DNA of 51,729 nt from Candidatus Arcticimaribacter sp. (GTDB lineage: Bacteria > Bacteroidota > Bacteroidia > Flavobacteriales > Flavobacteriaceae), in the NCBI GenBank assembly GCA_002708445.1, contig PAOB01000042.1, positions 1 through 51,729 on the forward strand, in the 5' to 3' direction. The notes under the pieces are model-generated. The model worked only from the letters and a program-made list of their open reading frames with translations, ran no database searches and was not told the DNA's origin. Both the position numbers and the translations under genes were made by a program. Below, one piece after another: positions 1 to 51,729 of the stretch (position 1 is its first letter; each line of letters begins with the position of its first letter).

Positions 1-97
1 CTCCTCTCCTTTGTGGACACGAATCCAAAGCAGCCGATTTACTCTTCTTGGTAATGGTGACTCTTCCTTTTCGTACTAATTGTGCAATAGTTGGCAT
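1..97 (-). CDS. rpsL: 30S ribosomal protein S12, N-terminal part (runs out of window)
   Basis: The reverse strand from the ATG at 97 reads [20 protein letters not shown] and continues with [12 protein letters not shown] to the window edge. This is the characteristic start of ribosomal protein S12, with the conserved QLVRKGR and CPQRRG segments. Only 32 codons are present; the remaining three quarters lie beyond position 1. S12 sits at the decoding centre of the 30S subunit and is the usual site of streptomycin-resistance mutations. A textbook Bacteroidota promoter lies about 35 bases upstream, so this is probably the first gene of the usual rpsL-rpsG-fusA operon reading out of the window (inferred). 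The identification rests on residues that are nearly invariant in the phylum. Confidence 0.95.
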
Positions 98-132
98 ATA
101 TAATTTTATATTTTTCCCTTTTTTAAGGGCTG

Positions 133-163
133 CAAATGTAAAACTTTTTTTTTTGGATTCAAA
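133..163 (-). promoter_or_regulatory. Promoter of rpsL (-33 TTTG / -7 TACATTTG)
   Basis: On the minus strand TTTG (163-160) is followed after 19 bases by TACATTTG (140-133). This matches the Bacteroidota sigma-A consensus TTTG-N19-21-TAnnTTTG at every defined position. Transcription would start near 129, leaving a leader of about 32 bases before the rpsL ATG at 97. It is the cleanest promoter in the window. Confidence 0.85.
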
Positions 164-227
164 CTGATTTGACTTAAAATACAGCTCTTATTTTGAATTT
201 TATTAACAATCGTTTTTTATCGATCTT

Positions 228-263
228 TTTGAAGTCAAAAAAAAATAAAAATTTGGCTTCAAG
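228..263. repeat. Inverted repeat able to form an 11-12 bp stem
   Basis: UUGAAGUCAAA (229-239) can pair with UUUGGCUUCAA (252-262), with one G-U pair and an A-rich loop of 12 bases. There is no T tract on either side, so it does not look like an intrinsic terminator. It lies between the rpsL promoter and the end of the recognisable pabB remnant and may be debris of that gene. Confidence 0.4.
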
Positions 264-659
264 ATTCAGGAGAATAACTTACAAATTGATCATTAAAAAA
301 AATTATATTGAGCTTTAGAAGTAAGAAAAAATTCTTTTAAGGAACCCTCAAAAGAAACTTCAGAGGGGAAAGTTAGATCCAAATAATAAACATCTCCATT
401 CTTTATGTGTTTTGCACCTGTTCAAAACCTGTTTTGTTACGATCTTTAATTTTGGTTTTAGGAGTAATATCAAACTTTTTTTCAACCAGGGTGATATTCA
501 AAATTTTTGCATCCACCAATGTCAAAAAAAACATTTTGATTTTTTGCCTCCTCTGGAGTGTAAATCAATGGTTATTTGCTCAAAATCGATCACAAAAAAG
601 AAAGGATTGGTTTTAGAAGCCAAATCATTTGCACGCTTAATAAAACTTTCAATTGACAA
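262..659 (-). pseudogene. pabB: Decayed N-terminal fragment of a PabB-like aminodeoxychorismate synthase component I
   Basis: No intact frame exists here, but stitching minus-strand frames gives a continuous protein-like string. Residues SFIKRANDLASKT and NPFFFVIDFEQ are read at 653-567, then FFDIGGCKNFEYHPG about 530-485 after a one-base shift in a run of eight T. The frame shifts again to KKFDITPK at 480-457 and then FEQVQ at 426-412. Next come KHIKNGDVYYLDLTFPSEVS and SLKEFFLTSKAQYNFF at 412-297, and last NDQFVSYSPES at 294-262. The pattern VQxHIxxGDxYxxxLTFP, SLxExFxxSKA and SPE is that of the chorismate-binding family, closest in my reading to Bacteroidota PabB (p-aminobenzoate branch of folate synthesis). 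At least four frameshifts are needed, and the catalytic C-terminal two thirds are absent. It is a relic, not a functional gene. TrpE or another family member is the main alternative. Confidence 0.7.
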
Positions 660-672
660 TATGAGGCATTAA

Positions 673-795
673 ATCAACAAAATAAAGATAAACGATTCTT
701 TAATTAACTTAAACTGAAATAAAGAAAATGTTGAGCATCGAATTAAAACTTGAAATAATTTTAAAATCTTACTAAGCCTCGATTAAGCCCTTCAT
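673..795. other. AT-rich intergenic stretch between the pabB relic and the next gene
   Basis: I see no open frame, hairpin with T tract or promoter motif that I can support here. It would have held the upstream region of the former pabB. Confidence 0.4.
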
Positions 796-1344
796 TTAAT
801 CGTCTGTAAAACCTCTTATGATTTCACATTCTTCATCGGTCCATTCTACAAAATCAACCTTAGTAAAAAAATCCCTGACCTCTGTTTGAAAAAGGGTATA
901 CTCAATCGAACGAATGTTAGGCGCCATAAGTCCGCCTCCATCATGAGATGCATTGAAAACATCATGACCCAGTTCATGGTACATCAAAAATATTTGCTCC
1001 CCTGTTTCAAGATTTCTAAAAGTAGTTTCGTCGATCAAAATCCTCACATAATCTTCGCAAGATCCATCAGCTCTTCCGGCAACATTACCAGGTAAATCTG
1101 TGGAAACAAAATTGACCTCCTCTATGTATGAAAGATCAATATCATAAAGAGCAGCAGATTCCTTGAAAATATTCCAATACGAATTCAAAAGATTTGGTCT
1201 TCCTTTTGAATAAATGGGATCGCTATCATAATCAATAACAACTACCTCTGGTTCCACAATCTCTTCAACAGGAACTTCGGGTTCAACTGGATCTGCGGAA
1301 CAAGCCGACAAGAGAACTAAGAGGATCATATAATACTTTTTCAT
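796..1344 (-). CDS. Putative metalloprotease-like lipoprotein (HELGH motif)
   Basis: This protein of 182 residues starts at the ATG at 1344. The start is chosen because it begins MKKYYMILLVLLSAC, a typical lipoprotein signal peptide with Cys15 as the lipidated residue; an in-frame upstream Met at 1410 would bury it. An acidic Pro/Glu/Val-rich tether (about residues 17-40) follows. The folded part contains HELGH (123-127), the zincin active-site motif, then His134 and a GGGLM turn with Met140. The arrangement recalls metzincins, but the third His is one residue further away than in HExxHxxGxxH. The chain is too short for a standard protease with a prodomain. The protein is probably exported and anchored by lipid. 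I do not recognise a named family; proteolytic activity is inferred from the motif only. Confidence 0.75.
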   Translation of the reverse strand: MKKYYMILLVLLSACSADPVEPEVPVEEIVEPEVVVIDYDSDPIYSKGRPNLLNSYWNIFKESAALYDIDLSYIEEVNFVSTDLPGNVAGRADGSCEDYVRILIDETTFRNLETGEQIFLMYHELGHDVFNASHDGGGLMAPNIRSIEYTLFQTEVRDFFTKVDFVEWTDEECEIIRGFTDD

Positions 1345-1411
1345 GATATAAATTTTAATATTAAATATAGTTTTACAGAGATTGTGTGTTTGAAAACAAC
1401 CAATATTCAAA

Positions 1412-1443
1412 CAAAATTACTAAAGTCTCAATATTTTTGAGAC
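1412..1443 (-). promoter_or_regulatory. Putative promoter with adjoining inverted repeat upstream of the metalloprotease-like lipoprotein
   Basis: The minus strand has TAATTTTG at 1419-1412, matching the -7 consensus TAnnTTTG, about 68 bases before the ATG at 1344. Just upstream is a perfect inverted repeat GTCTCAA-N5-TTGAGAC (1425-1443). No T tract follows it, so an operator overlapping the promoter is more likely than a terminator. No good -33 TTTG is visible. Confidence 0.45.
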
Positions 1444-1602
1444 ATCAATTAAAAAAAAATAAAAAATAATCACCTAACAAGACTAAAAACAATTGATTTT
1501 GTAACCCGATCAAACTCAAAAGTTATTGTAAAAAAACCAGTCTTCAAAAGCGAATTTTATCACTAAAAAAAATTGCTGTCCAAATCAGCTTGTTTTTTTC
1601 AC

Positions 1603-1610
1603 TATCTTTA
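1603..1610 (+). promoter_or_regulatory. -7-like element directly before the gene at 1615
   Basis: TATCTTTA differs from TAnnTTTG at the last base only and ends four bases before the ATG. If used, the transcript would be almost leaderless. No convincing -33 element is present. Confidence 0.4.
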
Positions 1611-1614
1611 AACA

Positions 1615-2319
1615 ATGAAATATCTTAATACTATATTTGCACTATTTTTAATCAGTACTTCTGTTAGAAGTCAAAATAGTATAAACCTAAATAATCCTAT
1701 CAGTTTCGAAGCCGTTAGAACAATGGCTAAAAAAATGAACAACACCACCCTCGACCTCTCAATAACTGAAGGTAGTCCCTATTTTAGTGATTCTTTTAAG
1801 GCAGCAGTTTTAAACCTCAAAAACATTGAGGGTGAAAATCAAATATGGCTCCGTTACAACGGTTACAACGATGAAATTGAAATTGGGAAAAGTGAAAAAC
1901 AACTTACTTCAAATGAAGCCCTTCTCAAAAGAAAAGATATTATTGCAAGCTTTGACAATAAAACCTATCAGTACAAAACTTTCAAAACAAAAAAAGGAGC
2001 TACAATTGACGGCTATTTGGTCATCCTCTATGAGGGTAAAGGATACAGTATTTTTAGACAAGATAAAAAGAAATTATCTGAAGGGAGAAAAGCTAATACT
2101 CCTCTAGAAGCTGATATTCAACCTCGTTTTAGTAACATCAAAACATATTTCATGTCAAGCGACAACAACGAAATCAATGAAATCAGTTTTAAATTAAAAA
2201 ATATTATCCCTTTAATTACTGAAAAAGATTATCCTAAATTACAAAAAATAAAAGGAGAATTTAAAAAAATTAAAACGGAGGAAAAACTCATTGAATTGAT
2301 CAAAAACCTAGAAAAGTAG
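1615..2319 (+). CDS. Secreted protein of unknown function
   Basis: This protein has 234 residues and an N-terminal signal peptide; hydrophobic residues 5-15 end near SVRSQ, with signal peptidase I cleavage likely around residue 19-20. The mature part contains SPYFSDSFKAAV and, after an insertion, LRYNGYNDEIEI. This resembles unnamed Bacteroidota envelope proteins that share a GSPYL...LRYNxYxDEME pattern (from memory, not checked). The C-terminal third is lysine-rich and predicted helical (ITEKDYPKLQKIKGEFKKIK). No catalytic motif, lipobox or beta-barrel signature is visible. It is a single gene, divergent from the metalloprotease-like lipoprotein, with no operon partner. The short spacing to the -7-like element at 1603 supports this ATG. 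Function unknown. Confidence 0.7.
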   Translation: MKYLNTIFALFLISTSVRSQNSINLNNPISFEAVRTMAKKMNNTTLDLSITEGSPYFSDSFKAAVLNLKNIEGENQIWLRYNGYNDEIEIGKSEKQLTSNEALLKRKDIIASFDNKTYQYKTFKTKKGATIDGYLVILYEGKGYSIFRQDKKKLSEGRKANTPLEADIQPRFSNIKTYFMSSDNNEINEISFKLKNIIPLITEKDYPKLQKIKGEFKKIKTEEKLIELIKNLEK

Positions 2320-2762
2320 TTTTTATTTCTCAAAGGTTCTTATCGCATTTGATCACTAAAGTTTAACTTCGAATTCACTTGTGAATCTTTATTTCAGTTA
2401 ACTTTTTATTGGTTTTTGCACATTAATTTGACACTAAAACAACCATTAAAATGGCAGTTTTGATGATGATTTTATCTCATAAATGCTTGATCAAGCATGA
2501 ATTTTGATGCAAAAAAAGTAATAAAAAGTATACTTGAAGTTACATGTTTTGACTGGAAACACCTCACAAACCCTTAAAAAGTAATCTGTTTATACTTTTA
2601 TTCAATTCAATTCAAGTTATTGATTAACAGACAACTATTGTTTATGGAAAATTTTACTAGAACTAATTACTCATAGCAAATAAAAAAAATAAAACAAATT
2701 TCCATGTAATGTTAAATTAATATCATAATTTCGTTAACAAATTTTTAACTATATATATTAAT
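2320..2762. other. 443-base AT-rich intergenic region before susC
   Basis: No gene is visible on either strand. It holds a 14-base inverted repeat ATTCAC-TT-GTGAAT (2373-2386) and a perfect 16-base palindrome at 2483-2498. The length suggests a regulated leader for the SusC/SusD operon, but I could not pick out a convincing TAnnTTTG element close to the susC start. Confidence 0.5.
2483..2498. repeat. Perfect 16-bp palindrome ATGCTTGATCAAGCAT
   Basis: Each half (ATGCTTGA / TCAAGCAT) is the exact reverse complement of the other, with no spacer. It lies 264 bases before susC in the only long gene-free stretch of this region. Such a site could be the operator of a dimeric regulator. By chance about one perfect 16-mer palindrome is expected in a window this size, so position rather than rarity is the argument. 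Confidence 0.45.
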
Positions 2763-5700
2763 ATGAAAAAACTATTACTATTGACCTCGGCGATGATGCT
2801 TGTAGCATTTACTGCCCTGGCACAAAAAACAGTAACAGGTGTTGTTTCAGATGATAGTGGTATTCCACTTCCTGGAGCATCTGTTGTAGAAAAAGGTACC
2901 AACAATGGTGTTAGTACTGATTTTGACGGTAATTATTCCATTGAAGTAGCTGAGGGGGCCGTTCTTGAGTTCAGCTTTATCGGTTATGAAACTATGGAAC
3001 AAAATGTTGGATCTTCTGATTCCATGAACATTTCCCTAGCAGCAGACAATGAGCTAGAAGAAGTTGTTCTTACGGCTTTGGGTTTAGAGAAGAAAAAAGA
3101 CGATGATCTTTCTTCTACAACTAAAGTTGAAGTTGATCAATTACAACGTTCAGGAGAATCAGGTCTTCTTCAAGGAATCTCTGGAAAAACTTCAGGAGTT
3201 AACATTACTCGTAACTCTGGAGATCCTGGTTCTGGGGCATACATTCAGCTTCGTGGACAAAACACAATCAACGGAGATAACTCTCCGTTAATAGTATTGG
3301 ATGGTGCAATCATCTCCAACGCAAATATTGGTGGTAACACTGCTGGAGTTGTCCAACAATCTCGTTTAAATGATATAAATCCTGAAGACATTGCTTCAGT
3401 TACGGTAATTAAAGGAGCATCTGCTGCTGCAATTTACGGAACTGGTGCTGCGAACGGGGTATTAGTTATCGAGACTAAGCGTGGTTCTACTGATAGTAAG
3501 GGATGGAGTGTTAATGTTAAATCTTCTATCTCTATTGACGAAATCAATGCAGAATGGGCTAAACAAGATACGTGGGGACAAGGATTTGATGGTATTTGGT
3601 ACGGTGATCCTGGAATTGGATACTACAACCAATCAACTTCTGTTTCTTACGGAGACGAAATCGCTTTACGTCCAGGTGGTGCTGATACTTACGACTTCAG
3701 CAGTACTTATTTCGAAACCCCTGACGGAAGAAGAATTGGAGATATTGTTGATAAAAACAGTAGAACCATTTACAACCAATCAAATAGAGATGCGGTATTT
3801 GGAAATGGATACACTTACGAAAATTCTGTAAACTTATCTTATACAGATGAAAAATCCAGAACATATCTTTCTTTCGCTAACTTCGACCAAAGTGGAATTA
3901 TTCAAGGAAATTCTGATTATAAGAGAACTACTTTGAAATTAAATAACACCACTCAAGCTACCGAGAATTTGTTATTCAAAATTTCATCTTCATACACAAA
4001 CATTGAATCAAATCGAGTTCAAACAGGATCTAACCTAAATGGTTTGTATTTAGGATACCTTAGAACATCTCCTGATTTTGATATTCGTGACTGGCAAGGG
4101 AAAAATTACAGAACAGTTGGAACTGCTACTTTTGTAACTCCTAATTCTCACAGAAGTTACCGACGTCCAACTGGATCGTACAGAACTTTTGATAATGCAT
4201 CAGGGTCATACAACTATGCTGCGCCAACGTACAACAATCCCCTATGGACAATCAATCAACAACAAAACGTAAACACTGTTGATCGTTTTATTTTCGCTCC
4301 TGAGGTAAACTACAAAGTAGGTTTCTTAACCTTTGTTGCTCGTTACAGTATGGACTTTTACCAAGACAATCGTACGGATTACCAACCTGCAGGTTCTGCT
4401 GGTAGTGGTAACAACGGAACTTGGGATGAGGACCGTATCACCGAGAAAAACTCTCAATTAAACTTATTTGTTACAGGTGACAACAAACTAACTGATGACA
4501 TTAGCATCAATTATGTTCTAGGTTACCAACAATACGAAAACAACTACAGAAGATTAAGTGCTTTTGAAGCTAACTTTACAAATCCAGATCAGATTTTCTT
4601 CAATCCAGGTAATACAACTGGTGTGAACTCTATTCCTAGTGGATTTACTTCTTTAACAAGAAAAAGTGGGGTTTATGGTCTTATCAACCTTGAGTTGTAC
4701 GACAATTTCTTGGTAGAAATTACAGGACGAGGAGAACGGGTATCTACATTACCAGGAGCAGGAGTGATATTCTACCCTAGTGCATCTTTAGGATATAAAA
4801 TTACAGATCTAATTGGGGCTGACTTCCTTAACTTTGGTAAGGTAAGAGTTTCTTACGGAGAGGTTGGAATTGAAGCGAATCCTTATGCAACTTCAACAAC
4901 TTTTGGACCTGGAGGAACTGACGGAACTTGGGGTGACGAATTAGCTGGAAATCTTTATGGAAATCCATTTACTCAATCAGCTACTCGTGGTAATCCAGAC
5001 CTGAAAGAAGAAAGAAAGAGTGAGATCGAATTTGGTTTCGATGCACGTATGTTTGATAGCCGATTATCTATTGGATTTACATATTATGACAACAAAACTA
5101 AAGACGTGATTTTGGCTTTACCGAGTACTCCTTCTTCAGGATTTGAAAACTCACTTCAAAATGCTGCTACAATAACTAATAAAGGTATTGAAATTGACTT
5201 TAATGTAAACTTACTTAGAGGAGAAGACTTAAATGCTTCTATTAGTGGTAGCTTTACTCAAAACAAAAACGTAGTAACAGATTTAGCAGGTAGTTCTTAT
5301 TTCGCACTAAACGGATTTACATCTACTTCTTCAGGTATTGCTGAAGGATACCCTTACGGTGTTCTTAGAAGTGGTGTTTATGAAAGAGATGCTTCTGGTA
5401 ATTTTGTTACCAATGCTAATGGATTCCCAAATGCTGCTTCTGAAAAGAAAGTTGGTGTTGGAGATCCTAACCCAGACTTCCGTGCTGGCCTTGGATTAAA
5501 TGTAGACTACAAAAACTTTGCTTTTTCTGCAATGTTTGAAACATCTCAAGGTAATGATGTTTGGAATGGAACTTATGGAGTGTTACACTACATGGGTATT
5601 CATGCGAATACTGGTGCAAAAACAGTTAACAATACAGGTGGTACGATAGTAAATAGTGCTGGAACACCAATACCTGATGGAGCTTCCTTCCGTGGTTATT

Positions 5701-6041
5701 TAGATAACTTCGGTGCTGGGCCTGTTGCAATTGACTCTGAATGGTGGACTACTAACGGTGGTGGATTCGGAGATGTTGGAGAACCATTTATTATGGACGG
5801 TTCTTGGGTCAAGCTAAGAGAAGTTACTCTAAGCTACAGATTTGACCCAGCTCTTCTTGAGAGTATTAAAGTTAAATCATTAGTTCTCTCTGTTTCTGGA
5901 AGAAACTTATTCACATGGACAGATATTGAAGGCTTTGACCCAGAGAATAACTTAACTGGAGCATCAAGAGGTAGAGGTTTAGAGTATTTCAGTAACCCTG
6001 GAACACGATCTTTCTTGACTACACTTAGAATTGGATTTTAA
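2763..6041 (+). CDS. SusC/RagA-family TonB-dependent outer membrane transporter
   Basis: This protein of 1092 residues imports substrates captured by its SusD partner across the outer membrane, powered by TonB-ExbBD. The signal peptide MKKLLLLTSAMMLVAFTALA is followed from residue 22 by a carboxypeptidase-regulatory-like domain (KTVTGVVSDD to about 95). A TonB-box-like segment EVVLTALG follows near residue 100. The plug has GKTSGVNITRNSGDPG, IQLRGQNTINGD and PLIVLDG, the SusC hallmarks. The rest is a barrel rich in aromatic and Asn/Gly residues ending in RSFLTTLRIGF. Length is normal for the family. Codon choice is more uniform than in neighbours (GGT/GGA, CGT, AAC), as in highly expressed genes. 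susD follows after 4 bases. The substrate cannot be read from the sequence because no carbohydrate enzyme, peptidase or regulator is adjacent. Confidence 0.95.
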   Translation: MKKLLLLTSAMMLVAFTALAQKTVTGVVSDDSGIPLPGASVVEKGTNNGVSTDFDGNYSIEVAEGAVLEFSFIGYETMEQNVGSSDSMNISLAADNELEEVVLTALGLEKKKDDDLSSTTKVEVDQLQRSGESGLLQGISGKTSGVNITRNSGDPGSGAYIQLRGQNTINGDNSPLIVLDGAIISNANIGGNTAGVVQQSRLNDINPEDIASVTVIKGASAAAIYGTGAANGVLVIETKRGSTDSKGWSVNVKSSISIDEINAEWAKQDTWGQGFDGIWYGDPGIGYYNQSTSVSYGDEIALRPGGADTYDFSSTYFETPDGRRIGDIVDKNSRTIYNQSNRDAVFGNGYTYENSVNLSYTDEKSRTYLSFANFDQSGIIQGNSDYKRTTLKLNNTTQATENLLFKISSSYTNIESNRVQTGSNLNGLYLGYLRTSPDFDIRDWQGKNYRTVGTATFVTPNSHRSYRRPTGSYRTFDNASGSYNYAAPTYNNPLWTINQQQNVNTVDRFIFAPEVNYKVGFLTFVARYSMDFYQDNRTDYQPAGSAGSGNNGTWDEDRITEKNSQLNLFVTGDNKLTDDISINYVLGYQQYENNYRRLSAFEANFTNPDQIFFNPGNTTGVNSIPSGFTSLTRKSGVYGLINLELYDNFLVEITGRGERVSTLPGAGVIFYPSASLGYKITDLIGADFLNFGKVRVSYGEVGIEANPYATSTTFGPGGTDGTWGDELAGNLYGNPFTQSATRGNPDLKEERKSEIEFGFDARMFDSRLSIGFTYYDNKTKDVILALPSTPSSGFENSLQNAATITNKGIEIDFNVNLLRGEDLNASISGSFTQNKNVVTDLAGSSYFALNGFTSTSSGIAEGYPYGVLRSGVYERDASGNFVTNANGFPNAASEKKVGVGDPNPDFRAGLGLNVDYKNFAFSAMFETSQGNDVWNGTYGVLHYMGIHANTGAKTVNNTGGTIVNSAGTPIPDGASFRGYLDNFGAGPVAIDSEWWTTNGGGFGDVGEPFIMDGSWVKLREVTLSYRFDPALLESIKVKSLVLSVSGRNLFTWTDIEGFDPENNLTGASRGRGLEYFSNPGTRSFLTTLRIGF

Positions 6042-6045
6042 ATAA

Positions 6046-7401
6046 ATGAACATGAAAATATACAAATTAATTTTACCGATTTTTGCCATCCTAACAATAG
6101 TTAGCTGCGAAAATTACACAGAAGACATAAACAGTGACCCGAATGCATTTGTCGTTGCTTCATCTGACCTTCTCATTGGTCAGGTACAGCTTGCACTTAT
6201 GCAACACATGGGAAGTAACAACACTCGTTACGCTGCTGTTTTTAACAACCAAATGAGTGGTGGTGACCGTCAATATTTGACATTGAACACTTACTCACCT
6301 AACCGTGCTAACTACAACAGTATGTGGGATAATGCATATGTTGCAGGTATCAATAATGCTCAGTTGATCATCAATGATGTTCAAGCATCAGCTTTGGTAA
6401 AGGGAATTGCACAGATTTTACAAGGAACTTTCTTTGCTGATATGGCATTGCTTTATGGTGATGTTCCTTTTACAGAAGCAGTAAAACCTGACGAATTTCC
6501 AATGCCTAAATACGATAGCCAATCTGCAGTTGTAGCTGGAGCTATTGCTCTTATTGAAACAGGAATTGCCAATGTTGGAAATGCAACTATCGCTGATGGT
6601 TACGGAGGTTCTAGATTAGCAGGTGGTACTTGGGCCGAAGCTGGACACACATTAGCTGCGCGTTATGCGTTAGCTGCTGGTGATAACGCTACAGCGATTT
6701 CTCACGCTAATCAAGGAATTTCTTCAAGAGCTGGTGATTTAGTAACACAACATGGAACTGCTCAGTACAACAGAAACTTAATGTATCAGTTTGTTATTGA
6801 CCAAAGACAAGATTACTTAGTTGCTACAGATTCTCATTTAGCTAATCTATTGGACGGAACAGTAGACAGAAAACTTACTACTCCTGGAAATAGCCTAATT
6901 TATGCAAGCTACTTCCTAGCTGATGGTACTCCGGGTACTCCAAGTTTCCGTACTTTACTTAACACAAATGACGATGGTAGATATGCTCAGTCGGCATCTG
7001 CACCAATAGCTACTTGGTACGAGAATAAATTAATTCTTGCTGAGGCTTTACACACTACTAATTTTGCAGCTGCTCAAGGGCACTTAAATGATGTAAGAGC
7101 TGCACTAGCTGTTCAATACGGTTCTGATGCGACAGGGTTTCCTCCATCAACAACTACTGTAACTGCTGACCTAGCTTTCGAGATTATGGAAGAAAAATAT
7201 ATCACTTTAATTGGTGAATTGACTTCATACCATGACTTAAGAAGAAGTGGAAATTTGATAGGTGTACCTAACAAAACTACTGGAAGTACTGCGGCTACAG
7301 GATACCCACAACGTTTCCTTTATCCGCAAGATGAGGTTGATACTAATGAAAATGTACCTTCTCCTCTTCCAACGTTTTTCGAACCAACCCCATTATTTTA
7401 A
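6046..7401 (+). CDS. SusD/RagB-family nutrient-binding outer membrane lipoprotein
   Basis: This 451-residue lipoprotein has its lipobox at TIVSC (Cys21), so it is expected at the cell surface capping the SusC channel encoded just upstream. The N-terminal NYTEDINSDPNAF is the usual SusD start. WDNAYVAGINNAQLIINDV and GTFFADMALLYGDVPFTEAV are the tetratricopeptide-like helices with the family YGDVPF motif. A C-terminal IMEEKYITLIGELTSYHDLRRSG carries the conserved E-K-x-I and DLRR segments. It is somewhat shorter than classical SusD (about 550) and closer to the SusD-like_2 group. Either ATG at 6046 or 6052 could start it. The terminator at 7419 ends the operon. The ligand is unknown. Confidence 0.93.
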   Translation: MNMKIYKLILPIFAILTIVSCENYTEDINSDPNAFVVASSDLLIGQVQLALMQHMGSNNTRYAAVFNNQMSGGDRQYLTLNTYSPNRANYNSMWDNAYVAGINNAQLIINDVQASALVKGIAQILQGTFFADMALLYGDVPFTEAVKPDEFPMPKYDSQSAVVAGAIALIETGIANVGNATIADGYGGSRLAGGTWAEAGHTLAARYALAAGDNATAISHANQGISSRAGDLVTQHGTAQYNRNLMYQFVIDQRQDYLVATDSHLANLLDGTVDRKLTTPGNSLIYASYFLADGTPGTPSFRTLLNTNDDGRYAQSASAPIATWYENKLILAEALHTTNFAAAQGHLNDVRAALAVQYGSDATGFPPSTTTVTADLAFEIMEEKYITLIGELTSYHDLRRSGNLIGVPNKTTGSTAATGYPQRFLYPQDEVDTNENVPSPLPTFFEPTPLF

Positions 7402-7418
7402 TCTATATTAGATTACTT

Positions 7419-7450
7419 AAAAGGCTGCCTTTAGGCAGCCTTTTTTTTTT
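7419..7450 (+). terminator. Intrinsic terminator of the susC-susD operon
   Basis: AAAGGCTGCC and GGCAGCCTTT form a 10-bp stem with a TTTA loop, followed by an uninterrupted T tract to 7450. It is a textbook rho-independent terminator 18 bases after the susD stop. Confidence 0.93.
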
Positions 7451-7516
7451 GACTTTTTTTAAAAATTATTCTTTTGCGAACGATAATAAAACAACTAGCT
7501 TTGAAAAAAAATAAGA

Positions 7517-8254
7517 ATGGATACACAAGAGATCTTCGGAGTTCGTGCAATCATAGAATGCATAGAAGCAAATCAAAATATTGATAAAGTATTTTTATTA
7601 AAAGAGCAAAAAAGTTCTCTTTTCAAGCAACTTGAAAATTTAATTCGCGAAAAAAAAGTAGCTCATAGCTATGTCCCGATTGAGCGACTCGACCGATTTT
7701 CTAATAAAAACCATCAAGGTGCTGTTGCCACCATATCTCCCATTACTTATTGGGATTTAGAACCCTTGATTGAAAATGTATTAGAAAAAGAAGCAGTCCC
7801 AATATTTTTACTTCTCGATAATATTACAGATACTCGTAATTTGGGTGCAATCATTCGTTCCGCATCAGCTACTGGAGTTGCTGGAATTATTCTCCCGCAA
7901 AGCGGTAGTGCTAGAATAAATTCTGATACGATTAAAACCTCAGCAGGAGCTTTATTCTCAGTACCCATTGCCAAAGTAGATCACCTAAAAGATGCCATTT
8001 ATCTATTTAAAGCTTACGAGATTGAACCTCTTGCTATTTCAGAAAAGGTTTCGGAAACTGTTTATGAAAAGAACCTAAAAAAACCCATTGCCTTAATCAT
8101 GGGATCTGAAGAAAAAGGAATTTCAAAAGGAATTTTGAATGTTGTAACTGAAAAAGCTAAACTACCGATGGAAGGAGCCATAGCCTCGCTTAATGTTGCT
8201 GTTGCTTGTGGATGTGTTCTATATGAAATTGTAAGACAACGAAAATTCTCCTAA
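7517..8254 (+). CDS. rlmB: 23S rRNA 2'-O-ribose methyltransferase, RlmB type (SpoU/TrmH family)
   Basis: This 245-residue protein has the SpoU-family trefoil-knot methyltransferase signatures in order: NLGAIIRSA (108-116, with the catalytic-type Arg114), GSEEKG (196-201) and LPMEGAIASLNVAVA (216-230). The N-terminal 75 residues form the RNA-substrate-binding domain (IFGVRAIIECIEA, HQGAVA). By family it transfers a methyl group from S-adenosylmethionine to the ribose of a 23S rRNA guanosine (G2251 in E. coli). RlmB is preferred over TrmH because of the N-terminal domain and the FGVRAI and HQG motifs. It is followed by rarA after 18 bases and may be cotranscribed. A second, more divergent SpoU member lies at 14037. 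Confidence 0.9.
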   Translation: MDTQEIFGVRAIIECIEANQNIDKVFLLKEQKSSLFKQLENLIREKKVAHSYVPIERLDRFSNKNHQGAVATISPITYWDLEPLIENVLEKEAVPIFLLLDNITDTRNLGAIIRSASATGVAGIILPQSGSARINSDTIKTSAGALFSVPIAKVDHLKDAIYLFKAYEIEPLAISEKVSETVYEKNLKKPIALIMGSEEKGISKGILNVVTEKAKLPMEGAIASLNVAVACGCVLYEIVRQRKFS

Positions 8255-8272
8255 CTTACTTATCTTAGTGCT

Positions 8273-9550
8273 ATGATAGCACCATTAGCTGAACGAATGC
8301 GTCCAAAAACGATCGACCAATATGTAGGTCAACAACACTTAATTGGATCCAAAGGTGCACTGCTACCCATATTGAAAACAGGGCAATTACCCTCACTGAT
8401 ACTATGGGGACCGCCTGGTACCGGAAAAACCACCCTAGCCACCATTATGGCTAAAACAAACGATCGTCCCTTTTACAGCCTTTCAGCGATAAATTCAGGA
8501 GTAAAAGAAGTCCGTGAGATAATTGATAAAGCCAAAAAAAACGTAGGGCTATTTACTCAAAAAGGACCTCTGTTGTTTATTGATGAAATCCATCGGTTCA
8601 GTAAATCCCAGCAAGACTCTCTTCTAGGAGCAGTAGAAAAAGGATTTGTAACCTTGATAGGAGCCACCACTGAGAATCCTAGTTTTGAAGTAATCAAAGC
8701 GTTACTTTCCCGTTGTCAAGTTTACACCCTCAATCCACTTCTTAAGGAAGACCTTCAACTTCTTCTAAAGCGTGCAATTCAGGAGGATGAGATTCTAAAA
8801 GAAAAAAAAATAACTCTTGTTGAAGATCAAGCACTCCTCAAACTATCAGGAGGTGATGCACGAAAAATGTTATCTCTTCTAGAACTCATAGTAATGAGTC
8901 AGGACGGAAATAAAATCAGTATTACCGATGAAATTGTATTGGAAAAGGCACAAACAAAAACGGTTTTATTTGACAAAGATGGAGATCAACACTATGACAT
9001 CATATCGGCTTTTATCAAATCCATCCGCGGCAGTGATCCCAATGCAGCAGTTTATTGGTTAGCTCGGCTTATTGAAGGAGGAGAAGATGTGAAATTCATT
9101 GCTCGTCGGTTACTTATTTTGGCCTCCGAAGATATTGGAAATGCAAATCCAACTGCACTGGTTTTGGCAAACAATACTTTTCAGACAGTAGCAGCAATTG
9201 GATATCCAGAAGCTCGAATAATATTAAGCCAATGTGTAGTTTATTTGGCAACAAGCCCAAAAAGTAACGCAAGTTACAAGGCCATAGGAAAAGCTCAAAA
9301 ATTGGTAAATGATACTGGAAGCTTAAAAGTGCCGTTAGCTCTTAGAAATGCTGTAAGCCCACTAATGGAAGATTTGGACTATGGAAAAGGATACCAATAT
9401 GCACATGATTATGATTTGAATTTTGTAGATCAAGAATTTTTACCTAAAGAAATTAGTGAAACTAAATTTTATGAACCCGGTCAAAATTCTAAAGAGGAGA
9501 GTATTCGCTTGTTTCTAAAAAAACGCTGGAAAGATAAATATGATTACTAG
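8273..9550 (+). CDS. rarA: Replication-associated recombination protein A (AAA+ ATPase)
   Basis: This 425-residue AAA+ ATPase belongs to the RarA/MgsA/WRNIP1 family, which acts at stalled replication forks. Visible are [20 protein letters not shown] at the N-terminus, Walker [10 protein letters not shown] (about 46-54), Walker [11 protein letters not shown] (about 99-108), sensor 1 [10 protein letters not shown] and sensor 2 [12 protein letters not shown]. The C-terminal tetramerisation domain holds [21 protein letters not shown]. Length fits the family. The gene is convergent with trkH, and the two 3' ends overlap by 4 bases (9547-9550) with no room for a terminator. A TATCTTAG sequence shortly before the ATG resembles a -7 element, so rarA may also have its own promoter. 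Confidence 0.93.
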
Positions 9551-11043
9551 TTCTTTTTCCAAAAAAATGGAGTAAACAAAATCAAAACAGTAAAGAGTTC
9601 TAACCTTCCTAAGAGCATAAGAAAAGAAGCCCACCATTTTCCAAGTAAAGGCAATTCGCCATAAGAAAATGAAGGGCCATAATTACCAAGCGCTGGTCCA
9701 ACATTCCCCAAACTTGAAGCAGCAACACCAATTGCTGACTCAAAGTTTAACCCCAAAGCTCCAAAAACTAGAGCTCCAAAAATAAAAGACAGCATGTAAA
9801 GTATGAAGAAGGCATAAATATTATGAATTATTTCTTCTTTAAGTATGGAGCCGTTATGTCTTGGCTGAATGATAGCATTGGGATGCAGGGCCCGTTTGAA
9901 TTCTAAAAAACCACTTTTTATCATCAACAAATGACGTACTCCTTTGATTCCACCAGATGTCGATCCTGCAGAACCTCCAACAAACATTAATCCAAAAAAA
10001 ACTATGGTCAAAAAGGGAGTCCATGATGTAAAATCAGCAGTCACAAATCCAGTAGTGGTAATCACTGCAACTATTTGGAAAAAAGCATGGCGAAATGAAC
10101 TTTCAATTGATCCCAATACTTGGGGATGATCAAAAGAACTGACAGTCAAATCGACTTGGGTAAGCAAGACAATACTTACTAACAGGGTTGTTATTCCAAT
10201 AAAAAAGATAAAATATTTAAACTCTTGGTCGCGAAGAATTTTTTGAACTTTCCCTGTAAAAGCAAAATAGCTTAAAACAAAATTAGTTCCTGCAATGATC
10301 ATAAAAAAGGTGATGATGTACTGAATGATAGGAGTGTCATTCCAAAAAGCAATACTTGAATTTTTGGTAGAAAATCCCCCTGTAGAGACAGTACTCATAG
10401 CGTGATTAACTGCATCAAATAAACTCATTCCTGCAAAAAACAAAAGCAAGGTTTCAATTAATGTAAATCCAAAATAAATAAACCACAACCGTTTTGCAGT
10501 GTCCGTAATTCTTGGGTGCAGTTTATCGCTGCTAGGCCCTGGGGCCTCTGCAGCAAACAATTGCATTCCGCCAATGCCCAATAGGGGTAAAATAGCAATT
10601 GCCAAAACGATAATTCCCATTCCGCCTATCCAATGTGTTGTGCTTCTCCAAAATAAAATGCCCATAGGTAAAGATTCAATATCATTTAACACAGAAGAAC
10701 CTGTGGTTGTGTATCCAGACATTGTTTCAAAAAAAGCTGATGAAACATCGGGGATAACACCCGAAAAAAGATAAGGAAGCATTCCAGATAAGGACATCAA
10801 AACCCATCCAAAACTAACCACAATGTACCCCTCTCTTTTTTGGATTTGTTTGCTGTGATTCCGAGATAAAAGCATGATAAAGACCCCTAAAAACAAAACT
10901 AAAAAAGCAGCAAAAGTAAGCTCAAAAGTTACACCATCATCAGTCAATAGACTTACCAAAGAAGACAACAACATAAATCCTCCATTGAAAAGGAGAAGCA
11001 GTCCCATGAGGTTTGCTATGATTTGTTTATTGATTTTATGCAT
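9547..11043 (-). CDS. trkH: Trk/Ktr potassium transporter membrane subunit
   Basis: This 498-residue polytopic inner membrane protein has the four M1-pore-M2 repeats of the TrkH/KtrB superfamily. The four selectivity-filter loops are readable: SGYTTTGSS, STVSTGGFS, AVITTTGFV and SSLGNVGPA, each keeping the key glycine. It takes up potassium, gated by the cytoplasmic ring of TrkA encoded directly upstream; the trkA stop is one base before this ATG. Two extra N-terminal hydrophobic segments make it TrkH-like rather than the shorter KtrB. Nothing is missing. Transcription most likely comes from the promoter upstream of trkA. Confidence 0.93.
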   Translation of the reverse strand: MHKINKQIIANLMGLLLLFNGGFMLLSSLVSLLTDDGVTFELTFAAFLVLFLGVFIMLLSRNHSKQIQKREGYIVVSFGWVLMSLSGMLPYLFSGVIPDVSSAFFETMSGYTTTGSSVLNDIESLPMGILFWRSTTHWIGGMGIIVLAIAILPLLGIGGMQLFAAEAPGPSSDKLHPRITDTAKRLWFIYFGFTLIETLLLFFAGMSLFDAVNHAMSTVSTGGFSTKNSSIAFWNDTPIIQYIITFFMIIAGTNFVLSYFAFTGKVQKILRDQEFKYFIFFIGITTLLVSIVLLTQVDLTVSSFDHPQVLGSIESSFRHAFFQIVAVITTTGFVTADFTSWTPFLTIVFFGLMFVGGSAGSTSGGIKGVRHLLMIKSGFLEFKRALHPNAIIQPRHNGSILKEEIIHNIYAFFILYMLSFIFGALVFGALGLNFESAIGVAASSLGNVGPALGNYGPSFSYGELPLLGKWWASFLMLLGRLELFTVLILFTPFFWKKN

Positions 11044-11044
11044 C

Positions 11045-12394
11045 TTATTGAAACAAACTTTCTACTTTTCGAATCGCTCGAGGTAGGCAACAAACTACAA
11101 CACGATCACCTGCTTCAATAATGTAGTCTCCTAAAACGATAGCACCTGTACCTTCTTTTATTACACCTCCAATTGTTGCTGATCTTGGGAAGTTAATATC
11201 TTTAATACTTAAACCGTTGACTTTAGATTCTGGCTTTACAATAAATTCTAAAATTTCAGCATTCATATTTGTCAATGTAGTCATATCGACAACCTCTCCC
11301 CTTCTAATGTATCTAAAGATAGTATTTGCTGTGAGTAATTTTTTATTGATTAAAGTATCTATTCCTATGGAATGCGATAGTTGAAAATAATCCATGTTCT
11401 CTACCAAAGCGATCGCTTTCTTTACTTTTTTTGATTTAGCCATTAAACAGGACATGATGTTAGTCTCCGAATTTTCAGTGACCGAAATAAAAGCGTCCAT
11501 TGAATCGATATCTTCTTCTTCTAGGAGTTCTACACTCCTTCCATCTCCGTGAATAACCATTGCATTGGGGAGTTGGTCTGCAATTTCAAAAGCCTTTGTT
11601 TTATTTTGCTCTACAATAGTGACGTTAAATTTTTTCTCGCACAACTCACGAGCAGTATTCAAGCCTATTTTTCCACCCCCTAAAATCATGATATTTTTAA
11701 CAGATTCTTTGGTTTTCCCAGTCAACTTGTACAATTCTTCTACTCCTTCCTTCAAGGTTATAAAATAAACTTGATCATTAGGTTCAAAAACCGTATCTCC
11801 CCGAGGTATTATTGTGTACTGGGTTTCTTTGCGTTGCAAAGCAATAGGCATAAAATGTAGATCTGGAAATATCGTTGCCGCCTCTTTTACGGACTTTCCT
11901 ACAAAAGGAACCGAAGGATCTAATTTTGTTCCAATAAGGGTAAGTTCGCCATTTTCAAACTCATAACTGTCACTAAATGCTGACTGATCAAGTAGTTGTT
12001 GTATTTCAATAGCAGCTAATTCTTCGGGTGAAAAAAGCTCATCTACGCCTAAATCAGAAAAACTAACCCCATCTGTGGCATTGATGAATTCAATACTTGA
12101 AATACGAGCAAGTGTTTTTTTACAACCCAATTGCTTTGCTAAAGCACAAATAGTTATGTTGGTGGTCTCTTGTGCAGTGACAGAAATAAATAGATCGGAG
12201 TTTCCGACATCGGCGTCTCTTATCAAGGATAAGGAACATGCATCACCCTTTATCGTTTTGATGTCTAAATTATTTTCAGCATAATTGAGACGCTCCTTAT
12301 CGGTGTCAATAAGGGTAATATCTTGGGATTCGAAAGAAAGAAGTTTAGCAAGATGAAATCCAACTTCTCCAGCCCCTGCGATAATTATTTTCAT
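11045..12394 (-). CDS. trkA: Trk potassium uptake regulatory protein TrkA
   Basis: This 449-residue cytoplasmic protein contains two complete RCK units, as in full-length TrkA. The first Rossmann fold begins MKIIIAGAGEVG and has an acidic residue at the end of strand 2 (TLIDTD) for NAD(H) binding. The second begins near residue 234 with NIMILGGGKIG and TIVEQN. Each is followed by a TrkA-C domain (about 140-220 and 370-449). It assembles under TrkH and gates potassium flux in response to nucleotides. It is first gene of a two-gene operon with trkH and divergent from menG, with promoter motifs for both directions in the 160-base gap. Confidence 0.93.
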   Translation of the reverse strand: MKIIIAGAGEVGFHLAKLLSFESQDITLIDTDKERLNYAENNLDIKTIKGDACSLSLIRDADVGNSDLFISVTAQETTNITICALAKQLGCKKTLARISSIEFINATDGVSFSDLGVDELFSPEELAAIEIQQLLDQSAFSDSYEFENGELTLIGTKLDPSVPFVGKSVKEAATIFPDLHFMPIALQRKETQYTIIPRGDTVFEPNDQVYFITLKEGVEELYKLTGKTKESVKNIMILGGGKIGLNTARELCEKKFNVTIVEQNKTKAFEIADQLPNAMVIHGDGRSVELLEEEDIDSMDAFISVTENSETNIMSCLMAKSKKVKKAIALVENMDYFQLSHSIGIDTLINKKLLTANTIFRYIRRGEVVDMTTLTNMNAEILEFIVKPESKVNGLSIKDINFPRSATIGGVIKEGTGAIVLGDYIIEAGDRVVVCCLPRAIRKVESLFQ

Positions 12395-12419
12395 AGAGTG
12401 ATATTCGATAAACTCATAA

Positions 12420-12458
12420 CAAATATACTAATTAGTTTAGAGTTTGTTCACAAATGTA
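12420..12458 (-). promoter_or_regulatory. Promoter region of trkA-trkH
   Basis: The minus strand carries TATATTTG at 12427-12420, a full match to TAnnTTTG, about 25 bases before the trkA ATG. A second match, TACATTTG, is at 12458-12451; its TTTG could instead serve as a -33 element with a long 23-base spacer. One or two start sites are possible. Confidence 0.55.
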
Positions 12459-12542
12459 ATTCTCATAAATTTAAATTGAATCGATACAATACTTTACTGT
12501 GAATAATGAGAACTAAATAGCGGATAAAATCACTCCATTACA

Positions 12543-12550
12543 TATCTTTG
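12543..12550 (+). promoter_or_regulatory. -7 element of menG
   Basis: TATCTTTG matches TAnnTTTG exactly and is followed six bases later by the menG ATG at 12557. Transcription would begin only about three bases before the start codon. This also rules out the TTG at 12548, which lies inside the promoter element. Confidence 0.6.
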
Positions 12551-12556
12551 CATTCT

Positions 12557-13288
12557 ATGAAAAAGAGTGTTACCCCTTATGCTAACCAGCAAGGTTCCAA
12601 AAAAAAGCAGGTTACCAAAATGTTTGATGGGATTTCTTCAAATTACGACTTTTTGAATCGAATAATATCCCTTGGTATCGATATTAAATGGAGAAATAGA
12701 GTTGTTGAAATTTTGATGGCCAAAAAACCCAATAGCATTTTGGATATTGCTACTGGAACAGGAGATTTGGCTTTAGCACTCTATAAAACACGGGCCTCAA
12801 GGATTGTCGGCCTTGATATTTCACCAGGAATGCTCGCCAAGGGAAAGGATAAAGTTAATGCACAAAATTTGGAAAACACTATTGAAATGGTTCTAGGAGA
12901 CAGTGAGGCATTAAAGTACAAAGAATGTTCCTTCGATGCAGTTACTGTAGCTTTTGGGGTTCGGAATTTTGAAAACCTAGAATTGGGCCTATCCGAATTA
13001 TTTAGAGTCCTAAAATCAGAGGGAACTTTGGTAATTCTAGAAACTGCTGTCCCAACGAAATTTCCCTTTAAACAAGGTTATTCAATCTACACAAAATTCT
13101 TAGTCCCCTTAATGGGTAAGCTCTTTACTCGCGATCAAGCTGCCTATAAATATCTTTCGGATTCTGCTGCTGTTTTTCCTCATGGAAAACAGTTCAACAA
13201 TATTTTAAAGAAAATTGGGTTTATAGAAGTAGAAGATCGCCCACAAACCTTAGGGGTTGCTTCAATTTATTGTGCCACAAAACCTTAA
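12557..13288 (+). CDS. menG: Demethylmenaquinone methyltransferase
   Basis: This protein of 243 residues catalyses the last step of menaquinone synthesis, SAM-dependent C-methylation of demethylmenaquinone (UbiE/MenG family). Motifs are MFDGISSNYDFLNRIISLG near the N-terminus, the SAM site ILDIATGTGDLAL, the acidic strand end IVGLDISPGML, and AFGVRNFENL plus the C-terminal PHGKQFNNILKKIGF. The start is the ATG at 12557, because the longer frame begins with a TTG inside the -7 element. In a respiring flavobacterium menaquinone rather than ubiquinone is the expected product, hence menG (also called ubiE). Its 3' end overlaps porT by up to 32 bases, implying translational coupling. Confidence 0.92.
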   Translation: MKKSVTPYANQQGSKKKQVTKMFDGISSNYDFLNRIISLGIDIKWRNRVVEILMAKKPNSILDIATGTGDLALALYKTRASRIVGLDISPGMLAKGKDKVNAQNLENTIEMVLGDSEALKYKECSFDAVTVAFGVRNFENLELGLSELFRVLKSEGTLVILETAVPTKFPFKQGYSIYTKFLVPLMGKLFTRDQAAYKYLSDSAAVFPHGKQFNNILKKIGFIEVEDRPQTLGVASIYCATKP

Positions 13289-14036
13289 TCTAAAGTTATT
13301 ATTTCATTTAATAATCCTTTCACTTCTGGGGGTTAAGCTTTCTTATGCTCAATATCCAACAGTTCGTGAGCGGATTCAACACCTTCAAGATTTTGATGAA
13401 AAATTTTTGCATTACGGATACTTTTTTGGTTTTAATGAATTTGGATACAAAATTGAGTATGTCAGGGACTATTCTGGATCAACCATACTAAAAGGGCGCG
13501 GATTACCTGACATTAATATTGTTAAAAACTTTGGTTTCAACGTAGGTCTTATTGGTGACATGCGCATCAATAAATTTTTGAACCTTCGATTTGAACCAGG
13601 ACTCTATTATTCTCAACGAGACTTTATTTACCCAAAAGCAACACCTGGACTTGTTACAGATCAAGATTATCTCAGAGAAATAAAATCTACCTACATTCAT
13701 CTTCCATTCCTAGTGAAATTCAGTTCAGAACGAATCAACAACTTTAGACCTTTTCTTGTGGGCGGTATTTCAACTTCCTTTAATCTTTCTAGTAATGATA
13801 AAAATAAAGACGATAATTCAAACAATGTTTTTCGGGTAATAAATCAAACCTACAACTATGAAATTGGATTTGGAATTGACTTTTATTTACCGTACTTCAA
13901 ATTTTCGCCATCCATTAGAGGAGTTTTTTCTATTGATAATGAAATCATTCAAGACAACGATCCAACAAGCCCTTGGACCTCTAACATTGATAAATTATTC
14001 TCACAGGGACTGATAATCAATTTTACTTTTGAATAA
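13257..14036 (+). CDS. porT: PorT-family outer membrane protein (type IX secretion)
   Basis: This protein of up to 259 residues has a signal peptide (LLFHLIILSLLGVKLSYAQ) and an eight-stranded-type barrel pattern. Segments such as GYFFGFNEFGYKIEYVRDY, FGFNVGLIGDMRINKFLNLR and ELGLYYSQRDF-like strands occur, ending in GLIINFTFE. It fits PorT/SprT, an outer membrane component needed for type IX secretion and gliding, and porT directly after menG/ubiE is a common Bacteroidota arrangement. There is no ATG in frame before the signal peptide. Translation must start at TTG 13257 or GTG 13272, both inside menG, so it is probably coupled to menG translation. The family call rests on length, signal, strand pattern and context. 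Confidence 0.85.
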   Translation: MLQFIVPQNLNLKLLFHLIILSLLGVKLSYAQYPTVRERIQHLQDFDEKFLHYGYFFGFNEFGYKIEYVRDYSGSTILKGRGLPDINIVKNFGFNVGLIGDMRINKFLNLRFEPGLYYSQRDFIYPKATPGLVTDQDYLREIKSTYIHLPFLVKFSSERINNFRPFLVGGISTSFNLSSNDKNKDDNSNNVFRVINQTYNYEIGFGIDFYLPYFKFSPSIRGVFSIDNEIIQDNDPTSPWTSNIDKLFSQGLIINFTFE

Positions 14037-14750
14037 TTAAGGCTTGAATGCTTGCCCCAAAATAATTGCAGCTGCAAGAGCCACATTTAAACTTTCAGCT
14101 CCATTTTTTGAGCCAAAACGAGGTATTGTAAGTTTATGTTGAATAATTGCCTCAACTTCTTGAGATATTCCATGTGATTCGCTTCCCATTATCAAAACAC
14201 CTTCAGGATCAATTGAAGTGTTGTAAATTGAATTTCCTTTCATAAAAGTTCCATAAATTGGTTTGCTAGACTTTTTGAGAAAAGCTACAAGATTAGTGTA
14301 AACACAACTGATATTTGATAATGATCCCATTGTTGCTTGAACAACCTTTGGATTGTAGCAATCCACTGTATTGGGCGAACATATCAAACTAGAAATTCCA
14401 AACCAGTCACAAAGTCTGATAATCGTTCCTAAATTCCCTGGGTCTGTTACTCCATCTAGAACCATAATAAGACCCTCCTGAAAAAATTCATTTTGCTTTG
14501 GTATTCGAAAAATCCCAAGCACTTTACTTGGTGATTTCAACAAGGTAATCCTTTCCATCTCCTTTGGGCTTACATAATTGAATTCAGCTTCATCAAAAGC
14601 ATCAACTGCGTAAATTACCTCTGCTTTACATCCCGACTTCAATAAATCTAGAACTGTTTTTTTACCCTCGGCAATAAAAACACCTTCTTCTTTTCGATTC
14701 TTTTTGTGTCGTAAATTTTTGATTCGTTTGATTTCATTCTTTGTAATCAT
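14037..14750 (-). CDS. SpoU/TrmH-family RNA 2'-O-methyltransferase, substrate not assigned
   Basis: This 237-residue SAM-dependent ribose methyltransferase has the three family motifs: LDGVTDPGNLGTIIR (about 97-111), IMGSESHGIS (about 188-197) and LTIPRFGSKNGAESLNVALA (about 206-226). The N-terminus, ITKNEIKRIKNLRHKKNRKEEGVFIAEGKK, is the basic RNA-binding domain seen in the TsnR/YsgA-like branch. It differs clearly from the RlmB at 7517, so the two are not recent duplicates. Which rRNA or tRNA nucleotide it modifies cannot be told from sequence. It is divergent from tamL with three bases between the longest frames, and convergent and directly abutting with porT. Confidence 0.88.
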   Translation of the reverse strand: MITKNEIKRIKNLRHKKNRKEEGVFIAEGKKTVLDLLKSGCKAEVIYAVDAFDEAEFNYVSPKEMERITLLKSPSKVLGIFRIPKQNEFFQEGLIMVLDGVTDPGNLGTIIRLCDWFGISSLICSPNTVDCYNPKVVQATMGSLSNISCVYTNLVAFLKKSSKPIYGTFMKGNSIYNTSIDPEGVLIMGSESHGISQEVEAIIQHKLTIPRFGSKNGAESLNVALAAAIILGQAFKP

Positions 14751-14759
14751 AAAATGATG

Positions 14760-14767
14760 TATTTTTG
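14760..14767 (+). promoter_or_regulatory. -7 element of tamL
   Basis: TATTTTTG fits TAnnTTTG. A TTTG at 14740-14743 is upstream with a short 16-base spacer. The element lies inside the longest tamL frame and so argues for the downstream TTG start at 14787. Confidence 0.5.
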
Positions 14768-14786
14768 CCTTAAATTAGGTATTACT

Positions 14787-17333
14787 TTGATAAGAAGGCA
14801 TACAAAAATAATCATTCTAGGTTTGATAACCCTATGCTTCTATCAATGTAGTAGCACAAAAAATATTGGATCTAATCAAAGCCTATTAGTGCAAGAGCGT
14901 TTTTTTAAGAATGACGTTCTTCTAAAGCAAGATCTAGCAAAACAACTCAGCATTACTCCTCCAAACAAAACCATTTTTGGCATCCCCTTAAAACTCCACA
15001 TCTACAATTTGGCAGAAAAAAATCCAGATAGTGTTTTTGACACTTGGCTCAACAAAAAACCTAAACGCATCGAACGTTTATCAAAAACCTATTCTGAAAA
15101 ACAAATAAAGCAATTAAGAAATTACAAAAACAGTTTTAACCTCTGGTTGAAAAAGTCTGGAGAACAACCTTCAATTTTTTCTGAAAACAATCAGATCAGC
15201 ACTGCCAAAACATTGGATCAATATTACAAAAACAAAGGTTTTTTTAACACAAAAACAGAAGTTTTAATTGACAGCTTAAAACGACAAAAAATTGGAGCAA
15301 CATACAAAATTACTACAGGCGATCCTTTTACTGTAGACCAAAAAACAAGTACAATTTATTCCTCTGATTTGGATTCTATTTATCAACAAAATTCAAAGGA
15401 TAGTTTCATTAAAGAAGGAGCTGTTTTTGAAGTTGAAAATTTCGATAAAGAACGAGACCGTTTAGTAAAATTATTTCGGAATAATGGGATTCAAAATTTT
15501 CAACAAAAATCCATACGATTCAAAGCATATCTGGATAGTTTGGGGAAAGATCTCAAAATTCCAGTTAATATTACAATAAAAAATGAGGCCAAAAGAGAGC
15601 AAAGCATAATTGTAGAGGTCCCTTACGTTATTCAAAAGGTCAAAAAAATAAATATTTATGTAGAAAATCCAAATAAAGAATTTTCCTACTACACCGATAC
15701 ACTTCAATACAAATCTTTGACTATCTATTCCGATGGGAAATTAAACTACAAACCCAAATCTCTGGCCAGTGGGGTTTTCATTAAAGACGGACTTCCATAC
15801 AGTGATAAAGATCGATCAGATACCTATCGGTATTTTTCAGATCTTCAAATATTCAAGTATCCTAGCATAAGTTTTGATACTGAAAAGCAAGACTCTCTCA
15901 GTTTAATTTCTTCTATTTACCTTACTCCGAGAGAACCTTTTTCAATTGGTTTTGATTTAGATTTATCACATTCAAACATTCAGTTTTTTGGAATCAGTTT
16001 AGGAGGTTCTGTAATCAGTAGAAATATTTTTAAAGGTACCGAGATATTAGAACTTGGACTAAAAGGAACTTTAGGAGCTTCAAAGGACTTAGCAGATAAA
16101 GATGACCGTTTTTTTAATCTTTTCGAAATTGGTGGAGACTTAAAGCTGAGAATTCCGAGAATGATCTTCCCTTTCAATAACGCCTCACTGAAAAATTATT
16201 TCGAAAAGCCCAAAACGAACATTATTATCGGTAGTTCGTTCCAAAAAAACATTGGACTAGACAAACAAAATTTTGTGGGGGCTTTAGAATATCAATGGAG
16301 TAAAAAAGAAATTTACAAATTCAACCTTAAACTTTTTGACTTGGAATTTGTTAATAATAAAGCCATAGCCAATTACTTTAATGTTTACCGAAATTCCTAT
16401 GATCGATTAAATTCCATCGCGCAAAGCATTCGATACAATTCTGAATTGATTAATGAAAATGATGATCTAATAATACCGGAGGGAACTTCTGAATTCATAA
16501 ACCAAGTGCTTCAAGGTCAAACAAGACTGGATCCTGAGGGTGAATCATACAAAGATGTGAGGGTTATTCAAGAACGGGAAAAACGACTTACCTCCAACAA
16601 CTTCATTCTGGGGACCTCTTTTAGTATCAACAAGAACAATCAAGAAAATATCTTTGATGAGAATTTTTCACAATTTCAATTTAAAATAGTATCCAGCGGA
16701 AATTTTTTAACTAGCCTTCTGAATCTTTCTAATAAAGAAAAAAATGAAGATGGAAAATTAGAGTTTTTAGATGTTATCCCCTCACAATTCATCAAAACCG
16801 AGTTTAATTACATCAAACACTGGAGCATAGGAGAAGAACAAGTTGTAGCGATGCGAATGTTTTCTGGAATTGCCATACCCTACGGTAATTCTGATAATAT
16901 TCCTTTTACACGTTCTTATTTTGGTGGTGGGTCAAATGATAACCGAGCTTGGAAAGCATACAAATTAGGCCCTGGGGTTGGTGAGAACCCAAATGAATTT
17001 AATGAAGCAAACTTCAAAATAGCCTTTAATTTAGAGTATAGATACACAATTTTTGGGCCCCTTAAGGGTGCATTTTTTGTAGACGCGGGAAATATTTGGA
17101 ATGTATTTGATGACATAACAGACCCAAAACAACGCTTCGATGGTTTGAAAGATCTCGATCAAATTGCTATTGGAACTGGATTCGGACTTCGCTATGATTT
17201 CAATTATTTTGTGTTTCGATTAGACTCGGCATTTAAAACTTATGATCCCTCACAAATAAAGGCAGATCGTTGGGGAAAACAAATTTCTTTAAAAAGAACT
17301 GTATTCAACATCGGAATAAATTACCCCTTTTAA
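14787..17333 (+). CDS. tamL: TamL: lipid-anchored BamA/TamA-family outer membrane protein
   Basis: This Omp85-superfamily protein has about 848 residues. Unlike BamA it begins with a lipoprotein signal (LGLITLCFYQC, Cys21 counted from the TTG at 14787), the feature that defines the Bacteroidota TamL group. POTRA-like repeats fill roughly residues 30-350 (QISTAKTLDQYYKNKGFFNT, then a DSLGKDLKIPVNITIK segment). The C-terminal half is the 16-strand barrel with GGGSNDNRAWKAYKLGPG (the barrel loop signature), ANFKIAFNLEYRYTIFGPLKGAFFVDAGNIW and a final FNIGINYPF. It inserts or assembles outer membrane proteins (inferred). ATGs at 14754/14757 would give a longer N-terminus, but a -7 motif lies between them and the signal peptide, so TTG 14787 is preferred. 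It is divergent from the methyltransferase. Confidence 0.85.
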   Translation: MIRRHTKIIILGLITLCFYQCSSTKNIGSNQSLLVQERFFKNDVLLKQDLAKQLSITPPNKTIFGIPLKLHIYNLAEKNPDSVFDTWLNKKPKRIERLSKTYSEKQIKQLRNYKNSFNLWLKKSGEQPSIFSENNQISTAKTLDQYYKNKGFFNTKTEVLIDSLKRQKIGATYKITTGDPFTVDQKTSTIYSSDLDSIYQQNSKDSFIKEGAVFEVENFDKERDRLVKLFRNNGIQNFQQKSIRFKAYLDSLGKDLKIPVNITIKNEAKREQSIIVEVPYVIQKVKKINIYVENPNKEFSYYTDTLQYKSLTIYSDGKLNYKPKSLASGVFIKDGLPYSDKDRSDTYRYFSDLQIFKYPSISFDTEKQDSLSLISSIYLTPREPFSIGFDLDLSHSNIQFFGISLGGSVISRNIFKGTEILELGLKGTLGASKDLADKDDRFFNLFEIGGDLKLRIPRMIFPFNNASLKNYFEKPKTNIIIGSSFQKNIGLDKQNFVGALEYQWSKKEIYKFNLKLFDLEFVNNKAIANYFNVYRNSYDRLNSIAQSIRYNSELINENDDLIIPEGTSEFINQVLQGQTRLDPEGESYKDVRVIQEREKRLTSNNFILGTSFSINKNNQENIFDENFSQFQFKIVSSGNFLTSLLNLSNKEKNEDGKLEFLDVIPSQFIKTEFNYIKHWSIGEEQVVAMRMFSGIAIPYGNSDNIPFTRSYFGGGSNDNRAWKAYKLGPGVGENPNEFNEANFKIAFNLEYRYTIFGPLKGAFFVDAGNIWNVFDDITDPKQRFDGLKDLDQIAIGTGFGLRYDFNYFVFRLDSAFKTYDPSQIKADRWGKQISLKRTVFNIGINYPF

Positions 17334-17343
17334 AAAAAAAAGT

Positions 17344-17351
17344 TACATTTG
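17344..17351 (+). promoter_or_regulatory. -7 element of fbaA
   Basis: TACATTTG matches TAnnTTTG, 11 bases after the tamL stop and 39 before the fbaA ATG. No TTTG at -33 is visible. It suggests that fbaA is transcribed separately from tamL. Confidence 0.5.
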
Positions 17352-17389
17352 GGGCTTTAAATTTTGACAAAAACAAAACAAGCATTTTT

Positions 17390-18460
17390 ATGAGTTCAAA
17401 AATACCATCTGGTGTAATTACTGGAAAAAAAGTTCAAGAAGTATTTGCACTAGCTAAACAAAAACAATTTGCGCTCCCCGCCGTAAATGTGATTGGAAAC
17501 AATACCATAAACACAGTTTTAGAAACTGCAGCAGAACTGAATAGTCCTGTTATCATTCAGTTTTCTAATGGTGGAGCAATTTTTAACGCAGGGAAAAGTT
17601 TAGACAACGGCGATCAAAAAGCAGCAATTGCTGGGGCTGTTGCTGGAGCAAAACACATTCATGAATTAGCAGAAGCTTATGGAGCAACTGTTATCTTAAA
17701 TACAGACCACTGTGCAAAAAAGTTATTGCCTTGGATTGATGGTTTGCTTGATGCAGGAGAAAAATTTTATTCAGAAACTGGAAAACCTCTTTTCAGTTCT
17801 CACATGATTGATCTTTCTGAAGAATCACTTGAAGAAAATATTGAGACATGTAAAACATACCTCAAGCGAATGTCAAAAATGGGAATGACCCTCGAAATTG
17901 AGCTTGGCATCACAGGTGGAGAAGAAGACGGAGTTGACAACAGCGATGTTGATGTTTCAAAATTGTACACACAACCCGAGGAGGTTGCCTACGCATTCGA
18001 AGAATTAAGAAAAGTAAGTGATCAGTTCACGGTTGCTGCTGCTTTTGGAAATGTTCATGGAGTGTACAAACCTGGTAACGTAAAACTCACTCCAAAAATC
18101 CTTAAAAACTCACAAGAATACATCAGCGAAAAGTACAGCTTACCTGAAAACACTGTAGATTTTGTTTTTCATGGTGGATCGGGTTCAACTGTCGAAGAAA
18201 TTAGAGAAGCAATCGGATATGGTGTGATAAAAATGAATATCGATACCGATTTACAGTTTGCCTTCACTGAAGGGATTCGTGATTACATGATTGATAATAT
18301 TGAATATCTAAAAACTCAAATCGGAAATCCAGAAGGTAAAGATCAGCCAAACAAAAAGAACTATGATCCTAGAAAATGGCTTCGCATAGGAGAACAAACC
18401 TTCAAACAAAGATTAACTCAAGCATTTGAAGATTTAAATAATATCAATACATTAGCCTAA
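17390..18460 (+). CDS. fbaA: Class II fructose-bisphosphate aldolase
   Basis: This 356-residue zinc aldolase of glycolysis and gluconeogenesis cleaves fructose 1,6-bisphosphate to glyceraldehyde 3-phosphate and dihydroxyacetone phosphate. The E. coli FbaA-type signatures are present: LNTDHCAKK (Asp106, zinc ligand His107), [17 protein letters not shown] (about 169-185), [13 protein letters not shown] (zinc ligand His223), FHGGSGS (zinc ligand His261) and [13 protein letters not shown]. The ATG at 17390 is chosen because it gives the family length (E. coli 359), and the longer frame overlaps tamL and spans a promoter motif. accD follows after 14 bases, so the two are probably cotranscribed. 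Confidence 0.95.
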
Positions 18461-18474
18461 CCAAAAAGGAACAA

Positions 18475-19332
18475 ATGAGTTGGTTTAAACGAAGTGAACA
18501 AGGAATACAAACTCGAACAGAGGAGAAAAAAGACATCCCCAAAGGACTCTGGTACAAGACTCCAACCGGTAAAATCGTAGAGACACAAGAACTCGCTGAC
18601 AACTTTTATGTGAGTCCTGAAGACGAATATCACGTTCGTATTGGAAGTAAAGAATACTTCGAGATTCTTTTTGACGAAAATCATTACAAAGAAATAAACA
18701 CCAATGTTGTTTCTAAAGATTTCTTAAACTTTTCAGACACAAAAAAGTACAAGGATCGACTCAAGGAAACAAAAAAGAAATCAGGATTAAACGACGCAAT
18801 TCGAACCGCTGTTGGTAAATCCAATGGAAAAGAAATTGTTGTTGCTAGTATGGATTTTGGTTTTATTGGTGGTTCCATGGGATCTGTTGTGGGAGAAAAA
18901 ATTGCTCGAGCAATTGATTACGCCATAGAAAAACATTTACCCTTTGTTATCATCTCAAAATCAGGAGGTGCTCGAATGATGGAAGGAGCTTTTTCTTTGA
19001 TGCAGTTAGCAAAAACGAGTGCAAAACTAGCCGAGCTAGCTGAATCTAAACTTCCTTACATATCGCTATGTACTGATCCAACAACAGGAGGGACAACAGC
19101 ATCATTTGCTATGCTAGGAGATATTAACATTGCAGAACCAGGAGCTTTAATAGCCTTTGCTGGACCCCGTGTAGTAAAAGACACTACAGGAAAAGACCTT
19201 CCCGAAGGATTTCAAACAAGTGAGTTTCTTTTAGAAAAAGGTTTTTTGGATTTTATCTCGCATCGTAAAAATCTTAAAAACAAAATCAATTTGTACATTG
19301 ATTTAATTCTTAATCAACCTATAAGAAACTAA
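18475..19332 (+). CDS. accD: Acetyl-CoA carboxylase carboxyltransferase subunit beta, lacking zinc-ribbon cysteines
   Basis: This 285-residue protein, with AccA, transfers the carboxyl group from biotin to acetyl-CoA to make malonyl-CoA, the first committed step of fatty acid synthesis. The crotonase-fold core is intact: [37 protein letters not shown] and [18 protein letters not shown], including the Gly-Gly oxyanion turns, and [10 protein letters not shown]. The N-terminus ([20 protein letters not shown]) aligns with the region that in E. coli holds a four-cysteine zinc ribbon, yet there is no cysteine before the core. From memory this also holds for other Flavobacteriaceae. It lies 14 bases after fbaA and ends 75 bases before rpsO, which has its own promoter. 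Confidence 0.94.
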
Positions 19333-19352
19333 GAATTAATCAAAAATATATG

Positions 19353-19360
19353 TATCTTTG
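19353..19360 (+). promoter_or_regulatory. -7 element of rpsO
   Basis: TATCTTTG followed by C matches the consensus. The start site would be near 19364 and the leader about 44 bases. No -33 TTTG at the expected distance. Confidence 0.6.
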
Positions 19361-19364
19361 CAGC

Positions 19365-19378
19365 GCCTTAAAAAAGGC
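19365..19378 (+). promoter_or_regulatory. Small hairpin in the rpsO leader
   Basis: GCCTT and AAGGC enclose an AAAA loop at the very 5' end of the predicted rpsO transcript. rpsO leaders in several bacteria are bound by S15 for autoregulation. This stem might take part, but it is short and nothing further in the leader confirms it. Confidence 0.3.
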
Positions 19379-19407
19379 ATACATAACAATCATTAAATAA
19401 TATTAGC

Positions 19408-19677
19408 ATGTATTTATCAAAAGAAGTAAAAGAAAAGATTTTCGAAAAACACGGAAAATCTAAATCAGACACAGGAACTGCTGAGGGACAAATCGCCTTA
19501 TTTTCTCACAGAATAAACCATTTGTCTGAACATTTAAAAAACAATCGTAAAGACTTTAACACAGAACGCTCTCTTGTAAAGCTAGTAGGTAAAAGAAGAA
19601 GTCTTCTAGATTATCTAAAATCAAAAGACATAACACGTTACCGTGCTATCGTAAAAGAATTAGGTTTACGTAAATAA
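19408..19677 (+). CDS. rpsO: 30S ribosomal protein S15
   Basis: This protein of 89 residues is the standard S15 length. Conserved segments are HGKSKSDTGTAEGQIALFSHRI, NHLSEHLKNNRKDFNTERSL and LVGKRRSLLDYLKSKDITRYRAIVKELGLRK. It binds the central domain of 16S rRNA early in 30S assembly. The rpsO-pnp order, widespread in bacteria, is kept, with about 96 bases between the rpsO stop and the pnp start. Confidence 0.97.
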   Translation: MYLSKEVKEKIFEKHGKSKSDTGTAEGQIALFSHRINHLSEHLKNNRKDFNTERSLVKLVGKRRSLLDYLKSKDITRYRAIVKELGLRK

Positions 19678-19773
19678 ATCAAATTTTGTCCCTTTTGGGG
19701 GAATAAAAAGCTGAATTCTAGTTTTTCATTGGTATCCTACAACAACACAACACAACGTTTAGGTTTAACAAAA

Positions 19774-21987
19774 ATGAAAAAAATGATTCCAAAAGTTTTT
19801 AAAGAGGTAATAGACCTCGGTGATGGAAGAGAAATCTCCATCGAAACAGGTAAGTTAGCAAAGCAAGCGCATGGTTCGGTTGTTGTGCAAATGGGCAAAG
19901 CCATGCTGCTGTGTACAGTTGTATCAAACTACAAACAGTCTGACGTAGACTTCTTGCCATTAACAGTAGATTACCGTGAAAAGTTCGCCGCAGCTGGTCG
20001 TTACCCTGGCGGTTTTTTCAAAAGAGAAGCTCGCCCAAGTGATGGTGAGGTTTTAACAATGCGTTTAGTAGATCGCGTACTTCGACCATTGTTTCCAAAA
20101 GATTATCATGCTGAGACTCAAGTAATGATTCAGTTGATGTCCAATGACGAAGACGTTATGCCTGACGCATTAGCAGGTCTTGCTGCTTCTTCTGCAATTC
20201 AGCTAAGTGACTTTCCTTTCGAATGTGCAATCTCCGAAGCCAGAGTAGCACGAATAGATGGTGAGTTTGTAATAAATCCAAGTCGTTCGCAATTAAAAGA
20301 TTCTGACATCGATATGATGATTGGAGCATCTGCTGATTCAGTGATGATGGTAGAGGGTGAAATGGATGAAATTTCTGAGGAAGAAATGGCTGATGCAATT
20401 AAATTCGCCCATGAAGCAATTAAAGTTCAAATTACAGCTCAAATGCGATTAGCTGAAGCTTTTGGCAAAAAAGAAGTTCGTGAATACGAAACTGCTGAGG
20501 GCAATGAAGACCTACAGAAACGCATCCATGAAATGGCTTATGACAAATGTTATGCGATCGCCAAAAAAGGAACTTCTAAAGCTGAACGTGGAAATGCGTT
20601 TGCAGATGTTAAAGAAGAAATTAAAGCTTCTTTCACTGAAGAAGAAATGGAAGAATTTGGCCACCTAGTTGGAGAATACTACCGAAAAGCTGAAAAAGAA
20701 GCTATTCGCGAGTTAACTCTTACCGAAGGGATTCGATTAGACGGACGTAAAACAGATGAAATTAGACCAATTTGGTGTGAGGTTGATTATTTACCATCTA
20801 CTCACGGTTCGTCGATTTTTTCCCGAGGAGAAACGCAAGCTTTAGCTACAGTAACATTAGGAACATCAAGAGATTCTAACAAAATAGACATGCCCTCTTA
20901 TGAGGGTGAAGAAAGCTTTTATTTACATTACAACTTTCCTCCCTTTTGTACAGGTGAGGCACGTCCGCTTAGAGGAACCTCACGCCGAGAAGTTGGGCAT
21001 GGAAACTTAGCACAACGTGGCCTAAAAGGAATGGTTCCTGATGACTGTCCATACACTGTCCGTGTAGTTTCTGAAGTATTGGAATCAAACGGTTCATCAT
21101 CTATGGCAACTGTTTGTGCTGGAAGCATGGCTTTGATGGATGCTGGGGTTAAAATTACAAGACCTGTTTCGGGGATTGCAATGGGACTGATTTCCGACGG
21201 TGATCGTTATGCAGTATTGTCTGACATTTTGGGCGATGAAGATCACCTAGGAGATATGGACTTCAAAGTAACAGGCACATCAGAAGGAATTACTGCTTGT
21301 CAAATGGATATCAAAATCAAAGGCCTGTCCTATGAAATTCTTGTTAATGCATTACAACAGGCACGAGCAGGACGTTTACATATTCTTGAAAAAATCACCG
21401 ATACCATTGCAGCTCCTGCAGCCGATGTAAAACCACACTCGCCAAAAATGGTGACGCGTGTAATTCCAAACGAATTTATCGGAGCCTTAATTGGACCTGG
21501 TGGAAAAGTAATTCAGGAACTCCAAAAAGAAACAGACACAACCATTGTAATTAACGAAGATCCAGAAACTGAGGAAGGAATTGTTGAAATTCTGGGAACC
21601 GACCAAAATGGAATAGATCAGGTAATTGCGAAAATCGATTCATTGATGTTCAAACCAAAGGTTGGAAATAGTTACCAAGTAAAAGTTATTAAAATGCTCG
21701 ATTTTGGTGCTGTTGTAGAATACATGGAAGCTCCTGGAAACGAGGTATTACTTCACGTAAGTGAATTAGCATGGCAACGTACAGAAAACGTATCTGACGT
21801 TGTGAATATGGGAGATGTTTTCGAAGTAAAATATTTCGGTCTAGATCCCAGAACTCGCAAAGAAAAAGTGTCGCGTAAAGCACTCCTTGAAAAACCTGAG
21901 GGTTATGTTGCACGTCCACCTCGAGACGACAACAAAGGTCGTGACAATAAGCGACGTGATGATAGAAAACCAAAAAACAGAAGTTAA
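19774..21987 (+). CDS. pnp: Polyribonucleotide nucleotidyltransferase (PNPase)
   Basis: This 737-residue 3'-5' phosphorolytic exoribonuclease takes part in mRNA decay. Order of domains: first RNase PH core (from [38 protein letters not shown]), a helical linker, and the second, catalytic RNase PH core ([39 protein letters not shown] and [19 protein letters not shown] with its metal-binding aspartates). Then come a KH domain ([18 protein letters not shown]), an S1 domain ([17 protein letters not shown]) and a basic Arg/Lys/Asp tail. The longest frame opens with a TTG at 19729. ATG 19774 (MKKMIPK) is preferred because the added residues have no family counterpart; ATG 19783 is also possible. 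A strong terminator follows. Confidence 0.96.
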
Positions 21988-22010
21988 TAACTTATGAATA
22001 TCAAGTTTTT

Positions 22011-22044
22011 AAAAACCTCTCAACTAAATTGAGAGGTTTTTTTT
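22011..22044 (+). terminator. Intrinsic terminator after pnp
   Basis: AAAACCTCTCAA and TTGAGAGGTTTT form a 12-bp stem with loop CTAAA, followed by further T residues. It ends the rpsO-pnp unit and isolates rpoD. Confidence 0.92.
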
Positions 22045-22110
22045 GTTTTAATGTAACATTTCGTCTTTTTAAACGTATAAGTAAGTACAAATAACAAGCA
22101 AAAATCTTAG

Positions 22111-22974
22111 ATGAGACAACTTAAAATTACCAAACAGGTAACTAATCGTGAAACAGCATCTCTTGACAAGTACTTACAAGAGATTGGGAAAGTAGACCTT
22201 ATTACTGCAGAAGAAGAAGTAGAATTAGCGCAAAGGATTAAAGCAGGAGATCAAGTTGCTCTCGAAAAATTGACTAAAGCGAACCTTCGATTTGTAGTTT
22301 CTGTTGCCAAACAGTACCAAAATCAAGGACTTACCCTTCCTGATTTAATTAATGAGGGAAATTTAGGCTTAATTAAAGCTGCAAAACGTTTTGATGAAAC
22401 TCGTGGTTTTAAATTTATCTCTTATGCAGTGTGGTGGATTCGCCAATCCATACTTCAGGCACTAGCGGAACAGTCAAGAATAGTTCGACTTCCTTTAAAT
22501 AAAATTGGTTCAATCAACAAGATCAACAAGACCTATGCCTTCCTAGAGCAAGCTCACGAACGAGCTCCATCTGCAGAAGAAATAGCAAAGGAACTTGATA
22601 TGACCATCAATGATGTGAAAGAGTCCCTTAAAAACTCTGGAAGACACGTTTCAATGGACGCACCTCTTGTTGAAGGAGAGGATTCTAACCTCTATGATGT
22701 ACTCAATAGTGGAGAGTCTCCAAATCCAGACAGAACCTTACTTCATGAATCTTTACAAACTGAGATTGAGCGAGCTTTAGAAACACTAACACCTCGAGAA
22801 GCTGATGTTGTACGTTTGTATTTTGGACTAGGAGAGCAACACGCTATGACCCTAGAAGAAATCGGAGAAACTTTTGATTTGACACGCGAACGTGTTCGTC
22901 AAATTAAAGAAAAAGCTATCCGAAGATTAAAACACACTTCAAGAAGTAAAATCTTAAAAACATATTTAGGATAA
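22111..22974 (+). CDS. rpoD: Primary RNA polymerase sigma factor (short Bacteroidota form)
   Basis: This 287-residue sigma-70 lacks region 1.1 and the large non-conserved insert of E. coli RpoD, as is normal for Bacteroidota. Region 1.2 is around residues 15-45 ([20 protein letters not shown]). Region 2 is about 55-125, including [20 protein letters not shown] and [20 protein letters not shown]. Region 3 is about 130-200. Region 4 has [16 protein letters not shown] and the helix-turn-helix [20 protein letters not shown]. This class recognises -33 TTTG and -7 TAnnTTTG, the pattern found before many genes here. The gene is flanked on both sides by strong terminators, so it is monocistronic. Confidence 0.96.
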
Positions 22975-22976
22975 CT

Positions 22977-23006
22977 AAAAAAGCAACCATAGGTTGCTTT
23001 TTTTTT
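22977..23006 (+). terminator. Intrinsic terminator after rpoD
   Basis: AAAAAAGCAACC-ATA-GGTTGCTTTTTT forms a 12-bp stem with a long T tail, starting two bases after the rpoD stop. Confidence 0.93.
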
Positions 23007-23025
23007 AACCAAAAACGAATTATTT

Positions 23026-23676
23026 ATGTCTACACTCATAGCACCTTCTATTTTAGCCGCTGACTTTGCAAATCTTCAACGAGATTCGGAAATGTTGAAC
23101 TCAAGTGATGCCGATTGGTTTCACATTGACATCATGGATGGAGTCTTTGTTCCAAACATATCCTTTGGAATGCCTGTACTCAAAGCAATCGCAAAGCACG
23201 CTAAAAAACCACTTGATGTTCATCTGATGATTGTTAATCCAGATCAATACATTGAGACTTTTGCTGAATTGGGTTCAGAAGTTCTCACAGTTCATTACGA
23301 AGCATGCGATCATTTACACAGAACATTGCAAAAAATCAAATCATGTAACATGAAGGCTGGAGTAGCATTAAACCCTCACACCCCTGTTAATGTACTTGAA
23401 TCAATTATTCAAGACATTGATGTTGTATGTATTATGAGTGTAAATCCAGGGTTTGGCGGTCAATCGTTTATCGAAGAAACCTACTCAAAAGTCAAAGCGC
23501 TAAAAGCCATGATTGATAAAAAGGGTTGTTCAACTCTTATCGAAATTGACGGAGGTGTAACCAACAAAAATGCAAAACAGCTTATTGATGCTGGGGCAGA
23601 CGTATTGGTAGCCGGTAGTTATGTGTTTGGAAATGAAAATCCAAAAAAAACAATTGCTGGATTAAAAAACATTTAA
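23026..23676 (+). CDS. rpe: Ribulose-phosphate 3-epimerase
   Basis: This 216-residue TIM-barrel enzyme interconverts ribulose 5-phosphate and xylulose 5-phosphate in the pentose phosphate pathway. Family motifs are LIAPSILAADFANL (the SILxAD start), HIDIMDGVFVPNISFG (metal-binding His and catalytic Asp), DVHLMIVNPDQYI, MSVNPGFGGQSFIEETY and IEIDGGVTNKNAKQLIDAGADVLVAGSYVFG (phosphate-binding end). Length is standard. It lies between the rpoD terminator and a shared terminator with the convergent ompA-like gene, so it is probably transcribed alone. Confidence 0.96.
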   Translation: MSTLIAPSILAADFANLQRDSEMLNSSDADWFHIDIMDGVFVPNISFGMPVLKAIAKHAKKPLDVHLMIVNPDQYIETFAELGSEVLTVHYEACDHLHRTLQKIKSCNMKAGVALNPHTPVNVLESIIQDIDVVCIMSVNPGFGGQSFIEETYSKVKALKAMIDKKGCSTLIEIDGGVTNKNAKQLIDAGADVLVAGSYVFGNENPKKTIAGLKNI

Positions 23677-23715
23677 ATAAAAAAAGGGCTGATCTTTCGA
23701 TCAACCCTTTTTTCT
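23677..23715. terminator. Bidirectional terminator between rpe and the OmpA-family gene
   Basis: AAAAAAGGG-C-TGATC and GATCA-A-CCCTTTTTT pair with one mismatch around a TTTC loop. A and T tracts on the two flanks would let it terminate both convergent genes. Confidence 0.88.
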
Positions 23716-23735
23716 TTTTTCGAGTTTTGAATTAA

Positions 23736-25082
23736 TCAAGACTTTGATTTAAATTCAACTCTTCTACTTTTCGACCTAGTTTCAATTGAATCTTCACCTA
23801 GTACTGGCATACTTTCACCGAAGGCTTTAACTTCTAATCTACTTTCGTCTACTCCTAATTCAATTAATTTAGCCTTAACTGACTCAGCTCGTTTGAGTGA
23901 AATTTCTTGATTGATTTTTTCGCCTCCATCGGTAGATGCATGACCCTCTATCAAAATACTAGCTGTTGGATTTTCATCTAAAATACGCTTAACCTCTTTA
24001 ATAGCATCTAGCGTTTTCTTACCCATCAGCTTAAAGCCGTTAGCAGGGAATAAAATATTTGATCCAACACTATTCATTTCGCTAAGAACTTCTTTACTAG
24101 TGTCAGGACATCCGTTTCCTTCAGTGGTTCCAGCTTCATCTGGGCAAGCATCATCTTTGTCAGCAATACCATCGTTGTCCTGATCTGGCCAAGGACATCC
24201 GTTATTTTCAGTCTCACCTGCTTCTTGTGGGCATTCATCTTCAGAGTCAATAACCCCATCCTCATCACTGTCTGGACATCCATTTAACTCAGCTAAACCA
24301 GCCACATCTACACAGGCATCATCTTTATCTAAAACGCCATCTCCGTCTGTATCTGGACATCCATTATTTTCTTCTGGACCAGCTTCCTCAGGACAATTGT
24401 CTTGATCATCTGGAATTCCATCTGCATCTGTATCTGGACATCCCTCAAATTCTTTAAGTCCAGGTACATCTGGACACTTATCTTTTTTGTCAGAAACACC
24501 ATCTTTATCGGTATCTCCAGAACCTAAACCAAAAGCTACTCCAAAAGTATGTTGTAAATAACTTCCTTTGGGTGCATCTTGAGTTGATCGATAACTAGAT
24601 TCTACAAAAAGACTTAATCTATCTCCTACTTTGAAATTTAATCCAGCACTACCAAAGTAAGTATCTGTGGCATTTCTTGCTTCGTTAAATTCATCTTCGT
24701 CTCCTACTCCAAAAGAAGTTCTACCGAAACCTGCCTTTAAAAATGGACTTACTTTAGAATCTCTTGAAAACCCGTATTTAAGGGCACCTTCAATGGATGA
24801 AAAGCTGGTATCTGAAACACTCGTCTCACTTTTGAGTGAATTAAGCGAAAACTGAGCTCCAATTGAAAAGCCTCCATAAATGGATCGGAAAACAGACAGA
24901 GACGGTACTCCAAAACTCATTGATTTGTAATCGCTCTTCAGCAAAGGATTGCTTCCTGTTAGATCACCTTGCAATCCAACTGCATTGACACCAACAGAAA
25001 CCAACCAAGGATTTTGAGATGTCTGAGCATTTACAGTACCTACTAATAGGACAAGTAAAGCTAATAACTTAAAATTTTTCAT
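23736..25082 (-). CDS. OmpA-family outer membrane protein with five thrombospondin type 3 repeats
   Basis: This 448-residue protein has the signal peptide [15 protein letters not shown]. Residues about 21-185 form an eight-strand-type barrel ([30 protein letters not shown]). Residues about 190-326 contain five tandem 27-residue calcium-binding type 3 repeats of the form DTDxDGxxDxxDxCP...NGCP. Residues about 338-448 form an OmpA peptidoglycan-binding domain ([37 protein letters not shown]). It should link the outer membrane to peptidoglycan, with the acidic repeats as a calcium-stiffened spacer in the periplasm (inferred). It is a single gene, divergent from nadA and ending at the shared terminator with rpe. 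This three-part architecture is common and abundant in Flavobacteriia. Confidence 0.94.
24105..24515 (-). repeat. Five tandem ~81-bp coding repeats (thrombospondin type 3)
   Basis: Five copies of a 27-codon unit encode DxDxDGxxDxxDxC...GCP. The fourth copy carries two extra codons (WP) at its end. DNA copies differ enough that recent slippage is unlikely, but the copy number could vary between strains. Confidence 0.85.
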
Positions 25083-25114
25083 TTGAATGTAGTTTAATGT
25101 ATTTTATTATTGGT

Positions 25115-25122
25115 CAAAATTA
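25115..25122 (-). promoter_or_regulatory. -7 element of the OmpA-family gene
   Basis: TAATTTTG on the minus strand fits TAnnTTTG and lies 33 bases before the ATG at 25082. No -33 TTTG at normal spacing. Confidence 0.45.
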
Positions 25123-25150
25123 ATCAATTTAAATATTAAATCGAAATCAA

Positions 25151-25178
25151 TTACTACTGCATTACTACTGAGTAGTAA
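25151..25178. repeat. Operator-like site: direct repeat plus inverted repeat between ompA-like gene and nadA
   Basis: TTACTACTG occurs at 25151 and again at 25162, 11 bases apart, about one helical turn. The second copy is immediately followed by AGTAGTAA, giving a perfect inverted repeat TTACTACT-G-AGTAGTAA (25162-25178). Three half-sites in a 28-base block between divergent genes suggest a binding site for a DNA-binding regulator. Confidence 0.55.
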
Positions 25179-25196
25179 AAGTTAACTTACAACTTA

Positions 25197-25237
25197 GCGA
25201 TTAAAAACGAATAAAAAAAATTTTATCGCGTTTTTTT
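25197..25237 (+). terminator. Terminator-like hairpin upstream of nadA
   Basis: GCGA-TAAAA (25197-25206, with one bulged T) pairs with TTTTATCGC (25221-25229) and is followed by G and seven T. It has terminator form on the plus strand, but no plus-strand gene ends here. It could be an attenuator in a long nadA leader or the end of an unannotated small transcript. Confidence 0.4.
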
Positions 25238-25350
25238 GATTTTCATCCTTAAACTTTACTTTAAATTAAAAAGTGATAAAAATAGTATCTTACACAAGAA
25301 GCCATTTATCTTTAAATAAGTATTTTTACTAAAATTTAAAAAGCACCTTA

Positions 25351-26352
25351 ATGGGTATCAAAACTGACCTTGAAACCGCAACCTCAAAACTATCTCTCAG
25401 AGGTTATTTAAATTTACCCGTTCCTCCAAAAGAAGAACTTGTTTCTGAAATTAAGCGTCTAAAAAAAGAAAAGAATGCAGTCTTATTAGCGCACTATTAT
25501 CAGACCAAAGAAATTCAAGAACTTGCTGATTATTTGGGAGACAGTTTATACCTGGCTAAAGCAGCAGCAAAGGTTGAATCATCAACAATTGTTTTTGCAG
25601 GTGTACATTTTATGGCAGAAACTGCAAAAATCATTAACCCAACCAAAAAAGTTATTTTACCAGATCTAAAAGCAGGCTGTTCCTTAGCAGACTCCTGTCT
25701 CCCAGCTGATTTTAAAAAATTTAAAGAACTTCATCCCAATGCTACAGTTGTAACTTACATCAACTGCTCTGCGGACATAAAGGCTTTAAGTGACATTGTA
25801 TGTACTTCCAGTAATGCAGTTAAAGTAATTGAATCTATCCCTGAAGATCAACAAATCATATTTGCTCCAGATAAAAATCTTGGAAGATATCTAATAAAAG
25901 AAACTGGCCGAAATATGATTTTATGGGATGGTGCCTGTATTGTTCATGAAGCTTTTTCATTTGAAAAAATCGTCAGTTTATTTAAAAAACACCCCAATGC
26001 TAAGTTTATTGCACATCCAGAGAGTGAAAGTCAAGTTCTAGACGTAGCTCAATATGTTGGTAGTACCTCTGGATTATTAAATTACATTCAAGAAGACAAC
26101 TCTAGTGAATTTATTGTAGCAACTGAGGCTGGTATTTTACACGAAATGCAAAAGAAAGCTCCCCATAAAACTTTTATTCCTGCACCTGTTGAAGATGAAA
26201 CTTGCGCATGTAGTGAGTGTGCATTCATGAAACTCAATACTCTAGAAAAACTCTACTTATGTTTGGAACACGAGCTTCCCGAAATAGTCCTTGATGAAAA
26301 TCTAATGAGGAAAGCTCGATTACCTATTGAGCGTATGTTAGAACTCAGCTAG
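25351..26352 (+). CDS. nadA: Quinolinate synthase A
   Basis: This 333-residue 4Fe-4S enzyme condenses iminoaspartate (from NadB) with dihydroxyacetone phosphate to give quinolinate in de novo NAD synthesis. Visible motifs are [30 protein letters not shown] (Cys110), WDGACIVHE (Cys196) and [11 protein letters not shown] (285-290), which together supply the three cluster-binding cysteines of the family. [21 protein letters not shown] is also conserved. The stop TAG is followed directly by the nadB ATG, so translation is coupled in a nadA-nadB-nadC operon. A TATCTTTA near 25307 could be the -7 element. Confidence 0.95.
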
Positions 26353-27909
26353 ATGAATACAGATGTACTTGTTATTGGAACTGGGATTTCTGGACTTTCC
26401 TATGCGATTAAATTATCCAAAAAATCACCATCAACGAAAATTACCCTAATCTGTAAAGAAGATTTGATGGAGGGAAATACCCGATACGCCCAGGGAGGAA
26501 TTGCTGTAGTATCTAATTTTAAAAAAGATTCTTTTGAAAAGCATATCGAAGATACTTTCATAGCGGGAGATTATCAAGGCGATTTAGAGGTCATCAATTT
26601 TGTTGTCAAAGAAGGTAACGAACGTGTAAATGAGTTGATCCAATGGGGAACTGCTTTCGATACCAAAAAAAGAAATGAACTCGACCTTGTAAAAGAGGGT
26701 GGGCATTCCGAAAAAAGGATCGTTCACTACAAAGATCATTCGGGATCAGAGATTCAGCGGGCATTAATTAATCACATTAAAACAATTGATTCAATTAAAT
26801 ATTATGAGAATCATATTTTAGTTGATCTCATAACGGATCACCATACCAAAACAAAACATCAAAGGTGTTATGGAGCATACATCATTTCTACTATCGATCA
26901 AGAGGTAATTACCCTTACATCAAAATTAACTGTGCTTTCAACGGGTGGAGCTGGGCAATTGTATGAATTTACAACCAATCCAAAAGTAGCAACAGGGGAC
27001 GGACTAGGTGCCGCCTACAGAGCCAAAGTAAGAATCAAGGGATTACCTTACATTCAATTCCATCCAACTGCACTTCGACCCAAAGTTAATGGAGAAACTT
27101 TTCTTATTACCGAAGCTCTCAGGGGATCGGGTGGTTATCTTAAAAATCAAAATGGGGAACGTTTTATGTTGAACTACGATAAACGAGGAGAACTTGCTCC
27201 CAGAGATGTTGTTTCTAGAGCAATTGCAAAAGAAATGATTTCTAGAAATGAAGATTATGTTTTTTTAGATGCTACTCATATTGATGACAAGGGATTTTTA
27301 GCCCATTTCCCGATGATTTACGAAACTTGTATGTCGATTGGAATCAATCCTCTAAAACAAATGATTCCTGTTGTACCCGCTGCTCACTACAGCTGTGGTG
27401 GTATTGAAGTTGATTCTAACGGAGAATCTAGCTTAAAAGGTTTGTTTGCAATTGGTGAATGCAGTTACACTGGGCTTCACGGAGCCAACCGACTGGCATC
27501 AAATTCACTATTAGAATCAATTGTTTTTGCGCACAGAGCAGCCTTGTTTTCTGTTCAAGAGCTCAGCAACTCTATCTTAGAAAACTCTTTTTATCTCAAT
27601 ATTCCAGAATGGGATGGGCAAGAATATTCTTCAAATCAAAAACTAAAAAAAACCCATCAACTCTGCCTGAAATTACAACAAGTAATGAGTAAAAAAGTAG
27701 GTATCTTTAAAACTAATATGGGATTACAAAAAGCCTCTGAGGAAATGAGTGTACTTTACCAAGATACTTTGAAGCTCTATCAGCAAAATAAACTTACGTC
27801 TAAGCTATGTGAACTGAGAAACATGGTAAGTGTAGCCTATCTTTTGATCAATCAAGCTCAACAAATCAAAGAAAATAAAGGAGTTTTTTACAATAATGAC
27901 TATGTCTAA
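26353..27909 (+). CDS. nadB: L-aspartate oxidase
   Basis: This 518-residue FAD enzyme oxidises L-aspartate to iminoaspartate, the NadA substrate. The N-terminal FAD fold has DVLVIGTGISGLSYAIKL. Then come GNTRYAQGGIAVV, LSTGGAGQLYEFTTNP, the active-site segment IQFHPTAL, APRDVVSRAIAKEM and the FAD-binding HYSCGGIEVDSNGESSLKGL. GECSYTGLHGANRLASNSLLE completes the set, followed by a helical C-terminal domain. The motif set separates it from the related succinate dehydrogenase flavoprotein, as does its position in the nad operon. It starts at the base after the nadA stop and overlaps nadC by 14 bases. Confidence 0.95.
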   Translation: MNTDVLVIGTGISGLSYAIKLSKKSPSTKITLICKEDLMEGNTRYAQGGIAVVSNFKKDSFEKHIEDTFIAGDYQGDLEVINFVVKEGNERVNELIQWGTAFDTKKRNELDLVKEGGHSEKRIVHYKDHSGSEIQRALINHIKTIDSIKYYENHILVDLITDHHTKTKHQRCYGAYIISTIDQEVITLTSKLTVLSTGGAGQLYEFTTNPKVATGDGLGAAYRAKVRIKGLPYIQFHPTALRPKVNGETFLITEALRGSGGYLKNQNGERFMLNYDKRGELAPRDVVSRAIAKEMISRNEDYVFLDATHIDDKGFLAHFPMIYETCMSIGINPLKQMIPVVPAAHYSCGGIEVDSNGESSLKGLFAIGECSYTGLHGANRLASNSLLESIVFAHRAALFSVQELSNSILENSFYLNIPEWDGQEYSSNQKLKKTHQLCLKLQQVMSKKVGIFKTNMGLQKASEEMSVLYQDTLKLYQQNKLTSKLCELRNMVSVAYLLINQAQQIKENKGVFYNNDYV

Positions 27910-28768
27910 AGAATCTTTTTTAAGTAAATACAAAACAGAAATTGATCGCTTCATTGCATCCGCTTTTGCAGAAGATATTGGTCATGGAGATCATACCAGC
28001 AGGTCTTGTCTATCAAATGATCTGACAAGTAAAGCCCAGCTTTTGGTAAAAGAACCTGGAGTAATTGCAGGAGTAGAACTTGCCGAATATGTTTTTAAAT
28101 AAAAAAATAAAATTTTTAAATTCAAAACTAAAATCAATGATGGCTCAGCTGTAAATCCAGGAGATATTGTTTTTACAGTCGAAGGACCCCAACTTGAATT
28201 ACTAGCTATAGAGCGTTTGATTTTGAACTGTATGCAAAGAATGAGTGGGATTGCATCTTTGACAAAACAAACTGCTTCATTAATAAAGCATACAAACTGT
28301 AAACTTTTGGACACCCGAAAAACAACACCCAATTTTAGGTATCCAGAAAAATGGGCAGTACATATTGGAGGCGGAGAAAATCACCGCATGGGACTATTTG
28401 ATATGATTATGATTAAAGATAATCATGTAGACTTTTGCGGCTCTGTAGATAAGGCACTTAAAAAGACAAAAAAATACTTGGAGAATCAAAATTTAAATAT
28501 CCCCGTAATTATCGAGGTAAGAAACGAAGATGAAATAAAAACTTGCCTTGAGTTTCCTTGGATTCACCGTATTTTATTAGACAACATGAATCCAAATCAA
28601 ATAAAGCGTGCTTTAAAATTAATCAATGGAAAAATTGCTACAGAAGCATCTGGAAACATAACAAAGGAAACTATCGTTGAGATCGCAGAAACAGGTGTTA
28701 ACTACGTTTCTTTGGGTGCAATAACTCATTCAGCTCAAAACATCGACCTGAGCTTAAAAGCTATTTAA
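27896..28768 (+). pseudogene. nadC: Nicotinate-nucleotide pyrophosphorylase interrupted by an in-frame TAA at codon 69
   Basis: NadC converts quinolinate and PRPP to nicotinate mononucleotide. All family motifs are readable in one frame: AFAEDIGHGDHTS, LVKEPGVIAGVELAEYVFK, then after the stop NDGSAVNPGDIVFTVEG, ERLILNCMQRMSGIAS and LLDTRKTTPNFRYPEKWAVH. The frame goes on with GGGENHRMGLFDMIMIKDNH, EASGNITKET and SLGAITHSAQNIDLSLKAI. The frame is broken only by TAA at 28100-28102. The codons on both sides are in register and the spacing VF to NDG equals that of intact homologues, so this is one substitution (for example CAA, GAA or AAA to TAA), not a frameshift. The downstream part has no early ATG until 28217, which would omit the N-terminal domain. 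Possibilities are recent inactivation, readthrough or a sequence error in an AT-rich run. Confidence 0.9.
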
Positions 28769-29361
28769 AAATTTAATTCAGAAGTGTAGTCCGACAAATC
28801 CATTTTGAACAATTCAAAAGTTGTATTCTGGTTTCTGGCAGATACAGGTATTCTAACTCGAATAACTTTTCCCTCTAAAGCCAGCTTATTGATAACATCA
28901 TCTTCAAGTTGCATCTGAAAAACATTATTTCGAGAGTACATAGATTTTGTCTTAACTGTTCCAAGGGAATCCAAAATTTCAATATTAACTGGACAAATAC
29001 TCAAACAACGTGGGAATTTAAATTCATCTTCATTGGTAGATGTAGATTCAAAATAAGCCCCAATGATTTTGCCCTTATCAGATCCATCTTTCCCAATCTT
29101 AAAATTAAAGGTCACTCCCATTTCGATTACAGAACCATCTGTTCCAGTTGAAAATATTACGTTTGAAGATAATTTTCCAACTGTGTAATAGGGTGCAATA
29201 TCCTCACCATTTGGAAGTTGTTTGAGGTCAAAAATCCAACTTCCTTGCTCATACACTCCATCTCCAATTTTCTTCGCTTTTATTCCATTACCGCTTCCAG
29301 AACAGGAAGAAATCAATAAAAAAAGGGCAATAACAATAGGTGACGTATTTTTCATGATCAT
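28765..29361 (-). CDS. Hypothetical lipoprotein
   Basis: This 198-residue protein has a lipoprotein signal, IALFLLISSC with Cys20 (Cys18 if the second ATG at 29355 is used). The mature part has IGDGVYEQGSWIFDLKQLPN, a probable beta-rich core (NVIFSTGTDGSVIEMGVTFN) and two cysteines in PRCLSICPVNIEILD. I do not recognise the family and no catalytic motif is visible. It is convergent with nadC, overlapping it by 4 bases, and divergent from the DUF1338 gene. There is no operon partner from which to infer a role. Confidence 0.75.
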   Translation of the reverse strand: MIMKNTSPIVIALFLLISSCSGSGNGIKAKKIGDGVYEQGSWIFDLKQLPNGEDIAPYYTVGKLSSNVIFSTGTDGSVIEMGVTFNFKIGKDGSDKGKIIGAYFESTSTNEDEFKFPRCLSICPVNIEILDSLGTVKTKSMYSRNNVFQMQLEDDVINKLALEGKVIRVRIPVSARNQNTTFELFKMDLSDYTSELNF

Positions 29362-29469
29362 CAGTTAAATTTGAAGGCTAAACTTACAAAGTTTATTCGC
29401 CATTTAAAAGTTTGTGTTACATTTACTAAAGAAAATCCTTTTAACTAAAACTTAAACCCGAAACGAACT

Positions 29470-30381
29470 ATGCTTTTTTCTAGGAAATCCAAATTAGATG
29501 ATATTCTGAATGGTCTTTTCAAAACCTATTTTGAGCGTGTCCCCGATGTACAAAAAATTACCAATGCAATGATTAATAAAGGTTGGGTTTCTTCTCAAGA
29601 GGACATCATAAATGATCATGTAGCTTTTAGGACACTCGGGGTTCCAAACCTAGGGATCAAGTCATTCGAGAAAATATTTTTAAAACACGGTTATCAAAAA
29701 AAAGAATTTTATTCTTTTGAAGCAAAAAAATTAAATGCCTATTGGTATGCTCCCCCTAAACCCAATTTACCTCGGATTTTCATAAGCGAACTTCGAGTAA
29801 ACGAGTTGAGTGAAACTGCTCAACAAATAATTCGGAAATACACCCATTCAATTATTCAGGATCCTTTAGATAACCTGGACTTAAACAATACCTCAGAGGT
29901 AATTGATTTTTTTGAGAAGCCCCTTTGGGAACTCCCTACTTTAAAAGATTTTGATACGCTGTTGAATGAAAGTGAATATGCAGGTTGGGTAATCTACAAT
30001 CGGTATTATTTGAACCACTATACCATTAGTGTTCATGAATTACCAGAAGGATTTGATAGACTCGAAAAATTCAATGAGTTTTTGATTGATCTTGGAATTA
30101 AACTTAATGATGCTGGAGGAATAATCAAAACCAGTAAAGACGGGCTTTTACTACAAAGTAGTTCTGTTGCCGAAATGATCAAGGCTGACTTTTCAGATCA
30201 TAAAACAAAAGAAATTGCTGGAAGTTATGTTGAGTTTGCTGAACGTAAAATAATGCCTGAATTTCAAGATCTTGATCAAAATCAAGTCTTGGCAAAACAC
30301 AGAAGAGATGGATTTGAAACTGCAAATGCAGATAAAATTTTTGAAAGTACTTTCATCAAACAAACCAAAAAACCCTTGTAA
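29470..30381 (+). CDS. DUF1338-family protein, related to 2-oxoadipate dioxygenase/decarboxylase (HglS/YdcJ)
   Basis: This 303-residue protein carries the DUF1338 signature NDHVAFRTLG (His50), a second histidine motif NHYTISVHEL (His183) and GSYVEFAERK (Glu255 or Glu258). These match the two-His one-Glu iron site described for the family. HglS in Pseudomonas converts 2-oxoadipate to D-2-hydroxyglutarate in lysine catabolism. This protein is much shorter than the roughly 450-residue HglS and has no lysine-degradation neighbours, so the substrate is uncertain. The tRNA-Arg gene follows on the other strand after 26 bases. A TACATTTA at 29418 may be the -7 element. Confidence 0.8.
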   Translation: MLFSRKSKLDDILNGLFKTYFERVPDVQKITNAMINKGWVSSQEDIINDHVAFRTLGVPNLGIKSFEKIFLKHGYQKKEFYSFEAKKLNAYWYAPPKPNLPRIFISELRVNELSETAQQIIRKYTHSIIQDPLDNLDLNNTSEVIDFFEKPLWELPTLKDFDTLLNESEYAGWVIYNRYYLNHYTISVHELPEGFDRLEKFNEFLIDLGIKLNDAGGIIKTSKDGLLLQSSSVAEMIKADFSDHKTKEIAGSYVEFAERKIMPEFQDLDQNQVLAKHRRDGFETANADKIFESTFIKQTKKPL

Positions 30382-30407
30382 AAAATGGTTTTTTTGAAGC
30401 AAAAAAG

Positions 30408-30481
30408 TGACCCAGAGAGGATTCGAACCCCTAACCCTCAGAGCCGAAATCTGATATTCTATCCAGTTGAACTACTGGGCC
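30408..30481 (-). tRNA. tRNA-Arg (anticodon TCG)
   Basis: The reverse strand folds as a full cloverleaf of 74 bases. The acceptor stem GGCCCAG pairs with CTGGGTC and the discriminator is A (30408). The D arm is GTTC...GAAT. The anticodon stem TCAGA/TCTGA encloses loop TTTCGGC, giving anticodon TCG for CGN arginine codons. The T arm is AGGGG-TTCGAAT-CCTCT. CCA is not encoded; the discriminator is followed by C and six T, which may terminate transcription. A TATTTTAG at 30499-30492 is a near-match -7 element. Confidence 0.93.
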
Positions 30482-30561
30482 TTTTGAAAAGCTAAAATAG
30501 TAAGATTAATGCAATCATTTGAATTAGCAGAGATTTCTTTTTGAGAAAAATTTACAGGTTT

Positions 30562-31014
30562 CTAAGAGGAGAGCTTTTGTTTTACAATAGTAGAAATAGT
30601 CTTACCATCGGCTTTTCCTGCAAGCTGATTGCTCGCCATACCCATAACTTTCCCCATATCTTTGATGCTACTTGCTCCCAGTTGAGTAATTATTGACTCA
30701 ATAACCTTCCCTACTTCTTGTTCTGAAAGTTGTTCTGGTAAAAAACGAGCTATGATTTCTGCTTGTGCTTCTTCTGGTTCCGCAAGATCAGCACGATTTT
30801 GCTTTCTAAAAATTGCAGCACTGTCTCGGCGTTGTTTTACTAATTTTTGAAGCAATTTGATTTCTTGATCATCGGTCATTCCATCAGCAGCTCCAGCTTC
30901 ACTTTTTTGAAGTAAAACAGCAGACTTAATTGCTCGTAAGGCTTCCAATGCTAGTGCATTTTTGGCTTTCATTGCTTCTTTTATTTCATTTGTTAGGTTA
31001 TCTAATGCGGACAT
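30562..31014 (-). CDS. yqeY: GatB/YqeY-domain protein
   Basis: This 150-residue helical protein is similar to the tRNA-binding tail domain of GatB. Motifs are LTNEIKEAMKAKNALALEALRAIKSAV, QKLVKQRRDSAAIFRKQNR, DLAEPEEAQAEIIARFLPEQLS and IKDMGKVMGMASNQLAGKADGK. Free-standing YqeY proteins are common but their role is not settled; assistance in tRNA-dependent amidation is inferred from homology only. It follows ftsZ after 8 bases and is the last gene of the division operon, an arrangement frequent in Flavobacteriia. Confidence 0.9.
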   Translation of the reverse strand: MSALDNLTNEIKEAMKAKNALALEALRAIKSAVLLQKSEAGAADGMTDDQEIKLLQKLVKQRRDSAAIFRKQNRADLAEPEEAQAEIIARFLPEQLSEQEVGKVIESIITQLGASSIKDMGKVMGMASNQLAGKADGKTISTIVKQKLSS

Positions 31015-31022
31015 ATTTTTAT

Positions 31023-33047
31023 TTAATCAACGTTATCGTGTAAGAAAGAATTATTTGAACGGAATTGAATATCATCATTACTATCGGTATCAACTGAGGT
31101 TTGTGATTTTCCATCATCTTCAGGAGCAGCATCTAAATCGAAGCCCATACGTTTGTAAGCTGGTTGCTTTTCCATTTCTTCGATCCTACTAATATTATTT
31201 TTAAAGGTGTAGTTGAATTTCTTCAATTGTTCCTTTCTTTTATCATTTTCAACACTAACACTATCTCGGATTGAACGTTCAAAAGGATTTACATCCGAGG
31301 AATCAGAAACTGTCTCAACCTCTTGCTCTTCCTCTTGATTCAGAATTTTGAACTCAACATCAATTTCCTCAAAATCTAATTCATTTTCAGGAATTGAAAT
31401 CTCTTCCAATTCTTCTTCTTCCAATTGAAATACTGTAGAAACTTCTTCTGTATTTGTTTCATTCAAACTCCCTTCAATGTCAGAACTAAGCTCTGGTTCT
31501 ACTTGATCTTTAATGGGTTCATCGGAAGCTAAATCAACTGACATAAGGGGCATATCAAACTCAAATTGAATTTGTTTTTCTTGTTCGGTTGAAATGTGTT
31601 CTTGTTCTACAACTTCGATATCTCGAATATTCGTAGGAATTTCATTCATAATAAACTCATCCTCTTGGAGTACATCATCAGATTCTTCGGGAGCAGCAAA
31701 AGATTCAAAAACCTCTGTTTCCTCTGGTATTTCTTCTTCCAAAATATCTTCTTTGGAAAAGACATCTCCATTTACTTGCTCAAAAACCACCTCAAGATCC
31801 ATTAATTCTTCTGTTAAAAGTATTTTAGTTGAATCTTCTGGAGCTTCCTGAATAACGAGTTCTTGCTCCATTGCAGATTGAATTTCTTCTTCCTCTAAAT
31901 CATCTTCTAGTAAATACTTAACAACAGGTTCGGTTTCAACTTCATCTATGGGAGAAGAAAATGCTTCAGTTGTTTCTGTTTTTTCGGTTAAATCATGAAC
32001 AAAAGGTTGGTCTTCTTCTAAAGTATGAATGACTTTTTTAGCCTCCGTATTTACAATTTCATACTGCTGATCGGAGTTAAAACCAGTTGCTATTATGGTA
32101 ACCGAGATACTATCTCCTAATTCTTGATCCTCACCTACACCCATTATGATGTTGGTGTTATTACCTGCTTCTGACTGAATAAAATCATTAATTTCTCCGA
32201 TTTCATCAATGGTAATTTCTTCGGATCCAGAAACTATGAGTAGCAACACATTTTTACATCCTGTAATTTTATTATCATTCAACAAGGGAGAATCTAATGC
32301 TTTTACAATTGACTCTTGCGCTCGATTAGCTCCAGCGGCACTTGCCGATCCCATAATTGCTGAACCGCTATTGGTTAATACTGTTTTGGCATCTTTAAGG
32401 TCAATATTTTGTGTGTAATGATGAGTAATTACTTCTGCAATTCCACGAGCTGCTGTTGCTAAAACTTCATCTGCTTTTGAAAAACCAGCTTTAAAGCCCA
32501 AGTTTCCATAAACTTCTCTGAGTTTATTGTTATTGATTACGATTAAAGAATCTACATTATTCTTTAATTCCTCCAATCCTTTCTGGGCCTGTTCCTGTCT
32601 TATTTTTCCTTCAAACTGAAAGGGCATTGTAACAATCCCAACTGTTAAAACGTCAAGATCCTTGGCCATACGAGCAATAATAGGAGCAGCACCTGTTCCG
32701 GTACCTCCACCCATTCCTGCTGTAATAAAAACCATCTTAGTTTGCGTTGATAAAAGGGTATGAAGGTCATCATAACTCTCTTGGGCAGACTGTCTCCCCA
32801 CATCAGGGTTTGCTCCTGCTCCTAATCCCTCCGTTAAAGATGCCCCTAACTGAATTTTGATGGGAACCGCACTCTTTTCCAAAGCTTGAGCATCCGTATT
32901 GCAAACAACAAAATCAACTCCCATGATTCCTTGTTGGAACATGTAATTGATTGCGTTACTTCCTCCTCCGCCTACACCAATAACTTTTATCACATTACTT
33001 TTGTTTTTGGGGAGATCAAAATTTATGTCAGTTGTAAATGTGTCCAT
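31023..33047 (-). CDS. ftsZ: Cell division protein FtsZ with long acidic C-terminal extension
   Basis: This 674-residue tubulin homologue forms the Z ring. The GTPase core occupies about residues 15-325: VIGVGGGGSNAINYM, CNTDAQAL, the tubulin signature GMGGGTGTGAAP, NNNKLREVYGN and the catalytic T7-loop segment NIDLKDAKTVL. Residues about 330-650 are a low-complexity, strongly acidic linker dominated by Glu, Asp, Val and Ser. The end, RSNNSFLHDNVD, does not look like the canonical conserved tail (DIPxFLR) that binds FtsA and ZipA elsewhere. E. coli FtsZ has 383 residues, so almost half of this protein is linker. It is 18 bases after ftsA. Confidence 0.95.
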   Translation of the reverse strand: MDTFTTDINFDLPKNKSNVIKVIGVGGGGSNAINYMFQQGIMGVDFVVCNTDAQALEKSAVPIKIQLGASLTEGLGAGANPDVGRQSAQESYDDLHTLLSTQTKMVFITAGMGGGTGTGAAPIIARMAKDLDVLTVGIVTMPFQFEGKIRQEQAQKGLEELKNNVDSLIVINNNKLREVYGNLGFKAGFSKADEVLATAARGIAEVITHHYTQNIDLKDAKTVLTNSGSAIMGSASAAGANRAQESIVKALDSPLLNDNKITGCKNVLLLIVSGSEEITIDEIGEINDFIQSEAGNNTNIIMGVGEDQELGDSISVTIIATGFNSDQQYEIVNTEAKKVIHTLEEDQPFVHDLTEKTETTEAFSSPIDEVETEPVVKYLLEDDLEEEEIQSAMEQELVIQEAPEDSTKILLTEELMDLEVVFEQVNGDVFSKEDILEEEIPEETEVFESFAAPEESDDVLQEDEFIMNEIPTNIRDIEVVEQEHISTEQEKQIQFEFDMPLMSVDLASDEPIKDQVEPELSSDIEGSLNETNTEEVSTVFQLEEEELEEISIPENELDFEEIDVEFKILNQEEEQEVETVSDSSDVNPFERSIRDSVSVENDKRKEQLKKFNYTFKNNISRIEEMEKQPAYKRMGFDLDAAPEDDGKSQTSVDTDSNDDIQFRSNNSFLHDNVD

Positions 33048-33065
33048 ATGCTTTTAATTATTCTG

Positions 33066-34379
33066 CTATGCTTTATCCAAAAAATCTATGAACTTATCGG
33101 TCCATTTTTCTAAAATCGATTTTCTTTTTATGACTTTTCGTCTAGATTCAATCTGATCAACTCCTTCATTTACATGATCTTCTTTCGGTTCTAAATCAAC
33201 CTCATCCTCTTCAGGAGAACTGTTTTCCAGTGCATTCATCAATAAACCTACAGCCGTTGAAAAAGTTGGGCTTGCAGTCATAGTATCGGAGTCACCTGCC
33301 AAGTGTTCGTTGGGGTACCCAACACGGGTATCCATTCCGGTAATGTACTCTACCAATTGCTTCAAATGTTTTAGTTGGCTACCACCACCCGTAAGTACAA
33401 TTCCTGCGATCAACTTTTTCTTCTGTTCCTCATGCCCATAATTTTTAATTTCCAGAAAAGCCTGTTCAATAATTTCTATCACCCGAGCATTGATTATTTT
33501 AGAAAGTGTTTTTAAAGAAATTTCTTTAGGCTCTCTTCCTCTCAATCCTGGGATTGAAACTATTTCTGTTTCTTTATTTTCACCAGGCCATGCAGATCCA
33601 AATTTTACTTTTAAAAGTTCGGCTTGTTTGTGAATAATAGAACAGCCCTCTTTTACGTCTTCGGTAATTACATTTCCACCAAAGGGAATTACTGCTGTGT
33701 GACGAATAATACCATCTTTAAAAATAGCTAAGTCTGTTGTTCCACCTCCAATATCGATCAATGCAACTCCTGCTTCTTTTTCTTCTTGACTTAAAACAGC
33801 GTCTGAAGATGCTATTGGCTCCAAGGTTACTTTACCCATTGTAAGCCCTGCACTTTTGATACAGCGTCCGATATTACGAATTGAAGAAACTTGACCTACT
33901 ACAACATGAAAATTAGCTTCCAAACGACCTCCATACATTCCAATGGGCTCTTTTATTTCGGCCTGCCCATCAACCTTAAACTCTTGCGGAAGAACATGAA
34001 TGATCTCTTCGCCCGGAAGCATCACTAATTTGTGAACTTGATTAATTAGCTTTTCAATATCGTCTTCATTAATAACTTCATCAGCATTTTCTCGAGTAAT
34101 GTAGTCACTGTGCTGAAGACTTCTTATGTGCTGACCAGCTATCCCAACGATAACCTCGTCAATAGTGACTGATGCCTTCGCCTCAGCTTCTGTGACAGCT
34201 GCCTGAATCGATTGAATCGTCTGGGTGATGTTGTTTACAACTCCCCGATGAACACCTAAACTTTTTGATTTACCAATTCCAAGAACTTCTACTTTATCGT
34301 ATTCATTCTTTTGACCTACCATGGCAACTATTTTTGTAGTACCAATATCTAATCCGACGGATATGTGTTTGTTTTTCAT
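33066..34379 (-). CDS. ftsA: Cell division protein FtsA
   Basis: This 437-residue actin-fold ATPase tethers FtsZ to the membrane and recruits later divisome proteins. The fold starts with ISVGLDIGTTKIVAMVG (phosphate 1), followed by the 1C domain region (SVTIDEVIVGIAGQHIRSLQ), VALIDIGGGTTDLAIFKDG (phosphate 2) and IVLTGGGSQLKHLKQLVEYI (adenosine). A variable Glu/Asp-rich stretch precedes the C-terminal amphipathic helix ILEKWTDKFIDFLDKA, which fits the membrane-targeting sequence. It lies between ftsQ (6-base gap) and ftsZ (18-base gap). Confidence 0.95.
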   Translation of the reverse strand: MKNKHISVGLDIGTTKIVAMVGQKNEYDKVEVLGIGKSKSLGVHRGVVNNITQTIQSIQAAVTEAEAKASVTIDEVIVGIAGQHIRSLQHSDYITRENADEVINEDDIEKLINQVHKLVMLPGEEIIHVLPQEFKVDGQAEIKEPIGMYGGRLEANFHVVVGQVSSIRNIGRCIKSAGLTMGKVTLEPIASSDAVLSQEEKEAGVALIDIGGGTTDLAIFKDGIIRHTAVIPFGGNVITEDVKEGCSIIHKQAELLKVKFGSAWPGENKETEIVSIPGLRGREPKEISLKTLSKIINARVIEIIEQAFLEIKNYGHEEQKKKLIAGIVLTGGGSQLKHLKQLVEYITGMDTRVGYPNEHLAGDSDTMTASPTFSTAVGLLMNALENSSPEEDEVDLEPKEDHVNEGVDQIESRRKVIKRKSILEKWTDKFIDFLDKA

Positions 34380-34385
34380 AACTAA

Positions 34386-35096
34386 TCAACTTGACGCAAT
34401 TACTTGCTGATAATACTTTAAATTTATTTTAGTAAAATTTGGTTGCTCTTCTATTGAATCCAAATACTTACAAAATGTTTTTAATTTCATTACTTTTTGA
34501 TCAAAGGAGTTTAAATTTCCCCACTCAACAAGAAAATCGTAAGAACGCATTTTAAAAAAATACTTGCCCTTCTGGTTTTCTATTTCTATTATTTGACTTT
34601 TCAAAAATTCATCTTTATTCACTTTCTGTATTAAAACAATCAGCTCTTTAATTTTTTCATCACTCGGATTTCCAAAGAAAAGGGGAACATGTGCACTAAA
34701 ATTATCCGAAAGAGGAATTTTTACCGCATCTAGGTCCACATAAAAAGATTCCTCCCCAATAATTCTAAGCAAGGGAGTGCGTTCTTCAACTCTGACTATC
34801 AGCAGTTTTGATTGAGACATAAATATCTCAGCATTTAAGATGACGTCATAAGCTTCTAATTCAGCCTCAATACTACTCAAAGCTAAAGTATCTTTTACTC
34901 CAATATGAGATAACGGTTCGTTTTGTATTAACAATTTATCAACCATTTCAACATTCAAGAAATTATGTGTGTCATTTGCGAAAATTACCTCGAGACGTTC
35001 TATTTCTCGTTGATCATTTCTCCATTGAGAAACAACAATTAAACCTAACAACAAAAACGACACCACAAAAAAGCCTAAGTATTTATGTAATTTCAT
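34386..35096 (-). CDS. ftsQ: Cell division protein FtsQ/DivIB
   Basis: This 236-residue bitopic protein has a short cytoplasmic start, one transmembrane helix (about 8-25, LGFFVVSFLLLGLIVVSQW) and a periplasmic part. The part resembling POTRA and beta domains includes RLEVIFANDTHNFLNVEMVDKLL and AEIFMSQSKLLIVRVEERTPLLRI, followed by FYVDLDAVKIPLS. FtsQ links FtsL and FtsB to the divisome and controls septal synthesis. Primary sequence is poorly conserved in this family. The assignment rests on topology, the RVEERTPLLRI segment and position between murC (14-base overlap) and ftsA. Confidence 0.9.
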   Translation of the reverse strand: MKLHKYLGFFVVSFLLLGLIVVSQWRNDQREIERLEVIFANDTHNFLNVEMVDKLLIQNEPLSHIGVKDTLALSSIEAELEAYDVILNAEIFMSQSKLLIVRVEERTPLLRIIGEESFYVDLDAVKIPLSDNFSAHVPLFFGNPSDEKIKELIVLIQKVNKDEFLKSQIIEIENQKGKYFFKMRSYDFLVEWGNLNSFDQKVMKLKTFCKYLDSIEEQPNFTKINLKYYQQVIASS

Positions 35097-36429
35097 GAAG
35101 CATTAATTTATGTTTAAGACCCACTACTTCGGCACCAATATCACCCGCACCAAGAATAGCTATTATCCGTTCGTTTACGTTAGTTAACAAATCTCCCAAC
35201 TCCTTTTTTGAAACCAGTTCAACAGAGGTTCCTTTAATTTTATTCATCAAAGCTTGTGCACTAATCCCCGGAATTGGAAGCTCTCTTGCTGGATAGATTT
35301 CCAATAAAATTACTCGATCAAAAAGGGATAACACTGAAGCAAAATCCTCCATAAAATCTCGAGTTCTTGAAAATAAATGAGGCTGAAACACCACACATTT
35401 TTTATCCTCTGGAAAACTTAATTTTAAGGTCTCAAAAACAGCTTTTATTTCTGTTGGATGGTGTGCATAATCGTCAATTAGAACACGATTTTTTTGGTCG
35501 ATAAGAACCTGAAGACGTCTTTCTACTCCTGGAAAAGTAGCTAAGTTTTTTGTTAACTCTTCAAGCGAAAGTCCCGCTTTATTTGCCATCACCAATGCAG
35601 CAAGCGCATTAGACAAATTATGTTTCCCCAATTGATTGAAAAACTGATTTTTCAACACAGCATTGGGTGTATGTAAATTGAAGTAAACACCTGTTGAAAC
35701 AGGTTTTATCTGATCTACATAAAAATCTGCATTTTCCGAAACACTGAAAGTCACCCCATCTAAGGGTAAAGCTTTTTCTACAATTAAAGTATCTTTTACC
35801 TGAGCTGCAAAATTACGATAAGCCTCACTCAAGCTGTCTGCGTCTTCATAAATATCGAGATGATCTGCATCTATTGATGTAACACAAGCAATTGTTGGTT
35901 TTAAATGAAAAAATGAACGGTCAAATTCATCAGCCTCAACAATAGTGTAAACATTACCCCGAGACATCATATTTGTTTTAGAATCTTGAAAAACCCCACC
36001 TATGAAGGCAGTGTATGAAGCTTTTGATTGTTCAAATAAATGAGTTAAAATAGCTGTAGTAGTAGTTTTTCCGTGAGTTCCTGCAACCGCCAAACAAATA
36101 GTACCACGGGTTAAATCTCCCAAAAGAGCAGCGCGCTTTACTACATCATTTCCTTGATTAATATAAAAATTAAATTGAGGATGATTTTTTGGAATTGCCG
36201 GAGTGTAAACAATCAATGTTTGTTTAGATAAAACTGCTGTTGGCAAAGCATCAACTGATGAATCAAAAACTACTGTAATCCCTAATGCCTGAAGAGAACT
36301 AATTACAGCAGAGGGAGTCTTATCGTAACCGTAAACCTCAGCTCCTTGTAAAACGAGATAACGAGCAATTGATGACATTCCGATACCCCCGATACCAATA
36401 AAATAATATGTTTGTTTTTTGAAATTCAC
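35083..36429 (-). CDS. murC: UDP-N-acetylmuramate--L-alanine ligase
   Basis: This 448-residue ligase adds L-alanine to UDP-MurNAc, the first amino acid of the peptidoglycan stem. The N-terminal Rossmann domain has YYFIGIGGIGMSSIARYL. The central ATPase has GTHGKTTT (117-124), EADEFDRSFFHLKP and ADHLDIYED. The C-terminal domain has DDYAHHPTEI and VVFQPHLFSRTRDF, both MurC-specific. It shares base 36429 with the end of murG and overlaps ftsQ by 14 bases. Confidence 0.96.
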   Translation of the reverse strand: MNFKKQTYYFIGIGGIGMSSIARYLVLQGAEVYGYDKTPSAVISSLQALGITVVFDSSVDALPTAVLSKQTLIVYTPAIPKNHPQFNFYINQGNDVVKRAALLGDLTRGTICLAVAGTHGKTTTTAILTHLFEQSKASYTAFIGGVFQDSKTNMMSRGNVYTIVEADEFDRSFFHLKPTIACVTSIDADHLDIYEDADSLSEAYRNFAAQVKDTLIVEKALPLDGVTFSVSENADFYVDQIKPVSTGVYFNLHTPNAVLKNQFFNQLGKHNLSNALAALVMANKAGLSLEELTKNLATFPGVERRLQVLIDQKNRVLIDDYAHHPTEIKAVFETLKLSFPEDKKCVVFQPHLFSRTRDFMEDFASVLSLFDRVILLEIYPARELPIPGISAQALMNKIKGTSVELVSKKELGDLLTNVNERIIAILGAGDIGAEVVGLKHKLMLHEIT

Positions 36430-37517
36430 TAAACTTTTAATTCTTGGGTTATTTTTAATACTATGTCTTGCGTTGCGTTGGGTCGGGCAAACTCTGAGAG
36501 CTTTTCTCTTACGTCTTTTTCATCAACACTCATGAGTTGATTTATTGATTCCTTGAATTGATCCTTTAAATCATTTTCAGAGAGAATAAATGCTCCCCCA
36601 GAATTCGCTAAAAATTTAGCGTTATGGTATTGATGGTTTTCTGCTACATTAGGTGATGGAATCAATAAAACAGGTTTGCCCACAAGTGCTAATTCCGAAA
36701 CCGAACTTGCCCCTGCCCTCGAAATTATTAAATCTGAGGCCGCATACAACAAATCCATTTCCTGTAAAAATGCATGCACCTGTACATGGTTCAGTTTATT
36801 GTGCTTTTGAAATTGATCGTAATACAACTTTCCACATTGCCAAATCAATTGAATTCCTAAATCAGAGAAAAAGGACAAATGAGATTCTATGACTTGATTG
36901 ATCCGATCTGCCCCTAAGCTGCCACCTAAAACAACCAAGGTTTTTTTTGATGAATCCAATTTAAAAAACTGAAAAGCTTGCTCACGTTTTAAACCCACTT
37001 CTAGCAATGCTTTTCGCACAGGATTTCCAGTTAAACTGATTTTGTTTTCTGGAAAAAAACGATCCATATTTGGAAAAGCAACAGCAATTACATCAACTCG
37101 TTTACCTAAAATTTTGTTGGTAATTCCTGCATAAGAATTTTGCTCTTGAATGAGGGTTTTAATTTTAAAATAATGAGCTATTAGAAGAATTGGTCCGCTG
37201 GCAAATCCTCCTGTTCCAATCACAAAATTTGGTCGAAACCTCAACAAAATTAATGCGGATTGAAAAAAACTAACAATCAATTTTAATGGAAATAATATGT
37301 TTTTAAAAAAAGAACCCCTTTGCAAACCTGAAATCCATATCCCCTTAATTGTATAACCTGCCTTGGGTATTTTTTCCATTTCCATTTTCCCCTTTGCGCC
37401 AACAAATAAAAATTTTGTGTCAGAAAAAGAATCTCCCAAGGCATCTGCAATAGCAATTGCCGGGTAAATATGTCCACCCGTTCCTCCTCCTGATATGATA
37501 AATTTAAAGGGTTTCAC
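36429..37517 (-). CDS. murG: Lipid II synthase MurG (UDP-GlcNAc transferase)
   Basis: This 362-residue GT-B glycosyltransferase transfers GlcNAc to lipid I on the cytoplasmic face of the membrane to give lipid II. Motifs are ISGGGTGGHIYPAIAIADAL with GGGTGGH at 10-16, RPNFVIGTGGFASGPIL, QEQNSYAGITNKIL, TGNPVR and LVVLGGSLGADRIN. ISRAGASSVSELALVGKPVLL and NHQYHNAKFL are also present. A hydrophobic patch near LKLIVSFFQSALILL fits membrane association. It overlaps ftsW by 14 bases. Confidence 0.96.
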   Translation of the reverse strand: MKPFKFIISGGGTGGHIYPAIAIADALGDSFSDTKFLFVGAKGKMEMEKIPKAGYTIKGIWISGLQRGSFFKNILFPLKLIVSFFQSALILLRFRPNFVIGTGGFASGPILLIAHYFKIKTLIQEQNSYAGITNKILGKRVDVIAVAFPNMDRFFPENKISLTGNPVRKALLEVGLKREQAFQFFKLDSSKKTLVVLGGSLGADRINQVIESHLSFFSDLGIQLIWQCGKLYYDQFQKHNKLNHVQVHAFLQEMDLLYAASDLIISRAGASSVSELALVGKPVLLIPSPNVAENHQYHNAKFLANSGGAFILSENDLKDQFKESINQLMSVDEKDVREKLSEFARPNATQDIVLKITQELKV

Positions 37518-38712
37518 TTAAAATAGCTAAAGGGTTATCTTCACTCGAAACTTTCGTTTCACTTTCTTCTCCATTATTATAATAAGCCGCACTTACGCTT
37601 AAAATAACTCCAAAGGCAATACACGTCATCCAAGCCGCTGTTCCACCACTACTTACCATAGGTAAGGTTTGACCTGTTACTGGCAAAATCTGAACTGCAA
37701 CTCCCATATTGATTAAGGCTTGAAAAATAATTGGTACTCCTACCCCAATAACCACTAGTTTTCCAAAAATGGTTGGGGTTCTATGTGAAATAACAATAAT
37801 TCTAAAAAGAATAATTAAGTAAGAAAGTATCAATCCAATTCCTCCAACAAGTCCAAATTCTTCAACAATAATTGCATAAATAAAATCAGAACTACTCTGC
37901 GGTAAGAAATTTTTCATAACACTTTTACCTACACCCAAACCTGTTACTCCTCCTGTTGCAATAGCAATTTTAGCTCGTTCTACTTGATAATTGTCTGAGC
38001 CTGCTGCAGTGGATTGTTTGTAGTTTTCAATTCGGCTGATCCAAGTATCTACACGGTTAGGAATAGCCTCTGGAAAAGCCTTTGCTGTCAAAACAAAAAG
38101 AGTTAAAACCAAAAGTGCTACTCCCAGTACAACCAAGAGATGTTGCATAGGATAACCCCCTAAAAATACCAGCATCATAACCATCAAGAATATCAATACG
38201 GCAGTTGATAAATTTGAAGGCAAAATGAGCAGCACCACCAACGAAACTGGAAGCCACAAGGGTACAATTGATGCCTTAAATGTTTGAGGGGTTTCATTAT
38301 TTTTCGAAAGATAATAGGCAACATAAATCATCAAAACAACAGATGCCAATGTAGAGGTTTGAAAACTCAATCCAACAAAGGGAATCCGAATCCAACGACT
38401 GGCATTTGCTCCGTCGATAATTGTTCCTTGAGTTGCAGTGTAGAGCAACAACAAGATCGATACAGGAAGTAATAAAATTGAAATTCCTTTGAAATACTGA
38501 TAAGGAATTTTATGAACTCCAATCATGAATCCAAAACCAAAAATCAATATCAGCATGTGCTTGAAAAGATATTCCCAAGGCGTACCTTTTCCGACCACAT
38601 AAGCCAGGTTTGAACTTGCACTAAAAACTGGAAAAAATGAAAATATTGCCAACAAAGCAAGAATTCCCCACAATACCAAATCACCACTAAATAGGTTGTA
38701 CTTTTTATTCAT
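37504..38712 (-). CDS. ftsW: FtsW/RodA-family (SEDS) septal peptidoglycan polymerase
   Basis: This 402-residue protein with about ten transmembrane helices belongs to the SEDS glycosyltransferases that polymerise lipid II with a cognate class B PBP, here FtsI encoded in the same operon. Family segments are GANASRWIRIPFVGLSFQTS, LILPSNLSTAVLIFLMVMM, DNYQVERAKIAIATGGVTGL, LPQSSSDFIYAIIVEEFGLV and the C-terminal LPVTGQTLPMVSSGGTAAWM. Position between murD and murG favours FtsW over RodA. The start shares a base with the murD end. Confidence 0.94.
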   Translation of the reverse strand: MNKKYNLFSGDLVLWGILALLAIFSFFPVFSASSNLAYVVGKGTPWEYLFKHMLILIFGFGFMIGVHKIPYQYFKGISILLLPVSILLLLYTATQGTIIDGANASRWIRIPFVGLSFQTSTLASVVLMIYVAYYLSKNNETPQTFKASIVPLWLPVSLVVLLILPSNLSTAVLIFLMVMMLVFLGGYPMQHLLVVLGVALLVLTLFVLTAKAFPEAIPNRVDTWISRIENYKQSTAAGSDNYQVERAKIAIATGGVTGLGVGKSVMKNFLPQSSSDFIYAIIVEEFGLVGGIGLILSYLIILFRIIVISHRTPTIFGKLVVIGVGVPIIFQALINMGVAVQILPVTGQTLPMVSSGGTAAWMTCIAFGVILSVSAAYYNNGEESETKVSSEDNPLAILSETL

Positions 38713-40052
38713 TACAAATTTCTAACTGCTTGTTTAAATTGATTCCCTCGATCTTCATAATTTTTAAATAAATCAAAACTTGCACAGGCTGGAGAAAGCA
38801 AAACAGTCTCCTTTTTATTTGCAATTTTGTGAGCGATTTTCACAGCCTCATCAACAGATTGTGTTTCGATAATAATTTCAACAACAGGACTAAAAACCTC
38901 TAGAAGCTTTGCATTATCGACACCTAAGCAAACAATAGCCTTCACTTTTTCACGAACCAAAGGCATAAGTGCACTGTAGTCATTCCCTTTATCTACACCT
39001 CCTGCAATCCATACGACTTGCGATCGCACGCTATCCAAAGCATAATAGGTAGCATTTACATTAGTAGCTTTAGAATCATTGATGTAGTTCACGTTTTGAA
39101 TTTTAAGAAAATGCTCCAATCGATGAGGTAATCCTCTAAAACTCGTTAGACTTTCTCGTATGGAATCTTTACTAACTTCAAGAAGTTGAGCTACAGAAAC
39201 GGCTGCCATTGCGTTGAGCAAATTATGCCTCCCTTTAAGCTGAAATTGATTTGTTTGTATCATCGTGTTTGATTTATCTCGTTGAACTATTATGTGATCA
39301 TCAGTGGTGTAAGTACCATGATTACTAGGTTTCTGAAAACCAAAAGGAATTTTAGAAACGGATGTATTAACAGTATTTAATGCTTCAAGCAAAACAGGGT
39401 CCTCAGAATTAAATACTAAAAACTGATTTGATGTTTGATTTTCTATGATACGTAATTTTGAGGCTACATATTTTGAAAAATCGTTTTCATATCGATCCAA
39501 ATGATCGGGGGTAATATTAGTAATCACAGCAACTTCTGGTTTGAATTTATGAATGTCATCCAATTGAAAACTGCTGATTTCTAAAACATAAACGTCTCGA
39601 TCAGTTTCTGCTACCTGACGAGCAAAACTGTATCCAATATTTCCGGCAATACCAGCATTAATCCCAGACTCTTTTAACAAATAATGGGTCAATAAAGTTG
39701 TAGTAGTCTTTCCATTGCTTCCTGTTATTCCAATTAGAGTAGCAGAAGTAAATCTACTGGCAAATTCGATTTCTGAGACTACTTTAATTCCAGAAGAGCG
39801 AACTTGCCGCATCAAATCAATATGATCTGGAATACCTGGGCTTTTCATAACCAAGGACGCCTGAAGTATTCTTTCCAGATCGTGACCTCCCTCCTCAAAA
39901 TGAATCCCCAGTTTTATCAATTCAGCTTTGATTTGATCAGAAATACTTCCTGCATCAGAAAGAAAAACATCAAAGCCTTCTTTTACTGCCAAAATTGCAG
40001 TCCCAATTCCGCTTTCTCCACCTCCCAATATGACCAGTTTTTCTGCCATCAT
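38712..40052 (-). CDS. murD: UDP-N-acetylmuramoylalanine--D-glutamate ligase
   Basis: This 446-residue ligase adds D-glutamate to UDP-MurNAc-L-Ala. The N-terminal fold has [17 protein letters not shown] and MKSPGIP. The ATPase domain has [14 protein letters not shown] (GSNGKTTT at 111-118), [20 protein letters not shown] and [13 protein letters not shown]. The C-terminal domain has [28 protein letters not shown] and [20 protein letters not shown], all MurD-typical. It overlaps mraY by 4 bases (ATGA-type junction), implying coupled translation. Confidence 0.96.
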
Positions 40053-41260
40053 CGAATTTTGAGTGTTACTATTGTTAACACACTAAGGAGAATTCCAATA
40101 ATCCAAAAGCGAGCTACAATTTTACTTTCATGATATCCCAACTTTTGATAATGATGATGCAAAGGAGCCATCAAAAAAATACGCTTGCCCTCACCCGTTT
40201 TTTTGCGGGTGTATTTAAAATACCCTACCTGAAGTACAACGGACAAATTTTCAATTACAAAAATTCCACATAAAAGAGGCAACAACAGCTCTTTGCGAAC
40301 CATTAAAGCAATTACCGCTATTATGGCTCCAATAGTCAAACTTCCAGTATCTCCCATAAAGACTTGAGCAGGAAAAGTATTGTACCACAAGAACCCAATT
40401 AGTGCTCCCAAAAAGGATGCTACAAAAATGGTTATCTCACCAGCATTTGGAATGTACATTACGTTGAGGTAATTTGAAAAAATAATATTTCCCGATACCC
40501 AAGCAAAAATCCCTAATGTAAAAACCATGATTGCAGAACTGCCTGCTGCCAGTCCATCGATCCCGTCTGTTAAGTTTGCTCCATTTGAAAAAGCAGTAAC
40601 TAGGAAAACAACAAAAGGAATAAATACAATCCAAGCATAAGGTGTTGCATTTGGAATCCAATCAATCAGCAGAGCATAATCAAATTCATTGTTCTTTAAA
40701 AATGGAATTGTTGTAATGGTAGATTTGTCATCTTTTGAAAAACCTTCAATCCCGTGATCAAATTGAGGGCTTGATTGTTCCAGTCTGACAACTACTTCGG
40801 AATGAAAGTACAAGGTTGATCCCACTACGATTCCCAAAATGACCTGTCCAATAATCTTAAAAACTCCCTTAAGACCTTCTTTGTCTTTTCGGAAAACTTT
40901 AATGTAATCGTCTAAAAAACCTATCGCACCCATCCAAACCGTGGTAAAAATTAAAAGTAAGATGTAAATGTTATCGAGCTGAGCGATCAAGAGCACAGGG
41001 ATCAAAGTACTCATAATGATAATGAGTCCTCCCATTGTTGGAGTCCCTGATTTTTGAGCTTGTCCCTCCAAACCAAGTTCGCGGACAGATTCACCAATTT
41101 GCTTGGTCTTTAGGTATTCAATAATTATTTTTCCAAAAAGGGTAGAAAACATCAGCGCAAATAGAACAGAGAGAGCTGCTCTGAATGACAAAAACTGAAA
41201 TAGGCTTGCCCCTGGTAACTGATACTGGTTTTCTAAATACTCAAATAAATAGTACAACAT
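40049..41260 (-). CDS. mraY: Phospho-N-acetylmuramoyl-pentapeptide transferase
   Basis: This 403-residue membrane enzyme makes lipid I from UDP-MurNAc-pentapeptide and undecaprenyl phosphate. It has about ten transmembrane helices, [19 protein letters not shown], the aspartate motif [38 protein letters not shown] and the C-terminal [18 protein letters not shown]. It is about 40 residues longer than the E. coli enzyme because of an inserted segment around 165-195 ([20 protein letters not shown]), as is usual for the phylum. One base separates it from murE. Confidence 0.96.
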
Positions 41261-41261
41261 A

Positions 41262-42722
41262 TTAAGATAATTTCAATAGTATTTCTTTTGTCACTAGATA
41301 ATCGTCAAATTCTGTTTTGACTCCTTTTATTTCCTGATAAGTTTCATGACCTTTTCCAACAATGAGCAAAATGTCTTTATTGGTCAAGAGCATACAAGCA
41401 GCTTTAATTGCTTCTTTTCGATCACTAATTTTAAGTGTTTTTTTGTAATCCTCAGGAGCAACCCCAGCTTCCATATCTGCAATAATCGCATCGGGGTCTT
41501 CTGACCTTGGATTATCCGAAGTAAAAACAACTCGATCGCTCAAACTTGCAGCAATTGTGGCCATCTTGGGTCTTTTCCCTTGGTCTCGTTCTCCACCACA
41601 TCCCACAACAGTTATTAAATTTTCGTTTTTAGTTCGAACAGAATTAATAGTTTCCAAAACATTTTTTAGGGCATCGGGAGTATGAGCATAATCAACTATT
41701 GCCAAAATACCTTTGGGACCCTGTAAGGTTTCGAAACGACCCCTCACATTCTTGAGTTTACTGATCTCGGCCAATACCTCAAGAGGCTTTTGATCTAGAA
41801 GTAAAGCAATTGCATAAATAGCCAAAAGATTAGATGCATTAAAATTCCCAATCATTGGGGTCCATAACTCTTGATTGTCAAACTTTATTTGCATCCCTGT
41901 AAATTGATGTTCTAAAATTTGAGCGCGATAATCTGCATAATTTTCAAGTCCAAATGATTTTTTCTTTGCTCGTGTATTTTGGAGCATAAATCCCGCGTTT
42001 TTATCATCTCCATTGACCAATGCAAATGCTGATTTTGGCAGCATATCAAAAAATATTTTTTTAGTATCTCGATAATCTGCAAAAGTTCCGTGATAGTCTA
42101 AGTGATCTCTTGTAAGGTTGGTAAATACTCCTCCTTTAAAATTCAATCCATGAATTCGTTTTTGGTGAATCCCATGTGAGGAAACTTCCATAAAACAATG
42201 ACTTATCCCAAGGGCAACCATTACGCTTAAGTGCTTGTTAATTTCCATAGGATCAGGAGTCGTGTGTGTTGCCTGAATTACATTACCCCCATATTTAATA
42301 GCAACTGTTGAAAGTAATCCGGGCGCATAGCCCATGTGAGTAAATAACTCAAAACATAAACTGGCAATGGTAGTTTTACCATTGGTTCCGGTTATTCCAA
42401 TAAGTTCAAGATTACGAGAGGGATTTTCGTAATAATTATCTGCTAAAACTGCCAATGCAATTCGAGTATCTTGAACCCTTATTAATGTAGTTTTTGAAAA
42501 ATCATGATCAATTTCATCTTCAACAATTATTACTTGAGCCCCCTTTTCAATTGCCTTATCAATGTATTTATGACCATCTACTAAGTCTCCTTTTACAGCA
42601 ACAAAAACACTGTCTTTTTCGACTTTCCTAGAATCATAAACAACAGTACTAATCTGTTTGTCCAAAGAGCCATAGGTTTGCTCAATGGCAACTCCAAATA
42701 ATATGTTCTTTAACTTTTTCAT
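41262..42722 (-). CDS. murE: UDP-N-acetylmuramoyl-tripeptide synthetase, meso-diaminopimelate type
   Basis: This 486-residue ligase adds the third stem residue to UDP-MurNAc-L-Ala-D-Glu. Motifs are [18 protein letters not shown], the P-loop [13 protein letters not shown] (110-122), [39 protein letters not shown] and [22 protein letters not shown] (403-410) follows; the DNPR tetrad selects meso-diaminopimelate rather than lysine, so the peptidoglycan is of the diaminopimelate type. It overlaps ftsI by 4 bases. Confidence 0.96.
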
Positions 42723-44710
42723 GAAAGTTCCAATAAGATTTGTTGATTACTTTTCACCTTAGATCCATGCTTTAGTGATTGTTTAAAAACTTTTCCTTTG
42801 CCTTTTAATTTTACCTTGAGACCCAAACGCTCCAAAACCATCAGAGCATCCATACCTGGCATACCTTTGACATTGGGAATGATTTTATCACCCAATATTT
42901 GTTCTATTTTGCTTTGAGAAATTTCTTGATTCGCTAAATTCAAATCAGGAACAACAACTTCAACCGGAGTTGCATTGAATATTTTGAGTGCTATCTCTTT
43001 GAAAACAGGCGCAGCAACTTCTGCACCATAATAGCCTAGAGCTTTATTAGGGCGGTGAATAACAACAATGCACGAGTACTTTGGTGCATCTGCTGGGAAG
43101 TACCCAACAAAACTTGCCACATACTGCGTTTCTTCTTTGGTGTAATCTACTTGACAAGTACCTGTTTTACCAGCAATAGAAAATTTCTTGTCTTTTATTT
43201 TATGAGCTGTCCCCCACTTTTTGTCCACCACATTGAACATCATCTTCTTTACTTTCTCTAAAGTTTGTTGAGAACATATTGAAGAATTAATAACCTCTTT
43301 TTCAAAAACCTTTACTGGGAACTCTCCAAAACTACTGATTCGATCAATGAACTTTGGCTTGACCATTTCACCGTCGTTTGCTATTGCATTGTAAAAAGTT
43401 AAAGTTTGAAGCGGGGTCATCAAAACACCATAACCAAATGCCATCCAGGGCAAATCCAACCCGTCCCAGTCAGAGTCTCTAGGGTATGGGATTTTGGGTA
43501 ATGCTTCGCCCTTAAAGGGTAAACCTAAGGGTTTATTTAGACCCATATTGTAAAGCCGATCCACAAATTTAGATGGATGCTTTTTGTAATTTTCATAAAT
43601 GATTTTTACAATTCCTGTATTGGATGAAACCTCAAAGGCTTTTGATGCGGTTAGCATACCATAGCCTCCTTTTTTTGAATCTCTAACTTTGTATTTTTTG
43701 TAAAAAGTAAGCTCACCTCCTGTGGTATCAATCAAATCATTTTGATCAATCACACCATCTTCTAATGCAGCAATCATAGCCATAAGCTTAAAGGTGGAAC
43801 CAGGCTCGTGAGCTTCACCGATGGCATAGTTTAACTTTTCATAATATTTGCCCTTAGATGTTCTACCTAAATTAGATATGGCTTTGATATTCCCAGTTTT
43901 GGTTTCCATGACAACAACACTTCCATGATCAGCTTCATATTTTTCGAGTTGACCCAAGAGAGCATGATGTGCAATGTCCTGCATATTGATGTTTAGCGTT
44001 GTATGAACATCAAATCCCTCAGTTGGTTCTTTTTCATTGTTGTCGTTAATTGGTTTCCATTGTCCATTAGCAATTTTTTGTTTTAAACGCCTTCCATTCT
44101 CTCCTTTCAAATATTGTCCAAAAGCACCCTCCAATCCCACTCTTAGATAATTACCACTAGGATCCTTCTGTTCGTACCCAACAGTTCGCTCTGCAATTTT
44201 CCCAATTGGATTTTCTCTTGCCAAGCGGGATTCTACAATCAGTCCTCCTTGCAGAGAAGATTTATTAAACAAGGGGAAACTTTTAATTTTTTTGTAGGTT
44301 GAATAGTTTAAATTTTTACCTATTAATAAATATCTATTTTTCTGAAGCCTAGCCTTTTTAAATTTTTGAAGATAAAAAGAGCTTGATTTGTCAAACAAAT
44401 TACCCAAAGCAATGGCCAAGCTGTCAAGGTGTTTTTCGAAAAGTTTATCCGAAGGAACTTTGGCGTCCCAACGAATTTCATATTTCGGGACTGTTGTAGC
44501 AAGCAAACTTTGATCATCAGCGTAAATATTACCTCTACTGGGTTGAAGTACAAAATTTTTGACTGTGCGTTTTTGTGCTAAATCTCGGTAATAGTCCCCT
44601 TCTGTAAATTGGATGACAAATAATTTGTAAACTAAAGCTAGAGCAAAGACAAACAAGCCAAGTACCACTAGGTAAAAACGATTGTTTATTTTTTTTATCT
44701 CTGAACTCAT
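42719..44710 (-). CDS. ftsI: Septal transpeptidase FtsI/PBP3 with C-terminal PASTA domain
   Basis: This 663-residue class B penicillin-binding protein crosslinks septal peptidoglycan. It has an N-terminal membrane anchor (about 11-32), a dimerisation/pedestal domain (LQPSRGNIYADD, SRLARENPIGKIAERTVGY), then the transpeptidase with SxxK at Ser305-Lys308 (GSTFK), SxN at 362-364 (SSN) and KTG at 515-517. A single PASTA-like domain (about 605-663, IPNVKGMPGMDALMVLERLG) closes the chain; E. coli FtsI lacks one, but PASTA tails are frequent in Bacteroidota. It overlaps murE and ftsL by 4 bases each. Confidence 0.95.
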   Translation of the reverse strand: MSSEIKKINNRFYLVVLGLFVFALALVYKLFVIQFTEGDYYRDLAQKRTVKNFVLQPSRGNIYADDQSLLATTVPKYEIRWDAKVPSDKLFEKHLDSLAIALGNLFDKSSSFYLQKFKKARLQKNRYLLIGKNLNYSTYKKIKSFPLFNKSSLQGGLIVESRLARENPIGKIAERTVGYEQKDPSGNYLRVGLEGAFGQYLKGENGRRLKQKIANGQWKPINDNNEKEPTEGFDVHTTLNINMQDIAHHALLGQLEKYEADHGSVVVMETKTGNIKAISNLGRTSKGKYYEKLNYAIGEAHEPGSTFKLMAMIAALEDGVIDQNDLIDTTGGELTFYKKYKVRDSKKGGYGMLTASKAFEVSSNTGIVKIIYENYKKHPSKFVDRLYNMGLNKPLGLPFKGEALPKIPYPRDSDWDGLDLPWMAFGYGVLMTPLQTLTFYNAIANDGEMVKPKFIDRISSFGEFPVKVFEKEVINSSICSQQTLEKVKKMMFNVVDKKWGTAHKIKDKKFSIAGKTGTCQVDYTKEETQYVASFVGYFPADAPKYSCIVVIHRPNKALGYYGAEVAAPVFKEIALKIFNATPVEVVVPDLNLANQEISQSKIEQILGDKIIPNVKGMPGMDALMVLERLGLKVKLKGKGKVFKQSLKHGSKVKSNQQILLELS

Positions 44711-45024
44711 TCTTTATTCAATTCTACTGTTAATTTTACTGGAGGTGTTTTAGCGGGCTTGATTCCTATTTCTCGCAATGACTCTATTACACGAGACTCC
44801 ATTTTCAATTCCATCAAATAAGCTCGCTTCTCAACAAACTCACTTTTCATTTCTTTCAATTCATTGTTTAGTTGAGCTATTTCAAATATTTTTTTATCCG
44901 CCAAATGCCCACTTGAAATGATAATTAGAGCCAACAAAGAGAGAAACAAAATCATACGCCAATTTTTCAGGGCATCATCCTTTGTCAAAAAGTCGATATT
45001 CAAAAGCGACAATAGTTGTTTCAT
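44707..45024 (-). CDS. ftsL: FtsL-like cell division protein
   Basis: This small bitopic protein of 105 residues has a cytoplasmic N-terminus, one transmembrane helix (about 24-41, MILFLSLLALIIISSGHLA) and a periplasmic coiled-coil stretch (IAQLNNELKEMKSEFVEKRAYLMELK). It ends in a segment IESLREIGIKPAKTPP, like the conserved end of Bacteroidota FtsL. FtsL pairs with FtsB and FtsQ to activate FtsW-FtsI. Sequence identity in this family is low; topology and position between rsmH and ftsI (4-base overlaps on both sides) decide the call. Confidence 0.85.
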   Translation of the reverse strand: MKQLLSLLNIDFLTKDDALKNWRMILFLSLLALIIISSGHLADKKIFEIAQLNNELKEMKSEFVEKRAYLMELKMESRVIESLREIGIKPAKTPPVKLTVELNKE

Positions 45025-45923
45025 TTTTTTTCTGCTGTTCTTAGTTTTGCACTTCTTGCTCTACTGTTTGTTTTGATCTCCTCTTCATCTGGGGTAACCA
45101 ATCCTCCAATTTTTTTCATGGGAACAAATCGATTTCCAAAAAAATCTTGTTCAGCAAACCCCTCAAAAACACCCTCTCTCACAAAACGCTTAACCAAACG
45201 GTCTTCTAGAGAGTGATAGGAAATACAAACCAATCTACCACCTGGCTTTAGTATTTCTACAGCTTGCTGAAGAAACAACTTGATTGCTTCGAGCTCTTGA
45301 TTTACTTCAATACGGATAGCCTGAAAAACTTGAGCTAGGGTTTTATTGAGAAAACGCTCTGGAATTAAAGGCTTAATTATTTCAATAAGGTCAGTTGTGG
45401 TTTCAACCTCACGTTCTTCTCTCCAATCCAAAATTGCATCAACAATTTTGTGAGCACCTTTTACCTCACCATAAAGCTTTAGAATAGAAATTAATTGTTG
45501 TTCCGAATAAGTATTTACAACTTCATAAGCTGAAAGCAGTGAAGTTTGATCCATACGCATATCCAATCGACCTTCAAACCGAATCGAAAATCCTCTTTTT
45601 TCATCATCAAATTGATGAGATGAAACTCCAAAATCAGCTAAAATACCGTCAACTGCACCTACTCCATGAAACTTCAAATAACGCTTCAGGTCTTTGAAAT
45701 TTGCTTTGATTAACTCAAACCTAGGATCTGAAAGTGTGTTTTTTTGCGCATCTTGATCTTGATCAAAAGCATACAACCTTCCTTTTGAATCAAGTGATTT
45801 CAATATTTTTTTTGAATGACCTCCGCCTCCAAAAGTAACATCAACATAAACACCATCTTTTTGTGAAATAAGATCACTTACACTGCGATTCAGTAAAACT
45901 GGATTATGATAATTGATCTCCAT
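45021..45923 (-). CDS. rsmH: 16S rRNA (cytosine(1402)-N4)-methyltransferase
   Basis: This 300-residue SAM-dependent enzyme (formerly MraW) methylates N4 of C1402 in the 16S rRNA P site. Signatures are YHNPVLLNRSVSDLI, VDVTFGGGGHSKKIL (SAM loop), YAFDQDQDA, GILADFGVSSHQFDDEKRGF, RLDMRMDQ and FQAIRIEVNQELEAI. The terminal LVCISYHSLEDRLVKRF and NSRARSAKLRTAEKK complete the family pattern. It overlaps mraZ by 20 bases, the usual mraZ-rsmH pairing at the head of the dcw cluster. Confidence 0.96.
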   Translation of the reverse strand: MEINYHNPVLLNRSVSDLISQKDGVYVDVTFGGGGHSKKILKSLDSKGRLYAFDQDQDAQKNTLSDPRFELIKANFKDLKRYLKFHGVGAVDGILADFGVSSHQFDDEKRGFSIRFEGRLDMRMDQTSLLSAYEVVNTYSEQQLISILKLYGEVKGAHKIVDAILDWREEREVETTTDLIEIIKPLIPERFLNKTLAQVFQAIRIEVNQELEAIKLFLQQAVEILKPGGRLVCISYHSLEDRLVKRFVREGVFEGFAEQDFFGNRFVPMKKIGGLVTPDEEEIKTNSRARSAKLRTAEKK

Positions 45924-46371
45924 CTTTGTCTCCCATTACATCTTCAGCTAACTCGCCGAAATCTATTGTTGCTTCACTAATGGCTTCCTCGTAGCGCTCC
46001 TTATCCCAGATTTCTAGAATATTTACAGCCGAAGAAATTACAGTTTCTTTTGAAATGCCTGCATGAACAATAAGATCCTTTGGAATCAACAACCTCCCCG
46101 TAGAATCAACCTCGATCAATCGAACACCTGCAGTAAATCTTCTTATGAAATCATTGTTTTTTTTATTAAAACGATTGAGCTGATTTACTTTCTGCATCAA
46201 TGCATCCCATTCTTTAATAGGATACAACTCCAAGCAAGCATTAAATACAGCGCGTTTTAATACAAATTGATCAGATAAATTAACGGCCAATTGTTTTTTC
46301 AATGCAACTGGGAGCATGATACGTCCTTTAGTATCTGCCTTACATTCATATGTCCCAATAAAGTGCTGCAT
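45904..46371 (-). CDS. mraZ: Transcriptional regulator MraZ
   Basis: This protein of 155 residues from the ATG at 46371 begins MQHFIGTYECKADTKGRIML, the normal MraZ start; the longer frame opens with a TTG at 46386 and adds five residues without counterpart. Two SpoVT-AbrB-like half-domains are visible, each with the D-x-x-GR signature (DTKGRIMLP near residue 13; DSTGRLLIPKDL near residue 90). MraZ is a ring-forming DNA-binding protein that controls its own dcw operon. Three GTGG repeats at 10-bp spacing lie just upstream, consistent with autoregulation. It is the first gene of a 14-gene cluster. Confidence 0.94.
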   Translation of the reverse strand: MQHFIGTYECKADTKGRIMLPVALKKQLAVNLSDQFVLKRAVFNACLELYPIKEWDALMQKVNQLNRFNKKNNDFIRRFTAGVRLIEVDSTGRLLIPKDLIVHAGISKETVISSAVNILEIWDKERYEEAISEATIDFGELAEDVMGDKDGDQLS

Positions 46372-46396
46372 CTTAATTGTTTGCAAATTAATTTAT

Positions 46397-46404
46397 CAAA
46401 TATA
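46397..46404 (-). promoter_or_regulatory. -7 element of the mraZ/dcw promoter
   Basis: TATATTTG on the minus strand matches TAnnTTTG and lies 25 bases before the mraZ ATG. A TTTG at 46432-46429 is 24 bases upstream of it, longer than the usual spacer, and overlaps the GTGG repeats. Confidence 0.6.
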
Positions 46405-46409
46405 AAATA

Positions 46410-46442
46410 TATTTACCACATTTTTCCACAAATTACCACTTT
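46410..46442 (-). promoter_or_regulatory. MraZ box: three GTGG repeats with 10-bp period
   Basis: Read on the minus strand, AAAGTGGTAA, TTTGTGGAAA and AATGTGGTAA follow each other without gaps, with GTGG beginning at 46439, 46429 and 46419. MraZ proteins of E. coli and Mycoplasma bind tandem GTGG/TGGG-type repeats with this 10-bp period. The block lies immediately upstream of the -7 element of mraZ, where bound MraZ would interfere with polymerase. Confidence 0.8.
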
Positions 46443-46525
46443 GTTAATAAGTTTGTCAAAGTCAACTTGACAAAGACTTTAGCGCACATGGGTCAAAAAA
46501 AAAGACTGAATCGTAGAATATTGAC

Positions 46526-46533
46526 TATATTTG
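46526..46533 (+). promoter_or_regulatory. -7 element of the alpha/beta hydrolase gene
   Basis: TATATTTG matches TAnnTTTG and lies 33 bases before the ATG at 46566. It sits inside the longer open frame (TTG at 46467) and therefore supports the downstream start. Confidence 0.6.
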
Positions 46534-46565
46534 TCGGCTCAAGTGCATGGGGATTTAGGTTTAGT

Positions 46566-47330
46566 ATGGAAAAAAAATTTAAAACAGAAAGTGACTTCAA
46601 ATATCTAGAAATTGGAGATGGACAACCCATAGTTATTTTACATGGCTTGATGGGGGGTTTAAGCAATTTCAATGGAGTTGTTGATTTTTTTCCAAAAAAA
46701 GGATACAAAGTGATCATACCAGAACTACCCATCTACGAATTACCTTTAATCAAAACCAATGTTGAAACCTTTTCGGACTTTCTAAAAAATTTTTTAACTG
46801 TAAAAGGGATTAAAAACGCCATACTTTTAGGAAATTCTCTTGGTGGTCATATTGGGCTTGTTTTTGCTAGAAATCATCCTGAACTCGTCAAAGGTCTTGT
46901 TTTGACTGGAAGCTCTGGATTGTATGAAAACAGTATGGGTGGGAGTTATCCTAAAAGAGGAAATTACGAATACATTAAAACTAAAGCAGAGGAGGTTTTT
47001 TATGACCCCTTGATTGCTACTAAAGAAATTGTAGATGAAGTTTTTGATGTAGTAAACGATCGCAATAAATTAATTCGAACCCTGGCAATTGCCAAAAGTG
47101 CGATTCGTCATAATATGGCAAAAGATCTCCCAAAAATGCAAACCCCCACTGGCATAATATGGGGAGAGAATGATGTAGTTACACCTCCAAATGTTGCAGA
47201 AGAGTTTGATAAACTATTACCAAATTCTGACCTTTATTGGCTCAAGAATTGTGGTCATGCACCCATGATGGAACACCCAGATGAGTTCAACGAAAATCTA
47301 TTCAACTGGCTAAACAAACATAATTTTTAG
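46566..47330 (+). CDS. Alpha/beta-fold hydrolase
   Basis: This 254-residue single-domain hydrolase has a recognisable catalytic triad: nucleophile Ser91 in GNSLGG, acid Asp203 in WGENDVVTPP and His231 in NCGHAPMMEHP. The oxyanion-hole segment LHGLMGGLSNF is near residue 25. No signal peptide is present once the start is placed at 46566, so it should be cytoplasmic. Esterase or similar activity is plausible, but the substrate cannot be inferred. It is 5 bases before engB, and the hydrolase-engB-gldC-gldB-nadE neighbourhood is one I associate with Flavobacteriaceae, so cotranscription with engB is likely. Confidence 0.88.
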   Translation: MEKKFKTESDFKYLEIGDGQPIVILHGLMGGLSNFNGVVDFFPKKGYKVIIPELPIYELPLIKTNVETFSDFLKNFLTVKGIKNAILLGNSLGGHIGLVFARNHPELVKGLVLTGSSGLYENSMGGSYPKRGNYEYIKTKAEEVFYDPLIATKEIVDEVFDVVNDRNKLIRTLAIAKSAIRHNMAKDLPKMQTPTGIIWGENDVVTPPNVAEEFDKLLPNSDLYWLKNCGHAPMMEHPDEFNENLFNWLNKHNF

Positions 47331-47335
47331 TTCCA

Positions 47336-47947
47336 ATGAAAGTCACTTCGTCTGAGTTCGTAATAAGCAATACTGATCTCTCGAAATGCCCAAACGAACG
47401 CATCCCAGAATACGCTTTTATCGGCAGATCAAATGTTGGTAAATCATCTTTAATAAACACCCTTTGTGAGCGTAAAAACTTGGCTAAAACCTCAGGGAGA
47501 CCGGGAAAAACTCAACTCATAAATCATTTCAAAATCAACAAATCTTGGTGTTTAGTGGATTTGCCCGGTTATGGATATGCTCGTACTTCCAAGACTTCAA
47601 AAAAAGCTTTTCAAAAACTAATAACGACTTACTTTGAAAAAAGAAAACAGTTAGTTTCTGCTTTTGTTTTGATCGACATTCGGCATGACCCCCAACCCAT
47701 TGATTTGGAATTCATGGAATGGCTAGGAAGCCAATACATCCCTTTTGCTATTGTTTTTACAAAAGCCGATAAAGAAAAGCCCTTAGCACTAAAAAGAAAA
47801 ACAAAAGCTTATGTTCAGAAAATGCTGGATGATGTTTGGGAAGAGGCTCCTCCTTATTTCATTACATCTTCTTTACATAAAACCGGGGGAGAAGAACTTC
47901 TAAATTACATTGGCTCACTGAACAATGAGTTTGCCAATCAAGGATAA
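47336..47947 (+). CDS. engB: Ribosome biogenesis GTPase EngB/YsxC (YihA)
   Basis: This 203-residue TRAFAC GTPase is required for 50S subunit assembly. G motifs are G1 GRSNVGKSSLIN (about 30-41), the switch segment SGRPGKTQLINHF, G3 DLPGYGYA, G4 FTKADK and the G5 region TSSLHKTG. Length is normal. It starts 5 bases after the hydrolase stop and is convergent with gldC one base downstream, with no visible terminator between them. Confidence 0.95.
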   Translation: MKVTSSEFVISNTDLSKCPNERIPEYAFIGRSNVGKSSLINTLCERKNLAKTSGRPGKTQLINHFKINKSWCLVDLPGYGYARTSKTSKKAFQKLITTYFEKRKQLVSAFVLIDIRHDPQPIDLEFMEWLGSQYIPFAIVFTKADKEKPLALKRKTKAYVQKMLDDVWEEAPPYFITSSLHKTGGEELLNYIGSLNNEFANQG

Positions 47948-47948
47948 T

Positions 47949-48281
47949 TTACTTTCTATCAATATTTAATTTTTCTGCGAAATAATCACAAAAATCATTC
48001 ATGGTTGCTGCCATTTTTTCATCTTGAGTTGCACGTAAAAAAGTCTGACTCATTGTGACTAATGATTGATGGAAAAATACATTCATTTGATCAATTGGCA
48101 TTTCTTTGACCCACAGATCCATTCGAAGTGTTTCTTGATTTTTACCATCCCACAAAGACATCAATAATGCTTGAGCCTCTTCTTCATTTACTCCTCCGTC
48201 TGGAGCTGACCAAACAATTTTTTCTGGAATTTTATTTTCATCTAATGCTACTTCTATTGAAATATTAGTGTTCTTTCCCAT
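47949..48281 (-). CDS. gldC: Gliding motility protein GldC
   Basis: This small cytoplasmic protein of 110 residues is typical of GldC: NISIEVALDENKIPEKIVWSAPDGG, EEEAQALLMSLWDGKNQETLRMDLW, KEMPIDQMNVFFHQSLVTMSQTFLRAT and NDFCDYFAEKL. In Flavobacterium johnsoniae gldC follows gldB, and its loss only lowers gliding efficiency, whereas gldB is required. The same gldB-gldC order is seen here with a 5-base gap. The biochemical function is unknown. Confidence 0.92.
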   Translation of the reverse strand: MGKNTNISIEVALDENKIPEKIVWSAPDGGVNEEEAQALLMSLWDGKNQETLRMDLWVKEMPIDQMNVFFHQSLVTMSQTFLRATQDEKMAATMNDFCDYFAEKLNIDRK

Positions 48282-48286
48282 TTCTT

Positions 48287-49273
48287 TTATTTTGAGGGTT
48301 TGTAGTTTGATTTATTAAAGAGATCCATTCCTGAAATTTGCATAAGTTGATAGAGGGAAGTATTTGGGTTTTTTTTTGTGTAAGAACGAACAATTTGCCA
48401 TCCAATCCATTGCCCTACTTTACCTGGTGTTTCATTATCTATTTCTAAATAAAATTTTGAAAAAGGAGCAGGGTCAATAAATCGAAGACTCAAAGAAGAT
48501 TGTGATTTGTAAAGCAATTCATTTTCAATAAAATATTGCCACATGTATCGTTCGTTGGCCTGAACCCAATCCAGTTGAGCTTCAGAATAACTGATCTTTA
48601 TGGAATCTGGGGCTTTGGGGAGCAGAATATCCTTGAGATACAATTTCTTTCCATAGTAAACCATCTGTTCCAATAATGTTCTGTTTGAAGGATTTTTTAC
48701 TACTGTAGTACCCAACTCATCCACAATGTGTGATGTCATAAATGGAAGGTCCATGTCTTGTACAATATAATTTGGAATACCTTCATAAAGAGGATTTTTT
48801 GAACCTAAATAGGTGTCCAATGAAAGAATCAATAGCGTATCCGTAAAAACTGTTTTACTCTGATAATCTACATTATTGACAACAGTTACTACATGAGGGT
48901 CTGGAGTTTCAGGGAAATAATATTTGATGTGCTTGTAAAGTGATGTCAACTTTTCTTTTATCGGATCTAAGGATGGAAAAACTGCTTTGATCTCAGTATG
49001 TAAGAGAGTCTGAATGCTATCCCGCTGTCTTTTCACCCAAATACTATCTGGAAATTGTTTTGGAAATAAATAAGGGTATTTCTTTTTTAAATTCAAATAT
49101 TCTTGAGGGTCGGCATTGTAAAATTTAAGATCAAATCGATCAATAGTTATGTCAACAGGGATTGCATTAATCTCTGCTTCAAGTACATTTTCTTCAGAAC
49201 AAGATGAAAAAATCGTAATAATAATCAACCAAAAGCTCGCTTTTAAAAAAAATAATCTTGAAAATGGATTCAT
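48287..49273 (-). CDS. gldB: Gliding motility lipoprotein GldB
   Basis: This 328-residue protein has a lipoprotein signal (FWLIIITIFSSC, Cys25). The mature sequence has ITIDRFDLKFYNADPQEYLN, LKKKYPYLFPKQFPDSIWVK, VVTVVNNVDYQSKTVFTDTL, SLDTYLGSKNPLYEGIPNYI and the C-terminal GKVGQWIGWQIVRSYTKKNP. The last segment resembles the second half of metal-dependent DUF2268-type domains, but I see no HExxH in it. GldB is essential for gliding in F. johnsoniae and belongs to the Gld set linked to type IX secretion. It is the first gene of gldB-gldC, divergent from nadE. Confidence 0.93.
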   Translation of the reverse strand: MNPFSRLFFLKASFWLIIITIFSSCSEENVLEAEINAIPVDITIDRFDLKFYNADPQEYLNLKKKYPYLFPKQFPDSIWVKRQRDSIQTLLHTEIKAVFPSLDPIKEKLTSLYKHIKYYFPETPDPHVVTVVNNVDYQSKTVFTDTLLILSLDTYLGSKNPLYEGIPNYIVQDMDLPFMTSHIVDELGTTVVKNPSNRTLLEQMVYYGKKLYLKDILLPKAPDSIKISYSEAQLDWVQANERYMWQYFIENELLYKSQSSLSLRFIDPAPFSKFYLEIDNETPGKVGQWIGWQIVRSYTKKNPNTSLYQLMQISGMDLFNKSNYKPSK

Positions 49274-49319
49274 GTGGTGTGAATAATTTTTTGTGAAGAA
49301 TAAGTTTCCTAATTTTATA

Positions 49320-49327
49320 CAAAGTTA
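49320..49327 (-). promoter_or_regulatory. Putative -7 element of gldB-gldC
   Basis: TAACTTTG on the minus strand fits TAnnTTTG, 46 bases before the gldB ATG. No clear -33 TTTG. Confidence 0.45.
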
Positions 49328-49350
49328 CATCCAAAAAACGGCTAAATCAT

Positions 49351-50133
49351 ATGAAATCACCAGAAAAAGTAATTGACCACATTGTAAATTGGCTCAGAGG
49401 TTATGCTGATAATTCTGGAATGAATGGTTTTGTAGTTGGTGTTTCTGGTGGAATTGATTCTGCTTTAACCTCGACACTTTGTGCACTTACAGGAAAGCCT
49501 GTTTTGTGTTTAGAAATGCCTATTCATCAAGAGTCTAATCAAGTTTCAAGAGCAAAGGAACACATTGAATGGCTCGAAAAAAAATTTACCAATGTAAGTC
49601 ACCATTCTCTTTCCTTGACTACGGTTTTCGAATCCTTTAAAGAAATAGTTCCCTCTGTGGAATCAGATGAAAATCAATTTTTAAGTTTGGCAAATACTAG
49701 AGCCAGGTTTCGAATGACTACTTTGTATTATTTTGCTGCTCTGAAACGCTACCTCGTAGCTGGAACAGGTAATAAAGTAGAAGACTTTGGGGTAGGTTTT
49801 TACACTAAATATGGTGATGGTGGAGTTGACCTCAGTCCAATTGCCGATCTTATGAAGTCTGAAGTTTTTTTACTTGCCAAAACCCTCGGTATTATCGAAG
49901 TTATCCAAAATGCTGCGCCTACTGATGGCCTTTGGGGAGATTATAGAACCGATGAAGATCAAATAGGAGCTACCTATGATGAATTGGAATGGGCAATGAA
50001 AAATCAAAAAGATAACGGTCACCTTCACTCAAAAAGAGAAAAAGAAGTTTTGAGTATTTACACAAAATTAAATACCCAGAACCAACACAAAATGCAAGCG
50101 ATACCAGTGTGTGAAATTCCTGAAGACTTGTAA
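49351..50133 (+). CDS. nadE: Ammonia-dependent NAD(+) synthetase
   Basis: This 260-residue N-type ATP pyrophosphatase amidates nicotinate adenine dinucleotide to NAD in the last step of NAD synthesis. Motifs are the PP-loop VGVSGGIDSALTSTL (about 29-43), LANTRARFRMTTLYYFAAL, VAGTGNKVEDFGVGFYTKYG, DGGVDLSPIADLMKSEVFLL and APTDGLWGDYRTDEDQIGA. There is no glutaminase (nitrilase) domain, so ammonia is the direct donor or is supplied by a partner. It is convergent with dnaG, 18 bases away, and about 20 kb from nadABC. Confidence 0.95.
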   Translation: MKSPEKVIDHIVNWLRGYADNSGMNGFVVGVSGGIDSALTSTLCALTGKPVLCLEMPIHQESNQVSRAKEHIEWLEKKFTNVSHHSLSLTTVFESFKEIVPSVESDENQFLSLANTRARFRMTTLYYFAALKRYLVAGTGNKVEDFGVGFYTKYGDGGVDLSPIADLMKSEVFLLAKTLGIIEVIQNAAPTDGLWGDYRTDEDQIGATYDELEWAMKNQKDNGHLHSKREKEVLSIYTKLNTQNQHKMQAIPVCEIPEDL

Positions 50134-50151
50134 AAAAGTATCAATAAAAGC

Positions 50152-51729
50152 TCAAATAACTCTATTCAACTTACTAGAAACCAGCTTTTTGAGTTGGTGA
50201 TAACTCATTACATCCTCCAAAATTTCAGCATGGTGCTCATTTGTATTTTGGACTTGCTTTTGTAATTGCTCTATTTTTTTATCGATCAATAACTTTCGTA
50301 AGGTCAAGATAGTTTCGTTAACTAATTGGGATACTTGACTGTCTCGTGATTTAACAAAAATATTTTTCTTCTCCCAATCATGTAGATGATGTTGCTCTTC
50401 TCCCATCAAAATATTACTGACTAGAGAACTCAGTTCACCACTTAAAGTTGGAACTATTTTGTCCAAAGCTAAATTTCCTTCTACTTGAAAATGTTGTATT
50501 AACTGATAAAATAAATTCTTAAACTCTGGGTTTGCTAATTCAACTTCATCCTGTTGAAGATCTAAAAATATCTTTTCAAACACTTTTGCTTTCACTTCTT
50601 TTACCTCCTCTAAAATATCTTCTTCTTCGGAAAAACTTAAGACCGATTCTTTAAAAACCTCTTCGCGGTCTCCATACAACATCAAAATTTTAATGATTTG
50701 AAGCTCCAGCTCATAAGTGTGATCAACTGAAGTTAGCTTGGGAGTTTCACTCTTTAGAATCCTTAAAGTCTCTTCTTTTGAAGTTTGCTTTGTTTTGTTT
50801 GTTTGGCTTTTTTTTGTCTTTGCTTGAGCAAGAGCACTAAAAAGTACATCCTCAGAAATCTCCATTTGCAATGCACAACTCTGAATGTAAACCTCCTGCT
50901 GAATAGGATCAGGGATTTTTGAAATACTTTCGACAATGTCTCGGATAGTAGCAGCTTTTTTTACAGGATCTCCTGCTGCTTCATCTAACAACAAAGAAGC
51001 TTTAAATTGAATAAAATCCTTTGCGTTTTCTTTGAGAAAGGATAGCATATCCTCCTGAGATGTTTTTTTAGCAAAACTGTCGGGATCCTCTCCTTTGGGA
51101 AAAGTACATACCTTGACATTCATTCCTTGAGTCAGAATGATATCAATCCCACGAAGTGCTGCACGCAATCCAGCGGCGTCCCCGTCAAAAAGAACAACAA
51201 TGTTTTGAGTTAAGCGTTGAATTAATCGAACTTGAGGTTCCGTAAGGGCGGTTCCAGAAGAAGATACTACATTGGTAACTCCAGACTGGAACATTTGAAT
51301 GACATCGGTGTAACCCTCTACTAAATAACAAAGATCTTCTTTAGCTATGCTTTGCTTTGCTTCATGGATTCCATAAAGCACTTTACTCTTGTGATAGATT
51401 TCACTTTCTGGTGAATTGAGGTATTTGGCTGTTTTTTTATTTTCGCCCAAGATCCGACCCCCAAAACCTACAACTCTTCCCGAAAGACTTTTGATGGGAA
51501 ACATTACTCTGCCTCTAAAACGATCAATCTGATAATTTTCGTTTACAATGGTCAGACCTGTTTTTTCTAAGTATTCCAACTGGAAACCGTTTTTAATTGC
51601 AGTTTTGGAAAAAGCGTCTTTTTCTTGAGGAGAATAACCGAGATCAAATTTCTTAATGGTTTGGTCGGTAAAACCACGTTCCTTAAAATAAGTCAACCCT
51701 ATTGCTTTACCTTCAGATTCCTTCCAAAG
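50152..51729 (-). CDS. dnaG: DNA primase, C-terminal part (5' end beyond window)
   Basis: The frame is open to the last base of the window, reading LWKESEGKAIG before TYFKERGFTDQTIKKFDLGY. The N-terminal zinc-binding domain and the first part of the polymerase domain therefore lie outside. Present are the rest of the RNA polymerase domain (VMFPIKSLSGRVVGFGGRI, YLNSPESEIYHKSKVLYG) and the TOPRIM fold with LVEGYTDVIQMFQSGV and FDGDAAGLRAALRGIDII, whose Glu and Asp residues bind metal. The C-terminal helicase-binding region begins near LHDWEKKNIF and ends in KLVSSKLNRVI. DnaG makes RNA primers for replication. An apparent TTG start near 51696 is only an artefact of the missing upstream DNA. Confidence 0.95.
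   Translation of the reverse strand, partial: LWKESEGKAIGLTYFKERGFTDQTIKKFDLGYSPQEKDAFSKTAIKNGFQLEYLEKTGLTIVNENYQIDRFRGRVMFPIKSLSGRVVGFGGRILGENKKTAKYLNSPESEIYHKSKVLYGIHEAKQSIAKEDLCYLVEGYTDVIQMFQSGVTNVVSSSGTALTEPQVRLIQRLTQNIVVLFDGDAAGLRAALRGIDIILTQGMNVKVCTFPKGEDPDSFAKKTSQEDMLSFLKENAKDFIQFKASLLLDEAAGDPVKKAATIRDIVESISKIPDPIQQEVYIQSCALQMEISEDVLFSALAQAKTKKSQTNKTKQTSKEETLRILKSETPKLTSVDHTYELELQIIKILMLYGDREEVFKESVLSFSEEEDILEEVKEVKAKVFEKIFLDLQQDEVELANPEFKNLFYQLIQHFQVEGNLALDKIVPTLSGELSSLVSNILMGEEQHHLHDWEKKNIFVKSRDSQVSQLVNETILTLRKLLIDKKIEQLQKQVQNTNEHHAEILEDVMSYHQLKKLVSSKLNRVI

Follow-up and report, generated by a model that had tools for sequence, protein, structure and literature searches.

A decaying pabB remnant upstream of rpsL and the probable loss of p-aminobenzoate synthesis in Candidatus Arcticimaribacter

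The window analysed in this study is a stretch of 51,729 nucleotides from Candidatus Arcticimaribacter sp., contig C30 of genome G000 (1.56 Mb, about 65% complete), and we compared it within a set of 19 genomes of the genus, G000 included. The contig stops 97 bp into rpsL, whose truncated start (2..97, minus strand) shares 90.6-100% identity over 32 codons with the ATG-start rpsL of the congeners. Upstream lies a promoter-like site, TTTG-N19-TACATTTG (133..163, minus strand), identical in G007 and G016; this pattern has three matches in the window against 2.1 expected by chance, and the consensus behind it is presumably that of Bacteroidetes promoters. A second promoter/leader-like copy, 81% over about 50 bp, occurs in G000 at C32:15007-15063 (L229, about 1508-1564), just upstream of genes whose protein sequences look like those of rplM and rpsI. 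Comparable second sites are found in G007, G016, G010, and G003. On the other side of the locus, a small ORF that resembles a lipoprotein and contains a HELGH motif (796..1344, minus strand) is 80% identical to its counterpart in G007 and 89% to that in G016, with no match in Pfam or NCBIfam. This ORF, a syntenic anchor, adjoins an intact pabB in G007 and a pabB remnant in G016. Far from this locus, the Rfam model RF03161 (S15-Flavobacteria ribosomal protein leader) scores 58.9 bits at positions 19353-19410.

Between rpsL and the HELGH ORF lies a pabB remnant (262..659, minus strand), defined by tblastn, frameshift-aware alignment, and alignment with intact relatives. Read from 659 to 262, it corresponds to the N-terminal codons 1-134 of about 323 in PabB, and the catalytic C-terminal part is gone. 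With the intact PabB of G007 as a query against window positions 1-1500 (database size 1.5 Mb), tblastn returned E=9.9e-19 over 656..576 and 577..296, and a second frame, 564..262, returned E=1.2e-6. A frameshift-aware alignment to PabB residues 1-134 (window 659..265) scored 398, whereas 12 dinucleotide shuffles reached 55 at most. These results bear out the sequence-only reading, which had proposed a pabB-like pseudogene beside rpsL at 262-659; its coordinates were right to within a few bases and the peptides it quoted are present in the minus-strand frames. The same reading was loose in stating that no ORF covers the stretch: short minus-strand ORFs (522..659, 403..534, and 360..485) and an 86-codon plus-strand ORF (412..672), antisense to the pabB homology, do overlap it. 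We found no support for the plus-strand ORF as a gene. Stop-to-stop frames of at least 150 codons span 93% of the window, positions 1-798 being the larger of its two gaps over 350 bp between such frames, and the breakage is local to the remnant region.

The orthologous intact ORF of G007 matches the model NF005486 'aminodeoxychorismate synthase component I' with 447.6 bits (cut-off 275). This makes the intact homologue a PabB rather than a TrpE or MenF; the TrpE and MenF proteins of the genus were set apart from it by BLAST score and length, with one MenF (G016) and one TrpE (G000) scanned against profiles. The single Chorismate_bind match in G000 is TrpE-like, its best NCBIfam model being TIGR00564 trpE_most at 420.9 bits, below the cut-off of 517.7, and this ORF also bears an Anth_synt_I_N domain. 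Compared with the short PabB family (NF005486, PRK07093), the remnant aligns with residues 1-134 of the G007 orthologue, lacks residues 135-323, and is frameshifted, so that it is not a functional member.

The frameshift-aware alignment places four frameshifts near 578, 496, 410, and 304, together with one in-frame stop. In the alignment with ten intact relatives (seven displayed), the corresponding gaps measure 2, 2, 1, and 2 bases, and some of these indels lie in or near homopolymers, much as the sequence-only reading had it when it counted at least four frameshifts. The first codon is TTG, as in G014, where the other nine of the ten aligned intact relatives have ATG. Alignment with G007 and G016 locates a deletion junction at 259..264 (minus strand), at which about 190 C-terminal pabB codons and the whole of pabC are missing; the loss of the catalytic part had been noted from the sequence alone. 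Directly past the junction is an AT-rich inverted repeat (226..262, minus strand) that looks terminator-like by eye. A terminator hairpin at this point was rejected, as folding was no better than that of shuffled sequences in either G000 or G016 (window 200-290: z -0.32). Among all compared loci, the post-junction sequence is found only in these two genomes.

Comparison of the region upstream of rpsL, which the sequence-only reading had suggested, revealed a pabB-pabC pair on the same strand and contig as rpsL, 0.2-1.4 kb off, in seven of the 18 congeners (G003, G005, G007, G008, G009, G012, and G013). In these genomes pabB, which is interrupted in G013, has about 323 codons and pabC 196-203. 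The two genes overlap by 17 bases in G007, and an extra ORF separates the pair from rpsL in G005 and G009. In G002, the pair shares one contig with the rpsL upstream region. Pfam assigns the PabC of G007 to the class-IV aminotransferases with 52 bits, and the protein falls below every NCBIfam cut-off. Since the intact pair occupies the same site in relatives, the remnant is, judged by sequence and position, a pseudogene of the genus's own short-type pabB at its native site and not a redundant copy.

A full-length pabB is present in ten of the 19 genomes (G002, G003, G004, G005, G007, G008, G009, G012, G014, and G018), which are spread over the genus tree. A short PabC is encoded in nine (G002, G003, G005, G007, G008, G009, G012, G013, and G018), and the contig stops just past pabB in G004 and G014. 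In G013, pabB is present twice, in identical copies that lie about 6.4 kb apart (C1:408668-409402 and 415095-415829; L051, L230), and so is pabC. Both pabB copies have TGA at a tryptophan codon kept in G007 and G008, and the genes between them are presumably SusD/SusC-like. Assembly errors are possible there because the TrpE of G013 is also split over several frames.

Remnants of pabB were detected in two genomes, G000 and G016, whereas G010 and G011 have contiguous flanks without pabBC. In these last two, 12 comparisons at the rpsL site (three regions, two queries, two strands; 60 shuffles each) gave none above all shuffles, the best being reached by 3 of 60. We did not find pabB in G001, G006, G015, and G017, four genomes in which the rpsL site is not assembled. 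None of the eight pabB-less genomes has a short PabC, and no other short pabB or pabC, nor a 430-aa PabB of the type usual in the family, was found in them. Judged by BLAST score and length, every Chorismate_bind match of these eight genomes groups with either TrpE or MenF; the sorting did not take in a few matches from elsewhere in the genus, for example small fragments in G003 and G014.

In a MetH tree, G000 and G016 group together (94/87), beside G007 and G001. On a single 101-kb contig, G016 carries the HELGH neighbour, rpsL, and a pabB 5' stretch of about 95 bp. The G016 remnant aligns to that of G000 with a score of 84.5 (maximum of 500 shuffles, 52.5). Against the intact G007 gene it stays within shuffles, both as DNA (43.5; maximum of 50 in 200) and in a frameshift alignment to the protein (41; shuffle range 30-55). 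Near codon 28, a stretch that measures 9 bases in the intact genes shown is 7 bases long in G000 and G016. By sequence, this -2 indel and the common post-junction sequence look like shared lesions. However, the indel is short and located in an A-run, and the post-junction sequence may instead be ancestral intergenic sequence.

Elsewhere in the tree, G005, the sister of G010 (100/100), keeps pabBC, and G011 pairs only weakly (48/36) with G014, which keeps pabB. Given these two relatives and the spread of the ten intact genomes over the tree, pabB has likely been lost at least three times independently in the genus. A count of five changes on the MetH tree was set aside, as it labelled G001, G006, G015, and G017 as lacking pabB without an assembled site.

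Substitutions bear on the timing of inactivation. The NG86 dN/dS between the remnant and G007 is 0.256 (127 of 134 codons), only modestly above the 0.13-0.19 of three intact pabB pairs, two at similar dS and one at a dS of 1.28; two further intact pairs were saturated in dS and were left out. For the flanking genes the values are 0.08 and 0.13, and for MetH 0.064. On the G000 side, 16 derived changes fall at codon positions 1 and 2 and 7 at position 3, against 7 and 8 on the G007 side, all small numbers. Therefore, constraint appears to have been lifted, and not long ago: arithmetic from the dN/dS comparison would put inactivation about 0.10-0.13 dS units back. On the other hand, the common -2 indel and junction sequence suggest inactivation before the split of G000 and G016. 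The branch to that split is 0.18, half the MetH dS of 0.36, and flanking-gene dS values of 0.71 and 0.94 give longer ones. A recent inactivation by substitutions sits uneasily with lesions older than this split. The earlier view that the stretch reflects old decay is thus only partly supported: it gains from the lesions shared with G016 and loses from the small rise in dN/dS.

The genes of folate assembly were counted across the genus. FolP is intact in G000 (TIGR01496, 307.5 bits, cut-off 162.6), and a stand-alone FolP is present in 17 of the 19 genomes, including a partial one in G017, and absent from G002 and G004; other Pterin_bind matches, in frames of 792-928 codons, were taken for MetH. 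FolK matches were obtained in 18 genomes (none in G000), GTP cyclohydrolase I in 18 (none in G004), and FolB in 15 (none in G000, G002, G006, and G011). Both G016 and G010 keep FolE, FolB, FolK, and FolP and lack pabBC. G000 has two full-length GTP_cyclohydroI ORFs; a third such copy at C3:15198-15608 is broken by several stops, and a broken copy also occurs on contig C3 of G012. Longer class-IV aminotransferases are common, with frames of 271-311 codons in 18 of the 19 genomes (G000 and G016 among them, G014 not) and a second type of 350-372 codons in 15. The 280-aa protein of G000 has no NCBIfam model above cut-off and is of unclear role; it may be a lyase, which would be left without a substrate when PabB is missing. 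As for uptake, we identified no p-aminobenzoate importer, and AbgT was found in none of the 19 genomes.

We propose, with a probability of roughly 0.8, that the locus holds the decaying 5' part of the only pabB of the genus, and that p-aminobenzoate synthesis has probably been lost, with imported p-aminobenzoate going to FolP. In relatives, short-type pabB (aminodeoxychorismate synthase) and short pabC form an overlapping pair upstream of rpsL. A deletion of about 1.2 kb, a size estimated from G007, would have taken all of PabC together with the C-terminal part of PabB, leaving about 100 bp between its end and the promoter-like site of rpsL; what remained of pabB would have been broken by small indels. 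The cell would then probably be unable to make p-aminobenzoate, and import would feed FolP; this auxotrophy and uptake we infer, next to the observed loss in the sister genome and the intact folP. Loss of p-aminobenzoate synthesis, one of the outcomes anticipated from the sequence alone, is probable; a search for pabB or short pabC elsewhere in G000 (65% complete) or G016 (80% complete), two incomplete genomes, found neither.

That same incompleteness is what would allow pabBC to have moved, the remnant marking its old site and an intact copy sitting in the missing part of G000. Replacement by an unrelated route is the related idea, for which an unknown p-aminobenzoate route proposed for Lactobacillus plantarum offers a precedent in the text consulted (PMC4403557). 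We consider relocation or replacement unlikely: the eight pabB-less genomes yielded no other gene of either PabB type and no short pabC, and replacement, which the sequence-only reading had allowed for, was looked for and not found. A TENA/CADD-like protein (PF03070, the family to which we take CADD to belong) was likewise found in none of the 19 genomes. The suggestion that the remnant is a redundant second copy fares worse and is very improbable. Duplication does occur in the genus, as G013 illustrates, but the remnant sits at the native syntenic site and neither G000 nor G016 yielded another copy, nor did any other of the eight pabB-less genomes, four of them with no assembled rpsL site.

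Sequencing or assembly error in an intact gene could be suspected from the homopolymer indels and from the contig end adjoining the remnant. We give this still less credence, as the C-terminal part and pabC are missing altogether, long frames fill 93% of the window, and G016 independently shows the neighbour, a short remnant, and rpsL. Finally, a position directly upstream of rpsL might fit a functional RNA or an rpsL leader instead of a coding remnant. This is hardly credible given protein-level homology over 134 codons, unexceptional folding of 200-290, and an Rfam scan of window 1-20000 in which the S15 leader is the sole match at gathering score.

The short pair itself is unusual in the family. 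Among 18 family genomes from other genera, 16 have PabB ORFs of the usual type, 428-437 aa long, and none of the 19 genomes of this genus does; the remaining two of the 18, G022 and G028, have candidate frames of 428 and 439 aa. This longer PabB, whose G019 member best matches TIGR00553 pabB (314.8 bits, just under the cut-off of 328.4), has the same predicted reaction as the short one. A short PabC was found in only five of 149 family genomes sampled, G012 among them. It may be that this rare short pair took the place of the 430-aa PabB usual in the family. Relatives of short PabB are found in Pasteurellaceae at 49-51% identity, which together with the rarity in the family may be a sign that the pair was transferred.

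In the excerpts consulted, a folate pathway without the p-aminobenzoate branch is described for 454 gut strains, explained by an 'unknown route' or 'salvage' (PMC6593275), pabAc is reported missing in four of 51 gut Bacteroidetes (PMC4403557), and absence of the branch is coded as a pathway variant (PMC1971073). The gut strains of the first two reports, as excerpted, share the same hole, with folate-assembly genes kept and p-aminobenzoate synthesis gone. In the present case, by contrast, the decay of the gene is still visible, and there are probably several losses in one genus. No title or opening of an abstract among the matches listed, in a search whose coverage leaves out most subscription journals, mentions pabB loss in Flavobacteriaceae. 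The best reading is p-aminobenzoate auxotrophy with folate assembly kept, a known kind of pathway hole. The remnant is a real, ordinary pseudogene at a place well suited to show a vitamin-precursor synthesis that has probably been lost more than once in the genus. A bolder version is unlikely: that the genus repeatedly drops this synthesis and keeps FolP because the compound reaches it by some undescribed route or importer, the rpsL site being a recurrent point of loss. If it were true, the transition could be watched at this site. Within this one genus the loss is seen in stages, from relatives with the intact gene, through one half-decayed and one nearly erased copy, to clean absence. The genus is therefore suited to testing the idea of p-aminobenzoate as a bacterial shared good, and the reading predicts a supplement that could aid the cultivation of these organisms.
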